A stretch of DNA of 64,000 bases, from NCBI RefSeq assembly GCF_017308015.1, contig NZ_JAFKFW010000024.1:17439-81438 (forward strand). Direction: 5' to 3'. Made by a program: the position numbers and the translations under genes. Below the pieces are notes generated by a model that ran no database searches, was not told where the DNA came from, and saw only the letters and a list, made by a program, of their open reading frames with translations. Source of the stretch: Allobosea sp. (lineage in GTDB: Bacteria > Pseudomonadota > Alphaproteobacteria > Rhizobiales > Beijerinckiaceae). Numbering within the stretch: position 1 is the first letter of the stretch; every line of letters begins with the position of its first letter. Of the stretch, positions 1 through 64,000 are shown piece after piece.

Positions 1-1856
1 CGCACGTCGAGCAAGGCCAGCGCCAGCGGGGGCGCCGCACCGGCAAAGCTGGCCTCGACCCGCTTCAGGGCCTCACGCCCGTCGCGGACCCAGATCGCCG
101 TGCAGCCGAAGCGCTCCAGCGTGCGCGTGGCGAGCAAGGCGTTGATCTCGTTGTCCTCCGCGACCAGAACGGTCAGGCCAGCCCCGGGCTGACGCAGCGG
201 CGCCGCGGCCGACGCCGCCGGCTCACCCGCAGCCGACGGTCCATGCCGGAAGCCGTTGCCCAATCGCTCATAGAGCGAGCGGGTTCGCACCGGCTTGATC
301 AGGAAGCCGGAGAAGCCGGCCGCCTGCGGCGACCCGAACTGCCGACGGGCATGAGGCGACAGCATGATGAGGCAATCGCGAATGCCGACCGCCGCAACAG
401 CGGCGGCCAGTTCCTTTGCCGGCGCATCCCCGAGCGCGTGGTCGATCAACACCGCCGTGACCGGGTTCTCCCCGACAAGTTTCGCCCGCGCGGCCTCGAC
501 CGTGCCGGCAATCGAGACCGATGCGCCGGCCGTACGGATCGTTTCGGCGAGAAAGCGAACGGCGAAGGGCGCCGGCGAGGCGAGCAGGACGTGTTGCCCC
601 AGCCAATCCGGAATTCGAGCGTCCGGCGCGCCAGCGGCCGCCGCAAGCGGCAGCGTGACGCGAAAGGTCGCCCCTTCGCCGAGCCGGCTTTCAGCCTCCA
701 CCTCGCCTCCCATCAGACGCGCGAGGCGGCGCACGATCGCGAGGCCGAGCCCGGTGCCCGCCTGCCCGGAGGCAACGCCGGGATCAAGCTGTTCGAACTC
801 GCCGAAAATCGTGTCGAGCCGGTCGGCGGGAATGCCCGGTCCGGTATCGGCGACGGTAATCTCGAGCCGATCGCCGGCCCGGGCGAGACTCAGGCCCACG
901 CCACCTGCCTCGGTGAACTTCACGGCGTTGCCGACAAGGTTCAGCAGGATCTGGCGCAGACGGTCGCGATCGCCGACGAGCCTTGCCGGCAGGTCGGGTA
1001 CGATATGGGCCGCGAGTTCGATGCCCTTGGCTTGCGCGCGCGGCGCCATCAGTTCCGCGACTGTTTCGACGAGTTGGGCCGGATCGAAGGGCTCTTCGAC
1101 CAGTTCCAGCTTGCCGGCCTCGACCTTGGCGAAGTCGAGGATGTCATCGACCAGCGCCAACAACGCCTCGCCGGAGGTGCGCAGGGCCGCGACATAGGTC
1201 GCCTGCTCCGCATCGGGACCGGTATCGGTGAGGAGATCGGCCATGCCGAGGATGCCGTTGAGCGGCGTGCGGAATTCGTGGCTGACGGTCGCCAGGAAAC
1301 GCGACTTCGCCTCGTTCGCGGCTTCCGCCCGTGCCCGCGCCTCGACCAGCGCATCCTCGCTCGCGATGCGCGCGGAGATGTCGCGGCCGACGCGCTGGAT
1401 CAAGCTGCGGCCGCCGGGGCCGGGCACGGCGGTTTCGATCCAGGAAATCCAGCGTTCGCCCTCATAGGTCGCGAGACATTCGTCGAAGCTGCGCGCGCCG
1501 CCCTCCAGCAGCACGATGGGCCGGCTGGCGAGTTGCGGGAGCAGCATTTCGCTACCGACGAGATCCTGCTCCCCGGCCCCGAACAGGGCTGCATAGGCCC
1601 GGTTGGCGTAGACGATCCGCGTGCCGTCGCGCCGGACGATGAGGTCGCCCTGGGCCTCGATCAGGCTGCGATAGCGCTCCTCGCTGTCGGCGAGATTCCA
1701 AAGCCGGTCGTTGAGCGCCTCGACATCATGGGCAAGCGCGCCAACCTGATCGCGCAGGCCGCTGCGCTGACGCAATAGCCACAGAACGGCCCCCCCTGCC
1801 GGGAGAAGCAGCGCCGCGAAGGCGAGAGCGAGCCATGACCAGATCGAAGAAGCCAT
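1..1856 (-). CDS. Hybrid sensor histidine kinase with receiver domains (3' end outside window)
   Basis: I translated the minus strand from the ATG at 1856. The frame stays open to the window edge, so the C-terminus is missing. The product starts with one membrane segment (about residues 4-28), followed by a PAS-like region, then a HisKA domain with the H-box FLATVSHEFRTPLNGILG (His193). Next is a HATPase domain with an N-box (LVGNAVKFTE) and G-boxes (DTGPGIP, GTGLGLAIVRRL). A first receiver-like region lacks an obvious full acidic pocket (LIDHALGD). A second receiver begins VLVAEDNEINALLA and reaches LALLDVR just at the edge. In this architecture the kinase autophosphorylates on His and relays the phosphate to its own Asp. 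The signal and partner are unknown. The gene is convergent with nothing, and comM lies upstream on the same strand. Confidence 0.85.
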   Translation of the reverse strand, partial: MASSIWSWLALAFAALLLPAGGAVLWLLRQRSGLRDQVGALAHDVEALNDRLWNLADSEERYRSLIEAQGDLIVRRDGTRIVYANRAYAALFGAGEQDLVGSEMLLPQLASRPIVLLEGGARSFDECLATYEGERWISWIETAVPGPGGRSLIQRVGRDISARIASEDALVEARARAEAANEAKSRFLATVSHEFRTPLNGILGMADLLTDTGPDAEQATYVAALRTSGEALLALVDDILDFAKVEAGKLELVEEPFDPAQLVETVAELMAPRAQAKGIELAAHIVPDLPARLVGDRDRLRQILLNLVGNAVKFTEAGGVGLSLARAGDRLEITVADTGPGIPADRLDTIFGEFEQLDPGVASGQAGTGLGLAIVRRLARLMGGEVEAESRLGEGATFRVTLPLAAAAGAPDARIPDWLGQHVLLASPAPFAVRFLAETIRTAGASVSIAGTVEAARAKLVGENPVTAVLIDHALGDAPAKELAAAVAAVGIRDCLIMLSPHARRQFGSPQAAGFSGFLIKPVRTRSLYERLGNGFRHGPSAAGEPAASAAAPLRQPGAGLTVLVAEDNEINALLATRTLERFGCTAIWVRDGREALKRVEASFAGAAPPLALALLDV

Positions 1857-1949
1857 GCCCTTCGATCTACGCAGACCGCCTTGAAAAAGCCGCCTGCAAA
1901 AGCCGCGAATTCGACCGTTTCGATGGCAGGGTCGGTTAACCCAGAACCC

Positions 1950-3488
1950 TCACGCCGCCTGGACGAGGTCCTCGCCACGCGCCCGATAGGACAGGGCTTC
2001 GGCGAGATGGCGCCGGCCGACCTTCGCTTCGCCATCGAGATCGGCAAGGGTGCGGGCGACCTTCAACACGCGATGATAAGCGCGCGCCGTCAGCCGCAGC
2101 GCTTCGGTCGCATCGCGCAGCAGCGCGAGACCAGCGTTGTCCGGCCGCGCGACCTCCTCGATCACGGTGACGGGGCAGGCGGCATTGGTCATGACATGTC
2201 CGAGGCCGCGATTCTCGAAACGCGCCGCCTGAATCCGGCGGGCCGAAGCGACGCGGACAGCGACCGTCGCCGAGCTCTCGCCAATGGCGGGGCGGATGAG
2301 GTCCGCAGCCGTCACCGCCGGCACGTCGATCGCGATATCGATCCGGTCGAGCAGCGGGCCGGAGACGCGCGCCTGATATTGCGCCATGCAGCGGTCATTC
2401 GGCTGGCGGCGGCAGGCGTAGCCAGGTTCGGTCGCACGGCCGCAACGGCAGGGGTTCATCGCCGCGACGAGCTGGAAGCGTGCGGGATAGACGACGCGGT
2501 GATTGGCGCGGGAGATCAGGACGTCGCCGGTCTCCATCGGCTGTCGCAAGGCATCGAGCGCCTGCGGCTGGAATTCCGGCAGTTCGTCGAGGAAGAGCAC
2601 GCCATGATGCGCGAGCGAGACCTCGCCCGGCCGCGCCTGCAGGCCACCGCCGACGAGCGCTGCCATCGAGGCCGAATGATGCGGCGCCCGGAACGGCCGC
2701 CGGTCGGTCAGGGCGCCCTCAGCGAGCTTGCCGGCGACGGACAAGACCATCGAGACTTCGAGGAGCTCGCGGGGCGAAAGCGGCGGCAGGATCGAAGGCA
2801 GGCGGCTCGCCAGCATCGACTTGCCTGCCCCGGGCGGGCCGTTCATCAGGAGATTGTGGCCACCGGCCGCCGCGATCTCCAGAACGCGCCGCGCGCTTTC
2901 CTGACCCTTGACGTCGGCCAGGTCGGGCAATGGGCCAGCCTGGCGCGCTACGGCCGGCTCGGGCCGGGCCATCACCTGCGTGCCCTTGAAATGGTTGGCG
3001 AGCTGGATTAGCGAGCGCGGCGCCAGGATGTCGATATCCGCCGCGGCCCAGGCCGCTTCCGGCCCGGACGCCGCCGGGCAGATCAGCCCCTGCCCTTTCG
3101 CATAGGCCGCGATCGCCGCCGGCAGGACGCCCGCCACCGGTGCGATCGAGCCGTCGAGCGCCAATTCGCCGAGGACCGCATAGCCGGAAAGAGCATCGGC
3201 AGGGATCGCCCCGATCGCGGCCATCACCGCGAGCGCGATCGGCAGGTCGTAATGGCTGCCCTCCTTGGGCAGATCGGCCGGGGCGAGATTGACTGTGACG
3301 CGCTTGGCGGGCAGCGCGAGCCCCGAAGCGAGAAGCGCGGCGCGAACACGCTCGCGGCTTTCGGCCACGGCCTTGTCGGGGAGGCCGACCAGCACGAAGG
3401 CGACGCCGCCCGGCGCGACCTGGACCTGAACGTCGACGGCGCGCGCCTCGATGCCCTCGAACGCCACCGTCGCGACCCGCGCCACCAT
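1950..3488 (-). CDS. comM: YifB/ComM family Mg-chelatase-like AAA+ ATPase
   Basis: This 512-residue protein has the full ComM layout. An N-terminal Lon-like fold region (about 1-170) begins VARVATVAFEGIEARAVDVQ. The central Mg-chelatase ATPase carries Walker A GPPGAGKS (residues 217-224) and Walker B VLFLDELPEF. The C-terminal Mg_chelatase_C domain ends YRARGEDLV. ComM proteins are hexameric helicases that extend branch migration when single-stranded DNA is integrated during natural transformation. That role is known from Vibrio and Haemophilus and is only assumed here, because no other competence gene is in the window. The length is normal for the family. The gene is flanked by the hybrid kinase downstream and msrA upstream, all on the minus strand. 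Confidence 0.93.
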   Translation of the reverse strand: MVARVATVAFEGIEARAVDVQVQVAPGGVAFVLVGLPDKAVAESRERVRAALLASGLALPAKRVTVNLAPADLPKEGSHYDLPIALAVMAAIGAIPADALSGYAVLGELALDGSIAPVAGVLPAAIAAYAKGQGLICPAASGPEAAWAAADIDILAPRSLIQLANHFKGTQVMARPEPAVARQAGPLPDLADVKGQESARRVLEIAAAGGHNLLMNGPPGAGKSMLASRLPSILPPLSPRELLEVSMVLSVAGKLAEGALTDRRPFRAPHHSASMAALVGGGLQARPGEVSLAHHGVLFLDELPEFQPQALDALRQPMETGDVLISRANHRVVYPARFQLVAAMNPCRCGRATEPGYACRRQPNDRCMAQYQARVSGPLLDRIDIAIDVPAVTAADLIRPAIGESSATVAVRVASARRIQAARFENRGLGHVMTNAACPVTVIEEVARPDNAGLALLRDATEALRLTARAYHRVLKVARTLADLDGEAKVGRRHLAEALSYRARGEDLVQAA

Positions 3489-3570
3489 CTCGGCCCCGCT
3501 CCCCTACCCCATGGGAAGGCTAGCGAAGCTTTGGTAGCAACGCAAGAACATATAGGGAACCCAGCAGGGC

Positions 3571-3600
3571 AAAAGAAGGGGAGGCTATGCCTCCCCTTTG
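3571..3600 (-). terminator. Rho-independent terminator of msrA
   Basis: A 10-bp perfect stem (AAGGGGAGGC at 3576-3585 with GCCTCCCCTT at 3589-3598) closes a 3-nt loop. On the minus strand it is followed by CTTTT. It lies 3-5 bp past the msrA stop codon. Confidence 0.85.
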
Positions 3601-3602
3601 CA

Positions 3603-4259
3603 TCAGGCCTCGACGCCGAGGCCGATCTGGCAGGCGACTCCGGTGCCGCCCAGGCCGCAATAGCCAGCCGGGTTCTTCGCCAGGTACTGCTGATGGTAAT
3701 CCTCGGCGAAATAGAGCGTGGGCGCCTCGCGGATCTCGGTCGTGATCGGGCCGTAGCCGCCGGCGGCCAGCGCCTTGCCGTACTCGGCGCGCGAGCGCTC
3801 GGCGGCTTCCTGCTGCCCGGCGTCAAAGGTGTAGATCGCCGAGCGGTATTGCGTGCCGACATCGCCGCCCTGCCTCATGCCCTGAGTCGGGTCGTGGTTC
3901 TCCCAGAAGATCTTGAGCAGGTCCTCATAGGTGATCCTGGCAGGGTCGAAGACCACGAGGACGACTTCGGTATGCCCGGTCAGGCCGCTGCAAACCTCCT
4001 CATAGGTCGGGTTGGGCGTCGCGCCGCCGGCATAGCCGACGGCCGTCACCCAGATGCCCTCGCCGCTCTGCCAGAATTTGCGCTCCGCACCCCAGAAGCA
4101 GCCGAGGCCGAAGACGGCTTTGCGAAGCCCCTCCGGATAGGGGCCGGCCAGGGAGCGGCCGTTGACGAAATGTGTTTCGGCAGTGGGAATCGCCGCGGCA
4201 CGGCCGGGAAGCGCCTCGGCGGCAGTCGGAATCTCGGTCTTCTTGCGCAGGGAGAACAT
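3603..4259 (-). CDS. msrA: Peptide-methionine (S)-S-oxide reductase MsrA
   Basis: MsrA reduces the S-epimer of methionine sulfoxide in damaged proteins, with thioredoxin as reductant. The 218-residue protein contains the catalytic motif GCFWGAE with nucleophile Cys54. It also has the family blocks YAGG and YRSAIYTFD, and two C-terminal cysteines (Cys201, Cys210) in a glycine-rich tail that suit the resolving role. The frame is open much further upstream, but the start at 4259 ([13 protein letters not shown]) is chosen because homology begins there and the upstream part reads like antisense of the tRNA region. A strong terminator follows directly. trxA is in this window at 35 kb. Confidence 0.93.
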
Positions 4260-4342
4260 CGGTCGCTCCGTTTCGTTCGGGCTCAAAGCCAATGTAGGCG
4301 TCGGCGGGCCGTTCGGACAGTGGCTCGAACGCGGGCGTGCCA

Positions 4343-4663
4343 TCACCGACGCGTGACGATGCCGATGGCCTCGTCCGGGCGCCGCCCCAGCCAGAGCAAC
4401 ATGAAGCCGAGCACAAGCGCAGCCCCGGCCGCCGGGGCACGCAGCACGGTCAGCAGGACCGGATCCCAGAGCCAGGGATGGATATTGCGTTCTATCGCCG
4501 GCTGGATGAGCTGATAGCGCCCCTGGACGACGGCGATCAGCACCTCGCCGACCGGCGTAAACCGCAAGCCGGCATTCGCGATCGACCTGGCACCGTCGAT
4601 CACCAGCGCGACGAAGCCGGCCGCAACGGACAGATAACCGACAAACCGCAGAAGAAACCGCAC
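4343..4663 (-). CDS. Small inner-membrane protein with two predicted TM segments
   Basis: This is a protein of about 106 residues starting at a GTG. Two tandem GTG codons (4666 and 4663) are possible. An AGGGAG ribosome site sits 4 and 7 nt upstream of them respectively, so 4663 is preferred. The sequence starts [20 protein letters not shown]. It has a hydrophobic segment at about 5-22 and a second at about 74-93 ([14 protein letters not shown]), ending in a basic tail. I do not recognise a characterised family. It resembles small conserved hypothetical proteins of the Hyphomicrobiales. It lies 83 bp upstream of msrA on the same strand and could share its transcript. Confidence 0.6.
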
Positions 4664-4852
4664 CACCCTGCTCCCTGTCGCGCTCCATAGCGGCGGGCAC
4701 GCCGCGCCCGGCCGACCAGGCGGCCAGGACCTCAAGATGTGACCCTGCCGGCTGCGGATCGCAACCGATCGCGCGCGATTTATCGAGATTGTGCAAAACC
4801 CTGCATCTCGGCCCTTGAAAGATGGCGAACCGGCAGTCATAAGCAGCGCGCC

Positions 4853-4942
4853 GGACAGGTGGCCGAGTGGTTGAAGGCGCACGCCTGGAAAGTGTGTATA
4901 CGGGGAACCGTATCGCGGGTTCGAATCCCGCCCTGTCCGCCA
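4853..4942 (+). tRNA. tRNA-Ser (anticodon GGA), reads UCC/UCU
   Basis: This is a complete 90-nt class II tRNA. The acceptor stem pairs GGACAGG (4853-4859) with CCTGTCC (4932-4938). The anticodon loop is CTGGAAA, with anticodon GGA at 4887-4889. A long variable arm (TACGG-GGAA-CCGTA) is typical of tRNA-Ser. The T-arm is GCGGG-TTCGAAT-CCCGC. The CCA is encoded (4940-4942) and followed by TTTTT, a likely terminator. Confidence 0.97.
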
Positions 4943-5490
4943 TTTTTGCGCTTCGCGCCGCCGCCGCACCGATCCTGCACGCGTATCTTGATCGACAAAG
5001 CAGGATATTCGACCGCGCCGCAGCGCACACGCCAATATTCGTGGTCGGTTCCCCAACATTGCGGATGACGAGGCCCTTCCGGCCCGCGTCGAGGGGCCAG
5101 GCGGCTCTCGTGGCAGGAGCTGCGGCGGTGCGGCAGCCTCACGAATCGTGATGCAGAGGCGACCGCGCCATCCGAGAGCGAGAGTTTGACCTCAGTCGGG
5201 AGCCCTGACATCGCTTCGCCGTGCAGGCGGATGCTGGAGGACATGACCATCCACCAGTTCGACGCATCCATGCGGCGTGGGTATGAGCGTCAGGTCCGCG
5301 AGTTCACGCTGTTCCCCGCTTGCCCCACGATCGGGCGAAGCCCGAGGATCGGCGATGATCCGCCATCCCCATCTCCACATCATCGCACGCGGAGGCGGCC
5401 TCGGCCCCGACGGCTCACCCTGGATGACGAGACATCGCCTTACCGCTGAAGAGCGATCCTCGGGAGCACCGCTCAGGACGCTATTCAGGC
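4943..5490. other. About 550 bp without a convincing gene
   Basis: Open frames here on both strands are rich in Arg, Pro and Ser, have no ribosome sites and match no family I know. No integrase or direct repeat of the tRNA 3' end was seen, so the tRNA does not look like a used attachment site. The stretch may be decayed intergenic DNA. Confidence 0.5.
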
Positions 5491-5521
5491 GGAGAGGGCC
5501 GCTTCTGGCGCGGCCCTCTCC
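5491..5521 (-). terminator. Hairpin downstream of the isochorismatase-like gene
   Basis: An 11-bp perfect stem (GGAGAGGGCCG with CGGCCCTCTCC) encloses a 9-nt loop. It lies about 20 bp past the stop of the gene ending at 5541. No T-run follows, so it may be a weak or Rho-assisted terminator. Confidence 0.5.
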
Positions 5522-5540
5522 GTTCATGCTGTGATCTGGC

Positions 5541-6143
5541 TTACTGCTTCAGGCTGGCGATGATCTCGGCGCAGTTCGAGATCGTCACCATCGAACCCAG
5601 CGAGGCGATCGTGGACTCATGCGCGCCGACGTCGAAGCCCGCGCAGCCGTCAGAGAGGACGATGGTCTTGAAGCCGCGCATATGCGAGTCGGAGGCAGTG
5701 AAGGACACGCCGCCATTGGTGACGATGCCGCCGAAGATGCAGGTCTTGATGCCGGCGCGCTGGAGCACGAACTCGAGGCGGCTCATGTAGAAGGCCGAGT
5801 AGGTGACCTTGTCGACCGAGAGGTCGGCCGGCTGGAGCTCGTCGATCATCGCATGCCCGCGGCTGCCCGGCGCGAAGTCGCCCTGCGAGATGAACGGGCG
5901 CAGCTTGCGGATATGATCCAGCATCAGCGGCTGACCATTCTTGCCCGGCACGACCGTGAAATGCGTCGAGACGATCCAGCCGCCAGCCGCGCGCATGGCG
6001 TCGCAGACCGGAACCAGCTTCGCCGGAAGGGCGGCGATTTCTGGAGACCCCAAGCCGTTGCGCGGATAGGCTCCATCCTTGTCGTAAAAGTCGTTCTGCA
6101 TGTCCACAAGGACAAGCGCAGTGGTCTTGGGGTCGAATTCCAT
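5541..6143 (-). CDS. Isochorismatase-fold hydrolase lacking the catalytic cysteine
   Basis: This 200-residue protein has the isochorismatase/cysteine-hydrolase fold. It shows VLVDMQNDF with Asp14, and DKVTYSAF with Lys112. At the nucleophile position, where amidases of this family have TNxCV, it reads TNGGV (Gly145). Loss of that Cys with Gly instead is known in true isochorismatases (EntB, PhzD), which cleave vinyl ethers by acid-base chemistry. It is not expected in amidases such as nicotinamidase. A good ribosome site (AGGAG, 8 nt) precedes the ATG. It is the last gene of the leftward operon (regulator, aconitase-type pair, lyase), 44 bp after the lyase. It probably acts on a pathway intermediate. 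The substrate is unknown. Confidence 0.8.
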   Translation of the reverse strand: MEFDPKTTALVLVDMQNDFYDKDGAYPRNGLGSPEIAALPAKLVPVCDAMRAAGGWIVSTHFTVVPGKNGQPLMLDHIRKLRPFISQGDFAPGSRGHAMIDELQPADLSVDKVTYSAFYMSRLEFVLQRAGIKTCIFGGIVTNGGVSFTASDSHMRGFKTIVLSDGCAGFDVGAHESTIASLGSMVTISNCAEIIASLKQ

Positions 6144-6187
6144 GGTTAGACTCCTGATGGTAAAGTCGAAAACATGTCTGTCGCGGC

Positions 6188-7090
6188 TCAGCCGCGACCC
6201 GCCGGGTCGTATCCGGCTGCCGCATCGAGAAGCCTTGCGGTCCCGAGGCGCTCGTTGAGCTCGACGAAATCGAGCATCTGCTCGCGGAAGGGCCCGTTTG
6301 TCCCATGTGCGAGCAAGCTGCCGTAATAGCGCTCGGCCGTGTGGCAGAGCGCGCGGATAATTCCACCGGGAAAGATCACCAGCCTGAAGCCGATGCCCTC
6401 GAGGTCGGCCGCGGTCATCATCGGCGTCGAGCCGCCCTCGACCATGTTGGCGAGCAGCGGCACCGATCCCTCGAAGGCACGCGCGATCTCGCGCATCTGC
6501 ACGATCGACTGCGGAGCCTCGATGAAGAGGATATCACAGCCCGCCGCGACATAGCGGCGACCGCGATCGAGCGCGGCGGCAAAGCCCTCCACCGCGATGG
6601 CATCGGTGCGTGCGATGACGAGGGTCGAAGCGTTCAGGCGTGCATCGACGGCCGCCCGCACCTTGCCGACCATCTCATCCACGGCGACGAGGCTCTTGCC
6701 GCGGAGGTGGCCGCAGCGCTTCGGCATCTCCTGGTCTTCGAGCTGGATCGCGGCAGCACCGGCCTTCTCGAAGGCCCGCACCGTGCGTGCCGCATTGAGC
6801 GCGTTGCCGAAGCCCGTGTCAGCGTCAACGATGATCGGCAGATCGACCCGCTCGGCGATCTGCGAGAGCGTCGCCTCGACTTCGCTCATCGTGACGAGCC
6901 CGACATCCGGCCGCCCGAGCCGTCCGTAAGCGATGTTCGCTCCCGAAAGATAGAGGGCCTCGGCGCCGGCACGCGCCGCGACGAGCGCAGTCAACGCATC
7001 CGATATCCCGGGAGCCAGCAGGATCCTCCCTTCCTCCAGACGACGTCCGAGTTCGATCTGCCGACGCCCCGCGCCGCCTTCGTCAAGCAT
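6188..7090 (-). CDS. Isocitrate lyase / PEP mutase superfamily C-C lyase
   Basis: This 300-residue TIM-barrel enzyme belongs to the 2-methylisocitrate lyase group. Visible motifs are VDADTGFG (metal-binding Asp89, Asp91), QLEDQ (Glu118), and the flexible-loop signature KRCGH (residues 124-128) with Cys126 as the usual acid catalyst. KRCGH points to a true lyase that splits a 2-hydroxy or 2-methyl dicarboxylate into pyruvate or glyoxylate plus a second acid. It argues against phosphonomutases or decarboxylases lacking that Cys. The start at 7090 has AGGAG 9 nt upstream and overlaps the small-subunit gene by 8 nt, so translation is coupled. Pairing with an aconitase-type dehydratase resembles dimethylmalate or methylcitrate routes. 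No methylcitrate synthase is present. Confidence 0.85.
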   Translation of the reverse strand: MLDEGGAGRRQIELGRRLEEGRILLAPGISDALTALVAARAGAEALYLSGANIAYGRLGRPDVGLVTMSEVEATLSQIAERVDLPIIVDADTGFGNALNAARTVRAFEKAGAAAIQLEDQEMPKRCGHLRGKSLVAVDEMVGKVRAAVDARLNASTLVIARTDAIAVEGFAAALDRGRRYVAAGCDILFIEAPQSIVQMREIARAFEGSVPLLANMVEGGSTPMMTAADLEGIGFRLVIFPGGIIRALCHTAERYYGSLLAHGTNGPFREQMLDFVELNERLGTARLLDAAAGYDPAGRG

Positions 7091-7601
7091 TCTGGGACTC
7101 CTGGCGGGGCTCGCCGAGCCGCGCCTTGACATAGGGAACCAGCCCGCCTGCGCGGGCGATTTCGAGCAGGTTCGGCGGCACCGGCGCGCAGACACAGCCG
7201 CGGCTCCGCGACAGATTGGTCAGACACCCCGTTCGCGGATCCAGGCTGACGCGGTCGCCGGTCTCGAACAGCTCGACCGCTTCCGCCGATTGCAGCGCCA
7301 TCAGCCCGTTGTTGAAGGCGTTGCGGTAGAAGATGCCGCCGAAGCTGCGCGCGACGACAGCGCGGATGCCGAGATGCAGCAGCGCCTGCGCCGCCTGCTC
7401 CCGCGATGAACCGATCCCGAAACCGCGGCCGGCGATCACGACATCCCCCGGTTTCACGCTCGCCGCGAACTCTTCGTCGAGAGCCTCGAGGCAATGTTTG
7501 GCGAGCTCCGCCATCGGCGCCTTCATGTAGAGGCCCGGGGCCAGCATGTCGGTATCGACGGAGTCGCCGAAGCACCTGGCCGTTCCCTCGATCGTATCCA
7601 T
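7083..7601 (-). CDS. Aconitase-type hydro-lyase small subunit (LeuD/DmdB-like)
   Basis: The 172-residue swivel domain protein carries the substrate-binding block GFGIGSSREQA (residues 60-70), the counterpart of GSSREHA in LeuD and homoaconitase small subunits. The C-terminus (GGLVPYVKARLG) is also typical. It forms a heterodimer with the large subunit encoded 2 bp upstream. The start at 7601 is set by homology and by the near-contact with the large-subunit stop. Biosynthetic isopropylmalate isomerase is possible, but a lyase rather than leuB follows, and a HutC regulator leads the operon. A catabolic hydratase is therefore more likely. Confidence 0.85.
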   Translation of the reverse strand: MDTIEGTARCFGDSVDTDMLAPGLYMKAPMAELAKHCLEALDEEFAASVKPGDVVIAGRGFGIGSSREQAAQALLHLGIRAVVARSFGGIFYRNAFNNGLMALQSAEAVELFETGDRVSLDPRTGCLTNLSRSRGCVCAPVPPNLLEIARAGGLVPYVKARLGEPRQESQNA

Positions 7602-7603
7602 CG

Positions 7604-8878
7604 TCAGCCCTTCAGGAATTCGCGCGGGTCGGCGATCGTCCCGACGATCGCGCTTGCGGCCACGGTGTAGGGCGAGCCGAGATAGACGGCCGAGGTCTTG
7701 TCGCCCATCCGGCCGCGGAAATTCCGAGCCGTGCTCGACAGGCAGACCTCGCCCTCTGCCAGCACGCCCGCGCCATAGCCCGCGCACGCTCCGCAGCCGG
7801 AGGGAAGCAACGTGGCGCCGGCTGCCGTCAGGATCGCCAATGTGCCGTCGGCGGCGGCCATTTCGATGGTGCGCTGGCTGGCCGGCGCCACCAGGAGCCT
7901 CACGGACGAGGCGACCGAGCGGCCTTTCAGGACGCTGGCGGCCATCTGCAGGTCGACCAGCTTGGCGCCCGTGCAGGCGCCGATATAGGCGACGTCAAAG
8001 GCCACGCCGGCGAAGGTGTCGACAGCCGAGGTGTTCTCGGGGCTGTGCGGCGCGGCGACCTGAGGTCCTATTTCGCTCGGGCCGAGCCTGACGATCTCGG
8101 CAATCTCGGCATCGGCATCGGAGCGGAGGCGGGCCAGGTCGTCCGGACGCGGATGGCCGAAGCGATCGAGATAGCGCCAGGTCGTCTCGTCGGCCGGAAC
8201 GATGCCGGACAAACCGCCGAGTTCCGCCGCCATGTTGCACAGCGTCATCCGCTCCTGCATGTCCATGGCTTCGATCGCCGAGCCGCGATACTCGACGACG
8301 CGATAGCCGGCGCCATCCATGCCCAGACGCCGGCAGAGAGTCAGCATGACGTCTTTGGCGCAGACCCCGAGCGGCAACGCTCCGTCGATCTCGACGACCA
8401 TCGTTTCCGGCGTTCGCAACCAGGTGTCGCCGGTCGCCAGCGCGCAGGCCATGTCGGTGGCGCCGACGCCGAACATCAGGCAGCCGAAGGCGCCGCCGGT
8501 AGGCGAATGGCTATCCCCGCCGATGGCGAACATGCCGGGGCGCAGATGGCCGTGCTCGGGCACCACGACATGGCAGATGCCGCGCATGTCGTAGAAGGCG
8601 GCGATGCCGTTGGCCTTGGCCCAGCGACGGCTGCCATGCAGGATCGCTGCGCTCTCAGCGTCGAAACCCGGCGCGAAATGGTCGTTGACCAGGACCACGC
8701 GGGCAGGATCCCAGACACCGGCTCCGAGCCTCTCGAGTATCGGCGCGACGCGGCGCGGCCCGCCCGAGTCATGAATCATCGCCAGATCGAGACGGCAGGT
8801 GACGACGTCACCGGCCCGGACGCCCTCTCTGCCGGAGGCGCGTGCGACGATCTTCTCGGCCAGGGTGAAACCGGGCAT
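7604..8878 (-). CDS. Aconitase-type hydro-lyase large subunit (LeuC/DmdA-like)
   Basis: The 424-residue protein has the three cluster ligands of the aconitase superfamily: Cys302 in YIGACTGAK, and Cys362 and Cys365 in PSGCGACAG. These should hold a [4Fe-4S] cluster that activates the substrate hydroxyl. Other family blocks are VNDHFAPG and GGDSHSPTGGAFG. It is closer in length to archaeal-type and dimethylmaleate-hydratase-type LeuC (about 420) than to enterobacterial LeuC (about 465). Its start lies 3 bp after the regulator's stop, with GGGGAG as ribosome site. Together with the small subunit it should interconvert two hydroxy-diacids by dehydration and rehydration, or hydrate an unsaturated diacid. 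Confidence 0.88.
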   Translation of the reverse strand: MPGFTLAEKIVARASGREGVRAGDVVTCRLDLAMIHDSGGPRRVAPILERLGAGVWDPARVVLVNDHFAPGFDAESAAILHGSRRWAKANGIAAFYDMRGICHVVVPEHGHLRPGMFAIGGDSHSPTGGAFGCLMFGVGATDMACALATGDTWLRTPETMVVEIDGALPLGVCAKDVMLTLCRRLGMDGAGYRVVEYRGSAIEAMDMQERMTLCNMAAELGGLSGIVPADETTWRYLDRFGHPRPDDLARLRSDADAEIAEIVRLGPSEIGPQVAAPHSPENTSAVDTFAGVAFDVAYIGACTGAKLVDLQMAASVLKGRSVASSVRLLVAPASQRTIEMAAADGTLAILTAAGATLLPSGCGACAGYGAGVLAEGEVCLSSTARNFRGRMGDKTSAVYLGSPYTVAASAIVGTIADPREFLKG

Positions 8879-8881
8879 CGC

Positions 8882-9694
8882 TCAGCTCCCCGTCATGTCG
8901 GACGGAGCATCGTCGACATGCCAGTGGCCGCCCGTGCGGGGCGAATGAACACGGGAAAGGCTGAAGTGATACTGGAACCGGTCGGGACGATAGAGAGCGA
9001 CCAGATGCTCGACCGGACGCCCGGTCGAATCGTAGACGACCCTCACGATTCGCATCAGGGGATTGCCCGGCTCGACCCCCAGCAGCGGCGCGACGGTAAC
9101 GTCCGCCAGCGTCGCCGAAATGGTCTGCTCGGCACGGTCAATCTCGATGCCGAGCCCCTCGAGAAGCCCGATCAGCGGCCCGCTCGCCATCTCCTCCGCC
9201 GAGATGCGCTCGCCGAGATCGGCCGGCACATGCGTGGTCAGGTGCGAGAAAACCTCCCCCGAGATCTCCCGCAGGCGGACTGCCCTTTGCACAGGCGAGC
9301 CCGAAGGAATCCTGAGGTCGGCCGCGACGCGCGGAGGGGCCTGGACGAAGTCGCATCTCACCAGCCGGACCGAAGTCTCGGCTCCCATGCGCCGGATGCG
9401 CTCGACCAGTTGCTCGACTGACGAAACGATCGGCTCGGCACGGGCGACACCGACAGGATTCACCCTGGTGCCCTTGCCGCGCGCACGGACCACCAGACCG
9501 GCCGCGGCGAGCTCGTTCAGCGCACGACTGGCGGTGATGCGCGACACGCCATAGCTCTCGGCGATCTCGCTCTCCGTAGCCACACGCCCGTCCTCGGGAA
9601 CATCGCCCGCGAGGATCTTCTCCCGCATCTGCAGATAGATCCGGTGATAGAGCGGGACGCGCATCCCGTCGCCGTCGTCGACCCCGTTTGCCAT
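8882..9694 (-). CDS. GntR-family transcriptional regulator, HutC subfamily (UTRA domain)
   Basis: This regulator of about 270 residues has an N-terminal winged helix (PLYHRIYLQMREKILAGDV, then ESEIAESYGVSRITASRALN). A C-terminal UTRA effector domain of about 150 residues follows (VQRAVRLREISGEVFSH, then PVEHLVALYRPDRFQYHFS). In-frame ATGs at 9751, 9721 and 9694 are possible. I use 9694 because the domain begins 13 residues later and the 9751 option would sit inside the palindrome at 9742-9759. It is the first gene of the leftward operon and diverges from an ABC operon. It probably represses both and is released by the substrate or an intermediate, which is an inference from gene order and the shared palindrome. 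Confidence 0.85.
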   Translation of the reverse strand: MANGVDDGDGMRVPLYHRIYLQMREKILAGDVPEDGRVATESEIAESYGVSRITASRALNELAAAGLVVRARGKGTRVNPVGVARAEPIVSSVEQLVERIRRMGAETSVRLVRCDFVQAPPRVAADLRIPSGSPVQRAVRLREISGEVFSHLTTHVPADLGERISAEEMASGPLIGLLEGLGIEIDRAEQTISATLADVTVAPLLGVEPGNPLMRIVRVVYDSTGRPVEHLVALYRPDRFQYHFSLSRVHSPRTGGHWHVDDAPSDMTGS

Positions 9695-9741
9695 GGAGTT
9701 ATCGCCTGCCAGGGGCGGCATCGCCGCTCGCCACAAATGTT

Positions 9742-9773
9742 CTATTGACATAGCAATAGGGTAATTCAATACT
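9742..9773 (+). promoter_or_regulatory. Sigma70-like promoter overlapped by a palindromic operator
   Basis: A perfect inverted repeat CTATTG-N6-CAATAG covers 9742-9759. The -35 hexamer TTGACA (9745-9750) lies inside it. After 17 bp comes AATACT (9768-9773, four of six matches to TATAAT), 24 bp before the ABC ATPase start. A repressor bound here would block the -35. It sits between two divergent operons and just upstream of the HutC gene, so it is the likely autoregulatory site. Confidence 0.7.
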
Positions 9774-9796
9774 CCCGGCAAGCTAAAAAGGCGGGA

Positions 9797-10594
9797 ATGG
9801 ACTGGCCGGTGACGATGCTTCTCTTCGAGCAGGTCGATATGGATTTCAGCGCGAACGGCAGGGCGGTACCTGCCGTTCGCGGCGTCGATCTCGCCGTGGA
9901 GGCGGGCGAGATCGTCACGCTCGTAGGGCCGTCCGGCTGCGGCAAGTCGACCTTGCTCAACATCACGGCGGGCCTCTTCGCACCAAGCCGCGGGCGGGCG
10001 CTCTACAACGGCGCGCCGATCAGGGGCATCAATACGCGCGTCGGCTACATGACCCAGAACGATCACCTGCTGCCCTGGCGGGACGTGCTGGGCAACATCT
10101 CGGTGCCGATGGAGATCGCCGGCCTGTCACAGGCGCGCAAGCGCGAGCGTGCGGAAGAACTGCTGTCCCTCGTCGGGCTGTCGGGCTTCGAAAAGGCCTA
10201 TCCCGCGCAACTCTCGGGCGGCATGCGCAAGCGCGCGGCGCTGGCGCGGCTGCTGGCGCAGGATCCAGAAACCCTGCTGATGGACGAACCCTTCGGCGCG
10301 CTCGACGCGCAATTGCGCCTGCTGCTGCAGGCCGAGTTGCGCCGCGTCGCCAAGCGCTTCGGAAAGACGGTGCTGTTCGTCACGCATGATCTCGACGAGG
10401 CGGTCGCCATCGCCGATCGCTGCGTGATCTTCGCCGGAAGGCCGGGTCGCATCGCCGAGGTGCTGCCTATTACGCTGCCGGTCGACCGGGACCTTTTCAA
10501 GCTCCGCTTCGATCCGGCCTACAACGAACTCTGCGCCAGGCTCTGGAGCATCATCGCACCGGAGCTCGCGTCCGGACTGGCGGCATCGCAATGA
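9797..10594 (+). CDS. ABC transporter ATP-binding protein, SsuB/TauB/NitT type
   Basis: The 265-residue ATPase has Walker A GPSGCGKST, the Q-loop YMTQNDHLLPW, signature LSGGM (in place of the usual LSGGQ), Walker B LLMDEP and the H-loop FVTHD. Its best relatives are nitrate/sulfonate/taurine-type importer ATPases. The start at 9797 has GGCGGGA close upstream; an internal ATG at 9815 is the alternative. It is the first gene of a three-gene importer operon and its stop overlaps the permease start (ATGA). It is presumably co-regulated with the divergent catabolic operon. Confidence 0.9.
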   Translation: MDWPVTMLLFEQVDMDFSANGRAVPAVRGVDLAVEAGEIVTLVGPSGCGKSTLLNITAGLFAPSRGRALYNGAPIRGINTRVGYMTQNDHLLPWRDVLGNISVPMEIAGLSQARKRERAEELLSLVGLSGFEKAYPAQLSGGMRKRAALARLLAQDPETLLMDEPFGALDAQLRLLLQAELRRVAKRFGKTVLFVTHDLDEAVAIADRCVIFAGRPGRIAEVLPITLPVDRDLFKLRFDPAYNELCARLWSIIAPELASGLAASQ

Positions 10595-11355
10595 TCATCG
10601 CTCTTCGCCTCGGCCTTGTCGCCGCGCTTCTCCTCGCCTGGGAACTCGCCTCCGGGAGGCTGGTGCCGGAGTTCTTCGTCTCACGGCCGAGCGCCATCGC
10701 GGTCGCCCTGGCCAACTACATCCAGGACGGGATGATTTTCTTCCATATGGGCGTGACGGCGACGGAGGCCATCGCCGGATTCCTGCTGGGCGGAGGCGCG
10801 GGCTTCGCGGCCGGCCTGCTCCTCGGCCGGCAGCCTGTCCTCGCCGATGTGCTGGACCCCTTCCTGACAGCGTTCTACAGCCTGCCCAAGGTCGCGCTGG
10901 CGCCGCTCTACGTGCTCTGGTTCGGTATCGGCATCGAAATGAAGATCGTCCTCGCGGCGACGATCGTTTTCTTCCTCGTCTTCCTGAACACATATTCCGG
11001 CGTGCGCCAAGTCAGCCGCGAGCAGCTCACCATCCTGCGGCTGATGGGCGCCTCGGAATGGCAGACGATGCGGATGGTGGTGGTCCCGTCCGCCGTGAGC
11101 TGGGTCTTCACCGGCCTCAGGCTGTCTGTCCCTTACGCCCTGATCGGGGCCATCGTGGGCGAAATGATCGCATCCAACCGCGGGCTGGGCTTCGTCCTGT
11201 CCGATGCCGCCGGCCAGTTCAGTACCGCCAACGTCTTCGCCGCGCTGCTGGTGATCACCGTCCTCGCCATCCTGCTCAACATGGCCGTCCGACTGGCCGA
11301 AAAGATGCTCATGCCCTGGCAGCATGCAGGGAACCGCCGCGAATTCAGCGTCTGA
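10591..11355 (+). CDS. ABC transporter permease, SsuC/TauC type
   Basis: The 254-residue inner-membrane permease has about six hydrophobic segments and the BPD_transp_1 coupling loop (QLTILRLMGASEWQTMRMVV), which contacts the ATPase. The N-terminal segment ALRLGLVAALLLAWELASG and the block FYSLPKVALAPLYVLWFG are typical of the NitT/TauT family. It overlaps the ATPase gene by 4 nt and is followed 28 bp later by the binding-protein gene. Confidence 0.9.
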   Translation: MIIALRLGLVAALLLAWELASGRLVPEFFVSRPSAIAVALANYIQDGMIFFHMGVTATEAIAGFLLGGGAGFAAGLLLGRQPVLADVLDPFLTAFYSLPKVALAPLYVLWFGIGIEMKIVLAATIVFFLVFLNTYSGVRQVSREQLTILRLMGASEWQTMRMVVVPSAVSWVFTGLRLSVPYALIGAIVGEMIASNRGLGFVLSDAAGQFSTANVFAALLVITVLAILLNMAVRLAEKMLMPWQHAGNRREFSV

Positions 11356-11383
11356 GACATCACAAACAAGGAGGGGACTTCCA

Positions 11384-12433
11384 ATGGGTTCACAGATCAC
11401 GAAGCGCAGCTTCCTGACAACGATGGCGGGCGCCTCGGCGCTCTCCTTGCCCTCGTTGTTCGGCGCGACGGGCGCGGCAGCGGCAGATGTCGTCCGCTTC
11501 GCGCAGCCGAGTGACGGCTTCCTCTACCTGCCGATCTACATCGCCCGGGCCAAAGGGTTCTTCGAGCAGGAAGGCATCAACGCCGACGTCGTGGTTTTCA
11601 AGGGCGGCGCAGCCGCGCTTTCGGCCGTGATCTCGAACGGCTCCGATGTCTATATCGGGGTACCGGCCATCGGCATGAACGCCATTGCCCAAGGGCAGCC
11701 CGTCAAGATGTTCGCATCGGTGATGACGGAGTATGCGAGCAATATCGTCATCCGCGGCGACGTCGCCAAGAAGCTCGGCCTCACCGATAAAAGCCCGGTC
11801 GAGCAGCGGCTCGCTGCGCTCAAGGGGCTGACGATCGGTATCACCGGCCCTGGCGCCGCGCCGGACCTTCTGCTGCGCCACATCGCCAAGACGATGAAGT
11901 GGAATCCGGATCGCGACTTCGAGATGACGCCGCTCGGCAGCGGCCCGAACATGCTGGCCGCCTTCTCGCAGAAGCGTATCGACGGCTATTGCCTGTCCTC
12001 GCCGACGAGCACGACCGGCGTCGTCAAGTACGACGGCTACCAGTTGCTCAACCTGTCGGCCGGCGAGTACGCGCCGCTCAAGGGCTTCCTGTACATCAGC
12101 CTGATCGCGAAGGATCCCTGGCTGGCCGCCAACCCGGATCGATCGGCGCGGATCGTCAGGGCGCTGTGGCGCGGGCAGAAGCTGCTGCGTGAAAATCCGG
12201 CTGCGGCGAAGGAAGCAGTCCGAGGCTTCTTCAAGGGAACCGAGCCGGCCATCTTCGACGCGGCCTGGGACGAGAATTTGCCGGCCTTCCCGGGTGCACC
12301 GCAGATCGCCGCGGACGCCATCAAGGCGAACCTCGATTTCATCGCCGAGATGGAAGGCAAAAAGCTCGCGCTCGATCCGATGCAGACCTTCACCAATGCC
12401 TATGCCGACGCTGCGGCGAAGGGACTGTCCTGA
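11384..12433 (+). CDS. Periplasmic substrate-binding protein, NMT1/SsuA-like
   Basis: The 349-residue protein starts at 11384 behind a strong AAGGAGG ribosome site. The leader MGSQITKRSFLTTMAGASAL runs to an AAA-type cleavage site near residue 31 and could be Sec or weak Tat (KR rather than RR). The mature part opens VVRFAQPSDGFLYLPIYIA and GFFEQEGIN, the usual start of NMT1/THI5-like or SsuA-like proteins. These bind small organic acids, sulfonates, nitrate or pyrimidine precursors. The neighbouring enzymes make a carboxylic acid plausible, but the ligand cannot be read from the sequence. Confidence 0.88.
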   Translation: MGSQITKRSFLTTMAGASALSLPSLFGATGAAAADVVRFAQPSDGFLYLPIYIARAKGFFEQEGINADVVVFKGGAAALSAVISNGSDVYIGVPAIGMNAIAQGQPVKMFASVMTEYASNIVIRGDVAKKLGLTDKSPVEQRLAALKGLTIGITGPGAAPDLLLRHIAKTMKWNPDRDFEMTPLGSGPNMLAAFSQKRIDGYCLSSPTSTTGVVKYDGYQLLNLSAGEYAPLKGFLYISLIAKDPWLAANPDRSARIVRALWRGQKLLRENPAAAKEAVRGFFKGTEPAIFDAAWDENLPAFPGAPQIAADAIKANLDFIAEMEGKKLALDPMQTFTNAYADAAAKGLS

Positions 12434-12521
12434 GCGAGATCGACGTTCTCGCCTGGAGTTAGGGTAGAACCGCCCCTGGTTTGCCGGCACCGCACTGCGA
12501 CGCCCGGCAGCAATAGCCTGT

Positions 12522-12561
12522 GCGAGAACCGGATCCGGCCTGCGGCGGGTCCGGTTCTCGC
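12522..12561 (+). terminator. Hairpin ending the ABC importer operon
   Basis: A 15-bp stem with a single G-T wobble (left arm 12522-12536, right arm 12547-12561, loop 10 nt) lies 88 bp after the binding-protein stop. There is no clear T-run, so strength is uncertain. Confidence 0.6.
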
Positions 12562-12570
12562 CTCTGCAGC

Positions 12571-12720
12571 TCATGACCGGGTGCAGGCGAGGCCTATTCG
12601 CGAGGCCTTGCCCAGTCCCACTGCCTTCTGCCTGCCGCCCCACCGGGACAGCACGAGCCGGAGCCGCGCACCGCAGGCGTCCACATGAAGATCGGCTCCC
12701 CTGCCATCGTCATGATACCT
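12571..12720 (-). pseudogene. Remnant of a tyrosine-type integrase N-terminal domain (DUF4102-like)
   Basis: The minus-strand frame reads GADLHVDACGARL, then SRWGGRQKAVGLGKAS. This matches the pattern of P4-type integrase N-terminal domains (D-GGGL-L-V-P-GAK-WR-RYR-GG--K---LG-YP). Only about 50 residues survive, ending at a stop at 12571, with no catalytic domain on either side. The rest of the interval 12434-13068 holds no other gene that I can support. Confidence 0.45.
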
Positions 12721-13068
12721 CCCTCGCAACCGTATCGACCTTCCGAGCAGAACGGTCGTCGCTTGCGCGCCATCCCTGCGCATGCCGTCCATGACCCTGG
12801 TTTTCATCCCATCCAGCGCAAGTCGAGGCTGGCCAAAGCGACCGACCGTGATCGATCAGTGCAGCCGGCAGTTGCGTTCCAGATTGAAATCGGCCTCGTT
12901 CGACCCGGGGTGACGCGCGGTTCGGCGGGCGCCTGCGATGCAAGGCACCTGTTCGCCCGCGAGCGCTTCTCAAGCCGGGAGCTTGCTCCTAGGGTCACCA
13001 AGCGGATTGGCACGACGATCGGCGGCCGCCGCAGGATATCGACGCGAACCCGGCTCAGGAAGGCTTCC

Positions 13069-14001
13069 ATGGCGCGCCATCACTTCGTCCCGACCCGTTA
13101 TTCGAACGTGCTCGCCACCTTGCCGCCAGTGCTGGAAATCGCCAGCGGCGACAGCGTCGTCACCACCACGCTCGACGCTGCCGGCTTCGGCGGCGACGGC
13201 GAGCAGCACGCCCCGCGCGGCAACCCGATGACCGGCCCGTTCTTCGTCACCGGTGCCGAACCCGGCGACGCCCTGCTCGTCACCATCGAGCGGATGACGC
13301 CGAACCGGAAGACCGGCTGGACCTATTCGCCGCTGGCTCCCGGCGTGCTCGATCCTGCGATGCTGCACGAGCTGCCGAAGCGCGAGCGCCATGAATGGGC
13401 GATCGACGCGCAGGCCGGCACAGTGAAGCTGCTGGAGCCTTCAGCCGGGATCAGGGACTGGAGTTTCCCGCTCGAGCCAATGCTCGGCTGCTTCGGCGTC
13501 GCGCCGGAACGCGCCCAGGCGATCTCGACCGCGACCAGCGGCGCCAATGGTGGCAACATGGATTACCGGCTGTTCGGGCCGGGCGCGACCATCGCCTTCC
13601 CGGTCTTCGTCGACGGCGCGCTGTTCTTCCTCGGCGACGGCCATGCCTGCCAGGGCGATGGCGAGATCGCCGGCACCGGCGTCGAGACCTCGTTCGAGGT
13701 CGAATTCTCGGTGAAACTCGTCAAGAAGCAGAACCTGCGCTGGCCGCGCTGCGAGACCGAGACCGATCTGCTGGTCATCGCCAGCGGACGCCCGCTCGAT
13801 CAGCCCCTGCAATTCGCCACCACCGAATTGCTGCGCTGGGTCGGCGATGCCCTCGGGGTCGACCCGGTCGAGGCGAGCCACCTGCTCGGGCAGGCCGTGC
13901 GCTACGACATCGCCAATGTCTTCAACCCCGCCTATTGCGTCGCCGCCCGGCTCGAGAAGACGGAGCTGACGCGCGCCATGTCCTTCCGCTCGCGCGGCTA
14001 A
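13069..14001 (+). CDS. Acetamidase/formamidase family protein
   Basis: The 310-residue protein belongs to the FmdA/AmdA family, which hydrolyses short amides (formamide, acetamide) to the acid and ammonia. Recognisable blocks are SGDSVVTTTLDAAGFGGDG, NPMTGPFFVTGAEPGD, the central LGCFGVAPERAQAIST followed by GGNMDYRLFGPGATI, and the metal-site region FLGDGHACQGDGEIAGTGVE. The frame is open from 12685, but the ATG at 13069 (MARHHFVPTRY) has AGGAAGG upstream and fits the family start. It is followed 34 bp later by an M20 hydrolase, likely in the same transcript. Confidence 0.9.
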   Translation: MARHHFVPTRYSNVLATLPPVLEIASGDSVVTTTLDAAGFGGDGEQHAPRGNPMTGPFFVTGAEPGDALLVTIERMTPNRKTGWTYSPLAPGVLDPAMLHELPKRERHEWAIDAQAGTVKLLEPSAGIRDWSFPLEPMLGCFGVAPERAQAISTATSGANGGNMDYRLFGPGATIAFPVFVDGALFFLGDGHACQGDGEIAGTGVETSFEVEFSVKLVKKQNLRWPRCETETDLLVIASGRPLDQPLQFATTELLRWVGDALGVDPVEASHLLGQAVRYDIANVFNPAYCVAARLEKTELTRAMSFRSRG

Positions 14002-14035
14002 CCCCCCTTCGAAACGCCGACCAAGAAGACCGATC

Positions 14036-15307
14036 ATGTCCGAGAATACCGCCGCCCTGAAGGCCGAACTGCTTCAGGCGATCGACACGCGCCGCGACGA
14101 GATCATCGCGCTGCTGCAACGCTTCCTGCGCATCAAGAGCGTCAACCCGCCGGGTGACACGCGCGAGGCCGCGGCCTTCGTGCGCGAACTGCTCGACGCA
14201 GCTGGCGTGCCGCATCGCACCGAGGCCTTCGTGCCGGAGATGCCGAACATCATCAGCCGCTGGCAGGCTGGAAAGCCCGGCCGCCATCTCATGCTCAACG
14301 GCCATATGGACATCTTCCCGGTCACCAACGAGAAGCTCTGGGATGCCGAGATCGTCGACGGCAAGATCATGGGCCGCGGCGCTTCCGACATGAAGACCGG
14401 AACGCTCGCCTCGATCCTCGCCTTCTGCCAGCTCTATCCCCACCGCGAGAAGCTCAACGGCGCGCTGTCGCTGACCGTGGTCTCGGACGAGCAGTCGGGC
14501 GGTCGCTACGGCACCAAATATCTGTTCGACGAGTTCGGCGACGAGATGGAGGCCGATTGCTGCCTCAACGGCGAGCCCAGCGGCCTCGCCAATCTGCGCT
14601 TCACCGAGAAGGGTACGCTGCGCTTCTCGCTCTCGGCGAAAAGTATCGGCGGCCATGGCGGCTATGCCCATCGCGCACGCAACCCGATCGCGGATGTGAG
14701 CCGGCTCGTGACCGCGATCTATGACCGCTACCATCTCAAGCTCGCGGAGTTGCCGCCGGAAATCGATACCGTCCTGACCTCGCCCGAGACGATCGCGGCG
14801 GCCGACCTCAATCTCGGCAAGGGCGCGGGTGACATCGCAAGGCGCATCACCGTCAATGTCGGCATCCTGCAGGGCGGACAAAAGGCGACGCAGATCCCGA
14901 CGCATTGCATCGCCCATCTCGACATGCGCATCCCGATCGGCTCCGACCGCGACGCGATCCGCGCCGATCTCGAAGCCCTCGCGCGCGAAGCCGATTGCGA
15001 GATGGTCGTCAACGAGGACCACAGCTATCCCGCGAGCCTGACCGATCCGTTCAGCGAGATGGCCAATATCCTGCGCGGCAATATCCGCGACCTGCTCGGG
15101 CATGACGCACCGCCGGTGTCGAGCCTGGGCGGCACCGATACGCGCTATTGGCGCTGGCGCGGCGTGCCCGCCCTGATCTGCGGGCCATCGCCGATCAGCA
15201 TGGGCACCGACGAGGAGCACGTCACCATCGACGAGGCCATCGCGGTGATGAAGCTGCACGTCGCCTGCGCAGTCGACTATCTCGGCTCGACGGAGGCGTC
15301 CAACTAA
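14036..15307 (+). CDS. M20 family metallohydrolase (ArgE/DapE/ACY1-type)
   Basis: The 423-residue amidohydrolase or peptidase has the first metal motif LNGHMDIFPV (His90, Asp92), the bridging Asp118 in GRGASDMKTG and a later ligand in LNGEPSG (Glu180). A distal His lies in EEHVTIDEA near the C-terminus. The catalytic pair that normally reads D-E-E is DEQSGG (Asp151, Glu152, Gln153). The general base Glu152 remains, but the next residue, usually a metal-ligand Glu, is Gln. Family members deacylate N-acyl amino acids or cleave dipeptides. It follows the acetamidase by 34 bp, which suggests amide or N-acyl compound use. Substrate unknown. Confidence 0.88.
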   Translation: MSENTAALKAELLQAIDTRRDEIIALLQRFLRIKSVNPPGDTREAAAFVRELLDAAGVPHRTEAFVPEMPNIISRWQAGKPGRHLMLNGHMDIFPVTNEKLWDAEIVDGKIMGRGASDMKTGTLASILAFCQLYPHREKLNGALSLTVVSDEQSGGRYGTKYLFDEFGDEMEADCCLNGEPSGLANLRFTEKGTLRFSLSAKSIGGHGGYAHRARNPIADVSRLVTAIYDRYHLKLAELPPEIDTVLTSPETIAAADLNLGKGAGDIARRITVNVGILQGGQKATQIPTHCIAHLDMRIPIGSDRDAIRADLEALAREADCEMVVNEDHSYPASLTDPFSEMANILRGNIRDLLGHDAPPVSSLGGTDTRYWRWRGVPALICGPSPISMGTDEEHVTIDEAIAVMKLHVACAVDYLGSTEASN

Positions 15308-15313
15308 CCTGCC

Positions 15314-15425
15314 GTCATCCCGGACAAGCCGCGTAGCGGCGCCGATCCGGGATCCATGCCTGCCCCCCTATCGGCAGCGCTCAGGAATGGATCCCGGATC
15401 TCCGCTTCGCTCCGCCCGGGATGAC
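15314..15425. repeat. Dispersed palindromic repeat, copy A
   Basis: This 112-bp intergenic element starts GTCATCCCGG and ends CCGGGATGAC. Inside are inverted GATCCGGGATCCAT and ATGGATCCCGGATC blocks. Related copies are at 16606-16701, 23888-23986 and 63864-63968. It lies between convergent genes and may also act as a terminator. Confidence 0.8.
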
Positions 15426-15460
15426 GGCGCAGGTTGATCGATCAGCCATTCCGGCGGCGT

Positions 15461-16495
15461 TCAGTGCTCTGGAACCGGCGCCTCTTCGGCGAGCAGCCCC
15501 TGCGCCTTGAGATCGGACCAGAGCGCGGCCGGCACCGGCCGCGCAACGAGGTCGAGATTGCGCGTGACCTCTTGCGGCGTCACCGCGCCAAGCACGATCG
15601 TCGCCACAGCGGGATGGGCGGCGCAAAACGCGAGCGCCGCCTGCGGCAGGGCGACGCCATGGCTGGCGCAAACCGCCTCGATGCGGGCGACGCGGGCCAG
15701 CACCTCCGGCGGCGCCGGCTTGTAGTTGTAGAAGGCGCCGGGCTTGGCGCCGGTCGCGAGGATGCCGGAATTGAAGACACCGGCCAGCATCACCGCGATC
15801 TTCTTCTCCAGCGCCAGCGGCAGGAATTCCGGCAAGGCGCCCTGCTCCAGCAGCGAATAGCGGCCGGCCAGCATCATCACGTCGAAATCGCCGGAACGGG
15901 CGAAGCGCACGCACATCTCGGCCTCGTTGACGCCAACGCCGATCGCCTTGACCGCGCCGGATGCACGCAGCTTCTCAAGAGCGCGATAGGCGCCGTCCAT
16001 CGCCTCGGCGAAGCGCTGTTCCATCGCGTCGCCATGGGTCCAGACATCGACATCATGGATCAGCAGGATGTCGATATGGTCGGTGCCGAGCCGGAGCAGC
16101 GACTGCTCGAAGGAGCGCATCGCGCCATCATAGGAATAGTCGATCACCGCCGGATGCGGCAGGCCGCCGGCATAGCCCGAGCCATCGCGCTTCGGCTGAC
16201 CGGCCTGCATCCAGCGGCCGACCTTGGTCGAGACGATGACGCTCTCGCGCGGCACGCTGCGCAAGGCGGCGCCGATGCGATGCTCGGAGAGGCCGTGGCC
16301 GTAGAGCGGCGAGGTGTCGACGAGATTGATGCCGGCCGTCAGCGCGGCGCGTACGGTATCCTGCGCCGTCGCCTCGTCGAGATGCCCGTAGAGATCGCCG
16401 AGCGGCGCGCCGCCGAAGCCGATCAGGCTGGGGGTGAGGCCCGCGAAGGGACGGCCCGGCGGAACGGGAGAGGACGGAGCGGCCGCGTTCGCCAT
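15461..16495 (-). CDS. Aldo/keto reductase, L-fucose / D-threo-aldose dehydrogenase type
   Basis: The 344-residue NAD(P)-dependent oxidoreductase has the AKR tetrad: Asp60 and Tyr65 (DTSPLYGHG), Lys91 (STKVGRW) and His147 (LLIHDVD). The block GLSEHRIGAALR is typical of the galactose/fucose dehydrogenase branch. The start at 16495 (MANAAAPS) is chosen over an upstream ATG at 16564 because the family begins there. It is the last gene of the kdu operon but is separated from the binding-protein gene by repeat copy B. It may oxidise an aldose or a uronate-derived sugar entering the same pathway. Confidence 0.85.
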   Translation of the reverse strand: MANAAAPSSPVPPGRPFAGLTPSLIGFGGAPLGDLYGHLDEATAQDTVRAALTAGINLVDTSPLYGHGLSEHRIGAALRSVPRESVIVSTKVGRWMQAGQPKRDGSGYAGGLPHPAVIDYSYDGAMRSFEQSLLRLGTDHIDILLIHDVDVWTHGDAMEQRFAEAMDGAYRALEKLRASGAVKAIGVGVNEAEMCVRFARSGDFDVMMLAGRYSLLEQGALPEFLPLALEKKIAVMLAGVFNSGILATGAKPGAFYNYKPAPPEVLARVARIEAVCASHGVALPQAALAFCAAHPAVATIVLGAVTPQEVTRNLDLVARPVPAALWSDLKAQGLLAEEAPVPEH

Positions 16496-16605
16496 GGAAG
16501 ACCCGGTTCTGACAAGGGCCGGCAGAGTTGCGGATCGGCAGCAGGCACGCAAGTCCGCCGCCATCCACCTCTGCGATGACCGGAAGCGATTTGACGGAAG
16601 CGCGG

Positions 16606-16701
16606 GTCATCCCGGCCGGAGCGAAGCGAAGAGCCGGGATCCATTCCTGAAGCTTTGCCGGAAGCGCTCTGGCATGGATCCCGGATCAAGTCCGGGATGA
16701 C
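16606..16701. repeat. Dispersed palindromic repeat, copy B
   Basis: This 96-bp element has GTCATCCCGGCC at one end and TCCGGGATGAC at the other, with inner CGGGATCCATTCCTG and GGCATGGATCCCGGATC. It lies between the ABC binding-protein gene and the aldo-keto reductase gene, inside one operon. Confidence 0.8.
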
Positions 16702-16731
16702 GACGTGATTCCTCCGCGAACTCAGACCCAA

Positions 16732-17535
16732 TCAGCCGCGCTGGGTCAGGTCCGCCGGCAGGTCGCGGTTGTGGAACTTCTTGAAAACGGCGTTGAGCTC
16801 GCCATCGGCGACCTTCTTCTTGATCCAGCCGTCGAGCCAGGACTTCAATTCCGTCTCGCCCTGCGGCAGGGCGATGCCGAGATTGAGCTCCTGCTGGACG
16901 AACTTGGTCGCAAGCTTGGCGCCGCTGCGCTTCTCGTTCATCGCGGCGAGGACGGCGGTCTGGGTCGAGACGATATCGACCTGGCCGGAGACGACGGCGG
17001 TTATCAGGGTCGCATCATCCTCGAAGCGGACGATCTCGGCGCCCTTGGCGTTCTGCGTCACCATCTGGTCGTTGACGGTGGCGCGGGTCACCGCGATGCG
17101 CTTGCCGGTCAGGTCGTTGTAGTCCTTGATCGCGACGTTGTCGGGACCGGCGACGATGATGTTCAGCGTCGCATAGGGAACGGAGAAATCGACGGCCTTC
17201 TTGCGCTCGGGCGTGATGCCGAGATTGGCGACGAGAATGTCGGCCTTCCGGGTCTGGATCGTCGGCACGCGCGCGGCATTGGTGATCTCGACCAGCTCGA
17301 GCTGGACGCCGAGATCCTTGGCGATAAGCTTGGCGGTCTCGACATCGGAGCCGGTCGGCTTGAGCTGGCCGTCGACGAAGGCGAAGAGCGGCACGCCCAT
17401 GGCAACCGCGACGCGGATCTTGCCGGCCTTCTTGATGTCGGCGAGCTGGTCGGCATGGGCTGCACTGCCCAGCGCGAGGAAGGCGCCGGCGGTCGCGGCG
17501 AGGCCAAAGGCGGTGCGGCGGGTGATCGTGGTCAT
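16732..17535 (-). CDS. ABC transporter substrate-binding protein, family 3 (polar amino acid type)
   Basis: The 267-residue periplasmic protein has the leader MTTITRRTAFGLAATAGAFL with a twin arginine (Arg6-Arg7), and a cleavage site near SAAHA-DQ. The mature part shows the SBP_bac_3 pattern: KKAGKIRVAVAMGVPLFAF, SDVETAKLIAKDLGV, ADILVANLGITPERKKAVDFS. The family usually binds amino acids or opines. Here the gene is in an operon with kduI and kduD, so a uronate or other sugar acid ligand is plausible. It lies 59 bp after the ATPase gene. Confidence 0.9.
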   Translation of the reverse strand: MTTITRRTAFGLAATAGAFLALGSAAHADQLADIKKAGKIRVAVAMGVPLFAFVDGQLKPTGSDVETAKLIAKDLGVQLELVEITNAARVPTIQTRKADILVANLGITPERKKAVDFSVPYATLNIIVAGPDNVAIKDYNDLTGKRIAVTRATVNDQMVTQNAKGAEIVRFEDDATLITAVVSGQVDIVSTQTAVLAAMNEKRSGAKLATKFVQQELNLGIALPQGETELKSWLDGWIKKKVADGELNAVFKKFHNRDLPADLTQRG

Positions 17536-17594
17536 GGTCGTTTCCCTTTTCGTTGTCGTTATGATCGTCGAGCAGCCGAATGGCCGCGGGATCG

Positions 17595-18323
17595 TCAGAG
17601 CCCGTTGGCGAGGAATTCCCTGAGCTCGGGGGTCTGAGGATGAGCAAGCATCTCGCCGGCGCCGGTCTCCCAGACCTTGCCGGTGTGCATGAAGATGACG
17701 CGGTCGGCGACGCGCCGGGCGAAGGCCATTTCGTGGGTGACGACGAGCATGGTCATGCCGCCCCTCGCCAGCGCCTCCATGACCTTGAGCACCTCGCCGG
17801 TGAGATGCGGATCGAGCGCCGAAGTCACCTCGTCGAAGAGCATGACCTTGGGCTGCATCGCCAGCGAGCGGGCGATGGCGACGCGCTGCTGCTGGCCGCC
17901 GGAGAGCTGCTCGGGATAGGCGTCGATCTTGTCGGAGAGCCCGACGCGGGCGAGCGCCTCAACGGCGATATGGCGCGCTTCGGATTGCGGCGTCTTGCGC
18001 ACGCGCCTCGGGGCGAGCGTGATGTTCTCCGCCACGGTCAGATGCGGGAAGAGGTTGTAGCTCTGGAAGACCATGCCGACATCGCGGCGCAGCGCCCTGA
18101 GATCGAGCGCGGGATCGTCAACGCGGCGGCCATGAACCTCGATCTCGCCGGACTGGATGGTCTCCAGCCGGTTGACGCAGCGCAGAGCCGTCGACTTGCC
18201 CGAGCCGGAGCGGCCGATGACGGCCACGACCTCGCCCGGCGCCACGTCGAAGGAGACGCCCTTCAGGACCTCCACCTCGCCGAAGCGCTTGTGGACGTCA
18301 CGCAGGCTGACGGCGGCCGACAT
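17595..18323 (-). CDS. ABC transporter ATP-binding protein, polar amino acid (GlnQ-like) type
   Basis: The 242-residue ATPase has Walker A GRSGSGKST, Q-loop MVFQSYNLFPHLTV, signature LSGGQQQR, Walker B VMLFDEVTSALDP and H-loop VVTHE. The whole reads like GlnQ/HisP/ArtP ATPases. Its start overlaps the end of the upstream permease gene by 26 nt, which implies translational coupling. It energises the two permeases encoded upstream. Confidence 0.92.
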   Translation of the reverse strand: MSAAVSLRDVHKRFGEVEVLKGVSFDVAPGEVVAVIGRSGSGKSTALRCVNRLETIQSGEIEVHGRRVDDPALDLRALRRDVGMVFQSYNLFPHLTVAENITLAPRRVRKTPQSEARHIAVEALARVGLSDKIDAYPEQLSGGQQQRVAIARSLAMQPKVMLFDEVTSALDPHLTGEVLKVMEALARGGMTMLVVTHEMAFARRVADRVIFMHTGKVWETGAGEMLAHPQTPELREFLANGL

Positions 18324-18960
18324 TGAGTTTCCTTTCGAGCGCCCGGCTGAGCCGCGACAGCGGGTAGCAGAGCGCGAAATAGAGGGCGCCCGCGATGCCG
18401 AAGACGAGGAAGGGCTGGAACAGCGAGTTGTTGATGACCTGGCTGGCGCGGGTCAGCTCGACGAAGCCGACGACCGAGGCGAGCGAGGTGTTCTTGAGCA
18501 CCTGCACGAGGAAGCCGACCGTCGGCGGCGTCGCGATCCGCATCGCCTGCGGCAGGATGACGTCGGTGAGCGTCTGCCAGCGCGTCAGGCCGAGGCATTC
18601 GGCCGCCTCGCTCTGGGTGCGCGGCACGGACTGGACGCAGCCGCGCCAGATCTCGCCGAGGAAGGCGCTGCAATAGATCATCAGCGAGATCGCGGCGGCG
18701 AGCAGCGCCGGCAGTTCGATCCCGACCACGGCGAGGCCGAAATAGATCAGGAACAGCACGATCAGCAGCGGCGTGCCCTGGATGATGTCGACATAGATCA
18801 TCGACACCGCCCGGATCCAGCGGGTGCGCGCCGTGCGCGCCAGCATCACGACGAAGCCGGCGAGGCTGCCGAGCCCAAAGGCGAGCACGGTCAGCACGAC
18901 CGTCCAGAGCGTCGCCTGCAGCAGATAGAGGAAGTGAATGAGGGTGAAGCCGCCCATCAC
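18298..18960 (-). CDS. ABC transporter permease, HisM/GlnP type
   Basis: The 220-residue permease has the polar-amino-acid family hallmarks. These are an N-terminal TM segment (LIHFLYLLQATLWTVVLTVL), the block IQGTPLLIVLFLIYFGL and a coupling loop (SEAAECLGLTRWQTLTDVIL). About five TM helices are visible. It pairs with the permease encoded 4 bp upstream to form the channel. Confidence 0.9.
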   Translation of the reverse strand: MMGGFTLIHFLYLLQATLWTVVLTVLAFGLGSLAGFVVMLARTARTRWIRAVSMIYVDIIQGTPLLIVLFLIYFGLAVVGIELPALLAAAISLMIYCSAFLGEIWRGCVQSVPRTQSEAAECLGLTRWQTLTDVILPQAMRIATPPTVGFLVQVLKNTSLASVVGFVELTRASQVINNSLFQPFLVFGIAGALYFALCYPLSRLSRALERKLNVGRRQPA

Positions 18961-18964
18961 GCCC

Positions 18965-19648
18965 TCACAGCGCCGTGCCGAGGCGCCGGCGGCGCGGGAA
19001 GATGATCTGGCCGAAGCCGTAGAAGGCGAGCTTCAGGATGACGGCGAGCAGGAGATAGAGGAACGCCACGACGATGTAGGTCTCGAAGGCGCGGAAGGTG
19101 AAGGACTGGATGTTGTTGGCGACCGCCGTGAGCTCCTCGGCCGAGATCTGCGAGGTGATCGAGGAGGCCAGCATCATCAGGACGAACTGGCTGGTCAGCG
19201 CCGGATAGACCCGCTCCAGCGCCGGGCGCAGGATCACGTCCCAATAGATCTGCGGCTGCGAGAGGCCGAGCGCCTGCGCCGCCTCGATCTGGCCGGGATG
19301 GATCGTGTCCATGCCGGCGCGGACGATCTCGGCGGTATAGGCACCGACATTGATGACCAGCGTCAGCACCGCGGCGACGAAGATCGGGAGTTTGATGCCG
19401 ATGCTGGAGAGCCCGAAGAAGATGAAGAATATCTGGATCAGATAGGGCGTGTTGCGGATCGTCTCGACATAGAAGCCGCAGAGCCATTGCAGGAACGGTG
19501 AGGCGCTACGCCGGCCGATGGCGCAGAGGATGCCGATCACCAGCCCGAAGACGACCGCGAAGGCTGTCATCTGCAAGGTGGTCAGCGCGCCGCTGAGGAA
19601 TTCCGGCCAGTGCTCGACGAGGGCGCCGAAATCGAACTTGTAGCGCAT
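18965..19648 (-). CDS. ABC transporter permease, HisQ/GlnP type
   Basis: The 227-residue permease opens MRYKFDFGALVEHWPEFLSG, then TTLQMTAFAVVFGLVIGIL. It contains the family block ETIRNTPYLIQIFFIFFGL and the coupling loop EAAQALGLSQPQIYWDVIL. It is the first transporter gene after kduD (18 bp). Its length and about five TM segments match the partner permease. Confidence 0.9.
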   Translation of the reverse strand: MRYKFDFGALVEHWPEFLSGALTTLQMTAFAVVFGLVIGILCAIGRRSASPFLQWLCGFYVETIRNTPYLIQIFFIFFGLSSIGIKLPIFVAAVLTLVINVGAYTAEIVRAGMDTIHPGQIEAAQALGLSQPQIYWDVILRPALERVYPALTSQFVLMMLASSITSQISAEELTAVANNIQSFTFRAFETYIVVAFLYLLLAVILKLAFYGFGQIIFPRRRRLGTAL

Positions 19649-19666
19649 CGTCCGGCCCCCTTCCCG

Positions 19667-20437
19667 TCAGCGCGCGAGCCAGCCGCCATCGACTGGCAGG
19701 ACGACGCCGTGGATGTAGGCAGCGGCGTCCGAGGCGAGGAACACGGCGGCACCGCCGAGCTCCTGCGGCTTGCCCCAGTGGCCTGCCGGGATGCGCGCGA
19801 GGATTGCCTCGTTGCGGGCGGGATCGGCACGCAGGGCTTCCGTGTTGTTGGTGACGAAATAGCCCGGCGCGATGGCGTTGACATTGATGCCCTTCCCCGC
19901 CCATTCGCAGGCGAGCAGACGCGTCAGCCCGGCAAGGCCGCTCTTCGAGGCGGTGTAGGAGGGAATCCGGATACCGCCCTGGAAGGAGAGCAGCGAGGCG
20001 ATGTTGATCACCTTGCCGCCCTTACCGTCGGCGAGCATGCGCTTCGCGACCCCTTGCGTCAGAAAGAAGGTCGACTTCAGGTTGACGTCCATCACCGCGT
20101 CCCAGTCGGCCTCGGTGAAGTCGATGGCGTCGGCACGGCGGATGATGCCGGCATTGTTGACGAGGATGTCGAGCCGCGAACCGTCGGCCTTCGCGGCGGC
20201 GTCCGCCTCCTCCACGACGCGGGCGATCGGCTCCAGCGTCGCGAGATCGGCTGTGATCTCATGGAAGGGCCGGCCAGTTTCCGCGACCAGCGCCTTCGTC
20301 TCGGCCATGCTGGAACGGCCGACCGCGACGATGCCTGCGCCGGCCTGCGCGAGCGCAACTGCGATCGCCTGGCCGAGCCCGGTATTGGCGCCGGTGACGA
20401 TCGCGGTCCGGCCGGTCAGGTCGAAGGGCGCGGCCAT
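19667..20437 (-). CDS. kduD: SDR oxidoreductase KduD (2-dehydro-3-deoxy-D-gluconate 5-dehydrogenase type)
   Basis: The 256-residue classical short-chain dehydrogenase has the cofactor motif TGANTGLG (15-22), the NNAG block (about 94-97), and the catalytic Ser148, Tyr161 and Lys165 (YTASK). The C-terminus VVLPVDGGWLAR is typical of KduD. KduD reduces 2,5-diketo-3-deoxygluconate to KDG in pectin and uronate breakdown, directly after KduI. The start shares one base with the kduI stop (TGATG), so the two are co-translated. KDG kinase and aldolase are not in the window. Confidence 0.88.
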   Translation of the reverse strand: MAAPFDLTGRTAIVTGANTGLGQAIAVALAQAGAGIVAVGRSSMAETKALVAETGRPFHEITADLATLEPIARVVEEADAAAKADGSRLDILVNNAGIIRRADAIDFTEADWDAVMDVNLKSTFFLTQGVAKRMLADGKGGKVINIASLLSFQGGIRIPSYTASKSGLAGLTRLLACEWAGKGINVNAIAPGYFVTNNTEALRADPARNEAILARIPAGHWGKPQELGGAAVFLASDAAAYIHGVVLPVDGGWLAR

Positions 20438-21273
20438 CAGCGCAGGTCCCCGGTCGCGACCATGTCCATGTCGGTATAGTCGACATTGTCGCCGCCCATG
20501 CCCCAGATGAAGGAATAGGCCCGCGTCGCCACGCCGGAATGGATCGACCAGCCCGGCGAGAGGATGGCCTGCTCGTTGGCGACGACGAGGTGGCGGGTCT
20601 CCTGCGGCTCGCCCATCAGGTGGAAGACGCGGGCGTCAGCGGGCACGTCGAAATAGAGATAGATCTCGCAGCGCCGGTCATGCGTGTGCGAGGGCATGGT
20701 GTTCCAGATGCTGCCCTCGTCGAGGGTGGTCACGCCCATGACGAGCTGGCAGGTCTCGCAGACACCGGGGATGATGTACTGGCGGATCGTGCGCTTGTTG
20801 GCAGTCGCCTGTTCGCCGAGATGCAGCGTCTTGGCGTCGGCCTCGCGGATCACCTTGGTCGGGTGCACGGCATGGGCCGGGGTGGAGAGCAGGTAGAACT
20901 TAGCCGGATTCGCAACATCGTCGCTGGCGAAGGAAACCTCGCCGGCTTCCTTGCCGACATAGAGCGCATCGCGCTTGGCGAGCGCGTAATCCTTGCCGCC
21001 GACCGAGACCTTGCCGGGGTCACCGACATTGACGATGCCGAGTTCGCGGCGCTTCAGGATGGCATCGGTGCCGACGGCCTTCGGCGTCGGCAGCACGACG
21101 GGGTTGGCCCCAGGCATGGCGCCACCGACGACGACGCGATCGAGATGGCTGTAAGTCAGCCTGACCTCGCCGGCGACGAACAGCGTCTCGATCAGGAAGT
21201 GGCGGCGCAGCTCCGCGGTGTCGAAGCCCTTCACGGCCTCCGGATGCGAAACCTGGCGGATGTCGATGGTCAT
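20437..21273 (-). CDS. kduI: 5-dehydro-4-deoxy-D-glucuronate isomerase KduI
   Basis: The 278-residue cupin-fold isomerase has metal ligands at the positions known from the E. coli enzyme: His196 and His198 in MPSHTHDR, Glu203 in CEIYLYF, and His245 in GWSIHSG. Other family blocks are EVRLTYSHLDRVVVGGAMP and GVCETCQLVMGVT. It converts 5-keto-4-deoxyuronate, the product of unsaturated uronide hydrolysis, to 2,5-diketo-3-deoxygluconate. It overlaps the regulator gene by 4 nt (ATGA) and kduD by 1 nt. Confidence 0.95.
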   Translation of the reverse strand: MTIDIRQVSHPEAVKGFDTAELRRHFLIETLFVAGEVRLTYSHLDRVVVGGAMPGANPVVLPTPKAVGTDAILKRRELGIVNVGDPGKVSVGGKDYALAKRDALYVGKEAGEVSFASDDVANPAKFYLLSTPAHAVHPTKVIREADAKTLHLGEQATANKRTIRQYIIPGVCETCQLVMGVTTLDEGSIWNTMPSHTHDRRCEIYLYFDVPADARVFHLMGEPQETRHLVVANEQAILSPGWSIHSGVATRAYSFIWGMGGDNVDYTDMDMVATGDLR

Positions 21274-22010
21274 GTCGTCTCCAGTCGCGCGACCGGCGAG
21301 GCAGCGCGTCGTGGCCGCTCCGAACCGTCGCCCATGTCGAAATAGGGGCTGTTGAGGGCGGCGACCGCGTCGAGGTCGTCGAAGAGCTTGCCGAGATGCT
21401 CGCCCATGGCATGGGCCGCGGCTTCCGCGTCGCCGCGGCGGATCGCCTCGACCACCGCGCCGTGCTCGCGCAGCACGCGCTCCATGCGGCCCTGCTGCGG
21501 CAGGGTGAGCCGACGGAAGCGATCCATCTGCAGCTTCACCTGCTGGGTGAAGCGCCAGATGCCGGGATAGCCGGCGAGTTCGGCAACGCCGGCGTGGAAG
21601 GCATCGTCGGACTGGTGGAAGAGTTCGCGCTCACCGCGATCTGCGCGCGCAGCCAACTCATCCATGATGCGGACGAGCCTGTCGGCCCGGCCGGCGCCGT
21701 GCTGGGCCGCAAGCCTCGCGCAGGTCTCCTCCAGCGAGCGGCGGATCACCAGCGCCTCGGGCAGCGCCCGGAACGGGATCAGCGAGGCGAAGGTGCCCGA
21801 TTGCGGGAAGATCGAGACCAACCCCTCATCAGCAAGCTTGAGCAGGGCCTCGCGCACCGGCGTGCGGCTGACCGCATGGGCCTCGGCGATATCCTTCTCG
21901 ACGATCGGGGTGCCGGGCGGAATGGCGAGCGAGACGATCTCGGCCCGCAACGCGTCACGGATCACCGCCGCGGCCGTACGCCGTCCCGATGAGCCCGAAC
22001 CTGCAGCCAT
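21270..22010 (-). CDS. GntR-family regulator, FCD (FadR) subfamily
   Basis: This regulator of about 246 residues has an N-terminal winged helix (VIRDALRAEIVSLAIPPGTP, then EAHAVSRTPVREALLKLADE). A helical FCD effector domain contains HQSDDAFHAGVAELAGYP and a C-terminal HGAVVEAIRRGDAEAAAHAM. The start at 22010 is favoured over an upstream start at 22115 that would cross the palindrome at 22062. It is the first gene of the operon ending in the aldo-keto reductase, and probably represses it until a uronate-derived effector binds. Confidence 0.88.
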   Translation of the reverse strand: MAAGSGSSGRRTAAAVIRDALRAEIVSLAIPPGTPIVEKDIAEAHAVSRTPVREALLKLADEGLVSIFPQSGTFASLIPFRALPEALVIRRSLEETCARLAAQHGAGRADRLVRIMDELAARADRGERELFHQSDDAFHAGVAELAGYPGIWRFTQQVKLQMDRFRRLTLPQQGRMERVLREHGAVVEAIRRGDAEAAAHAMGEHLGKLFDDLDAVAALNSPYFDMGDGSERPRRAASPVARLETT

Positions 22011-22061
22011 GATGCCGCCAGCCGTCAATGCGCGCCCTCCCGAGGCTTTGTTTCGCGATTC

Positions 22062-22075
22062 ATATACTAGTATAT
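22062..22075. promoter_or_regulatory. Perfect 14-bp palindrome, candidate operator of the kdu operon regulator
   Basis: ATATACTAGTATAT lies 52 bp upstream of the GntR/FCD start codon in an AT-rich patch. TATACTAGTATA-like palindromes are of the size bound by FadR-type dimers. Direct binding is inferred from position. Confidence 0.6.
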
Positions 22076-22116
22076 TAATTGCGATCAAGCCGATTTTCGA
22101 GATCGCGAAACGCATC

Positions 22117-22142
22117 AGGGCCGCTGCGGAGGCAGCGGCCCT
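22117..22142 (-). terminator. Strong hairpin after the POPT-type ABC operon
   Basis: An 11-bp perfect stem (AGGGCCGCTGC with GCAGCGGCCCT) closes a 4-nt loop. It lies 45 bp past the stop of the last permease gene. The following bases contain only short T-runs. Confidence 0.7.
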
Positions 22143-22186
22143 TATTGGCGATCGGCGAGATGTCGCGTGATGTCAGGCGGTTGAGC

Positions 22187-23002
22187 TCAGGCGCCGACCT
22201 TGGCGAGAACGTCGGCGCGCAGGAAGCGCTCGATGAACAGCATGAACAGCACCGAGGGCACGAGCAGGATCAGTGCCGTGATCGAGGCGACCTGATAATT
22301 GCCGCCCATCGCCGCGTTGTAGAGCAGGAGCGGCAAGGTCGTGACCTGCGGCACGCCGACGAAGAAGGTGCCGGTGAACTCGTCGAGCGATTCCAGGAAA
22401 ACGAAGATGCCGCTGGCGATGATGCCAGGCGCCGCCAGAGGCAGCGTCACCGAGAAGAAGGCCTTCAGCGGCGAGGCGCCGATATTGCGCGCGGCGAGCT
22501 CGAGATCCTTGTCGACCGCTGCGAAGGCTGCCGCCGCGATCCAGACGGAATAGACCAGGCCGTGCGCGGCATGGACGAGCACCACGGCGAAGACCGTGCC
22601 GTTGATCCCCAGCGAATAGAACACACGAGCAACGTTGATGTAGATCGCGACCGAAGGGAAAGCCTGCGGCAGCAGGAAGAGCACCATGAAGGAAGCGCGC
22701 GCCGGCAGTTTCAGTCGCGCCAGCGCATAGCCGGCCGGGATCGACAGCGCGAGCGCGACGAGCACCGTCAGGACCGCGATCCAGACCGAGGTCGCGAGCG
22801 AGGCCATGGCGTCGCCGGTCGGGCGGAAGACCTGTTCCCAGTAGCGCGTGCCGTAGACGACCGGCAGCTTGTAGGGCGTGTACCAGCGCTCGGCGACGGA
22901 CCAGAGCGCCAGATTGACCAGGGGCCCGATCAGGAAGAAGGCGAAGGCCGCGAGCGCGAAGGCCGCAAGCACCATGCGCAGGCCGGAGACGGCACGGATC
23001 AT
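22187..23002 (-). CDS. ABC transporter permease, PotC/ThiP-like (POPT class)
   Basis: The 271-residue inner-membrane permease has about six TM segments and the coupling loop LAARNIGASPLKAFFSVTLP. The region FVFLESLDEFTGTFFVG is typical of spermidine/putrescine, iron and 2-aminoethylphosphonate importers. It overlaps the partner permease by 4 nt and is the last gene of a four-gene operon. The substrate is not evident. Confidence 0.88.
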   Translation of the reverse strand: MIRAVSGLRMVLAAFALAAFAFFLIGPLVNLALWSVAERWYTPYKLPVVYGTRYWEQVFRPTGDAMASLATSVWIAVLTVLVALALSIPAGYALARLKLPARASFMVLFLLPQAFPSVAIYINVARVFYSLGINGTVFAVVLVHAAHGLVYSVWIAAAAFAAVDKDLELAARNIGASPLKAFFSVTLPLAAPGIIASGIFVFLESLDEFTGTFFVGVPQVTTLPLLLYNAAMGGNYQVASITALILLVPSVLFMLFIERFLRADVLAKVGA

Positions 23003-23835
23003 GGCGTGCCCTCCTTCGCCATGCCGCGCTTGAGGTAGATGATCGCAGCGCCAGCCGAGATCAGATAAGTGATGACGCCGAGTGCATTGGCGGTGGCGTA
23101 GTCGCCATAGGCGTTGATGCGGAAGGCCATGTCGACGGTCAGCATGGTCGGCTGGGACCCAGCGACCATCATCGGCACCGAGAGCACCGAGAGCATCGTC
23201 ACGAAGGAGAGGACGAGCGCCACGAGGAGCTGCGGCATCACCTGCGGCAAGGCGAGCTCGACGAGGACGCGCATCCGCGAGGCGCCGAGATTGCGGCCGG
23301 CCTCAAGCGTCGCACGATCGAGTGCGGCGAGCGCGCCGGCCAAAAGCAGCGCGACGAAGGGCGTCTGCTTCCAGACGAAGGTCGCGATGATGCCGCGCCA
23401 GTCGAGGAAGCTCACCGCCTGCAACGGCTCCATCAAACCCATCGAGACGAAGATGTTGTTCATCAAGCCGTTCTTGGCGAGGAAGGTGCGCATGCATTGC
23501 GCCGCGACGATGAAGGGGATGAAGAGCGGCCAGCGATAGAGCGCCTTCAGCGTGCCGACGATGTAGCGGTTCTCGCCCAGCGTCAGCGTGCCGGCGATGA
23601 TGATGGCGGCGAGCCCGGTGAAGAAGCAGGAGGCAAGCACGATGACGACGGTGAAGACGACGTCGCCGGAATAAAGCTCCCAGGCCTTGCCGAAGGCCTG
23701 CAGCGAGAAGCCGCCTTCAGGCCCGGTGAAGGCCGAGATCAGCGAGAAGCAGAGCGGATAGAGAAACAGCGCCGCGACGAGCGCGAGGCCGGGCGCGATC
23801 AGCAGCAGAGCGAGATTGCGTTGGGAAAGGCTCAT
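22999..23835 (-). CDS. ABC transporter permease, PotB-like (POPT class)
   Basis: The 278-residue permease begins MSLSQRNLALLLIAPGLALV, continues through ALFLYPLCFSLISAF, and has the coupling loop EAGRNLGASRMRVLVELALP. About six TM segments are visible. The frame extends to 23892, but that part would lie in repeat copy C and is not family-like, so 23835 is used. It forms the channel with the downstream permease. Confidence 0.88.
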   Translation of the reverse strand: MSLSQRNLALLLIAPGLALVAALFLYPLCFSLISAFTGPEGGFSLQAFGKAWELYSGDVVFTVVIVLASCFFTGLAAIIIAGTLTLGENRYIVGTLKALYRWPLFIPFIVAAQCMRTFLAKNGLMNNIFVSMGLMEPLQAVSFLDWRGIIATFVWKQTPFVALLLAGALAALDRATLEAGRNLGASRMRVLVELALPQVMPQLLVALVLSFVTMLSVLSVPMMVAGSQPTMLTVDMAFRINAYGDYATANALGVITYLISAGAAIIYLKRGMAKEGTP

Positions 23836-23887
23836 GGCGAGCGGCGCTCTCCGCGGCGAATGGGTGGCGGGCATCCGGAACCGCGAG

Positions 23888-23986
23888 GTCATCCGGACAA
23901 GCGGCGAAGCCGCGCCGATCCGGGATCCATGCCTGAACCGTTCCGGAATGGATCCCGGGTCTGCGCTTCGCTACGCCCGGGATGAC
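23888..23986. repeat. Dispersed palindromic repeat, copy C
   Basis: This 99-bp element has GTCATCCGGACAAGC at one end and CCCGGGATGAC at the other. The inner part is CGATCCGGGATCCATGCCTG and GGAATGGATCCCGGGTC. It lies between the binding-protein gene and the first permease gene of one operon. Confidence 0.8.
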
Positions 23987-24022
23987 GCGGTGTTTCTTCG
24001 CATCATCCCGGGCGCGAATGGA

Positions 24023-25153
24023 TCAGTTCGCGACCTTCTTCTCGTAGCCCTCGAGGATGTCGTTGAAATAGGGGGCGATCGGGAAGGGCTTGCCGTTGGC
24101 GGCAAGCTCGGCCGGCGTCACGTCGGTGAAGAGCTTGTCCCAGGCGGCCTTGTCGAGCTTGCCTTCGAGGTTCTTGGCATCGATGCCCGGATACCAGTTG
24201 AACTTCTTGACGATGCCGTCAGCCTGCACCTGCGGCGAGGTCGCGAGCGCGATGAAGGCCTCGGCCAGCTTCTTCTGGGCCGATTTCTCCGGCACGGCGT
24301 AGTACATCGGCTGGCCGGGCATGCCGGGCGAAACGAGCTTCAACTTCATGTTCGGCGGCAGCTTGCCGTCCGCCTGCCAGGAATAGAACATGTCGACCCA
24401 GACCGGGCCGATCGCGATCTCGCCGCGGTTGAGCATGTCGAGCGTGCCGGCATTGCCAGGGGTGATCACGGCGTTCTTGTTGAACTCCTTCAGGTCGGCA
24501 AAGGCCTTGTCCCAGCTCGTCTTGGTGGCCGCGTCATAGGGGCCCTTCATCAGCTTGTCGGCGTCGCCGCCGAAGGCATAGACCCAGCCGGCGACGAAGG
24601 AGACGCCGGACATGCCGCCCTTGATGCCGTTATAGCCGAACTGCTTGGGGTTCTTCCTGGCCCAGTCGGCGAGTTCGGCGAAGGTCGCCGGCGGCGTCTT
24701 GACCATGTCGGCATTGTAGGCGAGCGCGGTCTGCGACTGGAACATCGGGATGACGAAGCCGCTCACGTCCGTGCCCAGCGAGTTCTTCGCATTGTCGCCG
24801 GTGGCGAGCTTCGCCGTCTCGACATTGGCCGTGTACTTGTTCAGCAGGCCTTCCTTGACCATCTGGCCGGCAGCCTTCTGGTGGATGACGACGACGTCGA
24901 AATCGGTCGTGGCCGCGCCCTTCTGGGCGTCGAGCTTCTCGTAGATCTTCTGCGAGCCGGAATCGCCCGGACCGGTGCCGACCGAGACGACCTTCACGCC
25001 GGGATTGGCCTTCTCGAACATCGGACCGAGATAGTCCTTGACGTAGTCGACCATGTTCTGGTCGCCGGCGGAGGCGACGTTGAGGGTCTGCGCGGATAGC
25101 GGCGAGGCCACGATCAGCGCGGCGAGCGAGCAGGCAAGCGTGAGGATGCGCAT
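24023..25153 (-). CDS. Extracellular solute-binding protein, family 1 (POPT-type)
   Basis: The 376-residue periplasmic protein has a clean Sec signal peptide (MRILTLACSLAALIVASPLS, cleavage near AQ). The mature start TLNVASAGDQNMVDYVKDYL and the block DFDVVVIHQKAAGQMVKEGL fit family 1 binding proteins of PotD/AfuA/PhnS type. The later PMYYAVPEKSAQKKLAEAFI is also typical. It is encoded between the ATPase (15 bp upstream) and the permeases. The ligand could be a polyamine, ferric complex, phosphonate or sugar acid. Confidence 0.88.
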   Translation of the reverse strand: MRILTLACSLAALIVASPLSAQTLNVASAGDQNMVDYVKDYLGPMFEKANPGVKVVSVGTGPGDSGSQKIYEKLDAQKGAATTDFDVVVIHQKAAGQMVKEGLLNKYTANVETAKLATGDNAKNSLGTDVSGFVIPMFQSQTALAYNADMVKTPPATFAELADWARKNPKQFGYNGIKGGMSGVSFVAGWVYAFGGDADKLMKGPYDAATKTSWDKAFADLKEFNKNAVITPGNAGTLDMLNRGEIAIGPVWVDMFYSWQADGKLPPNMKLKLVSPGMPGQPMYYAVPEKSAQKKLAEAFIALATSPQVQADGIVKKFNWYPGIDAKNLEGKLDKAAWDKLFTDVTPAELAANGKPFPIAPYFNDILEGYEKKVAN

Positions 25154-25168
25154 GTGTCTGACTCCCTG

Positions 25169-26284
25169 TCAGGCGGCAATCCCGGCCTCGGTCGCCGGGA
25201 AGATGTGAAGGCGCTGCAGCGGAATGCGCAGCCCGACCTTCGTTCCGAGTTCGTGACGGGCGACATCGTCGACCGTGATCTGGCGGCCGGCGGCTTCGAC
25301 CTTGTAGCGGTAGATGCCACCGGGATAGGCGCGCGCGGCGATGGTGCCGGGGACGACGAGGTCGCCGCCAGCAGCAGTCGCGTCAGAGGCGTCGAGGCTC
25401 GCGACATCGTCGCGGAAATAGGCGAGCGCCTCGCCGTTCGGCAGGGCAGCCGCGGCGTTGCCTGCTAGCGTCGCGCGGGCGACACCGGAGATGACGGAAG
25501 CCTGGCCTTCACCATGCTGGACGCTGAGCGGCAGGACGTTTTCGGCGCCCATGAAATTGGCGACGAAGGCACTGGCAGGACGGTCATAGACCTCCTCTGG
25601 CGTACCGACCTGCGCGATCCGGCCGGCCTGCATGATGACCAGCCGGTCCGCCATGGTCATGGCCTCCTCGCGATCATGGGTGACATGGACGGCGGTCAGG
25701 CCGAGGCGCTGCTGGATGGCGCGGATCTCGTGGCGCATCACCATGCGGATCTTGGCGTCGAGATTGGAGAGCGGCTCGTCGAGCAGGAGAATGCCGGGGT
25801 CGATGGCGAGCGCCCGGCCGAGCGCGACGCGCTGGCGCTGACCGCCGGAAAGCGCCGTGACCTTGCGGTCCTCATAGCCGGCGAGTCCGAGGAAATTCAG
25901 CATCTCGCCGACCTTGGCGGCGATCTCGGACTTGGACTTGCCGCGCAGCTTCAGGCCGTAGCCGATGTTCTGGAGCACGGTCATATGCGGCCAGAGCGCA
26001 TAGGACTGGAAGACCATGGCCATGCCGCGCTTTTCCGGCGGCAGGCCGGCGACATCGCGCCCGCCGACGACGATCGAGCCGTCCTCGACCGGGACGAAGC
26101 CGGAGAGCGAACGCAGCAGCGTGGTCTTGCCGCAGCCAGAAGAGCCAAGGAGGGCCGTGAAGCTGCCGGGCGTGAAGTCGAGATCGATGCCATGCAGCAC
26201 GCGCGTACCGCCATAGGCGACCTTGAGGCCACGCACGCCGATGGCTGCGCCACTACCCGCTCCCGCTTGCGTTTCCGGCTGCAA
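25169..26284 (-). CDS. ABC transporter ATP-binding protein, PotA/FbpC-like with TOBE domain
   Basis: The 371-residue ATPase has Walker A GSSGCGKTT, Q-loop MVFQSYALWPHMTV, signature LSGGQRQR, Walker B ILLLDEPLSNLDA and H-loop VTHDREEA. A C-terminal TOBE regulatory region (about 280-360) contains LGTKVGLRIPLQRLHIFP. It is the first gene of the operon ATPase, binding protein, permease, permease. The region upstream to 26407 holds the inverted repeat at 26324-26339. Confidence 0.9.
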   Translation of the reverse strand: MQPETQAGAGSGAAIGVRGLKVAYGGTRVLHGIDLDFTPGSFTALLGSSGCGKTTLLRSLSGFVPVEDGSIVVGGRDVAGLPPEKRGMAMVFQSYALWPHMTVLQNIGYGLKLRGKSKSEIAAKVGEMLNFLGLAGYEDRKVTALSGGQRQRVALGRALAIDPGILLLDEPLSNLDAKIRMVMRHEIRAIQQRLGLTAVHVTHDREEAMTMADRLVIMQAGRIAQVGTPEEVYDRPASAFVANFMGAENVLPLSVQHGEGQASVISGVARATLAGNAAAALPNGEALAYFRDDVASLDASDATAAGGDLVVPGTIAARAYPGGIYRYKVEAAGRQITVDDVARHELGTKVGLRIPLQRLHIFPATEAGIAA

Positions 26285-26323
26285 GGCGCCTACTCCCCCG
26301 GTTCTGCTCTTATCGCCTGATGG

Positions 26324-26339
26324 TGGAATATTTCTTCCA
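26324..26339. promoter_or_regulatory. Inverted repeat TGGAA-N6-TTCCA, candidate operator
   Basis: A perfect 5-bp dyad sits 40 bp upstream of the ABC ATPase start in an AT-rich patch. No regulator gene adjoins this operon, so its binder, if any, is unknown. Confidence 0.4.
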
Positions 26340-26407
26340 TCATTGGCTCAGTTGAAATAAACGTTACGCACGGGGCGCAGTCTATGCAAGAGCTTTGTGA
26401 AACTCGG

Positions 26408-26923
26408 ATGACAGTGCGGATTCATTCTCTCTGGCTGATGCCGGCAGCTTCCGACGAAGCACTACTGGCCGGTATCGTCGGCGACCTGTCGCGCCGTTTC
26501 GGCACCCCGCTCTTCGCCCCACATCTGACATTGCAGGGCGACACCGAGACGACGCCCGATCTGCTGGAACAGGTGACCACCGCCGTTGCCGCTGCGGTCG
26601 AGACCTTCGCGGAGCCGGTCTCGCTCGTCGAAGGGAGCGATGCCTATTTCCGTTCGTTCTATGCCCGCTTCGCCGTCTCGCCGGCCTTGGCCAAGCTGAA
26701 ACAGGCGCTCGATCCGGAGGGCTTCGCGAGCTTCATGCCGCATGTCTCGCTGCTCTACGGACCGGTCGAGGCGGAAGCGAAGGCTGCGGCCATCGCCGAG
26801 ATCAATACCCGTCTCGCCGGCCGCGCGATCCGCTTCGACCGGATCGGCATCGTGACCTCCGGTCAGGACGTGCCGATCGCCAAATGGCAGGTCGTCACGA
26901 GCGTCGCGCTGCGCTCGGCCTGA
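26408..26923 (+). CDS. 2H phosphoesterase (cyclic phosphodiesterase / 2'-5' RNA ligase-like)
   Basis: The protein of about 171 residues has the two signature histidine motifs of the 2H superfamily, HLT (His39-Thr41) and HVS (His112-Ser114). They lie about 70 residues apart, as in plant and yeast cyclic phosphodiesterases. These enzymes open 2',3'-cyclic or ADP-ribose 1'',2''-cyclic phosphates. The start at 26408 (MTVRIHSLWLMP) fits the family; an in-frame ATG at 26384 adds 8 residues. No tRNA-splicing or RNA-ligase partner is nearby. It is convergent with the ClC gene, 9 bp apart. Confidence 0.8.
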   Translation: MTVRIHSLWLMPAASDEALLAGIVGDLSRRFGTPLFAPHLTLQGDTETTPDLLEQVTTAVAAAVETFAEPVSLVEGSDAYFRSFYARFAVSPALAKLKQALDPEGFASFMPHVSLLYGPVEAEAKAAAIAEINTRLAGRAIRFDRIGIVTSGQDVPIAKWQVVTSVALRSA

Positions 26924-26932
26924 GCCTTCGGG

Positions 26933-28732
26933 CTATTCCCCGGTCAGCTCGCGATTGCGGCGACTGACCTCGTCGCTGTAGCGCTTGATCGCATGCGCCT
27001 CGCTGAGGATGCCGACGAGGCGGCGGCTGTCGCGATCCGCCACCACAGGCAGCGCTTCGCTCTCGGCCGCCTCGAACAGCTTCAGCGTGTCGCGCACCGA
27101 CATCTCGGCGAGCAGCATCCGGTCCGGGTTGCGCAAGAGATGGCGCACGGTGCGCGGCGCGGGCTCGGCCGCCGCCTCCTCGTCCAGCGCCGGATCCGGC
27201 TCGTAAAGTGCGCCCGGCGGCACCATGCCCGCATAGGCGTCGCCGGGCCCGACCGCGACGAGATAACTGGTCGAACCCGGCGGGTATTTCAGCCTGGCCT
27301 CGGCAATGGTGGCGTCGACCGCGATCTTCGGCACCTCGAGACGCATCATGCTGCCGGCAGTGAGATCGCGCATCCAGCCGACATCGTGCGCGCCGCGGAT
27401 GCTCTCGCCGCGCAGGTGGAAGCGCCAGGTCGCGAAAGAGAACCCGAAGAGACGGCGCGTCACCAGCGAGGCCGCGCCGGCCGCGCCGACCACGGCCAGG
27501 GTCAGCTTGAGATCGCCAGTCATTTCCAGCGCCAACAGCGTCATCGTCATCGGCCCACCGACGATCGAAACCGCGAGCGAGCTCATCCCGACCAGCGCGA
27601 ACAGCGTCTCGTGGCCTGCGAGGTTCGGGAAGGCCAGCGTCAGGAGACCGATGAAGAGGCGCCCCGTGAGAACACCAAGCAGCAGCGAAGCAAAGAACAG
27701 ACCGCCGCGGAAGCCGGAGCCGATCGAGACCGAGGAAGCCAGCGCCTTCGCAACGAGCACCAGCGCGAAGAGCAGCAAGCTGGATTCGATGCCGAGATAA
27801 AGATTGATCGCGCCATGGCCCGCCGAAAAAACGGAAGGGTTCCAGACCGCCAGCGCGCCGACGACGAGGCCTCCGAAGGCAGGCCGGAGCCAGGTCGGTA
27901 TCCGCGAGCGCCTGAAACCTGCCTCGACGAAGGCGGCGGCGCGCATCACGACGATGCCGACGAGCCCGCAGGCCGCGCCGAGCAGAACGACCAGAGGCAG
28001 GTTCGCCATGGTGATCGCCCCGATCGGCGGCACCTCGACGGCGAGCAGTGCCGGCGCGAGCAGGCTATGGGTCACGGTCGCCATGAAGGTCGCGGCCATC
28101 ACCGGCACGAAGGCTGCGATCGAATAGCTGCCGAGGATCAGCTCGAAGGCATAGAAGGCGCCGGTCAGGGGCGCATCGAAGGCGGCTCCGATGGCGCCGC
28201 CGGCCGCGCAACCGACCATCAGGCGCATATCCGCCCGGCGCAGGCGCAGACGGCGGCCGATATGCGAGGCCAGCCCGCTCGCCGCCTGCGTATAGCCGGC
28301 TTCGAGCCCGACCGAGGCACCGGCGCCGCTGGAGCCCATGGTCTGGAGCGCGACGAAGACGCTGTCGCGCAAGGACATGCGCCCGCCATGCAGCGCATTC
28401 GCCTCGATCGGGTCGATCGGCTGCTTGCGCCGACGGAAGAACAGCCAGGAAGCACAGCCGATGGCGAGACCGCCGAAGACCGGCCCGGCCATCGCTCGCC
28501 AAGGTGGGATCGTGGTCGTGATCGAGAGCCTCTGGCCCTGCCCCAGCTCGAAGATCATCTCATGCAGGAGTTGGGTGGTGAAGGACATCGCCAGCACGAC
28601 GAGCCCCGCAAGGACGCCCACCACGCTGGCCAGCATGACGATGCCGATCTCGCTGGAGCGGACGAGCGTGCGCCAGCCCTGCGGTGCATTACCTGTCGCG
28701 GCCGGCGTTTCGGTGGCTTTCACGGTGATCAC
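26933..28732 (-). CDS. ClC-family chloride channel or transporter with CBS domain
   Basis: The 599-residue protein has a ClC membrane core of about ten to twelve helices (about 25-430) and a C-terminal CBS region (about 450-590, including VRHLLRNPDRMLLAEMSVRD and VVADRDSRRLVGILSEAHAI). The anion-site motif usually reading GSGIP is GSSGA here (133-137). The gating-glutamate motif GREGP is GLEAG with Glu144 kept, and GxFxP appears as GSGFRGGLFF. The start is a GTG at 28732, with another GTG 9 nt later. It may exchange chloride or another anion with protons. The CBS pair suggests nucleotide control. Confidence 0.87.
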   Translation of the reverse strand: MITVKATETPAATGNAPQGWRTLVRSSEIGIVMLASVVGVLAGLVVLAMSFTTQLLHEMIFELGQGQRLSITTTIPPWRAMAGPVFGGLAIGCASWLFFRRRKQPIDPIEANALHGGRMSLRDSVFVALQTMGSSGAGASVGLEAGYTQAASGLASHIGRRLRLRRADMRLMVGCAAGGAIGAAFDAPLTGAFYAFELILGSYSIAAFVPVMAATFMATVTHSLLAPALLAVEVPPIGAITMANLPLVVLLGAACGLVGIVVMRAAAFVEAGFRRSRIPTWLRPAFGGLVVGALAVWNPSVFSAGHGAINLYLGIESSLLLFALVLVAKALASSVSIGSGFRGGLFFASLLLGVLTGRLFIGLLTLAFPNLAGHETLFALVGMSSLAVSIVGGPMTMTLLALEMTGDLKLTLAVVGAAGAASLVTRRLFGFSFATWRFHLRGESIRGAHDVGWMRDLTAGSMMRLEVPKIAVDATIAEARLKYPPGSTSYLVAVGPGDAYAGMVPPGALYEPDPALDEEAAAEPAPRTVRHLLRNPDRMLLAEMSVRDTLKLFEAAESEALPVVADRDSRRLVGILSEAHAIKRYSDEVSRRNRELTGE

Positions 28733-28838
28733 GGCAAGGCCCGTCAGGCTTATTCGTCACGTCAGCCCGCGGTCGCATATCGAAGCGGCGGGAACAAGAC
28801 AGGGTTGCAATCGTGGCCCCGCCCCTGTCGCGGGACGG

Positions 28839-29318
28839 CTACCCGATCGGAACCGCAAGGCCCGTCTTGACCCGATCCATGGCGACGAAGGAACGGAACT
28901 TGCGGATGTTCGGATTGGCGAAGAAGAGGCGTCGCGTCAGCGCCTCGTAGGCCGCCATGCTCGGCACCAGCACCACCAGCATGAAATCGACCTCGCCGGT
29001 GACGTAGTAGCATTGCTGCACCTCCGGCGCGGCGAGGAAGGCGCTCTTGGCCGCGTCGATATCGGGCGCGGTCTCGCTGACCAGTTCGATCTCGACGAAG
29101 AGCGTGATCGGATGGCCGAGCGCGGCGGGATCGACAACCGCGACATTGGCGCGGATGACACCGGTTGCCTCCATGCGACGGATGCGGCGCTGCACAGCCG
29201 GAGCCGACAGGTTGACGCGCTCGCCGATCACCCGCTGCGGCGTGGCATTGTCCTGCTGGAGGATCGCGAGGATCGCCCGGTCGAAAGCGTCGAGATCATG
29301 AGCGGTCGGCTCGGCCAT
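28839..29318 (-). CDS. Lrp/AsnC-family transcriptional regulator
   Basis: The 159-residue regulator has an N-terminal helix-turn-helix (LDAFDRAILAILQQDNATPQ, then ERVNLSAPAVQRRIRRMEAT). A C-terminal RAM ligand-binding domain includes PEVQQCYYVTGEVDFMLVVL. It diverges from the diaminopropionate ammonia-lyase gene across a 104-bp gap, the usual arrangement of a local amino-acid-responsive activator with its target. Confidence 0.92.
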   Translation of the reverse strand: MAEPTAHDLDAFDRAILAILQQDNATPQRVIGERVNLSAPAVQRRIRRMEATGVIRANVAVVDPAALGHPITLFVEIELVSETAPDIDAAKSAFLAAPEVQQCYYVTGEVDFMLVVLVPSMAAYEALTRRLFFANPNIRKFRSFVAMDRVKTGLAVPIG

Positions 29319-29422
29319 GCCTCATCCTGAGAAAGAAACTTGCAAGGGTAGCGGGTAAATCCAGCGCCTTTTTCACCTGGGATGCAATATCCATTCAGGA
29401 AATCCAGCCAGACGAGGCCGCC

Positions 29423-30607
29423 ATGTTCCTGCTCAATCATCACCCGGACTATCGCTCCGCCCTGCATCCCGAGGATGTCGAGACGCTGGGGCCGGCCGGA
29501 GCGGACGCGATCACAGCGCATCTGGCCGAGCGGCCGAACCATGTGCCGACGCCGCTGCACAGCCTGCCGGGCCTCGCCACAGCGCTCGGTATCGGCGCGC
29601 TCTTCATCAAGGACGAGGGTCAGCGCCTCGGGCTCGGCAGTTTCAAGGCGCTCGGCGGCGCCTATGCAGTCATCCGGCTCGCACTGGAGGCGGCTTCCGA
29701 GAAGCTCGGGCGCCGCTTGAGCGATGCCGACATGAACGATCCCGCCGTCCGCGAGGCTGCCGCCGGCATGACCTTCGCCTGCGCCACCGACGGCAACCAT
29801 GGCCGCTCGGTGGCGCAAGGCGCGCAATTGCTTGGCGCAAAGGCTGTGATCTTCGTCCACGGCGGCGTCAGCGACGAGCGCGTCGCGGCCATCGCCCGCT
29901 TCGGTGCTGAGATGGTGCGGGTCGATGGCACCTATGACGATTCCGTGGTCGAAGCCGCTCGCGTCGCGACAGAGCGCGGCTGGACCATCGTCTCCGACAC
30001 CTCATGGGAAGGTTACGAGCGCATCCCCGGGCTGGTCATGCAAGGTTATACAGCCATCGCCCGCGAGGTACTGGCGCAGATGCCGCAGCGGCCGAGCCAT
30101 GTCTTCGTGCAGGCCGGCGTCGGCGGCATCGCGGCTGCGCTCGCAGCGCAGATGCAAACCAGCTTCGGCGCAGGGCGGCCGTTCTTCACGGTGGTCGAGC
30201 CGTCGCGCGCCGCCTGCCTCTTCGAGGCGGCGAAGTGCGGCCAGCCGGGAAAGATCGCGCATGGCGCGCCGACCGTGATGGCGATGCTCGAATGCTATGA
30301 TCCCTCGCCGCTCGCGCTACGCGTGCTCTACCGCGCGGCGGACGCGTTCATGACGGCGGAGGATTCCGACGCCGTCGAGGCGATGAACCGCCTCGCCCGG
30401 CCGACCGCCGGCGACCCCGCCATCGTCGCCGGGGAAAGCGGTTCGGCCGGGCTCGCCGGCCTGCTGGCGGCCTTGCGCGATCCACAGGCGCGCGCGGCGC
30501 TGAAGCTCGACGGCCATTCCCGCGTCTTTCTCGTCAACACCGAGGGAGCGACGGACCCGGCACGGTATACCGAGCTCGTCGGTCTCAAGCCGGAAGAGGT
30601 CGCGTGA
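29423..30607 (+). CDS. dpaL: Diaminopropionate ammonia-lyase
   Basis: The 394-residue fold-type II PLP enzyme has the lysine motif GSFKALGGAYA (Lys75, close to Lys77 of the E. coli enzyme). The block ATDGNHGRSVAQGAQLLG, the glycine-rich VQAGVGGIAAALAA, and GESGSAGLAGLLAAL match the YgeX/DpaL family. It splits 2,3-diaminopropionate (D or L) to pyruvate and two ammonia. GAGG precedes the ATG. The divergent Lrp gene probably controls it. A threonine dehydratase is the alternative, but length and motifs favour DpaL. Confidence 0.9.
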   Translation: MFLLNHHPDYRSALHPEDVETLGPAGADAITAHLAERPNHVPTPLHSLPGLATALGIGALFIKDEGQRLGLGSFKALGGAYAVIRLALEAASEKLGRRLSDADMNDPAVREAAAGMTFACATDGNHGRSVAQGAQLLGAKAVIFVHGGVSDERVAAIARFGAEMVRVDGTYDDSVVEAARVATERGWTIVSDTSWEGYERIPGLVMQGYTAIAREVLAQMPQRPSHVFVQAGVGGIAAALAAQMQTSFGAGRPFFTVVEPSRAACLFEAAKCGQPGKIAHGAPTVMAMLECYDPSPLALRVLYRAADAFMTAEDSDAVEAMNRLARPTAGDPAIVAGESGSAGLAGLLAALRDPQARAALKLDGHSRVFLVNTEGATDPARYTELVGLKPEEVA

Positions 30608-30705
30608 TCTCGCGGGTGGTGCTGCGCGCTCAAGCCATTGCCGGATGACCGGCTGACGTCGTAGCAGGGCATCACGGTCCTTCCGGGCCGCTCCGGAGGC
30701 CGTGC

Positions 30706-31902
30706 ATGAAGCTTCGTCCCGATACGCTGGCGATGACCGCCGTCCTCGCCATGCTGACGGCGCTCGGCCCGCTCTCGACCGATTTCTACCTGCCCTCCCT
30801 TCCGGAGATCGCGCGGGTGATGGAAACGGACGTTGCCGGTGCACAAGCGACGCTCTCCTCCTTCCTGTTCGGTTTCGCTGCCGGGCAGATCCTCTGGGGC
30901 CCGCTCTCGGACCGGCTGGGGCGCCGGCCCGTCCTTCTCGCCGGCCTCGGCCTGTTCGGACTGGCGACGCTGGCCTGTGCGCTTGCGCCCTCGATCGGCG
31001 CGCTGACGGCGGCGCGGGCCTTCCAGGCCCTCGGAGCATCCGGGCCGATCGTGCTCGGCCGCGCCATGGTGCGCGATCTCTATGACGGGCCGCGTGCCGG
31101 GCGCGAACTCGCCCGCATGGGCATGATCATGGGGCTGGTGCCGGCAGTGGCGCCGGTGATCGGCGGCGTGCTGCAGGTCGCCTTCGGCTGGCGCTCGACC
31201 TTCCTCGCCTCGCTCGCCTTCGGGCTGGTACTGGCCGTCGTGATCGTCACCGTGATGCCGGAGACGCTGCGGGCGCGCTCGCCGCAGCCGCTCTCCCTCA
31301 TCGGCATCTTCAGGGGTTTCGGCACGCTGCTGCACAACCGCGCCTTCCGCGTTTATGTCGCGCTGACGGCGCTGGCCTATGCCGGGCTCTTCGCCTTCAT
31401 CTCAGGCTCGTCCTTCGTGCTGATCGGCGTCTACGGTCTGACCCCGATCGAATACGGCTTCTCCTTCGGTTTCGGCGTGCTCGGCTATATCACCGGCACG
31501 ATCATCGCACAGCGCCTGGTCGGGCGACGCGGCATGGACGGGGTCATCGCCATCGGCGTCGCCTGCCTCGCCGGCGGCGGCCTCGCGATGCTGGTGGGGG
31601 TGCTGACCGGCTTCGGCGGGGCGGCGGGCGTCGTTGTGCCGATGGCGCTCTATGCCTGCGGCGTCGGGCTGACCATGCCGCAGGCTCAGGCTTCGGCGAT
31701 GATGCCCTTCCCAGATCGGGCGGGCGCCGCATCGTCCTTCAACGGGCTCTGCCAGATGCTGCTCTCGGCCTGCGTCGGGCTGCTGGTCGGCCACCTGCTC
31801 CAGAACGCAGCGCTGCCCTTGCCGCTGGTGATGTCGGCGCTGGGCGTGACCGCGCTCGTCCTGTTCCGCGCAACGCGCGGTATCCGGGCGGCGAAGGCGT
31901 AG
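30706..31902 (+). CDS. MFS efflux transporter, Bcr/CflA family
   Basis: The 398-residue protein has twelve predicted TM helices. The N-terminus includes LGPLSTDFYLPSLPEIARVM, characteristic of the Bcr/CflA drug:proton antiporters. The MFS loop motif WGPLSDRLGRRPV follows TM2, and ALGASGPIVLGRAMVRDLYD is also typical. GGAGG lies 7 nt before the ATG. It starts 98 bp after dpaL on the same strand and may share its transcript. It converges with the PBP gene with only 2 bp between stop codons. Confidence 0.9.
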   Translation: MKLRPDTLAMTAVLAMLTALGPLSTDFYLPSLPEIARVMETDVAGAQATLSSFLFGFAAGQILWGPLSDRLGRRPVLLAGLGLFGLATLACALAPSIGALTAARAFQALGASGPIVLGRAMVRDLYDGPRAGRELARMGMIMGLVPAVAPVIGGVLQVAFGWRSTFLASLAFGLVLAVVIVTVMPETLRARSPQPLSLIGIFRGFGTLLHNRAFRVYVALTALAYAGLFAFISGSSFVLIGVYGLTPIEYGFSFGFGVLGYITGTIIAQRLVGRRGMDGVIAIGVACLAGGGLAMLVGVLTGFGGAAGVVVPMALYACGVGLTMPQAQASAMMPFPDRAGAASSFNGLCQMLLSACVGLLVGHLLQNAALPLPLVMSALGVTALVLFRATRGIRAAKA

Positions 31903-31904
31903 GC

Positions 31905-34067
31905 TCAGCCTCCGAAGAGCCGCTCGAAGAAATTGCGCTCCTGCGGCGCCGGACGGACCCAGCCGCTGTCGCCCTGAGGCTGGACCGGCGCAGGAACCCG
32001 AGCGTCTGCCACCGGCGCACCATCGCCGATCGTCTTCGGCGCGCCCTGCCAGAATCCGCCCGGCAACGGGATGGGCTGGGCGCCGGCATGGGCCGCCTTC
32101 ATGTACTTGCCCCAGATCTCGGCCGGCAGGCCGGCCCCGGTGACGCGCTTCATCGTCGTGTTGTCGTCATTGCCGACCCAAACCGCCGTCACGAGGCGCG
32201 CGGTGAAACCGACGAACCAGGCATCGCGGTAGTCCTGGGTCGTGCCCGACTTGCCGCCGACCTCCCAGCCAGGAAGATTAACCTTGGAGCCGGTGCCGCC
32301 GGTCATCACCGCATGGAACATGGTATTCATCATCGCCAGCGTCTGCGGCTGGATCACCGGGCCGAAATTATTGGCCTTGCGGGCGTAGACGACCTTGCCA
32401 TTGGTCGAGCGGACCTCACGGATGACATAGGGCAGCACCGACTGGCCACCATTGGCGAAGCTGGCATAGGCAGCGGTCATCTCGAGCGGCGTCACCTCGG
32501 AGGTGCCGAGCGACAGCGACGGATTGGCCTGCAGAGACGAGGTAATGCCGAGGCGCTGTGCCGTACGCACCACCTCGCGCGGCGTCACCTCCTGGATCAG
32601 CCGGGCGACGACCGTGTTCAGCGAATGGGCAAAGGCGGTCTGGAGCGTCACCGGGCCGCGGAAATTGCGTGAATAGTTCTCCGGCTCCCAACCCTTGATC
32701 GAAACAGGCGAGTCGTCGCGGATCGTGTCCGGCGTCATGCCCTTCTCGATCGCGGTGAGATAGACGAAGGGCTTGAAGGACGAGCCTGGCTGGCGATGCG
32801 CGGCGGTCGCGCGGTTGAACTGGCTCTTCGTGTAATCGCGTCCGCCGATCAGGGCGCGGATCGCCCCGTCCGGCGCGAGCGAAACCACGGCACCCTGCGA
32901 GGCGTTGAGCTTGGCGCCTTGCGTCGAGAGAGCCTCGACCAGGGTCGTCTCTGCGGAGCCCTGGAGCTTGGTGTCGATCGTGGTGAGAACCGTGACGTCG
33001 CCCTCGACCGCGCCGATAAAGTCGTCGAGCACGTCCATGACGTAGTCGGCGGCGTAGTTCACGGAGCCCGCGCCGACGCGCTCAGGCACCTCGGCGGGTG
33101 CCGTGAGCGCGCTCTTGGCCGCGGCCTGCGTGATGAAGCCCTGATCGGCCATCGCGGCAATGACGAGCTGGGCACGCTTCTCGGCCGCGTCGGGATTGCG
33201 GTTCGGCGCGAGCCGCGACGGGGCCTGGACGAGGCCTGCCAGCATCGCCGCCTCGGCGATCGTGACCGAACGCGCCGATTTGTTGAAATAGCGCTGCGCG
33301 GCCGCCTCGACGCCATAGGCGCCGGAGCCGAAATAGACACGGTTGAGATAGAGTTCGAGGATCTGGTCCTTGGTGTATGTGCGCTCCAGCCAGAGCGCCA
33401 GGATCGCCTCCTGGATCTTACGAGCCGCCGTGCGCTCCTGCGTCAGGAACAGGTTCTTGGCGAGCTGCTGGGTCAGCGTCGAGCCGCCCTGCGCCACGCC
33501 GCGCCCGCGCAGGTTGGTGACGAGCGCACGGGTGATGCCGATCGGGTCGATGCCGAAATGCTCGTAGAACCGCCTGTCCTCGATCGCCACGAAGGCGCGC
33601 GGCAGATAGGGCGGCACCTCGCCGATCGTGATGGTGCGCCCGCCGGTCTCGCCCCGATTGGCGAGCAGCGAGCCGTCGGCGGCGAGAATCGCGATATTCG
33701 GCGGCCGCTTCGGCACCGTGAGCTGGTCGATCGGCGGCAATTGCGAGGCGTGATAGGCGACGAGCCCGCCCACGCCGATAGCGCACCAGAGGCCGAGCAC
33801 CATAGTCCAGTAGAACAGGCCGCCCAGGAACGTGCGCCGGCTGCGACGGCCGCGGCGCTTGCCGCCGCCTCCCCCACCACCGCCGCGCTTGTCGCGCTTC
33901 GGCGGATTGCGGAGCTGCCGGCTGGGCTCGGGCGGCGCCGGGGCGTTGCGGAAGCGGGTCGGGCGATCGTCGGGAGAAAGGCGCATGTCACCGTCCACAT
34001 GGCTTTCGCCACGCTCATAACCAAAGGAGGGCTCGCGCCGCTCACCTCGTGCAATCCGGTCGTTCAT
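31905..34067 (-). CDS. Class A penicillin-binding protein 1A
   Basis: The 720-residue bifunctional peptidoglycan synthase has a cytoplasmic basic tail of about 78 residues with eight consecutive glycines (62-69), then one TM helix (about 80-103). The glycosyltransferase domain shows EDRRFYEHFGID (catalytic Glu163), QGGSTLTQQLAKN (193-205) and RKIQE. The transpeptidase has SSFK (Ser429, Lys432), SLN (482-484) and KSGT (606-609). It polymerises lipid II and cross-links stems in the periplasm. The C-terminus is a Pro-rich tail. Length is normal for alphaproteobacterial PBP1A. Confidence 0.93.
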   Translation of the reverse strand: MNDRIARGERREPSFGYERGESHVDGDMRLSPDDRPTRFRNAPAPPEPSRQLRNPPKRDKRGGGGGGGGKRRGRRSRRTFLGGLFYWTMVLGLWCAIGVGGLVAYHASQLPPIDQLTVPKRPPNIAILAADGSLLANRGETGGRTITIGEVPPYLPRAFVAIEDRRFYEHFGIDPIGITRALVTNLRGRGVAQGGSTLTQQLAKNLFLTQERTAARKIQEAILALWLERTYTKDQILELYLNRVYFGSGAYGVEAAAQRYFNKSARSVTIAEAAMLAGLVQAPSRLAPNRNPDAAEKRAQLVIAAMADQGFITQAAAKSALTAPAEVPERVGAGSVNYAADYVMDVLDDFIGAVEGDVTVLTTIDTKLQGSAETTLVEALSTQGAKLNASQGAVVSLAPDGAIRALIGGRDYTKSQFNRATAAHRQPGSSFKPFVYLTAIEKGMTPDTIRDDSPVSIKGWEPENYSRNFRGPVTLQTAFAHSLNTVVARLIQEVTPREVVRTAQRLGITSSLQANPSLSLGTSEVTPLEMTAAYASFANGGQSVLPYVIREVRSTNGKVVYARKANNFGPVIQPQTLAMMNTMFHAVMTGGTGSKVNLPGWEVGGKSGTTQDYRDAWFVGFTARLVTAVWVGNDDNTTMKRVTGAGLPAEIWGKYMKAAHAGAQPIPLPGGFWQGAPKTIGDGAPVADARVPAPVQPQGDSGWVRPAPQERNFFERLFGG

Positions 34068-34187
34068 CCTGCCCCGTTTTCGGCCGCCAAGCCGCCTCGC
34101 AATGCGGTCAGGTCACACAGGATTCAAACATGGCGCTTTTAAGGGTTCGTAAAGCGTGCAATGCGGCGGGGGACTTCGACCCGTCGC

Positions 34188-34251
34188 GCAAACGTGATGC
34201 GATTTGCAAACACGCAAACGAAATCGTCATCGACCGGGATATTGCGCAAAC
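34188..34251. repeat. Cluster of four GCAAAC motifs upstream of the doxX-like gene
   Basis: Copies of GCAAAC at 34188, 34206, 34214 and 34246 lie on the plus strand in the 253-bp gap between divergent genes. Two of them sit inside GATTT...AAATC (34201-34224). This may be a regulator-binding region. No known consensus is claimed. Confidence 0.4.
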
Positions 34252-34320
34252 TCGGACGGCTCGCCTAGAACCCGCGACGACACCATCAATCCTCACGATA
34301 TCCGAAGCAAGGACCCCTGC

Positions 34321-34707
34321 ATGCAGTCTCTGTCCCGTTACGCGCCGTATACGCTCGGCCTGCTGCGCATCTTCACCGCGCTGACGTTCATCTCGCACGG
34401 CACGCAGAAGCTGTTCGGCTTTCCGGTTCCGCCGTCCTGGGGCATGCCGGCCGCATTATCGCTGCCCTGGATCGCCGGCGTGCTTGAGGTCGTCGGCGGC
34501 GCCCTGGTCCTCGTCGGCTTCCTGACCCGCCCGGCCGCCTTCGTCCTGTCGGGCCTGATGGCCGTCGCCTACTGGATGGCCCACGGCTCTAAGGGATTCT
34601 ACCCGCTGCTTAACGGCGGCGAGGCGGCGATGCTGTTCTGCTTCATCTTCCTCTACATCGCCACCGCCGGCCCCGGCGCCTTCGCCGTCGAATCCCGCAA
34701 GGGCTGA
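34321..34707 (+). CDS. DoxX family membrane protein
   Basis: The 128-residue protein has four predicted TM helices. It carries the DoxX pattern LLRIFTALTFISHGTQKLFG near the N-terminus and IAGVLEVVGGALVLVGFLTR in the middle. DoxX-like proteins are linked to redox homeostasis and quinone or thiol metabolism at the membrane, but this branch has no defined activity. The start at 34321 has AAGGA 8 nt upstream. A good terminator follows. Confidence 0.85.
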   Translation: MQSLSRYAPYTLGLLRIFTALTFISHGTQKLFGFPVPPSWGMPAALSLPWIAGVLEVVGGALVLVGFLTRPAAFVLSGLMAVAYWMAHGSKGFYPLLNGGEAAMLFCFIFLYIATAGPGAFAVESRKG

Positions 34708-34730
34708 GGCTCAGGCCGCACAGAAACGGG

Positions 34731-34766
34731 AAAGGCCCGCCTCCTCACCGGAAGCGGGCCTTTTTC
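34731..34766. terminator. Bidirectional terminator between doxX-like gene and trxA
   Basis: A 10-bp stem (AAAGGCCCGC at 34731-34740 with GCGGGCCTTT at 34754-34763) is followed on the plus strand by further T residues. On the minus strand it is followed by TTTCCCGTTT. It separates two convergent genes. Confidence 0.85.
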
Positions 34767-34784
34767 ATGCCTGAATTCAGCGAA

Positions 34785-35105
34785 TCAGACCGCTGCGGAG
34801 ATCCAGCGCGAAAGATCGCTCTTGGGAGCGGCGCCGACCTTCTGCGAGGCGAGCTTGCCGTCCTTGAACAGCATCAGCGTCGGGATCGAGCGGATGCCGA
34901 ACTGGGCCGGAATCTGCTGATTCTCGTCGACGTTCATCTTGACGATCTTGACCTTGCCGTTGAGCTCGGTCGCGATCTCCTCGAGCGCCGGGCCGATCAT
35001 GCGGCAGGGACCGCACCATTCAGCCCAGAAATCCACCACGACGGGCTCGGACGACTTCAGGACGTCGGCCTCGAAGCTCGCGTCGGTTACCTTGCTCGTT
35101 GCCAT
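34785..35105 (-). CDS. trxA: Thioredoxin TrxA
   Basis: The 106-residue protein has the thioredoxin fold with the active site WCGPC (Cys31, Cys34), preceded by VVVDFWAEW, and the cis-Pro loop [10 protein letters not shown]. It supplies electrons to ribonucleotide reductase, MsrA and other disulfide enzymes. The frame is open to 35255, but the ATG at 35105 ([12 protein letters not shown]) is the family start and has AAGG upstream. It sits at the end of the addB-addA block, as in other Rhizobiales. Confidence 0.96.
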
Positions 35106-35220
35106 GACTGGCCGCCTTTCGATTCCATGGGCAGCATCATGCCCTTCGCCAGCGAAGCTATGAATGCCGGCCCCCGGGGTCAAGGCGCGTGCACCGCAAA
35201 GCGGCAGTGAAGCGAGCGCG

Positions 35221-35880
35221 TCACGACCCGCCCGAGACCAGGCTGGCACCGACATTGATCGCCATCGCCAGGATCGAGGTGTTGAAGATGAAGGTCAGAA
35301 CCGAGTGTACCAGTACGATCCCGCGCGCCTGCCGCGTGCTCACGCCCACATCGGAGGTCTGCGAGGTGCAGCCGATCGTGTAGGAGAAATACAGGAAATC
35401 GATATAATCGGGCTTACCCTTGCCGGGAAAAACGAGACAGGGCTCGGCTTTGCCGCCGCGATAGTAGATGCCGGCATAGTGCAGCGTGAAGAAGGCGTGC
35501 AGCAGCGTCCAGGAACACAGGATCGTGACGCCGCCGAGCGCGAGATGGATGCCGCGCTGGCCCGCGGGAATGGTTCCGATACCGGCGAGCTGGACAGCGA
35601 TGGCGGCGAGGCTCGCGCTGGCGGCGAGGCAGGAAATGACCAGGATGGCGACGGCACCCTCGTCCTGCTGCTCCGCCCGCGCCCGAATCTCATCGACCGT
35701 CTCGGTGAACATCGTCGTCGCCAGCAGGCCGAGATAGAGGGCCGCGCCGGCATCCCAGGCGACCAGCAACCGCGTCGCCCAGCGCCAGTCGTCCGGCAGA
35801 AGGAGGGCCAGAAGGCCCCCCGCTGCCAGCGCGATCAGCAGGCGCGGACGCAGGGACAGGGAGTGCGGTACGAATCTCAT
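35221..35880 (-). CDS. DUF1345 family membrane protein
   Basis: The 219-residue integral membrane protein has about five TM segments. It carries the DUF1345 hallmark [20 protein letters not shown] near the C-terminus and [11 protein letters not shown] in the first half. Function is unknown. The hallmark loop recalls the pore region of small ion channels, but that is only a resemblance. The start overlaps the addA stop (ATGA), so it is translated with addA. It lies between addA and trxA, which are usually adjacent in related genomes. Confidence 0.85.
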
Positions 35881-38800
35881 GGTCCGAGCGCTCCCTCGCC
35901 AGAGCCGGTGCTGTCACTATTGGCTAGAGCGGCAAGTGCGGCATCGAGCCGGCCGGCATCCAGTTCGAAACAGGTCAGGCTCGCAGTATAGATCGCCAGG
36001 GCTCGCACCTGTCGGCCCGGGTAGATATCCCGCATCAGAGCGACATAGGCGGCGAGCTGCGCGACGGTCATGACGGGAATGGCATCGACCGTCCGTGGTG
36101 GCCGGGCCGCGGTCTTGAAATCAGCGACGACGACGCTGTCCGCCGTCACCGCCAGCCGGTCGATCCGCCCGGAGACGGCGCGCGATTCGCCATCCGACAG
36201 GCGGATCGAACCCGCCACAGGCACCTCCGCTAGGGCATCCGCGGCAAAGAGCCCGGCCAGGGCGGGGGCTGCCAGCAATTGCAGGGCGTCAGCCACGATG
36301 CTGGCGCGCCTTTCGGGCCTCAGGGCTCCGCCACGTGCTTCGGCCAGCGTCTCTGCCGTGGCAGGGCGGCGCGCTTCCGGCACACCGGGCAGAACTTGAA
36401 GGAGAAGATGCGCCAACCGACCGGCTGCAGCCGCCTCGGCCAGGAAAGGCCCGTCGCCCGGCCGCTCCTCGCCATCGGCGGCTGCCAGCGCGCTCGATGG
36501 CTTCAGCGGCGGCAGGGGCTCTGCCTCCCGCGTGACGCGCCGGCTCAGCCAAAGCGGGACGGAAACCGAAGCCGCGTCTTCCTTCGCGCGATCGTTACCC
36601 TCTTCCGCCGTCGACGGCGCCGAGACCCTGAAGCGCAGGATCGCCTCGTCGCCCTCGCCGATCGGGTTCAGACCGGCCTCCGACTGCATCAACCCCTGCT
36701 CGATCATCGCATACCAGCTTCCGGGCGGGGCCTCGCCCTTGGCTTGAGCGGCACAGATGATCAGGCGATCCTCGGCGCGGGTCATCGCGACATAGAGCAG
36801 GCGATGATGCTCCTCGATCATCTGCGCGACCACCGCGGCCTTGGCGGCCGTCGTGGCCTGGACATCCTCGGCGGAAGCCGGCGGCCAGAGCGGCACGAGA
36901 TCGCCCGATGGCGCCGGCACGGCCAGAATCGTCGGCAGGCGCCTCGCGCCCGGCTCGACGCCGAGATCGGCGAGAATGACGATCTTCGCTTCGAGGCCCT
37001 TCGAGCCGTGCACGGTCATGACGCGGACCTCGCCGGCACTGGCCGAGAGATCGCGCTTCACGTCGGCGGCACTGCCGGCGACATGCTGGAGGAAGGCTAC
37101 GAGCGACGGCCCGTAACGGCGCTCGTGATCGAGCGCCGCATTGAGGAAGGCATCGAGCGCATCACCCGCCTCGGCACCGAGCCGGGCCAGCGCGAGATTG
37201 CGTCCGCCACCCGGGCCGAGCAGATCGGCGAAAAAGCGGAACGGCCCCTGCCGCCCGGCCTGCTGCGTCCAACGGACAAGCTTCGCTTCGGCCTCGGCAT
37301 AGCGCGGCTCGTCGGCCGCAGCCTCCTGCAAAGCGGCGCGCAGCGAGCCCGTGCGGTTCGGCGCGAGGCGCAGGAGATCGTTGTCGTCGAGATCGATCAG
37401 CGGCGTCTTGAGCGCAGTGGCGAGCGTCAGGTCGTCTTCCGGCAATAGTAGGGCGCGGCCGAGCACGACGAGGTCCTCCACCGCCGGGTGCTCGGCGAGC
37501 GTCAGTCGATCCCGGCCGGCGACGGGAACCTCGGCATCCTTCAGCGCCTTGACGATCGCCTCGAACAGCGCGCCGCGCTGGCGCAGCAGGATCATCACGT
37601 CCCCCGCCGCGAAGGGATGGCCGAGATCGTCGCGGCGGTCGCGGTGCCAGCGCTGCAAGGTGCGGGCGATGCGCTCGGCGAGCTTCACCGTGCCGCTGCG
37701 CCGCTCCGGCGCGTCGACCGGCGTCGTCCAGGCGTCGGGCGGCTCGCCTGTGTCATTGGCGGCGAGCGGCCAGATATCGACGGTGCCCGGCGCATTGCGG
37801 CGGACGGTGTCGTGGATTTCCGGCCGCGCAGCGCCGTCGAAGACGAGGCCGCGCGCATGCTCCGGCAGGGCGAAGACGGCATCGACCGCCTGCATGATGT
37901 CCGGCGCCGAGCGAAAGGAGGTGTTGAGGCTGATCGCCTCGAAATCCCGTTCCGCCGCCCGGATGCGATTGCCGAGCGCACGGCGCTCCTCGCCAAAGGC
38001 GGAGGGCGCCGCTCCCTGAAAGCCATAGATCGACTGCTTCTCGTCGCCGACGACGAAGATGGTCCGCGGCTTCGCGCGGAGATCGCCACCGCTGGTGAAC
38101 TCTTCCGCCAGCTTGCGCAGGATCGCCCATTGCGCCTCGCCGGTGTCCTGCGCCTCGTCGAGCAGGATGTGGTCGATGCCGGCATCGAGCTTGTAGAGCA
38201 CCCAGGCGGCCTCGACCCGCTCCAGCAGCGAGCGCGTGCGCGCGATCAGGTCGTCATAGTCGAGCAGCGAGCGCAGGCTTTTCTGGCGCTGGTAGGAAGC
38301 GAGCATGCGCGTCACCAGCAAGGCGAGCGCTGCGCTGCGGTCGCGGATGGCCACCGCGTTCAGTTGCTCGGCCGCACCGAGCAGGCAGGCGGCGAGCTCC
38401 TCCAGCGACGCTAGCAGGGCGCCATCGAACTCGGACTTACCCTTGCCGCGGATATTGGCGTTAATCGTGCCGGCTTCAGTGATGAAACCTCGGCGGCAAA
38501 AAGCGACGGGGTCGCCATCATCCTGCCCGGCGAGCAGCGTGCGCAGGTTCGTCGCGAAATTCTGCCGGGTGGCGCTGCCGGCCTGAAGCGCCTCGATCAG
38601 AGCATGAAGGCCCGGCAGCGCTGCCAGATCGGCACGGAAGCGTGTCCTGATCGCATCGGCCGAGAGGTCGGGCGCGATGCCGAGGAAGGCGGCGATGCCA
38701 GCCTTCACAGCGCTGGCGTCACGGGCGCGGCCGTTCTCATCGCTGAACAGCGCGCGCTGGCGCAATGCCTCCTGGAACATGGTCTCGAACGAGTCCTGCG

Positions 38801-39371
38801 CCGCAAGCCGGGCAAGTAGATCGAGCGCGCGCGCTTCCGGCCCGTTCGGTTCCGCCGCGACGAGGGCCAGCAATTCACGCCGCGCCGCACGCAGCATCTC
38901 GGCTTGCGCGAGATCGTCGGCGACCTCGAAGCGGGGCGGCACGTTCGCCTCGAAGGGCGCCGCCTGCAAAACGCGGGTGCAGAAGGCGTGGATGGTCTCG
39001 ATCCGCAGGCCGCCCGGCGTCTCAAGTGCCTCGGCGAAAAGGCGGCGGGCCTTGGCACGCTCGGCCATCGTCGGTGTGCGCCCGGTGAGATTCACCAACT
39101 CACGGCTCAGCGCCTCGTCCGAGAGCGTCGCCCAGTTGCCCAGTGCCTTGAAGATGCGGTTGGCCATGTTGGCAGCCGCCGCCTTGGTATAGGTGATGCA
39201 GAGCATCCGGCTCGGCGCGACATCATCGAGCAGCAGCCGGAGCACGCGGTTGACCAGCACATGGGTCTTGCCCGAGCCGGCATTGGCCGAGACCCAGGCG
39301 GAGAGGCCGGGATCGGCGGCCTGCGCCTGGCGCTGGTTGGTCAGCGGCGGGACGATCCAGCCAAGCTTCAT
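35877..39371 (-). CDS. addA: Double-strand break repair helicase AddA
   Basis: The 1164-residue UvrD-type helicase-nuclease has Walker A SANAGSGKTHVL (residues 28-39), the helicase block LLDEAQDTGEAQW, VGDEKQSIYGFQGA, VMTVHGSKGLEAKIVIL and LLYVAMTRAEDRL. The C-terminal RecB-type nuclease motif reads VVVADFKTA. With AddB it processes double-strand ends for RecA loading. The ATG at 39371 overlaps the addB stop (ATGA). The in-frame extension to 39410 is Arg-rich and was not used. Confidence 0.95.
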   Translation of the reverse strand: MKLGWIVPPLTNQRQAQAADPGLSAWVSANAGSGKTHVLVNRVLRLLLDDVAPSRMLCITYTKAAAANMANRIFKALGNWATLSDEALSRELVNLTGRTPTMAERAKARRLFAEALETPGGLRIETIHAFCTRVLQAAPFEANVPPRFEVADDLAQAEMLRAARRELLALVAAEPNGPEARALDLLARLAAQDSFETMFQEALRQRALFSDENGRARDASAVKAGIAAFLGIAPDLSADAIRTRFRADLAALPGLHALIEALQAGSATRQNFATNLRTLLAGQDDGDPVAFCRRGFITEAGTINANIRGKGKSEFDGALLASLEELAACLLGAAEQLNAVAIRDRSAALALLVTRMLASYQRQKSLRSLLDYDDLIARTRSLLERVEAAWVLYKLDAGIDHILLDEAQDTGEAQWAILRKLAEEFTSGGDLRAKPRTIFVVGDEKQSIYGFQGAAPSAFGEERRALGNRIRAAERDFEAISLNTSFRSAPDIMQAVDAVFALPEHARGLVFDGAARPEIHDTVRRNAPGTVDIWPLAANDTGEPPDAWTTPVDAPERRSGTVKLAERIARTLQRWHRDRRDDLGHPFAAGDVMILLRQRGALFEAIVKALKDAEVPVAGRDRLTLAEHPAVEDLVVLGRALLLPEDDLTLATALKTPLIDLDDNDLLRLAPNRTGSLRAALQEAAADEPRYAEAEAKLVRWTQQAGRQGPFRFFADLLGPGGGRNLALARLGAEAGDALDAFLNAALDHERRYGPSLVAFLQHVAGSAADVKRDLSASAGEVRVMTVHGSKGLEAKIVILADLGVEPGARRLPTILAVPAPSGDLVPLWPPASAEDVQATTAAKAAVVAQMIEEHHRLLYVAMTRAEDRLIICAAQAKGEAPPGSWYAMIEQGLMQSEAGLNPIGEGDEAILRFRVSAPSTAEEGNDRAKEDAASVSVPLWLSRRVTREAEPLPPLKPSSALAAADGEERPGDGPFLAEAAAAGRLAHLLLQVLPGVPEARRPATAETLAEARGGALRPERRASIVADALQLLAAPALAGLFAADALAEVPVAGSIRLSDGESRAVSGRIDRLAVTADSVVVADFKTAARPPRTVDAIPVMTVAQLAAYVALMRDIYPGRQVRALAIYTASLTCFELDAGRLDAALAALANSDSTGSGEGALGP

Positions 39372-42300
39372 GCCTCGCCCCCCTCGTCTCCGCCGGGCGC
39401 GGCCGACCATTCCTTGACACGAGCCAAGTGATCGTAGGGGCTAGCATAGCGGATATAGTCGGGCGCGCGGCGCGAGACGAAGGGCTCGCGGCCCGAGCGC
39501 AAGGCAGCGAGATATTCGAGCAGGCGTTCGAGATGGCGCGCGGCGACATCGGCCAGCGGCTCGCCGTCGAATTCGAGCGGCTTGTCCTTGGCCCAGCCTC
39601 TCGGGTCGTGGTGCAGCTTCATGTAGAGCACCGCCGAGACCGGCGTCGCCCCCGCCAGCCCTTCGAATCCCGCGCGCGCGGCAAGCTCCGCCTCCAGCGT
39701 CAATTGCGGGGCAAAGCCCTTCTCGACCTGCGCCTTGCTCGGCGGCGCGCCGGTCTTGAAATCGACGATCCGCAGCGCCGGTTCGCGCGTCAGCTCGATC
39801 CGGTCGGCCCGGCCGCTCAGGCGGAAGCTCGTGCCATCGGCGAGCGGGAAGCTCGCACCGGTGAAGAGCTCGACGCCGATCCTGGCGACGTCGCCGCGGC
39901 GACGCTCCTCCCAGCGGATGAAATGACCGGCCGTCAGCAGGAAGCGCGGCCACCAGAAGGCCTTGACCTCCGGCACGTCGTCATAGGCGCCGAAAAGCCG
40001 GGTGCCGATCCCGACCAATTGCCCCAGCGCATCGGCCGGCAGTCCTTCGGGATAGGTCGTGGTGAATTCCTCGACGATGCCGTGCAGCAGCTTGCCGCGA
40101 TCCTGCGCCGTCGGGTCCGCCACGAGCTCGTCGAGCGCGTCGAGCTTCAGGATCTTGCGGGCATGGATCTGGTAGGGGTCGCGATAGAGCGTCTCGACCT
40201 CGGTGACGCTGAGCGAGAGCGGCTGGAGATCGCGCGGCGGGCGCGGCGCCGGGCGACCGATCGGCTGCGCGTCTACGGGGGCGCTCAATGCGCCGGCCAA
40301 GGCCAGCAGCTTTTCTCCTTCATCAACGGCCTTCGTCCAGACTTCCTGCGGCGTCACCGCCTGCAGGCGCTGCCAGAAGCGCGAGGCGATGGTCTCGGCC
40401 TCTCCCGCCTTGCGCGGGCGCGTCAGCGTCACCTGCGGCGCGAGCGCCGCCATGACGAAATCATGCGCAGTCTGGCCGATGCGGCGTTCCGGCGGCGAGA
40501 GGCCAAGCTCGGCGCGCATCGGCCGGTTGATGAAGGAATCGGTCGTGGTCTGCGGCGGCCAGACGGTTTCGTTCAAGCCGCCGAGCACGACATGGTCGGC
40601 TTCCAGCAGGCGTGCTTCAAGCAAGCCCCAGATCGCAACGCGCGGATAGCCGGGCGTGGCGCGCTTGACCACGGTCTCCGCCAGCAGCGCATCGAGAATC
40701 GCAACGAAATCCCGCGCCACCCCGCCCGGCGGCATGACGGCTTCGGCACCTGCAAGCTCGTCGAAGAGCCCGGAGAGCGCCTCGCCATCCGGGCCGACAA
40801 AGGCGAGCGGCGTGCCGGCTTCGCTCAGGCTGAAGGCGGTAACGCTCGTGCGCGCCGCCGTAACGACGGCAGCCAATGACGGCGCCTCGACAGCGAACGC
40901 CTCGCGCAAGGCTGCGCTGGCCGTCCCCAGCGCTTGCAGCACCTTGGCGGCGGCGGCCTGATCCTCCGTCGTCAAGCGCTTGCGTGGACGCGGGACATGC
41001 CCGCTCTCGCGGATCGCCTCCCAGTTGCCAAGAGCGGCCTCCAGACCCGGCATCCCGCGGCCGACAGCCTGGCCGCGCCATGTTCCGATTTCAAGCGCAG
41101 TGGCGCCCTGCGCCAGCACATCCCGACCGAGACCCAGGCGGCAAAGCGGATGGGCGAGCAATGGCACGAGCGCGCTCGGCGCCATCTCGGCCAGCACCAC
41201 TTCGAGGATGAGGCGCAGCAACGAGCCAGCCGGCCAGCGCCCGAGCGGCAGGCCGGCGGAATCGTCGACCTCGACGCCCCAGCGCTTCAGCTCGACGGCG
41301 ACACGCTCAGCAAGGCCGCGGTCCGGTGTTACCAGAGCCGCATGGGCGCCGGGCCGCTCCAGTGTCTCGCGCAGGGCGATGGCGACTATCAGGGCCTCTT
41401 CGCGCTCGTCGGAGGCCTCAACCACACACATGCCCGCGAAACCCTTAGCCGCCGTCATGTCCGGGACACGCGCGCCGACATCGGACCAGAGTTCGGTGAC
41501 CGAAGCCGGCAGCATCGCCTCACGCAGCAGCGCCGCCCGTGCACTGCGCGCTGCGTCGGGCTGCGACAGCTCGCGCACGTCGTCGCGGGCGGCTTCGAGC
41601 GTGTCCATCAGGTGATGCAGGGCCGCCTGCGGATGGGAGGGGGCAGGCTCGCGGACGATCGCATCCCAGGCGCGCTGATCCAGCCCGAGATCGATGCCGG
41701 GCAGGACCACGGCTCCGTTCGGCAGGCGGGCAATGGCGGCGAGCAGGCGCGCGGTCGCCGGCACCGTACCGGTCGAGCCGGCGGCGATGATCGGCCCCGT
41801 CGCGCCGCCGCCGAGCAGCCTCTCGCGTTCGGCCGCGAGCATGCGGTTGCGGAAAGCGGCGGGGTCGCAGGCGCCGCGCTCGGTCAGGATCTCGGGCCAG
41901 GCATCGCCGAGAATGGCGAGGAAGCCGGCATTGAGCTGCCAGACCCGGTCGAAGCGGGCGGCGTCGAGCGAGGCCAGCCGTTGAACCGAGACGCCTTCGG
42001 TCTGCATCTGGTCGAGCAGGGCGGCGAGGTCACCGGCGAGCCCATACGCCTCGGCCAGCGTCGCCGGCACCAGGGCGGGTTCGCTCGGATCAAGCCGGAG
42101 ATGGTTGCGATTGGCGGTGCGGCCCCAGGCATCGACCAGCCGTGTCAGCAGCATGCGGCGTTCGAGCGGTGCGATCGGGGCAAGGCGTTCCTGCGCCCAG
42201 GCGCCGGCACCGATCAGCGCCGTCTCGGCCTCGTCAACATCGCCGAGCGGGACAATGCGCGGGAGCAGCAACGACCTGCCGCCGAGCTTTCCCGCGAGGA

Positions 42301-42475
42301 TCGCGGCGAAGGCGCGGGCGGCACGACGCGTCGGCAGGTAGAGCGTCGTCCGCGCCATCGCGGCGGGATCGGCGGGGTCATGGACCGGGCCGAGCCGGCC
42401 ATCCAGCATCGCCTGCGCCAACACCTCCAGGAAAGGCGCGCCGGCCGGGATGCTGAACAGGTTGAGCTCAGGCAT
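39368..42475 (-). CDS. addB: Double-strand break repair protein AddB
   Basis: The 1035-residue alphaproteobacterial AddB begins MPELNLFSIPAGAPFLEVLA. It carries an inactivated helicase-like N-terminal part (LPTRRAARAFAAIL in place of a P-loop) and the block VVLGGLNETVWPPQTTTDSF. The C-terminal PD-(D/E)XK nuclease includes RGKLLHGIVEEF and LRIVDFKTGAPP. It is the partner of AddA. It overlaps murU by 8 nt at its start and addA by 4 nt at its end. Confidence 0.94.
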   Translation of the reverse strand: MPELNLFSIPAGAPFLEVLAQAMLDGRLGPVHDPADPAAMARTTLYLPTRRAARAFAAILAGKLGGRSLLLPRIVPLGDVDEAETALIGAGAWAQERLAPIAPLERRMLLTRLVDAWGRTANRNHLRLDPSEPALVPATLAEAYGLAGDLAALLDQMQTEGVSVQRLASLDAARFDRVWQLNAGFLAILGDAWPEILTERGACDPAAFRNRMLAAERERLLGGGATGPIIAAGSTGTVPATARLLAAIARLPNGAVVLPGIDLGLDQRAWDAIVREPAPSHPQAALHHLMDTLEAARDDVRELSQPDAARSARAALLREAMLPASVTELWSDVGARVPDMTAAKGFAGMCVVEASDEREEALIVAIALRETLERPGAHAALVTPDRGLAERVAVELKRWGVEVDDSAGLPLGRWPAGSLLRLILEVVLAEMAPSALVPLLAHPLCRLGLGRDVLAQGATALEIGTWRGQAVGRGMPGLEAALGNWEAIRESGHVPRPRKRLTTEDQAAAAKVLQALGTASAALREAFAVEAPSLAAVVTAARTSVTAFSLSEAGTPLAFVGPDGEALSGLFDELAGAEAVMPPGGVARDFVAILDALLAETVVKRATPGYPRVAIWGLLEARLLEADHVVLGGLNETVWPPQTTTDSFINRPMRAELGLSPPERRIGQTAHDFVMAALAPQVTLTRPRKAGEAETIASRFWQRLQAVTPQEVWTKAVDEGEKLLALAGALSAPVDAQPIGRPAPRPPRDLQPLSLSVTEVETLYRDPYQIHARKILKLDALDELVADPTAQDRGKLLHGIVEEFTTTYPEGLPADALGQLVGIGTRLFGAYDDVPEVKAFWWPRFLLTAGHFIRWEERRRGDVARIGVELFTGASFPLADGTSFRLSGRADRIELTREPALRIVDFKTGAPPSKAQVEKGFAPQLTLEAELAARAGFEGLAGATPVSAVLYMKLHHDPRGWAKDKPLEFDGEPLADVAARHLERLLEYLAALRSGREPFVSRRAPDYIRYASPYDHLARVKEWSAAPGGDEGGEA

Positions 42476-43208
42476 CGATGGGCTGGGCGGCGGCGAAGGC
42501 GGCCTCTGCCGGCGCGATCGCCTCCGGCCGGTCGACATGCAGCCAGCGGCCTTCGAGGACATGGCCAGAGAGGCGCCCGCGCGCGATGGCTCGGTCGAAC
42601 AGCAGGTTGAACGAGAACGAGGCCGGCGTATCCACGAAGAACTCCGGCGTCACGATCGCGATGCCGGCATAGACGTATGGCGCGCTCGCGGCCGCGCCAC
42701 GCCGCATCAGACGCCCCTCGCCATCGCGGAAGAAGTCGCCGGGACCGTTGAAGCCGACGCTGCTCTCGCGGTCTGCCAGCAGCAGCAGCATGTCCATCGT
42801 CTCGCCGTTCCAGGCAGCGGCCATCGCGCCGAAATTGGAGACGCCGCGCTCGCTCCAGAGGGAATCCGAGTTGACGCTGAAGAACGGGCCATCACCGAGC
42901 AGCGGCAGAGCCTTCCTGGCGCCGCCGCCGGTTTCGAGCAGTTCGCCGCGCTCATCCGAGATGGTGATGCGCGGGCGCGTCCGACCAGCCAGATGCGCCT
43001 CGACCTGCCCGGCGAGGTGATGGACGTTGACGACCGCCTCCTCGACGCCGGCCTCCGCCAGCCGGTCGAGCGCATGGTCGAGCATCGCCTTGCCGCCGAT
43101 CTTCACCAGCGGCTTCGGCAGCGTGTCGGTAATCGGGCGCATGCGCTGCCCGAGGCCGGCCGCCAGCACGATCGCCCGGCGGATCGGCGACGAAGCGGTT
43201 GTGGTCAC
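42468..43208 (-). CDS. murU: Nucleotidyltransferase, MurNAc-1-phosphate uridylyltransferase MurU-like
   Basis: The 246-residue protein begins at a GTG (43208) with GGAG 6-7 nt upstream. It has the nucleotidyltransferase signature VLAAGLGQRMRPITDTLPKP and the metal-binding VNSDSLW. It matches MurU, which makes UDP-MurNAc from MurNAc-1-phosphate and UTP in the cell-wall recycling shortcut that bypasses MurA. The kinase that makes its substrate (AmgK) is fused in the next upstream gene, 28 bp away, which supports the assignment over other sugar-phosphate uridylyltransferases. Confidence 0.88.
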   Translation of the reverse strand: MTTTASSPIRRAIVLAAGLGQRMRPITDTLPKPLVKIGGKAMLDHALDRLAEAGVEEAVVNVHHLAGQVEAHLAGRTRPRITISDERGELLETGGGARKALPLLGDGPFFSVNSDSLWSERGVSNFGAMAAAWNGETMDMLLLLADRESSVGFNGPGDFFRDGEGRLMRRGAAASAPYVYAGIAIVTPEFFVDTPASFSFNLLFDRAIARGRLSGHVLEGRWLHVDRPEAIAPAEAAFAAAQPIDA

Positions 43209-43236
43209 GCGAATCTCCGTGTCGATCTGCCTGAGC

Positions 43237-44793
43237 TTAATCCGCCGCTTCGGTCTCGAACAGCTTCGGCATATGCGCCTGATACCAGCTCTTCAGCTCT
43301 TCGAGGGCGGGGTGGTCGAGGTTGCGGCGCAGATAGCCCTCGATACGCGGCAGGTGCTTCAGGTAGTCCGGCTTGCCGTCCCGCTTGTCGAGGCGGGCGA
43401 AGATGCCGGCGATCTTGGTGTTGCGCTGGGCGCCGAGGATGGCATAGGCGCGGGCGAAGCCGGCGAGGTCGAAATCCGGAGTATCGGCCCGGCGGGCGGC
43501 GCCATAGGCCGCGAGCAGCCGGAGTTCCAGCGAGGCCGGCACGTCGACGCGCGCATCCTGGCCGAGCGAGGCGAGGTCATAGGCAGGGTGGCCGAGCACC
43601 GCGTCCTGGAAATCGATCAGCCCGAGCTTCGCATGGCCTTCTCGGCCTTCCAGCCAGATCAGGTTCGGCGAGTGGTAGTCGCGCAGCGTCCAGGTCGACG
43701 GCTGGGCGAGGATCTCGTCGAAGAGCCTGCTCCAGATCCGCGCGAACTCGGCCTGCGTTACCGCCGGCAGCGTCACGCCGGCGATATGCGGGGCATACCA
43801 TTCCAGGATCAGCTCGGTCTCGATCGCCATGGCCTGGCGGTCATATTCGGGGATGGCGTGGTCGATCCCCTCGGCCACCGGGAGGATGGCGGGCAAGGTA
43901 TGGCGATGGAGATCGGCGAGCAGCCTCGCGGCCGCTTCGTAACGTTCGGCGATCGGCCGGCGCTCCGCGTCGATCACGCCCTCGCTGCCAAGGTTCTCGA
44001 TGACGAGCAGGCCGGTGGTCAGATCCTCGGCCAGGATTTCGGGTGCGGAGTAGCCGAGCGAGCGCAGGCCGCGATCCATCGCGACGAAGGCCTCGACATT
44101 CTCCGCGAGATGGGCGAGCGCGCTATAGGGCTTGCCAAGGCGGATCGGCGGGCCGTCCGGGCGTGGCGGCGAGATCATCAGCACCGAGGTCTCGCCATTC
44201 GGCCGGGTCAGGCGCTCATAGGCCCGGGTCGAGGCATCGCCGAGCATGAAGTCGCGGCGGGCATCGCCCCAGCCGGCCCCGTCGAGGAGGCGGCGCGAGG
44301 CGACCGCGATGGCGAGCCGCTGCTTCCAGAGCACGCCGCCGGAGAGATCGGCGATGCGGCCGGTTTCGGGATTATCGGGATCGACATCGAGCACGATGTC
44401 GAGACGGCGTCCGGCCGGCAGCCGCGTGCCGGCCCGGTCCGGCCATTCGACCAGCAGGATGAGGCGATCGAGATCCTCGACCAGCCCGATATCGTCGAGC
44501 TCGTCCGGCGAGCGCAGGCGGTAGAGATCGGCATGCAGGACCGTGCCTTGTCCAGTCTCGTAGCTCTGGACCAGCGTAAAGGTCGGACTCGGCGCCTCCA
44601 GCGCCGGATCATCGGCGAGCTCGCGCAGGATCGCGCGTGCCAGCAGCGACTTACCGGAGCCGAGATGGCCGGAGAGCGCGACGATATCGCCCGGCTTGAG
44701 GATGGCGGCAATATCGGCGGCGAGGCGCAGCGTTGCCGCCTCGTCCGCCAGCAGAAGCCGGTGCGTGCCGGCCTTGCGGGCTTCTTCCGTCAT
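43237..44793 (-). CDS. TsaE-AmgK fusion: t6A ATPase plus cell-wall sugar kinase
   Basis: This 518-residue protein joins two domains. Residues 1 to about 150 are TsaE, with the P-loop GHLGSGKS (42-49), the block APSPTFTLVQSYET, HADLYRL and LLVEWPDR. TsaE helps TsaB/TsaD make t6A37 in tRNA. Residues about 170-510 are an aminoglycoside-phosphotransferase-fold kinase matching AmgK, with the catalytic loop LRDYHSPNLIWL (Asp372) and the metal motif LIDFQDAVLG (Asp394). AmgK phosphorylates MurNAc and GlcNAc at C1. The fusion is known in Rhizobiales genomes. It overlaps divL by 4 nt (ATGA) and precedes murU. Confidence 0.92.
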   Translation of the reverse strand: MTEEARKAGTHRLLLADEAATLRLAADIAAILKPGDIVALSGHLGSGKSLLARAILRELADDPALEAPSPTFTLVQSYETGQGTVLHADLYRLRSPDELDDIGLVEDLDRLILLVEWPDRAGTRLPAGRRLDIVLDVDPDNPETGRIADLSGGVLWKQRLAIAVASRRLLDGAGWGDARRDFMLGDASTRAYERLTRPNGETSVLMISPPRPDGPPIRLGKPYSALAHLAENVEAFVAMDRGLRSLGYSAPEILAEDLTTGLLVIENLGSEGVIDAERRPIAERYEAAARLLADLHRHTLPAILPVAEGIDHAIPEYDRQAMAIETELILEWYAPHIAGVTLPAVTQAEFARIWSRLFDEILAQPSTWTLRDYHSPNLIWLEGREGHAKLGLIDFQDAVLGHPAYDLASLGQDARVDVPASLELRLLAAYGAARRADTPDFDLAGFARAYAILGAQRNTKIAGIFARLDKRDGKPDYLKHLPRIEGYLRRNLDHPALEELKSWYQAHMPKLFETEAAD

Positions 44794-47270
44794 TCGGCGG
44801 CATCCGAGAGTGGCACACCCTGTGCCGGGAAGACCGCGGTTACCCGCGTGCCGCGGCCAGGCGCGGAATCGAGTTCGACATGGCCGCCATGGAGCTCGAC
44901 GATCGAGCGGACGATGGACAGCCCGAGGCCAACGCCACGATGGCTTGACCCGAACGAATGGCTCTCAAAGCGCTCGAAGACCTTTTCCATGACCTCGGCC
45001 GGGATACCCCGGCCCTGATCAGCGACGGTGATCCGGATATCCCCACCCGTGCGTGTCGCGTTCACCGAGACCGTCTGGCCGGCGGAGGAGAAGCCGATGG
45101 CATTGGACAGCAGGTTGAACAGCACCTGACGCAGGCGCTTGCCGTCGGCGCGCAGAGGGCCTGTGCGCGCATCGATCTCGATCTTGAGATCGACCTTGCT
45201 GTCGGTCAGCCGGTCCTGAAGCCCCGAGGTGGCCTGCGCGATGGCGTCGGCCACGTCGACCTCCTGGATCTCGAGCGTCAGCGCGCCGTTGTCGATGGTG
45301 GCAAGGTCGAGGATGTCGTTGATGATGGCAAGCAGCGCACCGGACGAGCGCACGATATGGGAAGTGTAGTCGCGCTGCTTCTCATTGAGCGCGCCGACCG
45401 TCTCGGTGCCCAGCAATTGGGCGAAACCGATGATATTGGTGAGTGGCGAGCGCAATTCGTAAGAGACATGATGGACGAAGTCCTCGCGCAGGCGCGAGAC
45501 TTTCTCCAGCGCCTCGTTCTTCTCAGTCAGCGCCCGCTCGACATTCACGCTGGCCGTGACGTCGGCGAAGGAGATCAGTGTCGCGCCGTCCGGAAGGGGT
45601 GCGGCGGCCATGTCGAGCACCGTGCCGTCACGCCGCTCCAGGCGGCTGCTGTAATCCTCGCGCGCGTCGCGCACGCCGGTGACGACGCTGTGCAATTCGC
45701 TCCAGACCTCGTCTTGTGGATAAAGCGGCCGGCACAGGCGGATGACCTCGTCGATATGCGGCGCGCTGGCGGCGAGATCGCCGCCCTGAATGCGCCAAGC
45801 CTGGGCGAAGGCCGGATTGGAGAGCTTGAGTCGTCCGTCCGAGCCGAACACGGCGACGCCCTCGCGCAGCGAATCCAGCGTCTCGCGCTGGGTGCGGGAG
45901 AGCGCGTTGAAGCGCGATTCCAGCGTGAAGCGCTCGGTGACGTCATCATAGAGATAGGTCACGCCGCCCTGCGGATTGGGACTGGCGACGACATGGACGG
46001 TGCGCCCGTCCGGCAGGTACCACCAATCCTCGCTGGCGCGCGTCGCGGTATAGGCAGCCTGCGCCGCAGCTTTCCAGCTCCGGTAGTCGCCGAGCTCGGG
46101 CAGGCGGCGCTCGGCCCGCAGCCGGTCGAGAATCTCACCATCGGTAGGCTGCCCGTCGAGAAAGCCCGATTCCAGCGACCACAGCGCATCGAAGCCGGAA
46201 TTACGATAGACGAGGCGCTGGGTACCGTCGAAGACCGCAACTGCCGTCTTGAGCCGGTCGAGCGTGCGGACATGGGCATCCATCTGACGCTGGAGATCGG
46301 CCCGGGTCGCCTCCAGCTCGCTCATGTCGATCGCGAAGCCGGCATAGCCGGTGGCAGTGGGCAGTTCCATGATATCGAGCGTACGCCGCTGCCCCGAGAC
46401 CACGGCGGGCGCTCGCAAGGCAAAGGTCGCCCCCTCGCGCCGCGCCCGCGAGGCGGCGTCGCGCTCGGTCCGGTCCAGCAGTTCGAGCCCATTCTTGACG
46501 ACCGCAGCCGTATCGGCGGCCTCGACGGCACGGCCGTAAGCAGCGTTCACCCAGGTCAAGCGGCCATCGGCATTGCGCATCCAGGCAGGGTGCGGCAGCC
46601 CTGCGAGCAGACTGGAGAGCGCCGCATGACCGGCGGTCACGCGCTCGAGTTCGCCACGGAGCGTCATGACCTCGGCCCGTTCGCCCGTCACCTCGCGGAA
46701 GCGGATGACGGCGCGCCCGGCGACGGGACGTCCCTCGACATCGATGAAGGGGCCGGACTTGCTGCGCAACGTGATGTTGAACGCCTCGCCGCGCTCCTTG
46801 AGCGCATCGGTCGCCAGTTCCAGGCGCTTGGCATCGGCCGGCGGCGCCCAGCTCCCATAGGCGAGAGCGAGCGTCGCGCCGGGCGCTCCGAGGAAACCGC
46901 TATCGCCCTCGAAGACGGGCTGGGCATCGCGGCCTTTCCAGCTCACCACCACCTGGGGATCAGCGGCGAGCAGGATGGAGAGCCGTTCCTGGTGGCTTCG
47001 CGCCGCTTCGAGATCGGCCGCGAGCTTGGCTTCCCGCTGCTGCCAGCGCGTCCGCTCGCGCACATAGATCAATGACGTCGTCGTGGCGAAGACGGTCAGG
47101 CCCGCGAGGATCAGCGAAAGCCCGCCCGAACTCATGGCGTCGAAGGGGGCGGGCGCCAGCCATTCGCTACGCGCCATGGTCGGAACGGTAACCGACGCCG
47201 CCGCCAGTGCGGGCAGCAATGCGCGCGGACGCCAGCCGCCATCTCGCCCCTGTCGCCTCGCCCGTGCCAT
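44790..47270 (-). CDS. divL: DivL-like PAS histidine-kinase homologue with Tyr in place of the phospho-His
   Basis: The 826-residue protein has an N-terminal membrane segment (about 48-70), several PAS-like regions (about 90-580), then a HisKA domain. Its H-box reads FVHHVSYELRSPLTNIIG: Tyr604 (TAC at 45459-45461) replaces the phosphorylated His. The ATPase domain is intact by eye (NLLSNAIGFSS, DQGRGIP, GVGLGLSIVRSIVELHGG). This His-to-Tyr change defines DivL, a cell-pole protein that in Caulobacter binds DivK and controls CckA and hence CtrA. The gene also sits next to tsaE and ahcY, as divL does in related species. Confidence 0.9.
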   Translation of the reverse strand: MARARRQGRDGGWRPRALLPALAAASVTVPTMARSEWLAPAPFDAMSSGGLSLILAGLTVFATTTSLIYVRERTRWQQREAKLAADLEAARSHQERLSILLAADPQVVVSWKGRDAQPVFEGDSGFLGAPGATLALAYGSWAPPADAKRLELATDALKERGEAFNITLRSKSGPFIDVEGRPVAGRAVIRFREVTGERAEVMTLRGELERVTAGHAALSSLLAGLPHPAWMRNADGRLTWVNAAYGRAVEAADTAAVVKNGLELLDRTERDAASRARREGATFALRAPAVVSGQRRTLDIMELPTATGYAGFAIDMSELEATRADLQRQMDAHVRTLDRLKTAVAVFDGTQRLVYRNSGFDALWSLESGFLDGQPTDGEILDRLRAERRLPELGDYRSWKAAAQAAYTATRASEDWWYLPDGRTVHVVASPNPQGGVTYLYDDVTERFTLESRFNALSRTQRETLDSLREGVAVFGSDGRLKLSNPAFAQAWRIQGGDLAASAPHIDEVIRLCRPLYPQDEVWSELHSVVTGVRDAREDYSSRLERRDGTVLDMAAAPLPDGATLISFADVTASVNVERALTEKNEALEKVSRLREDFVHHVSYELRSPLTNIIGFAQLLGTETVGALNEKQRDYTSHIVRSSGALLAIINDILDLATIDNGALTLEIQEVDVADAIAQATSGLQDRLTDSKVDLKIEIDARTGPLRADGKRLRQVLFNLLSNAIGFSSAGQTVSVNATRTGGDIRITVADQGRGIPAEVMEKVFERFESHSFGSSHRGVGLGLSIVRSIVELHGGHVELDSAPGRGTRVTAVFPAQGVPLSDAAE

Positions 47271-47616
47271 CCTTACGTCCGTCGTCTCTCCGGCGGCTCA
47301 AGCCGCCCTATCCATCGGGCCCGTCGGAATCGGCCGGGGGAGCTGGCAGGGCTGCCATCTCCGGAGGGGCCGATCCACGCTCGCCACCACGCCAATCACA
47401 TCAGAGCTTTCGAGCCGGCCCGCGCATCGCGGCGGCCGAATCAGTCCCACTCTAATCATCGGTGGAGTCCGTCAGGAAGTGCTTAATGGCAGGTAAATCG
47501 TTCGATTCTCCGAACATGCCCAAAGTCGACGGAAGAATATCAAGCCCTAGAGGCTACGAGAGAAGACAGCACAATCTGTAGTGCTTTCAGAGGTGATTCC
47601 CGGAAGGCACAGCCAT
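47271..47616 (-). promoter_or_regulatory. Upstream region of divL with five GANTC sites
   Basis: This 346-bp gap has no gene I can support. GANTC methylation sites occur at 47327, 47438, 47465, 47504 and 47595. A TTAA-N7-TAAA sequence at 47483-47497 differs by one base from the CtrA full site TTAA-N7-TTAA. CcrM/CtrA control of a cell-cycle gene would fit, but this is inference. Confidence 0.4.
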
Positions 47617-47644
47617 GAAAAAAGGCCCGGCGCATGCCGGGCCT
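47617..47644 (-). terminator. Rho-independent terminator of ahcY
   Basis: A 9-bp GC-rich stem (AGGCCCGGC with GCCGGGCCT, 4-nt loop) lies 27 bp past the ahcY stop. On the minus strand it is followed by a run of six T. Confidence 0.93.
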
Positions 47645-47671
47645 CGTGATCGTCAGCGCTTTGGCGCCCTG

Positions 47672-49066
47672 TCAGTAGCGATAATGCTCGGGCTTGAACG
47701 GGCCGGCCTGCGGCACGCCGATATACTTCGCCTGGGCATCGTTGAGCTTGGTGAGCTTGGCGCCGACCTTGGCGAGGTGGAGCGCAGCGACCTTCTCGTC
47801 GAGGTGTTTCGGCAGGGTATAGACGTTGTTCTCGTAGTTCGCGTGGTGGTTCCAGAGTTCGATCTGGGCCAGCGTCTGGTTCGAGAACGAGCAGGACATC
47901 ACGAAGGACGGGTGGCCCGTGGCGTTGCCGAGGTTCACCAGGCGGCCTTCAGAGAGCAGGATGATGCGCTTGCCGTCGGGGAACTCGATCTCGTCGACCT
48001 GCGGCTTGACGTTGTCCCACTTGAAGTTCTTCAGGCCGGCGACCTGAATCTCCGAGTCGAAATGGCCGATATTGCAGACGATGGCGCGGTGTTTCATCGC
48101 GCGCATGTGGTCGACGGTGATGACGTCGAGATTGCCGGTGGCCGTGCAGAAGATGTCGCCGCGCGGGGCAGCGTCTTCCATGGTCACGACCTCATAGCCT
48201 TCCATCGCCGCCTGCAGGGCGCAGATCGGGTCGATCTCGGTGACGAGCACGCGGCAGCCGGCCTGGCGCAGCGAGGCGGCCGAGCCCTTGCCGACGTCGC
48301 CATAGCCGGCGACGACCGCGACCTTGCCCGACATCATGACGTCGGTGCCGCGGCGGATGGCGTCGACCAGCGACTCACGGCAGCCATAGAGGTTGTCGAA
48401 TTTCGACTTGGTGACGCTGTCGTTGACGTTGATCGCCGGGAACGGCAGGCGGCTGGCCTTGGCCAGTTCGTAGAGGCGATGCACGCCGGTGGTGGTCTCC
48501 TCGGAGACGCCCTTGATCGCGGCGCGGGTCTTGGTGAACCAGCCCGGATTGGCCTTGAGCTGGCGCTTGATCAGCGCGAAGAAGATCGTCTCTTCCTCAT
48601 TGCCCGGCTTGTCGAGGAACTCGGCCTTTCCGGCCTCGGCCTCGGCGCCGAGGATGATCAGCATGGTCAGGTCGCCGCCGTCGTCGAGGATCATGTTCGG
48701 CGTGCCGCCGTCGCCCCAGGTCGCGGTCTTCAGCACGTACTCCCAATACTCCTCCAGCGTCTCGCCCTTGATGGCGAAGACGGGGGTGCCGGTCGCGGCG
48801 ATCGCGGCCGCGGCATGGTCCTGGGTCGAGAAGATGTTGCAGGACGACCAGCGCACGTCGGCGCCGAGGTCCTTCAGCGTCTCGATCAGCACCGCGGTCT
48901 GGATGGTCATGTGCAGGCAGCCGGCAATGCGGGCGCCCTTGAGCGGGGCCTTGCCCTTGTTCTCGGCGCGGACCGCCATCAGGCCCGGCATCTCGTCCTG
49001 GGCCATGTTGATTTCCTTGCGGCCGTAATCCGCAAGCGAGATGTCCTTGACGATGTAATCCGACAC
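47672..49066 (-). CDS. ahcY: Adenosylhomocysteinase
   Basis: The 464-residue NAD-dependent enzyme hydrolyses S-adenosylhomocysteine to adenosine and homocysteine. Clear blocks are [40 protein letters not shown], the NAD motif [19 protein letters not shown], and the C-terminal PFKPEHYRY. The GTG at 49066 is taken as the start because GGAG lies 6 nt upstream and the product then starts MSDYIVKDI as in homologues. An in-frame TTG at 49078 is less likely. Upstream lies a perfect palindrome (49138-49157). A strong terminator follows. Confidence 0.97.
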
Positions 49067-49137
49067 GGGTGGCTCCAATCGCTCAGCCTGAATGTGGCGC
49101 GCTCTCTAGCAGCGCGCGGAGCGAAACGCAATCAAAG

Positions 49138-49157
49138 ATATAAAGATGTCTTTATAT
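49138..49157. promoter_or_regulatory. Perfect 20-bp palindrome upstream of ahcY, SahR-like operator candidate
   Basis: ATATAAAGA-TG-TCTTTATAT is an exact inverted repeat 72-91 bp before the ahcY GTG. It resembles, from memory, the AT-rich palindromes attributed to the ArsR-family SAH-responsive regulator SahR upstream of ahcY and met genes. No sahR gene is in the window. Confidence 0.6.
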
Positions 49158-49171
49158 GCGCCCCAGAACCG

Positions 49172-49396
49172 TCAACACGGCCCGGTCTTGCGCCCAATCC
49201 CAGGGCTTTCCATTCCAGCCAAGTCCACGGCTTTCGGAAGCGACCTGGAGGCGTCCAGAATCTCAATTCCCGGCAACGGTCCTTCGGCATCGAAATCCAA
49301 CACGATGCCGGGCCGCACTTCGACGCTTTCTGAGACGGCGCTGGAACCGAAATAGAGATAGAAGGCATCGGCTTCTGGATCGTACGTGCTCTTCAT
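49172..49396 (-). CDS. DUF2283 family small protein, translationally coupled to HPr
   Basis: The 74-residue protein begins MKSTYDPEADAFYLYFG, the hallmark of DUF2283 (YDPEADALYIRF-like). It continues with VEVRPGIVLDFDAEG and LPGIEILDAS. Its ATG at 49396 overlaps the ptsH stop (ATGA) and has GAGGGGG upstream inside ptsH, so it is a real and co-translated gene. The C-terminal part after about residue 58 is less typical. The family has no defined function. Its place directly after HPr in a regulatory PTS operon is unusual. Confidence 0.8.
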   Translation of the reverse strand: MKSTYDPEADAFYLYFGSSAVSESVEVRPGIVLDFDAEGPLPGIEILDASRSLPKAVDLAGMESPGIGRKTGPC

Positions 49397-49707
49397 TCCC
49401 CCTCGCCGAACTTGTCGGCGATCAGGGCTGCGAGCGCATCTAGCGCCGGTTTTGCCTCGGCGCCCGTGGCAACGATGGTGATCATCGAGCCGATCCCGGC
49501 GCCGAGCGTGAGCACGCCCATGATCGAGGTGGCACCGACCGTCTCGCCGCAGCGGCTCACGGTGATGTCGGCCTCGTAGCGGGCGGCACATTGCACGAAC
49601 TTCGCCGTGGCGCGGGCGTGCAGCCCTTTCTTGTTGACGATCTGGAACTCGCCGTAGAGAGCGCCGGCAGGAATCTCGACTTCGGGGCAGTCGCAGTCTT
49701 CGTCCAT
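49393..49707 (-). CDS. ptsH: HPr-type phosphocarrier protein of the regulatory PTS
   Basis: The 104-residue protein has the HPr active-site block KKGLHARATAKFV with phospho-acceptor His30. It also has the HprK target region GATSIMGVLTLGA with Ser61 (equivalent of Ser46). It carries phosphate from enzyme I to EIIA and is a substrate of HprK. No enzyme I gene is in the window. A 20-residue N-terminal extension (MDEDCDCPEVEIPAGALYGE) is acidic and contains Cys-x-Cys. The start is supported by GAGAGGGGCGG upstream. It lies 18 bp after the EIIA gene. Confidence 0.93.
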   Translation of the reverse strand: MDEDCDCPEVEIPAGALYGEFQIVNKKGLHARATAKFVQCAARYEADITVSRCGETVGATSIMGVLTLGAGIGSMITIVATGAEAKPALDALAALIADKFGEGE

Positions 49708-49725
49708 CCGCCCCTCTCGGCGCCG

Positions 49726-50127
49726 CTACTTGCCGGCCAGCACGCGGCTGGCAACCGTGATGTATTTCCGCCCCGCATCCTGCGCGCTGGTGACGGCTTC
49801 GTCGAGGGTCTTTTCCTCGCGCACGCTGGCGAGCTTGATCAGCATCGGCAGATTCACGCCCGCCACGACGTCAATGCGGCCGGGCTCCATTACCGAGATC
49901 GCCAGGTTCGAGGGCGTACCGCCGAACATGTCGGTGAGAATGATGACGCCGCGATCGGTCTCGACCTGCTCGACGGCCGCTATGATATCGCGGCGACGGC
50001 TCTCCATGTCGTCATCGGGTGCGATGGCGATGGTGGCGAGGTTCTTTTGAGGGCCGACGACGTGTTCGAGCGCAGCGCGGAACTCCGTCGCCAAATGCCC
50101 ATGCGTCACGAGGACCAGTCCGATCAT
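49726..50127 (-). CDS. PTS EIIA component, mannose family (regulatory)
   Basis: The 133-residue protein starts MIGLVLVTHGHLATEF. His9 in VTHG matches the phosphorylated His of mannose-type EIIA. The later block VIILTDMFGGTPSNLA is a family signature. There are no EIIB/EIIC sugar transport genes near, so it belongs to the transport-free regulatory PTS known in Rhizobiales, which works with HPr and HprK and influences ChvG/ChvI and carbon use. It lies 108 bp after hprK. Confidence 0.92.
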   Translation of the reverse strand: MIGLVLVTHGHLATEFRAALEHVVGPQKNLATIAIAPDDDMESRRRDIIAAVEQVETDRGVIILTDMFGGTPSNLAISVMEPGRIDVVAGVNLPMLIKLASVREEKTLDEAVTSAQDAGRKYITVASRVLAGK

Positions 50128-50235
50128 TCAATCCAGCACCGGAGAGCGCCACAAGCGCTCGGACAAGGTCGCGGTTTATGCGTCAGGAGCGCGGCATGCG
50201 CAAGCCGTCGACCGTCAAACTTGTCGAAATGGTGG

Positions 50236-50703
50236 TTAGCGCTCGCCCTCTGTGAATAAGTCCAAGGCGTTCAACGCAAGCCTTTCGTCACCGGCGCGGC
50301 CCGTCATGCGCAAGCGCGGGAGGTCGATGCCGGCAAGACTGTCGACGAGATCCTCGGGTTCGGGCATGCGCGCCGGCGCCTCGGCCGAGAGATCGACGAT
50401 GAGCCGGACCACAACCGCACCGGTATGAGGTTCCGGCGTCAACCCCAGGCCGCGTCGCTCGATGATGCCTTCCAGGGGCGCAACCGGCCGTGCCACCAGC
50501 CGCCCCCCCTTTGCCGCGAGCTCCACCCGATCGTCGGCGACGAGCCGTGCGAAGCGATTGCCTTGCGCGGCCAGCGCGATCAGCGCGAGCGCGAGCGTCG
50601 ACTTGCCACTGCCCGAGGCGCCTCGGATCAGAACCCCGGCTTCACCGATGGCGATGGCGGTCGCGTGAATGCGGGTTCGTTCGCGTGCAGGCATCGCAGC
50701 CAT
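50236..50703 (-). CDS. hprK: Short HPr kinase/phosphorylase
   Basis: The protein of about 155 residues has the P-loop RGASGSGKST (27-36), LVADDRVEL and the HprK block IIERRGLGL. It consists only of the kinase domain. The N-terminal half of Gram-positive HprK is absent, as in other alphaproteobacteria. It phosphorylates HPr on Ser61. Several in-frame ATGs (50721, 50703, 50694) are possible. The gene follows chvG by 7 bp with the start used. Confidence 0.9.
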   Translation of the reverse strand: MAAMPARERTRIHATAIAIGEAGVLIRGASGSGKSTLALALIALAAQGNRFARLVADDRVELAAKGGRLVARPVAPLEGIIERRGLGLTPEPHTGAVVVRLIVDLSAEAPARMPEPEDLVDSLAGIDLPRLRMTGRAGDERLALNALDLFTEGER

Positions 50704-50710
50704 ACCGGCA

Positions 50711-52510
50711 TCAGGCCGCATGGGCATAGGCCGCCGGCAGGCAGACGATGAAGCGGGCACCGAGGCGCTGCGCCTCGCCGTCCGGACCGATCGGCCCCAA
50801 CCGGTTCTCGGCCCGGATCGAGCCGCGATGCGCCTCGACGATCTGGCGCGAGATCGAGAGGCCGAGGCCGGAATTCTGGCCGAAGCCCTCGTTCGGCCGG
50901 TCAGTGTAGAAGCGCTCGAAAATTCGCTCCAAAGCGTGCGGCTCGATACCGGGCCCCTCGTCCTCGATGGTGACGAGGACGTCGTTGGCGACGCGCGAGA
51001 GCATGGCTTTCACCGGCTTGTCGGGCGGCGAGAAGGAGCGGGCATTGTCGATCAGATTGACCAAAACCTGGCCGATCCGGGAATCGTGGCCGAGCACGAG
51101 GAAGGCATCGTCACCCAGACGCTGACTGCGGCGGTCGCTGCCCAGTTCGATCTTCGGCTGGCCCTCGCGCCGCGTCTCGTTCTGGATCGTGACGACGGCG
51201 CCGAGCACCTGTGCGACATCGACCGGCGCGGAATCGTTGCGGGCGAGTTCGGCATCGAGCCGCGAGGCGTCGGAGATATCCGAGATCAGGCGGTCGAGCC
51301 GGCGGACATCATGCTGGATCACCGCCATGAGCCGGCCGCGGGCATCGTCCGTCTTGGCGCGCGGCAGGGTCTCGACGGCGCTGCGCAGCGAGGTCAGCGG
51401 GTTCTTCAGTTCATGGGCGACGTCTGCCGCGAAGCTCTCGATCGCCTCGATACGGCTGTAGAGCGCCTTGGTCATGTCGCGCAGCGTGCCGGACAAATGG
51501 CCGATCTCGTCATGCCGGCTGCTGAAATCCGGGATCTGCTCGCGCGACTTGACGCCGCGCCGCACGCGCTGGGCAGCATCGGCGAGCTTGCGGATCGGCT
51601 CGGCGATGGTTCCGGCGAGCAAAATCGAGAGCACGATCATCACGCCGGCTGCGACGGCGAAGACCTGAAAGATCGCGAAGCGCTCGGCGGCGATCACCGC
51701 GTCGATGTCTCCCCCTTGCGTGGAGAGCAGGAGCGCCCCCTTCACCGTGCGGAAGCGCTGCACGGGAACCGCGACGGAAACGATGGTCTGGCCGCGGGTG
51801 TTGACGCGCACGACGCTTGCCGGCGTTCCGTTCAGCGCGCGAGCGACTTCCGGATAGGATTTGCCGTTGGCATTCTCGAAATCGTCATAGGCCGGAACAT
51901 CGGCCTTACCGAGCCGGTTGCGGAGCATATTCCAGGTACGCTCCAGCAGCGGCGGCTCGTCGGGCTCGCCGACGCGGGGCAGGTCCAGGCGCAGCACGTC
52001 GCCGCGCGAATAGAGGCTGCGCGAGTCGATGGTGAGCATCCCGTCCTTGTCGTAGACCCGCGCGCGGGTCTTGGTCGGCGTCACCAGGCGGCGCAGCAGC
52101 GGAGCGACCTTCTCGGGATTGATCGAGAAATCGAGCGGGTCCTCGGCAATGCCGGCGCTCTCGCCGGCCTGGAGCTGCAGCAGCTTGTCAGGGTCGATGG
52201 TAATCGTGTCGATCTCGACCGTTGCGGAGGAGGCGATCGCCCCGGCGATGATCTCGCCCTGGGTCAGAAGGCTCTGGACGCGCGCCTCGATCAGCCCTTC
52301 GCGGAACTGGTTGAGATAGAGGAAACCGATCAGCAGCGCGACGAGCCCGCCGAGATTGAGGACGAGAATCCGCCGCGTCAGGCTCGAGGCGGCGCGCAGC
52401 GAGATCGCACGCGCCATACGCTTCCACCCGATGCCGATGCGGCGACGCAGCACGGCGCGCCAGCCGGCGGGCGGCGCGGGCGTTCTGGCCTCGTTGTCGA
52501 TGGTTGCCAT
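50711..52510 (-). CDS. chvG: Sensor histidine kinase ChvG (ExoS)
   Basis: The protein of about 599 residues has two TM helices (about 48-67 and 280-301) around a 210-residue periplasmic sensor. A HAMP region follows, then a HisKA domain with AADVAHELKNPLTSLRSAV (His366). The HATPase domain shows LVNLIDNARSFSP, DEGPGIE and GLGLSISRQIV. ChvG senses acidity and envelope state and phosphorylates ChvI. In Rhizobiales it is held off by periplasmic ExoR, which is not in this window. The ATG at 52510 is used; a GTG at 52540 is in frame. It sits 83 bp after chvI. Confidence 0.94.
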   Translation of the reverse strand: MATIDNEARTPAPPAGWRAVLRRRIGIGWKRMARAISLRAASSLTRRILVLNLGGLVALLIGFLYLNQFREGLIEARVQSLLTQGEIIAGAIASSATVEIDTITIDPDKLLQLQAGESAGIAEDPLDFSINPEKVAPLLRRLVTPTKTRARVYDKDGMLTIDSRSLYSRGDVLRLDLPRVGEPDEPPLLERTWNMLRNRLGKADVPAYDDFENANGKSYPEVARALNGTPASVVRVNTRGQTIVSVAVPVQRFRTVKGALLLSTQGGDIDAVIAAERFAIFQVFAVAAGVMIVLSILLAGTIAEPIRKLADAAQRVRRGVKSREQIPDFSSRHDEIGHLSGTLRDMTKALYSRIEAIESFAADVAHELKNPLTSLRSAVETLPRAKTDDARGRLMAVIQHDVRRLDRLISDISDASRLDAELARNDSAPVDVAQVLGAVVTIQNETRREGQPKIELGSDRRSQRLGDDAFLVLGHDSRIGQVLVNLIDNARSFSPPDKPVKAMLSRVANDVLVTIEDEGPGIEPHALERIFERFYTDRPNEGFGQNSGLGLSISRQIVEAHRGSIRAENRLGPIGPDGEAQRLGARFIVCLPAAYAHAA

Positions 52511-52593
52511 GGCTGCGGCTTGCTTCCCGCTCGGAATCACGGCTGCAGCGAATCCGCCGCGCGCCAGCCTTCCTCATATCGGATTTCTTGGCC

Positions 52594-53295
52594 TCAGACT
52601 TCCTTGAAGCGATAGCCCACGCCGTAGAGCGTCTCGATCATGTCGAACTCGGCATCGACCTGATTGAACTTCTTGCGCAGGCGCTTGATGTGGCTGTCGA
52701 TTGTGCGGTCGTCGACATAGACCTCGTCATCATAGGCGGCGTCCATCAGGGCGTTGCGGCTCTTCACCACGCCCGGGCGCTGCGCCAGCGACTGCAGGAT
52801 CAGGAACTCGGTGACGGTCAGCGTCACCGGCTCGCCGCGCCAGGTGCAGGTATGGCGCTCGGGGTCCATGCGCAGCAGGCCGCGCTCCAGCGCCTTGGCA
52901 TCCTCTGCACGGGGAGGGGCAGTCGTATCCTTGGCACCAGCGCGGCGCAGGATCGCCTTGACGCGCTCGACCAGCAGCCGCTGCGAGAACGGCTTCCGGA
53001 TGAAGTCGTCGGCACCCATCTTCAGGCCGAAAAGCTCGTCGATCTCCTCGTCCTTGGAGGTGAGGAAGATCACGGGCAAGTCCGATTTCTGGCGCAGCCG
53101 CCGCAGCAGCTCCATGCCGTCCATGCGCGGCATCTTGATGTCGAAGATCGCGAGGTCCGGCGGGTTCTGCTTCAGACCGTCGAGGGCCGAAGCACCGTCC
53201 GTATAGGTCATGATGCGATAGCCCTCGGCCTCGAGGGCGATCGAAACCGATGTCAGGATGTTGCGGTCGTCGTCGACCAGCGCAATCGTTGGCAT
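52594..53295 (-). CDS. chvI: Response regulator ChvI, OmpR family
   Basis: The 233-residue regulator has a receiver domain with the acidic pocket (Asp8-Asp10), phospho-acceptor Asp52 in [12 protein letters not shown] and [10 protein letters not shown]. The winged-helix DNA-binding domain contains [17 protein letters not shown] and [16 protein letters not shown]. These sequences are nearly those of ChvI. It controls envelope, motility and acid response genes. The start at 53295 ([10 protein letters not shown]) is the family start. It is the first gene of the chvI-chvG-hprK-EIIA-ptsH-DUF2283 series. Confidence 0.95.
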
Positions 53296-53436
53296 AAGGC
53301 TTTCGTCTCTTGTTCTCGTTGCAATACGGGGTTCCCCTCCCGCGCGAGAGGGGCCAAAGCATGGCGGCAATCTAGCCGGGGCGTGGCGATTTGCCTATGT
53401 CCCCGTATCACAAGCCGGAAATCGCAGGGAGGTTCC

Positions 53437-54198
53437 ATGGTCAAGGCCGCCAAAGACGTGATCCAGCCGATGGACGAGGCGGTCCGCCTGGAGGCCCGGA
53501 GCCTGCTGCGTGAGGCGCGCTCCGCCGCGCTCGCCACGCTCGGCCCTGACGGCCACCCTTCCGCGAGCCTCGTCGGACTCGCCACCGACATCGGCGGCAC
53601 GCCGGTGATCCTGATCTCGGGGCTGGCCGGCCACACCGCCAATATCGCCAGCGATCCGCGCGCCTCGCTCCTGATTTCACCGGGCGGCAAGGGCGACCCG
53701 CTCGCCCATGCACGGATCACGCTGAAGGTCCACGCCCGCGCGATCGAACGCGAGAGCGACGAGGGCGCTCGCATCCGTCGGCGCTATCTCGCGCGCCAGC
53801 CGAAATCGGCGCTCTATGCCGATTTTCCGGATTTCAGCTTCTTCGCCCTCGATATCGAGGGCGCGAGCCTCAATGGCGGCTTCGCGCGCGCCTTCGCGCC
53901 GACGCCTGCGGATCTGATGAGCGATCCCGCCCATGCTGCCGCACTTGCAGACGTGGAAGCCGGCGCCGTCGCTCATCTGAACGAGGACCATGCCGAGGCG
54001 ATCGTTCTCTACGCGACGCGGCTGCTCGGAGCGAAGGCCGGCGACTGGCGCGCCGTCGGGCTCGACCCGGACGGGCTCGACATGGCGCTCGGCAGTGCAA
54101 CGCTGCGCCTGCCGTTCCCAGCCTCCGTAGATGGCCCCGGCGGCCTCAGGCGCGTTCTGGCGGAACTTGCCACGAAAGCGCGCGCCCAGGCGGCGTGA
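53437..54198 (+). CDS. HugZ-like pyridoxamine-5'-phosphate-oxidase-fold protein
   Basis: The 253-residue protein has a split-barrel flavin or heme-binding domain (ARSLLREARSAALATLGPDG, then GTPVILISGLAGHTANIASD). A C-terminal DUF2470 domain contains AVAHLNEDHAEAIVLYATRL. This two-domain form is that of HugZ/HutZ proteins, some of which degrade heme. Heme activity is not shown by the sequence here. AGGGAGG precedes the ATG. It diverges from chvI across 141 bp and is followed by a terminator. Confidence 0.87.
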   Translation: MVKAAKDVIQPMDEAVRLEARSLLREARSAALATLGPDGHPSASLVGLATDIGGTPVILISGLAGHTANIASDPRASLLISPGGKGDPLAHARITLKVHARAIERESDEGARIRRRYLARQPKSALYADFPDFSFFALDIEGASLNGGFARAFAPTPADLMSDPAHAAALADVEAGAVAHLNEDHAEAIVLYATRLLGAKAGDWRAVGLDPDGLDMALGSATLRLPFPASVDGPGGLRRVLAELATKARAQAA

Positions 54199-54278
54199 CG
54201 CCCCGAAAATCGCCTTGGAAACAGAACGGTCGCGGGAACGCGCGGCCATTTACCACAGGTTGAAATTCAATCGATTTA

Positions 54279-54308
54279 GAAAAGCCCGCCACGAGGTCGG
54301 GCCTTTTC
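54279..54308 (+). terminator. Terminator after the HugZ-like gene
   Basis: The stem GCCCG-N9-CGGGC is flanked by AAAA and CTTTTC, about 80 bp past the stop codon. It separates this gene from pckA. Confidence 0.75.
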
Positions 54309-54452
54309 AATGACTTGAGCGAAGGGCCGCGTCGCCTTAAAGACCTTGGTGGCCTCAAGGCCTCACCTTCGACGCCCGGGCCCTGCCACCGGCCCGTGCG
54401 CATTCGTGAAGACAACGGTTCGCCAGAGCATGGCGGCCACCGGAGGAATTCA

Positions 54453-56063
54453 GTGGACAATATCGGTCAGTTCAACGCCGCCCAAGGCGCCGAGGGCTTC
54501 GGCTTCCGCAAGCTGAAGGCCGTGCACTGGAATCTGGAAGCGCCACAGCTCTATGAGGAGTCGCTGCACCGGGGCGAATCCCGGCTCGCCCGCGGCGGCG
54601 CACTCTGCGCCGATACCGGCAGCCATACCGGCCGTTCGCCCAAGGACAAGTTCACGGTGCGCGATGCGCTGACCGAGAACACGGTCTGGTGGGAGAACAA
54701 TCAGGCGATGAGCCCTGAGCATTTCGAGACGCTGCTCGGCGACTTCCTGAAGCATGCCGAGGGCAGGGAACTGTTCGCGCAGGACCTCTATGGCGGCGCC
54801 GATCCCGTCCACCGCGTCAAGGCCCGCGTCTTCACCGAGATGGCCTGGCACTCGCTCTTCATCCGCAACCTGCTGATCCGCCCGCCGCGCGACGAGATCG
54901 ACGCCTATGTGCCGGAGATGACGATCGTCGATCTGCCGAGCTTCAAGGCCGATCCGAAGCGCCATGGCTGCCGCAGCGAGACCGTCGTCGCGATCGACTT
55001 CACCCGCAAGATCGTGCTGATCGGCGGCTCGGCCTATGCCGGCGAGATGAAGAAATCGGTCTTCACCTATCTGAACTACGTCCTGCCGACCAAGGGCGTC
55101 GTGCCGATGCACTGCTCGGCCAATGTCGGTTCCAAGGACGATTCCGCGATTTTCTTCGGCCTGTCCGGCACCGGCAAGACCACGCTTTCGGCCGATCCCG
55201 AGCGCACCCTGATCGGCGACGACGAGCATGGCTGGTCGAAGGACGGCATCTTCAATTTCGAGGGCGGCTGCTACGCCAAGACCATCCGCCTCTCGGCCGA
55301 GGCCGAGCCGATGATCCACGCGGCCTCGCTGCGCTTCGGCACGGTTCTCGAGAACATCGTCATGGACCCGCTGACGCGCGAGGTCGATTTCGACGACCAG
55401 AGCAAGACCGAGAACACCCGCTCGGCCTATCCGCTCGACTTCATCCCGAACGCCTCGCGCACCGGCCGCGCCGGCATCCCGAAGAACATCGTGATGCTGA
55501 CCGCCGATGCCTTCGGCGTGATGCCACCGATCGCCAAGCTGACCCCGGCCGAGGCGATGTACCACTTCCTCTCCGGCTACACCGCCAAGGTCGCCGGCAC
55601 CGAGCGCGGGCTGACCGGCGTCGAGCCCGAATTCTCGACCTGCTTCGGCTCGCCCTTCCTGCCGCGGCACCCTTCGGAATACGCCAACCTGCTGCGCGAC
55701 TTCATCGCCAAGCACCATGTCGATTGCTGGCTGGTGAACACCGGCTGGACCGGCGGCAAATACGGCACCGGTCGGCGCATGCCGATCCGCGTCACCCGCC
55801 GCCTGCTCTCGTCCGCGCTGGACGGCTCGCTCAACCGCGCCGATTTCCGCCGCGACCCCTATTTTGGCTTTGCGGTGCCGAGCTCGGTGCCCGGCGTCGA
55901 ACCGCATATCCTCTATCCCGTGAAGACCTGGGCCGATAAGGCCGCTTTCGCCGAGACCGCGAAGAATCTCGTCGGCATGTTCGCCAAGAACTTCGCCAAG
56001 TTCGAGGACCATGTCGACGACGCCGTGAAGGCGGCCGCCCCGACGAATTCGCTCGCGGCCTGA
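54453..56063 (+). CDS. pckA: Phosphoenolpyruvate carboxykinase (ATP)
   Basis: The 536-residue enzyme converts oxaloacetate and ATP to PEP and CO2, the entry to gluconeogenesis. Visible blocks are [14 protein letters not shown], the Mn site MHCSANVG, the kinase loop [13 protein letters not shown] (P-loop 236-243) and LIGDDEHGW. The start is a GTG at 54453 behind an ideal GGAGGAATT ribosome site. The frame is open upstream to 54315 but non-homologous. It lies next to chvI/chvG, as in Agrobacterium and Sinorhizobium, where ChvI-linked control of pckA has been reported. Confidence 0.97.
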
Positions 56064-56099
56064 GACCAAGCCGTTCGGATCGTGCTACGAGAGGCGGCC

Positions 56100-57110
56100 A
56101 TGAGCCGCCTCTTTTTTATCGTGCTGAAGCTTGTCCTGACCCTCGTCATTCTCGGCGCCGCCATCTGGGGCGCGGGCTTCCTGCTGTTTCGCCTGTCCGG
56201 CGTGATCGCCGTCATCGGCGCGGCCGGCTTCGGCATCGCGGCACTGGCCGGGCTCGTCGGCATCTGGACCGGCGACGCGCGCCTGTCGCTTGGCTTCGCA
56301 ACCGTCTTTATCGGCCTGCTCGGTTGGTGGAGCAGCTTCCAGCCTTCGCATGACCGCGACTGGATTCCCGAGCTCGCGAAGCTGCCGAGCATCGCGCGCG
56401 AGGGCGAAGCGCTGACCGTCACCAACCTGCGCGATTTCCGCTGGCGCACGGAGGAGGATTACGACCAGCGCTGGGAGACGCGGCGCTACAATCTCGCGGC
56501 GATCACCGGCGCCGACGTCTTCCTGACCTACTGGTCGGGCGAGGCGATCGCACATCTGCTCGTCAGCTTCACCTTCTCCGACTCGGTCCCGCTGACCTTT
56601 TCAATCGAGGTCCGGCGCGAGAAGGGCGAGGAGTGGTCGGCTCTGGCCGGCTTCTTCCGCAGCTACGAGATGGCCTATGTCGCCGCCGACGAGCGCGACA
56701 TCGTCGGCTTGCGCACCCATGCGCGGCGCGAAGACGCCCGGCTTTTCCGCCTCAGCGCCTCGGCCACACAGGCCCGCGATCTGCTCGTCGCCTATATCGC
56801 CGACATCAACGACCTCGCCGCGAAGCCGCGCTGGTACAATACGCTGACGACCAATTGCACGACGGTGGTCTACCACCTCGTCTCCAGCGTCGCGCCGGGC
56901 TGGAAGTTCTCGCTGCCGCTCGATCCGCGCGTGCTGCTCTCGGGCTATCTGCCGGGATATCTCCAGCAGATCGGCGCGATCCGGCAGGATATCCCGCTGG
57001 AAGAGCTCGTCCGGGCCGCCCGCATCGGCGACCACGCGCGCACGCTCTCGCTGGATGATCCCCGGTTCTCGGCGAAGATCCGGGAGGGCGTGCCGACCGG
57101 GCGGCCCTGA
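56100..57110 (+). CDS. DUF4105 family membrane-anchored protein
   Basis: The 336-residue protein has three hydrophobic segments in the first 85 residues (MSRLFFIVLKLVLTLVILGA, then VIAVIGAAGFGIAALAGLVG, then SLGFATVFIGLLGWW). A DUF4105 domain follows, with VFLTYWSGEAIAHLLVSF, FSIEVRREKGEEW and WYNTLTTNCTTVVYHLV. The last block holds a conserved Asn-Cys pair that suggests a cysteine-peptidase-like (NlpC/P60-type) fold on the periplasmic side. Function is not established. GAGAGG precedes the ATG, 36 bp after pckA. Confidence 0.85.
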   Translation: MSRLFFIVLKLVLTLVILGAAIWGAGFLLFRLSGVIAVIGAAGFGIAALAGLVGIWTGDARLSLGFATVFIGLLGWWSSFQPSHDRDWIPELAKLPSIAREGEALTVTNLRDFRWRTEEDYDQRWETRRYNLAAITGADVFLTYWSGEAIAHLLVSFTFSDSVPLTFSIEVRREKGEEWSALAGFFRSYEMAYVAADERDIVGLRTHARREDARLFRLSASATQARDLLVAYIADINDLAAKPRWYNTLTTNCTTVVYHLVSSVAPGWKFSLPLDPRVLLSGYLPGYLQQIGAIRQDIPLEELVRAARIGDHARTLSLDDPRFSAKIREGVPTGRP

Positions 57111-57119
57111 CACCCCGCT

Positions 57120-58544
57120 TTACCGGAAGAACAGCAAGGTCTGCAGCACGAAGAGCGGGATCAGGATCGCGCCGGACCAGAGCATGTAACCGAAGAAGCT
57201 CGGCATCTTCACCTTCCGGTCCTTGGCGATGGCGTAGACCATGAAGTTCGGAGCGTTGCCGATATAGCTGTTCGCGCCCATGAACACCGCGCCGGCCGAG
57301 ATCGCCGCCAAAGTCAGGGCGCCAGTCGTCATCAACGCCCCGGGATCGCCGCCCGCGAGCTCGAAGAAGACGAGATAGGTCGGCGCGTTGTCGAGGAAGG
57401 AGGAAAGCAGGCCGGTCAGCCAGAAATAGGCGGTGGTGTTGGCGCTGCCATCCGCATGGGTGACAAGCCCGACCAGCGGCGCGAAAGCGCCGCCCTTGCC
57501 AGCCTGCAGCATCGCCAGAACCGGGATGATGCAGATGAAGATGCCCGCGAAGAGCTTGGCAACCTCCTTGATCGGGCCCCAGGAGAATTCGTTGCCGGCA
57601 CGGACCGGACGGGGCGTGAGCTTCAGCGAGAGGCCGGCAAGAACGAGCAGGACCACGTCGCGCAGCAGGTTCTGACCCTCGACGGGAACGCCGTGGAGGG
57701 AAAAGGCGACGCCCGGCTTCCAGTTCGCCGACATCAGGATCGCGGCGATGACGCCGGCGAGCAGCAGGATGTTGATCTTGCCCCAGAGCTTGATGGCGCG
57801 GTCCGGTGTCGGGTCCTTGAGTTTCGGCGCGCCCTCCTCCTTGCGGAAGAAGTGGCTGTCGAGCGCGTAGAACAGCGCCAGCAGCGCCACGACCGCGAAA
57901 GCCGTCTCCGGCAGCAGATGCGTCGTGGTCCAGAAGAAGTCGACGCCGCGCAGGAAGCCGAGGAAGAGCGGGGGGTCTCCGAGCGGGGTCAGCGAACCGC
58001 CGATATTCGAGACCAGAAAGATGAAGAAGACGACGACATGGACGTTGAAGCGCCTGTCGTCATTCGCGCGCAGGACCGGCCGGATCATGATGATCGAGGC
58101 GCCGGTCGTGCCGACGAAGCTCGCCAGCACCGTCCCGATCGCCAGCAGCACCGTATTGGTCGCCGGCGTGCCGCGCAGGTTGCCCGAAATCAGGATGCCG
58201 CCCGCGATGGTGAAGAGCGCGAAGAGCAGGATGATGAAGGGGATATAGTCGAGCAGCGCCGTATGCAGCAGCGCGCCCAGCGCCGGATCGATGCCGCGCA
58301 GCAGGACGAGCGGCACCAGCGTCAACGCGGCCCAGAAGGCCGCGAACTTGCCGTAATGGTGTTCCCAGAGATGCGGGAACAGCACCGGCCCGAGCGCGAT
58401 CGACAGCAGCATGCCGGCGAAGGGCAGGGCCCAGCCGGCACCCATGCTCGTTCCGCCGATATCGCCCGCCGCCCAGGCGGTGCCGGGCAGCGCCACGAGC
58501 GCGAGCGATGCCATTCCCATCAGCCTGCCGGCGTGGCTCCCCAT
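57120..58544 (-). CDS. NhaD/ArsB-like sodium:proton antiporter or anion transporter
   Basis: The 474-residue protein has an N-terminal signal-like segment (ending about residue 26) and about eleven further TM helices of the ion transporter superfamily. Landmarks are FLVSNIGGSLTPLGDPPLFL, GLLSSFLDNAPTYLVFFELA and GANSYIGNAPNFMVYAIAK, which recall the paired Asn/Asp-containing hairpins of NhaD and citrate transporters. It lies only 13 bp after the TRAP large subunit, so the three genes likely form one operon. Cation exchange or organic anion uptake are both possible. Confidence 0.83.
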   Translation of the reverse strand: MGSHAGRLMGMASLALVALPGTAWAAGDIGGTSMGAGWALPFAGMLLSIALGPVLFPHLWEHHYGKFAAFWAALTLVPLVLLRGIDPALGALLHTALLDYIPFIILLFALFTIAGGILISGNLRGTPATNTVLLAIGTVLASFVGTTGASIIMIRPVLRANDDRRFNVHVVVFFIFLVSNIGGSLTPLGDPPLFLGFLRGVDFFWTTTHLLPETAFAVVALLALFYALDSHFFRKEEGAPKLKDPTPDRAIKLWGKINILLLAGVIAAILMSANWKPGVAFSLHGVPVEGQNLLRDVVLLVLAGLSLKLTPRPVRAGNEFSWGPIKEVAKLFAGIFICIIPVLAMLQAGKGGAFAPLVGLVTHADGSANTTAYFWLTGLLSSFLDNAPTYLVFFELAGGDPGALMTTGALTLAAISAGAVFMGANSYIGNAPNFMVYAIAKDRKVKMPSFFGYMLWSGAILIPLFVLQTLLFFR

Positions 58545-58557
58545 GACTGCGCCTGCC

Positions 58558-60393
58558 CTATGGCTTGGGCGGCACGCCGATGACCGGCGGCGCGTTGAGG
58601 TCGAAGCCGCCGGGCAAGCCCGTGCCGCCGAGGCCAGGAATCTGGATCGAGTCGAACTGCTTGTCGATCGCCTTCTGGTCGAGCTGCACGGCGGATGCCT
58701 TGTAGTGCATCACCATGCCGGGGAAGATCACCACGAGCGCGACCATGATGCACTGGATCACCACGAAGGGCACCGCGCCCCAGTAGATCTGACCGGTGGT
58801 GACCGGCTCCATCATCCGGCCGGTGACGCGATCCTTGTAGGGGTTCTTCGGCGCGACGGAGCGCAGGAAGAACAGCGCGAAGCCGAAGGGCGGATGCATG
58901 AACGAGGTCTGCATGTTCACGCCGAGAATGACGCCGAACCAGATCAGGTCGATTCCCAGCTTCTCCGCGGCCGGTCCGAGCAGCGGCACGACGATGAAGG
59001 CCAGCTCGAAGAAGTCGAGGAAGAAGGCGAGCAGGAAGACCATCACGTTGACGACGATCAGGAAGCCCGTCGCGCCGCCGGGCAGCCCGACCAGAAGATG
59101 CTCGACCCAGAGATGGCCGTTGACGCCGTAGAAGGTCAGCGAGAAGACACGCGCGCCGACCAGGATGAAGAGCACGAAGGCCGAGAGCTTGGCCGTCGAT
59201 TCCGTCGCCTGCTTGAGCAGTTCGAAGGTCATGCGCTTCTTGCCGTAGGCGAGCAGGATCGCGCCGGCGGCGCCCATCGCACCACCTTCCGTCGGCGTGG
59301 CGACGCCGATGAAGATCGTGCCGAGCACCAGGAAGATCAGCGCCAGCGGCGGCACCATCACGAAGATCACCTGCTCGGTCATCCGCGAGAGCAGGCCGAG
59401 ACCGAACAGCTTGTTGATCAGCGCGATGACGAAGGCGATCGCCACCATCAGCGACATCGTCAGCACCACGAAATCTGCACCCGCCGTCAGCTTGGTGAAG
59501 AGCTTCATATAGCCATAGGCCAGCACCAGCGAGATCAGCGCGACGACCAGCAGCGAGAAGCGCCGCGTCTGGCCGTCGGCATCGCGCAGGGTCTGCGCCT
59601 CCGGCGGCAGACCTGGAGCACGGGCCGGCCAGATGATCGTGACGAGGAAGACGTAGCCGGCATACATCGCCGAGAGCACGAGGCCCGGGATGAACGCGCC
59701 CTCGTACATGTCGCCGACCGAGCGGCCGAGCTGGTCGGCGAGCACGATCAGGACGAGCGAGGGCGGGATGATCTGGGCAAGCGTGCCCGAGGCCGCGATG
59801 ACGCCGGAGGCAAGGCGCCGGTCATAGCCGTAGCGCAGCATGATCGGCAGCGAGATCAGGCCCATCGAGATGACGGAGGCCGCGACGACGCCGGTGGTCG
59901 CGGCGAGCAGCGCCCCGACGAAGATCACCGCATAGGCGAGGCCGCCGCGGATCGGCCCGAAAAGCTGACCGATGGTGTCGAGCAGGTCCTCGGCCATGCC
60001 GGAACGCTCGAGGATGAGGCCCATGAAGGTGAAGAACGGCACCGCCAGCAGCACATCGTTGTTCATCGTGCCGTAGATGCGTTCCGGCAGGGCCTGCAGG
60101 AAGTTCTCCTGGAACAGGCCGAGCTCGATGCCGATCAGCGCGAAGAGCAGGCCGTTGGCGGCGAGCGCGAAGGCGACGGGATAGCCGAGCAGCAGGAAGA
60201 CGACGAGCGCCGCGAACATCACCGGCGCCATGTTGACGCGCAGGAAGTCCCCGACACCGCCGCCCGCCGCGAAGGCGTCGCCGGTATGGAGGCCGAAGAA
60301 GGCGAGAACGGTCAGCGCGAGCAGCAGGCCGGCGACGCGCGGGAGGCGATGAGCGTGCATGGGACGGTTCCGGACGTCTTGCGGGCCGCTCAC
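58558..60393 (-). CDS. dctM: TRAP transporter large permease subunit DctM
   Basis: The protein of about 611 residues has at least twelve TM helices. It shows DctM landmarks: MNNDVLLAVPFFTFMGLILE, GALLAATTGVVAASVISMG, ASGTLAQIIPPSLVLIVLAD and GVATPTEGGAMGAAGAI. This is longer than the usual 430 residues. The extra part is a central insertion between the two halves (about 260-340) and a soluble C-terminus. The start is probably the GTG at 60393, which overlaps the dctQ stop. It imports carboxylates with sodium, but no periplasmic binding protein gene is adjacent. Confidence 0.88.
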   Translation of the reverse strand: MSGPQDVRNRPMHAHRLPRVAGLLLALTVLAFFGLHTGDAFAAGGGVGDFLRVNMAPVMFAALVVFLLLGYPVAFALAANGLLFALIGIELGLFQENFLQALPERIYGTMNNDVLLAVPFFTFMGLILERSGMAEDLLDTIGQLFGPIRGGLAYAVIFVGALLAATTGVVAASVISMGLISLPIMLRYGYDRRLASGVIAASGTLAQIIPPSLVLIVLADQLGRSVGDMYEGAFIPGLVLSAMYAGYVFLVTIIWPARAPGLPPEAQTLRDADGQTRRFSLLVVALISLVLAYGYMKLFTKLTAGADFVVLTMSLMVAIAFVIALINKLFGLGLLSRMTEQVIFVMVPPLALIFLVLGTIFIGVATPTEGGAMGAAGAILLAYGKKRMTFELLKQATESTAKLSAFVLFILVGARVFSLTFYGVNGHLWVEHLLVGLPGGATGFLIVVNVMVFLLAFFLDFFELAFIVVPLLGPAAEKLGIDLIWFGVILGVNMQTSFMHPPFGFALFFLRSVAPKNPYKDRVTGRMMEPVTTGQIYWGAVPFVVIQCIMVALVVIFPGMVMHYKASAVQLDQKAIDKQFDSIQIPGLGGTGLPGGFDLNAPPVIGVPPKP

Positions 60394-60989
60394 GAGGCGA
60401 GGCCCTGTTCCTTGGCCTGGTCGAGCAGGCGCTGGGCTTCGGCCTCAGCCGCCGCGGCATGGCCGAGCGCGGCCTCGTCATCCTCGAGATCGCCGCGCAT
60501 GATCGCGATCTGCTTGATGATCTCGGAAACGCCCTGGAAGGTCAGCATCACGAAGCCGATCACGACGAGGCCCTTGGCCGGCCATTGCGGCAGGCCGCCG
60601 GCAGAAAGCGACTGCTCGTTGATGGCATAGGAGCGCATGAAGAACGGCCAGGAATGGTAGGTAATCAGCAGGCAGAACGGCATCAGGAAGAGCACATGGC
60701 CGATGAGTTCGATCCATTGCCGCGCGCGCTTCGGCAGCATGCTGTTCACGATGTCGATGCGGATGTGCTCCTTCACCTGCATCGTCCATGACGCGCACAT
60801 CAGAAAGACCGCGCCGAACAGCATCCATTGCAGCTCGAGCCAGGCGTTCGACGAGACGTTGAAGATCTTGCGGATGATGGCGTTGACCGCCGCCACAAGC
60901 ACCGCGACGAGGATCAGCCAGGCGATCTTCTTACCGATCTGGCCGTTGACCGCATCGATAACGCGGCTGATGGCGAGGAGACCCTTCAC
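60390..60989 (-). CDS. dctQ: TRAP transporter small permease subunit DctQ
   Basis: The protein of about 199 residues has four TM helices. Typical DctQ landmarks are NAWLELQWMLFGAVFLMCAS and the EHIRIDIV motif. The GTG at 60989 is used because GGGAGCGGG lies upstream; an in-frame TTG at 61013 lacks such a site. The C-terminus is an acidic helix. It pairs with DctM. Confidence 0.87.
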   Translation of the reverse strand: MKGLLAISRVIDAVNGQIGKKIAWLILVAVLVAAVNAIIRKIFNVSSNAWLELQWMLFGAVFLMCASWTMQVKEHIRIDIVNSMLPKRARQWIELIGHVLFLMPFCLLITYHSWPFFMRSYAINEQSLSAGGLPQWPAKGLVVIGFVMLTFQGVSEIIKQIAIMRGDLEDDEAALGHAAAAEAEAQRLLDQAKEQGLAS

Positions 60990-61251
60990 ATGCCCGCTCC
61001 CGAGAGGGCGCAATTCTGCGCCGTTTTCGCCCCTTTGTCGGCAGGATCGGTATAGGAGGGATGCGCGCCACGCAAGACGGTGCGGGTCTTATCCATTGGA
61101 CGAAAGGCGGAGCGCGGCTGCCTCCTTTTGCGGCACCCGATGGCGGTAACGCTCCTTCACCTGCCAATGCGGCGAATGATCGTTATGCTCGCATTCATCT
61201 TCGGAGAACATTATTCTCCGACCCGCTTCCAACCCTCGATTCGAGGCGCCG

Positions 61252-62040
61252 ATGTGCCGCTTCCTCGCCTATTCCGGCGTTCCCGTCTTTCTCGAGGATT
61301 TCGTCGCCTCGCCCTGCCATTCGCTGATCCACCAGTCGCTCCATGCCGAGGAAGCCAAGACCGGCACCAATGGCGACGGCTTCGGTGTCGGCTGGTATGG
61401 CGAGCGGCCCGAGCCCGGCCAGTATCGCGAGGTGCGGCCGGCCTGGTCGGATGAAAACCTGCTCTCGATCGCCAGACAGGTGCGCTCGCATCTGTTCTTC
61501 GCCCATGTCCGCGCCGCGACCGGCACCGCGACGACGCGGGCGAACTGCCACCCGTTCGTCCATGGCCGCTATCTCTTCATGCATAACGGCCAGATCGGTG
61601 GCTACGGCACGATCCGCCGGCGGCTGGAGGCGCTGATCCCGGATTCGCTCTACGGCGCTCGCGCCGGCACGACCGATTCGGAGGCGCTGTTCCTGCTCAC
61701 CCTTTCCCATCTGGCAGAAGGCATGGCGCCGGGACAGGCGCTCGCCACCGCCCTGTCGGATGCCCTCTCGCTGATGGAGCGGGCCGGCATCCGCGAACCG
61801 CTGCGCTGCGCGGCCGCGCTCGCCGACGGCGACAGCATCCACGCGGTCCGCTGGTCATCCGACGCCAAGCCACCGAGCCTCTATGTCTGCGAACGGCCGG
61901 ACAGTGTCGTCGTCGCGTCCGAGCCGGTCGATGCCGCGCGCGAATGCTGGCAGGCCCTGCCCCGCAACACGCTGGCCACGGTGCAGGGCGGCGCCGTGAC
62001 GTTCTCTCCCTTCGAGATCGCCCTGAAGCAGGCAGCCTGA
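61252..62040 (+). CDS. Class II glutamine amidotransferase (YafJ/EgtC-like)
   Basis: The 262-residue Ntn-hydrolase begins MCRFLAYSG with catalytic Cys2. It contains HAEEAKTGTNGDGFGVGWY, FFAHVRAATGTATTRANCHP and YLFMHNGQIGGY, the GATase_2 core. It has no synthase domain. Relatives include YafJ and EgtC, which hydrolyses the gamma-glutamyl group in ergothioneine synthesis. No egt genes are near, so the substrate is open. It diverges from the TRAP operon. Confidence 0.88.
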   Translation: MCRFLAYSGVPVFLEDFVASPCHSLIHQSLHAEEAKTGTNGDGFGVGWYGERPEPGQYREVRPAWSDENLLSIARQVRSHLFFAHVRAATGTATTRANCHPFVHGRYLFMHNGQIGGYGTIRRRLEALIPDSLYGARAGTTDSEALFLLTLSHLAEGMAPGQALATALSDALSLMERAGIREPLRCAAALADGDSIHAVRWSSDAKPPSLYVCERPDSVVVASEPVDAARECWQALPRNTLATVQGGAVTFSPFEIALKQAA

Positions 62041-62183
62041 ACCGATATGCGGCCGGCTCTTCTCAAGCCACGGCCGGCGGGACAGCCATGCGCCACGCGC
62101 CCTGACGCGCTTCCTGTTGCCTTCCTACGTCGGAAGCCTAGCGTTGCGATCCCGTGAAGCTGCTTCCACGAAAGGCACCGGCG

Positions 62184-63839
62184 ATGAAGAAGGGTTCCGA
62201 TCTTCTGGTCGAGGCGCTGGAGAACGAGGGCGTCGATCGCGTCTTCGGCGTTCCCGGCGAGGAAAATCTCGACGTCGTCGAATCCCTGCGCAAATCCAAG
62301 ATCGAACTGGTTCTGACCCGGCACGAGCAGGCCGCGGCCTTCATGGCCGCGACGCATGGCAGACTCACCGGCCAGCCCGGCGTCTGCATCGCGACGCTCG
62401 GTCCGGGTGCGCTGAATTTCTCGACCGGCGCCGCCTACGCCCATCTCGGCGCGATGCCGATGATCCTGCTCACCGGGCAGAAGCCGATCATGAGCGCCAA
62501 GCAGGCACGCTTCCAGATCGTCGACGTCATCGCATCGATGCGCCCGCTGACCAAGATGACGCGCCAGATCGTCAGCCCCGGCAGCATCCCCTCCGTGGTG
62601 CGCGACGCCTTCCGCGTCGCGATGGAGGAGCGGCCCGGTCCGGTCCATCTCGAACTGCCCGAGGATGTGGCGGCCGAGGAGGGCGAGGATATCCCGCTGA
62701 TCCCGGTCCATCCGCTCGACCGACCGGTTGCGCCCGCAGTCCCGCTCGACCGCGCCGCCGCGATGATCCTCGCCGCAAAACGCCCTCTGGTGATGATCGG
62801 TGCCGCCGGCAACCGGCCTCGGCTGGTCGAGCCACTCTCGGCGGCGGTGCGCCGCGTCGGCCTGCCCTTCTTCAACACGCAGATGGGCAAGGGCGCCGTC
62901 ACCGGTGGCTCGAACCTCTATCTCGGCACCGCCGCGCTCTCCGAGGGCGACTATGTCCATGAGGCGGTCGCCGCCGCAGACCTGATCATCGCGGTCGGCC
63001 ACGACACGATCGAGAAACCGCCTTTCCTGATGCGCAATGCCGGCGGGCCGAAGGTGATCCATCTCGGCTTCCAGTCGGCCAATGTCGAGCAGGTCTATCA
63101 CCCGGATGCGGAGGTGATCGGCGATATCGGCGTCACGATGACGGGGCTGGCCGACCGGCTGGAGGGCAAGCTGCCCGAGCAGAAGCAGACGCTGGAACTG
63201 CGCCAGAAGATCCTGACGAAGATCAATGCCCGCGCCGAGGAGGACCGCTTCCCGGTGACGCCGCAGCGGCTCGTCCATGACGTGCGCGCGGTGATGCCGG
63301 AGGACGGCATGGTCTGCCTCGACAACGGCATGTACAAGATCTGGTTTGCGCGGAACTACCGCACCCATGTCGCCAACACGCTCTTGCTCGACAATGCGCT
63401 GGCGACGATGGGCGCAGGGCTCCCCTCGGCGATGATGGCGGCGATGCTGCATCCGAAGCGGCGCGTCATGGCCGTCTGCGGCGATGGCGGCTTCATGATG
63501 AACTCGCAGGAGATGGAGACGGCGGTCCGGCTCGGGCTCAACCTCGTCGTTCTCGTCCTCAATGACGGCGCCTACGGCATGATCCGCTGGAAGCAGGCCG
63601 TCGACCAGTTCCCGGATTACGGCATGACCTTCGGCAATCCCGATTTCGTCGCCTATGCCAAGGCCTATGGCGCCAAGGGCTCGCGCGTGACCTCGGCCGA
63701 GGCGCTGGTGCCAACGCTGGAAGCCGCCTTCAAAGGCGGCGGCGTCCATCTCGTCGACTGCCCGATCGACTATTCCGAGAATACCCGCGTCCTCGTCGAG
63801 GAACTCCGGAACAAGGTGCCGGACGTCGATCTGGCTTAA
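62184..63839 (+). CDS. ThDP-dependent enzyme, acetolactate synthase large-subunit-like
   Basis: The 551-residue protein has the three domains of the acetohydroxyacid synthase/pyruvate oxidase group. The pyrimidine-binding domain shows VFGVPGEENLDVVESL and catalytic Glu48 in TRHEQAAAFMA. A central domain contains MIGAAGNRP. The ThDP domain has GDGGFMMNSQEMETA and NDGAYGMI. No regulatory subunit (ilvH) adjoins it, so a catabolic AlsS-like or different 2-oxoacid activity is as likely as branched amino acid synthesis. The start at 62184 has AAAGG upstream. Confidence 0.85.
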   Translation: MKKGSDLLVEALENEGVDRVFGVPGEENLDVVESLRKSKIELVLTRHEQAAAFMAATHGRLTGQPGVCIATLGPGALNFSTGAAYAHLGAMPMILLTGQKPIMSAKQARFQIVDVIASMRPLTKMTRQIVSPGSIPSVVRDAFRVAMEERPGPVHLELPEDVAAEEGEDIPLIPVHPLDRPVAPAVPLDRAAAMILAAKRPLVMIGAAGNRPRLVEPLSAAVRRVGLPFFNTQMGKGAVTGGSNLYLGTAALSEGDYVHEAVAAADLIIAVGHDTIEKPPFLMRNAGGPKVIHLGFQSANVEQVYHPDAEVIGDIGVTMTGLADRLEGKLPEQKQTLELRQKILTKINARAEEDRFPVTPQRLVHDVRAVMPEDGMVCLDNGMYKIWFARNYRTHVANTLLLDNALATMGAGLPSAMMAAMLHPKRRVMAVCGDGGFMMNSQEMETAVRLGLNLVVLVLNDGAYGMIRWKQAVDQFPDYGMTFGNPDFVAYAKAYGAKGSRVTSAEALVPTLEAAFKGGGVHLVDCPIDYSENTRVLVEELRNKVPDVDLA

Positions 63840-63863
63840 GCCATGCCTCATCGCTCTCCGCGG

Positions 63864-63968
63864 GTCATCCCGGGCGACCGCAGGGAGACCCGGGATCCAT
63901 GCCTGAACCTGCATCGGCAGCGCTCCTGCATGGATCCCGGATCTTCGCTTCGCTACGTCCGCTATGAC
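63864..63968. repeat. Dispersed palindromic repeat, copy D
   Basis: This 105-bp element shows GTCATCCCGGGCGACC, CCCGGGATCCATGCCTG, CTGCATGGATCCCGGATC and a terminal CGCTATGAC. It follows the ThDP enzyme gene and precedes a new start codon at the window end. Confidence 0.78.
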
Positions 63969-63994
63969 CCGCGCCATTCCGAGGAAAAAGACCC

Positions 63995-64000
63995 ATGCTC
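63995..64000 (+). CDS. Possible start of the next gene (two codons only)
   Basis: An ATG at 63995 follows GAGGAAAAAGACCC, a good ribosome site. The product cannot be seen. Confidence 0.35.

Follow-up and report, generated by a model that had tools for sequence, protein, structure and literature searches.

The locus raises the question of which compound is taken up and degraded by the products of eight neighbouring genes in Allobosea sp. We analyzed a window of 64,000 nt from contig NZ_JAFKFW010000024.1 (GCF_017308015.1, positions 17,439-81,438). All eight genes proposed in an earlier sequence-only reading were found at 5541-12433, arranged as two divergent operons, and every family assignment is backed by Pfam and NCBIfam profiles; none of the window's enzymes reached a curated equivalog cut-off. 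The tight spacing claimed in that reading holds for most joints, with overlaps of 8 nt (lyase/small subunit) and 4 nt (ATPase/permease) and gaps of 2 nt (small/large subunit) and 3 nt (large subunit/gntR), but not for the isochorismatase-fold gene (44 nt) and the binding-protein gene (28 nt). The cluster lies in a variable region whose left border is a tRNA-Ser(GGA) gene (4853-4942, + strand), at which synteny with the closest congeners stops in all four examined. Its hydratase and lyase genes form a conserved block that is widespread, mainly in Pseudomonadota; in the order sample, this core is present in 22 of 296 other genomes at 57-64% identity. Because the enzyme core recurs in this way, the cluster represents more than a chance assembly. 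The eight genes probably import and degrade a small ring-derived acid, and our best guess is that this acid is a remnant of heme or chlorophyll decay. A substrate of the carboxyethyl-maleate type with glutarate as a product is a nearly evenly balanced proposition, while hematinic acid itself as the substrate is a tentative one.

As had been proposed, both operons share one control region, and a palindrome lies over its promoter-like site. The sigma70-like promoter TTGACA-17-AATACT on the importer side (9745-9773, + strand) is a consensus match only, being the single such site in a scan of 5300-13000, where one is also expected by chance. Its -35 box is overlapped by the candidate operator CTATTG-N6-CAATAG (9742-9759), the sole match in the 64 kb at up to one mismatch, where shuffled sequences lead to an expectation of 0.01. 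The GntR/HutC-type repressor-like regulator (8882-9694, - strand; alternative start 9721 or 9751) has only its GntR and UTRA domain architecture in common with the HutC repressor of histidine utilisation and scores 102 bits against the HutC model TIGR02018, below the equivalog cut-off of 220. Of the 80 named loci that carry the core and on which most of our neighbourhood counts are based, 35 have a GntR/UTRA gene no more than 12 kb away from it. Self-regulation of the catabolic operon is the best explanation.

The aconitase-family large subunit (LARGE; 7604-8878, - strand) passes NF001614 (515 bits, cut-off 385), TIGR01343 (459 vs 386 bits), and TIGR02086 (431 vs 410 bits), and stays below the equivalog cut-offs of LEU2 3-isopropylmalate dehydratase (371.7 vs 610.7) and methanogen homoaconitase HacA (393.2 vs 550). 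The LeuD/DmdB-type small subunit (SMALL; 7083-7601, - strand), which carries a GSSRE motif, passes the subfamily model TIGR02087 (165 bits vs cut-off 109). These subfamily cut-offs identify the pair as a heterodimeric hydratase of the LeuC/LeuD-DmdA/DmdB type. Residues C302, C362, and C365 of LARGE are invariant across 14 aligned sequences. The role of the small-subunit recognition loop, which reads YMK in SMALL, is described in an excerpt of PMC7308503. The recognition-loop position is Lys in 108 of 127 loci and Lys, Arg, or His in 116; it is non-basic in others, with Ala in eight and Ser or Gly in three. The basic residue suggests that the substrate may carry a third carboxylate.

The lyase (LYASE; 300 aa, 6188-7090, - strand) is a C-C lyase of the ICL/PEPM superfamily with a KRCGH loop and the motifs NMVEGGSTP and FPGG. 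Its family profile ranks petal death protein first (252.1 bits) and methylisocitrate lyase second (250.2 bits). As in the lower half of the 2-methylcitrate cycle, an aconitase-family hydratase would be followed by an ICL-superfamily lyase with KRCGH. Unlike PrpB of that cycle, however, LYASE falls below the PrpB cut-off (TIGR02317, 287.8 bits vs equivalog cut-off 354.4), has EGG and FPGG where solved PrpB has EFG and YPLS, and is linked to cyclic-amide openers. In two loci (L195, L217), a protein weakly similar to PrpD (27 bits) sits where LARGE and SMALL would be.

The EGG loop is common to petal death protein, methylisocitrate lyase having EFG, and petal death protein cleaves dialkylmalates. 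Together with the placement of SMALL in the LeuD/DmdB subfamily, these features favour a route, unlikely in our estimation, in which dimethylmaleate or ethylmethylmaleate (or the imide or half-amide) would be converted to a dialkylmalate and then cleaved to pyruvate or 2-oxobutyrate and a short fatty acid. Such hydratase and lyase steps, by DmdAB and dimethylmalate lyase, are used in nicotinate fermentation by Eubacterium barkeri, which has the LeuCD-type two-subunit hydratase and the ICL-type lyase in common with our clusters. However, nicotinate-fermentation genes were not recognised on reading the loci, nor were a methylitaconate isomerase or a B12 mutase noticed there. Moreover, a few loci (four or five) carry glutarate-type downstream enzymes, which, with the basic loop residue, suggest a third carboxylate and argue against a dialkylmaleate.

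These glutarate-type enzymes were counted over 135 distinct loci. A glutaryl-CoA-dehydrogenase-like neighbour gene is present in four (L060, L124, L125, L138) and a SUGCT-like CaiB (succinate-glutarate CoA-transferase-like) in three (L060, L124, L204), while 33 of 34 window proteins taken as controls were found in none of the 135. The dehydrogenases of L060, L125, and L138 are 67-68% identical to that of L124, which among solved enzymes matches 4w9u best (737 bits; named only acyl-CoA dehydrogenase), ahead of 3gnc (635.7 bits) and human 1sir (566.3 bits). In NCBIfam, all four match FadE models best and reach 193-223 bits with the Acd (glutaryl-CoA) model, whose cut-off is 470; the best family of the CaiB proteins of L060, L124, and L204 is NF052585 at 542, 463, and 513 bits, respectively, which misses the equivalog cut-off of 750. 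The window's own genome encodes an 80% identical copy of the glutaryl-CoA-dehydrogenase-like gene. Pyruvate and glutarate had been predicted as products of hematinic acid before the glutarate-type neighbours were recognised; since the same prediction also listed pyruvate and butyrate for ethylmethylmaleimide, and since the annotations CaiB and acyl-CoA dehydrogenase at L060 were already known, the glutarate prediction was neither single nor blind.

Glutarate would also arise in a homoaconitate-type route without the methyl group, in which the hydratase would form homoisocitrate and the lyase glyoxylate and glutarate. The glutarate-type neighbours agree with this route, as does the score of LARGE above the TIGR01343 cut-off of the homoaconitate hydratase family; it is nevertheless improbable, as the closest enzymes to LYASE, methylisocitrate lyase and petal death protein, yield pyruvate or 2-oxo acids, and we know of no abundant natural imide that has a carboxyethyl arm but lacks the methyl group.

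The neighbourhoods of the core in relatives point to a cyclic precursor. A caprolactamase-like HyuAB pair adjoins the core in 44 of the 80 named loci and a PuuE/imidase-like pair in five; L087, which retains only 82 aa of HyuB, interrupted by a stop, is counted under both. Neither type of ring-opener was found in 32 loci, many of them short contigs, and 13 of the 52 loci of at least 15 kb lack both types. The two modules were swapped for one another several times, with at least seven switches by parsimony on a quick LARGE tree and at least six on a quick LYASE tree. Gene content, homology, conservation, module swaps, and co-location are what the loci show. The relatives' HyuA matches caprolactamase CapA best (509 bits; equivalog cut-off of 1000 not reached), and HyuAB aligns over its full length with the ATP-dependent caprolactamase CapAB and hydantoinase HyuAB, CapA belonging to a family of enzymes that hydrolyse cyclic amides (excerpt of PMC8453981); the window lacks HyuAB. 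Around the window's cluster (4901-16600 searched), no remnant of HyuAB, an imidase, or the flavoprotein FADox was found, and its genome has HyuA paralogs at 34-40% identity only.

The relatives' PuuE-like protein matches PuuE, a group related to cyclic imidases according to an excerpt of PMC9304392. The same excerpt describes, for the P. putida imidase and A. nidulans HxnM/HxnN, ring opening by an imidase and release of the acid by an amide hydrolase, a sequence of steps that the clusters resemble. Unlike in cyclic imide catabolism, HyuAB substitutes for the imidase in most opener-bearing clusters, the hydrolase lacks Cys, and a hydratase and a lyase are added, which the excerpt does not mention. 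FADox, which scores to flavocytochrome c and TcuA (tricarballylate-type) models, occurs in 23 of the 80 named loci, and an ortholog was not found in the window's own genome; this occurrence counts against a maleimide, for which no desaturase would be needed. The ester or ether substrate suggested by the sequence-only reading is disfavoured, since the relatives' cyclic-amide openers, the flavocytochrome c/TcuA-group dehydrogenase, and the few glutarate-degrading enzymes favour an acid that stems from an imide or half-amide and bears a carboxyethyl arm. A limited literature search revealed no published description of this cluster family.

The isochorismatase-fold hydrolase (ISO; 200 aa, 5541-6143, - strand; Pfam PF00857, 112 bits) has a predicted fold closest to RutB, BiuH, and TrtA, with the AngB isochorismatase domain lower, and its best sequence matches are likewise ureide amidohydrolases. 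It shares with these enzymes the fold, Asp (D14), and Lys (K112), but deviates from the Asp-Lys-Cys triad of isochorismatase-like cysteine amidohydrolases in having Gly145 (TNGGV) at the catalytic Cys position, a position assigned by aligning ISO with TrtA and the TrtA mutant C162S. In a set of 67 loci sharing at least 45% identity, which includes the window and counts some genomes twice, Asp is present in 67/67, and among the readable sequences Lys and the Gly at the Cys position are present in 66/66 each. Since the amidase Cys is absent from all readable sequences, amide hydrolysis is unsupported by the catalytic residues, and release of the acid by the hydrolase, as stated in the sequence-only reading, remains insecure. 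Speculatively, the Cys-less ISO might hydrolyse a half-amide aided by the adjacent cis-carboxylate of the substrate. A ureide route, in which HyuAB or PuuE would open a hydantoin-type ring and ISO would act on the ureido acid, could draw on the closeness of ISO to RutB, BiuH, and TrtA and on the hydantoinases and allantoinase among the HyuA and PuuE families; we hold it to be highly improbable, as TrtA loses activity when the Cys that ISO lacks is changed, and as a hydratase, a C-C lyase, and glutarate-type enzymes would be pointless downstream of an amino acid. True isochorismatases have Asp and Lys and lack Cys, and in this ISO resembles them. According to an excerpt of PMC12210187, their hydrolysis of vinyl ethers relies on a catalytic Asp with a Lys close by. 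That ISO is such a vinyl-ether hydrolase, and the imported compound an enol ether of the acid, is even so very improbable, given the presence of HyuAB in 34 of the 35 ISO-bearing loci among the 80 and the better match to ureide amidohydrolases in sequence and fold.

We therefore return to the hematinic acid-type substrate. That the family constitutes an undescribed bacterial route mineralising hematinic acid and related maleimides, with a "homo-methylcitrate" branch of hydratase and petal-death-type lyase yielding pyruvate and glutarate, with ISO using the substrate carboxylate, and with the window as a compressed, NMT1-fed version, is possible but rather doubtful as a whole; each reaction and the substrate identity are predicted from sequence comparison. 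The substrate would be of the hematinic acid type (2-methyl-3-carboxyethyl), either a maleamate or a maleimide with a carboxyethyl substituent; hematinic acid is the small imide that remains after oxidation of heme, bilins, or chlorophyll. In the window, the substrate would enter through the NMT1-type ABC system. HyuAB or a PuuE-type imidase would open the imide ring in many relatives; as the window's cluster lacks a ring-opener, the half-amide would be imported there or the ring opened elsewhere. ISO might then remove the amide nitrogen, with the neighbouring cis-carboxylate perhaps standing in for Cys, and in relatives the TcuA-like flavoprotein would desaturate saturated compounds. LARGE/SMALL would hydrate the tri-acid and LYASE split the product into glutarate and pyruvate, glutarate passing on by CoA transfer and glutaryl-CoA dehydrogenase.

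Chlorophyll is synthesized and broken down on a vast yearly scale. Maleimides and hematinic acid were detected in senescent leaves and lake sediments (excerpt of PMC7318184), and bacterial release of hematinic acid from heme is reported (excerpt of PMC10343206); these excerpts also report its formation by heme oxidation and, with heme as the starting material, by E. coli ChuS. No bacterial pathway consuming maleimides or hematinic acid was found in a limited literature search. If the proposed route is true, genes annotated as "isopropylmalate dehydratase", "methylisocitrate lyase", "hydantoinase", and "isochorismatase" would, in numerous bacteria from soil and sea, bear wrong names and belong together in a single pathway. 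A missing step of tetrapyrrole turnover could then be tested directly, for which a single substrate and two enzymes would suffice. For the isochorismatase fold, the hydrolase without Cys would represent a new use.

The window is best read as a short form of the cluster, without ring-opener and fed by the NMT1 importer. The latter comprises an NMT1/SsuB/TauB-type ATPase (9797-10594, + strand; start 9797 or 9815), an NMT1/SsuC/TauC-type permease (10591-11355, + strand), and an NMT1/THI5-type periplasmic binding protein (11384-12433, + strand; PF13379 and PF09084). The NMT1 domain (Pfam) with matching permease and ATPase identifies an NMT1/SsuA-type system, while the binding protein misses the subfamily cut-off of the aliphatic sulfonate (SsuA) model TIGR01728 (54.6 vs 163.5 bits); its structural model (mean pLDDT 79.5) is closest to 3qsl, Thi5, and thiamin-type binding folds. 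The ligand may be the pathway acid. The outline of uptake, hydrolase, hydratase, and lyase drawn in the sequence-only reading was largely right, the hydratase-lyase block being conserved, but the link between importer and enzymes, which that reading expected to break if the two were separated in other genomes, is weak. An NMT1 system was seen adjoining the core in the window, L124, and L225 only, with L100 adding a 51% identical permease, and relatives with a recognisable importer mostly have another type (Liv, TRAP, TTT, or Dpp). On the other hand, the three closest homologs of the binding protein in a 385-genome class sample adjoin related lyase, hydratase, or isochorismatase-fold genes.

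The sequence-only reading had placed eight genes in two divergent operons at 5541-12433. Gene calls, from a small codon model with the window as its training set, and domain searches confirmed all eight as real; the tight spacing that had been described was found at most junctions, though not at all of them. The products include the large and small subunits of an aconitase-family, LeuCD-like hydratase (LARGE and SMALL), a C-C lyase of the ICL/PEPM superfamily (LYASE), an isochorismatase-fold hydrolase (ISO), and an NMT1-type ABC importer with its binding protein (11384-12433). We conclude that the genes form a genuine and coherent catabolic set, which is a short representative of a wide gene-cluster family; of this family no description was found in the accessible parts of the openly licensed literature searched.

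The LARGE ortholog was restricted to its own genome in the genus sample (n = 61), with a single other match at 39% identity. The family sample (n = 298) contained one further genome with a 56% homolog and two more at 39-42%, and the order sample gave matches at E <= 1e-80 in 25 of 296 other genomes (22 at 57-64% identity, 3 at 38-43%). LYASE was detected class-wide in 46 of 385 genomes, its own included; the 37 stretches around these matches showed the same contexts in part, and LYASE stood without recognised partners in loci L210, L215, and L219. Across the neighbourhoods of the order sample and the named records, the usual block was LARGE-SMALL-LYASE (the core), and a frequent layout was GntR - LivJHMGF - LARGE - SMALL - LYASE - HyuB - HyuA - ISO - FADox, in which Liv is another importer type, HyuAB a caprolactamase-like cyclic-amide ring-opener, and FADox a flavin dehydrogenase. 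Contexts were counted within 12 kb, at set identity thresholds, in 80 named loci (the best 80 of 587); the threshold for TRAP importers, 26%, is loose. Loci outside the named set come in part from genomes already represented in it. In these best 80 of 587, SMALL occurred in 77 loci, LYASE in 61, a lyase of another type in 4, HyuB in 44, HyuA in 41, ISO in 35, FADox in 23, and a PuuE-like pair, an alternative imidase-like module, in 5; the importers were Liv (19), TTT (5), Dpp (4), and NMT1 (2). ISO was accompanied by HyuAB in 34 of the 35 ISO loci among the best 80 of 587, the exception being L124, which has an NMT1-type importer like that of the window.

The exact eight-gene set, for which a conservation search had been proposed, was absent from the stretches around the order-sample matches, where several of the contigs are short. 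Among the closest arrangements were L124, with an NMT1 permease and ATPase (33-42%), an NMT1-domain binding protein, ISO, LARGE, SMALL, LYASE, and glutarate-type genes, and L225, with GntR, LYASE, HyuB, HyuA, ISO, and an NMT1 binding protein and ATPase; LARGE and SMALL are not on the 8.7-kb contig of L225. In the LARGE tree the window stands beside L199 (SH-aLRT 92) and near L129, a placement with which the ISO tree agrees weakly. Since both neighbours carry HyuAB, and L199 also has FADox and Liv, the short form of the window probably arose by loss of HyuAB, FADox, and Liv and gain of the NMT1 importer. Orthologs of HyuA and FADox were not found in the window's own genome, which has only ring-opener paralogs at 34-40% (HyuA) and 24-30% (PuuE-like) identity on other contigs (surroundings examined for two HyuA copies). 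The link of the importer to the core is weak and has its only support in position, the shared control region, L124, L225, and three binding-protein homologs. These homologs, the nearest in the class sample (n = 385), adjoin, respectively, a lyase at 45% identity, a hydratase pair at 37 and 33%, and a 35% ISO together with a PrpD-like-looking gene. A structure search of the binding protein returned the general NMT1/Thi5 fold only and gave no hint of the ligand.

Further variants were observed among the relatives. L056 and L057 contain a different cluster with a hydratase-lyase block 37-47% identical, a Dpp-type importer, an MlrC-like gene and, by reading of the sequence, gamma-glutamyltransferase-like genes; it may represent a related route that serves a different compound. 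A still shorter variant, which lacks the hydratase and has LYASE beside FADox and another protein of the ICL/PEPM fold, is present at L202:5585-8956 and L214:9117-12223. Proteins of the type of L051:1894-2448, which resemble 4-oxalocrotonate tautomerase in an N-terminal stretch and have an additional C-terminal part, occur near the cluster in 18 named loci (best 80 of 587).

The steps of the route are suggested by exchanges of its modules. At the thresholds used, HyuAB and the PuuE-like pair were mutually exclusive in the named loci (best 80 of 587) except in L087, where a HyuB remnant with a stop (12172-12417; 82 aa, 79% identical) separates LYASE from an imidase-like module of opposite orientation; the locus looks as though it was caught midway through an exchange of modules. 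Quick trees require at least seven changes between the two modules for LARGE and at least six for LYASE. The HyuA of relatives matched caprolactamase best, a family described in the accessible part of PMC8453981 as acting on cyclic amides; the PuuE-like protein of L040 matched PuuE allantoinase and, more weakly, HP0310, and the accessible part of PMC9304392 relates cyclic imidases to PuuE/HP0310-type proteins. An allantoinase/hydantoinase-like amidohydrolase adjoins the core in L095, with L108 similar by its first residues, and the amidohydrolase of L117 is closer to deaminases. In L195 and L217 a protein weakly similar to PrpD takes the place of LARGE and SMALL themselves; in L200 and L204 a longer LeuCD-like pair does so (LARGE 35-37%). 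Such recurrent substitution by enzymes that are unrelated or distant suggests that the exchanged modules are functionally equivalent and serve the same steps, in which a cyclic amide would be opened, hydrated, and cleaved. The general route likely runs from a cyclic amide or half-amide through the acid and the hydrated acid to cleavage.

The ISO step is the weakest joint of this model. ISO retains Asp14 and Lys112, and the position of the triad cysteine (C162 of TrtA) is occupied by Gly145, as it is by glycine in all 66 readable ISO sequences (window included, some genomes twice); the ISO60 protein of the PuuE module kept the cysteine in 14 of 14. With this replacement ISO is not an ordinary amidase of the isochorismatase fold. 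Dialkylmaleamic acids have their amide hydrolysed unaided by their own carboxylate, and we prefer a reading in which ISO would hydrolyse a half-amide with the cis-carboxylate of the substrate as internal nucleophile; the one ground for this preference is the exchange of HyuAB plus ISO for an imidase plus the cysteine-bearing ISO60. The remaining reading is that ISO may act on a vinyl-ether-like or enamine bond. A simple half-amidase, our first reading, is weakened by the missing cysteine.

Pyruvate plus glutarate had been noted as the expected products for hematinic acid (2-methyl-3-carboxyethyl maleimide, from heme/chlorophyll decay), alongside pyruvate plus butyrate for ethylmethylmaleimide, before the dehydrogenase match was made; the prediction was not blind, as the names CaiB and acyl-CoA dehydrogenase in L060 had been seen earlier. 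These two proteins were first read as an upstream desaturase, an idea abandoned once glutaryl-CoA dehydrogenases emerged as matches of the dehydrogenase. Compared with solved enzymes, the L124 dehydrogenase scored 737 bits to 4w9u, named only acyl-CoA dehydrogenase, and 636 and 566 bits to the glutaryl-CoA dehydrogenases 3gnc and human 1sir. In NCBIfam, FadE models were best for the dehydrogenases of L060, L124, L125, and L138 and the glutaryl-CoA model was lower; the name is used here because of the L124 comparison and the 67-68% identity of the other three. The best family of CaiB was succinate--glutarate CoA-transferase (L060 542, L124 463, and L204 513 bits, all below the cut-off of 750), and the L124 protein matched the CaiB/BaiF structure 4ed9 first, then human SUGCT (9br6).

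Among 135 distinct loci (2.18 Mb; 147 before duplicates were removed, in this count only), the dehydrogenase was found at >=50% identity in the same four loci and the CoA-transferase in three (L060, L124, and L204), against a rough expectation of ~0.5 loci for a single-copy gene. A 90-residue piece of a glutaryl-CoA-dehydrogenase-like gene also lies divergently beside LARGE at L154:10235-10504, followed by a transposase-like gene. As controls served 34 proteins encoded in the window beyond the cluster: 33 occurred in none of the 135 loci and one ABC ATPase in three; because the controls, all from the window, are unmatched for gene class, the co-location is support rather than proof. The window's own genome encodes a copy 80% identical to the L124 dehydrogenase. 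We consider the chances of glutarate as product to be about even.

Substrates of this hydratase family must have adjacent carboxylates, and those of the lyase must be 2-hydroxy acids whose next carbon bears a carboxylate. Glutarate as product would thus imply an acid of the form R-C(COOH)=C(COOH)-CH2CH2COOH, with a carboxyethyl arm. For R = methyl it would be the hematinic acid tri-acid, which exceeds 2-methyl-cis-aconitate by one CH2. Hematinic acid is our single best guess for the substrate. The small-subunit recognition loop, a region that determines which substrate isopropylmalate isomerase and homoaconitase prefer according to the accessible part of PMC7308503, contains K, R, or H, all basic, in 116 of 127 sequences. 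FADox scored 223 bits to flavocytochrome c and 148 bits to the tricarballylate dehydrogenase TcuA, both below cut-off, as might be expected were the tri-acid a saturated one derived from a reduced pyrrole ring. The LYASE motifs NMVEGG and FPGG, which differ from methylisocitrate lyase, were near-constant in 23 aligned members from several context types (FPGS in L117), and the family profile came closest to petal death protein, slightly ahead of methylisocitrate lyase (252.1 versus 250.2 bits). Proteins of the arylmalonate decarboxylase/Asp-Glu racemase family that contain an ANTTVEPE motif adjoin the core at L124:11382-12167 and L126:5238-6023 and could be a cis-trans isomerase of a substituted maleate.

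Between the divergent operons, a perfect palindrome (CTATTG-N6-CAATAG, 9742-9759) covers the -35 box of a TTGACA-17-AATACT site oriented toward the importer genes. It fits a candidate operator through which the GntR/UTRA repressor would control its own set, and lies outside the regulator gene if this starts at 9694 or 9721, not at the third candidate, 9751. The cluster is located in a variable region bordered by tRNA-Ser(GGA) (4853-4942), as indicated by the four congeners with the closest MsrA (chosen from 25, of which 14 gave a match): left of the tRNA, all four kept homologs of 1950-3488, 3603-4259, and 4343-4666, and the far side held four different gene sets. One of these sets, that of L241, includes an integrase-like gene; this name, like transposase-like, KduI-like, and PrpD-like (L157), was read from the sequence start alone, with no search behind it. 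Downstream of the importer operon, on the same strand, are an FmdA/AmdA-type amidase (13069-14001) and an M20-type deacylase (14036-15307), which were dropped as helpers of the set since context searches with both as queries found them absent beside the core in the labelled neighbourhoods of relatives. Further on, 16732-21965 encodes an amino-acid-type ABC importer, an SDR, a KduI-like protein, and a GntR-type regulator, which may together serve uronate catabolism.
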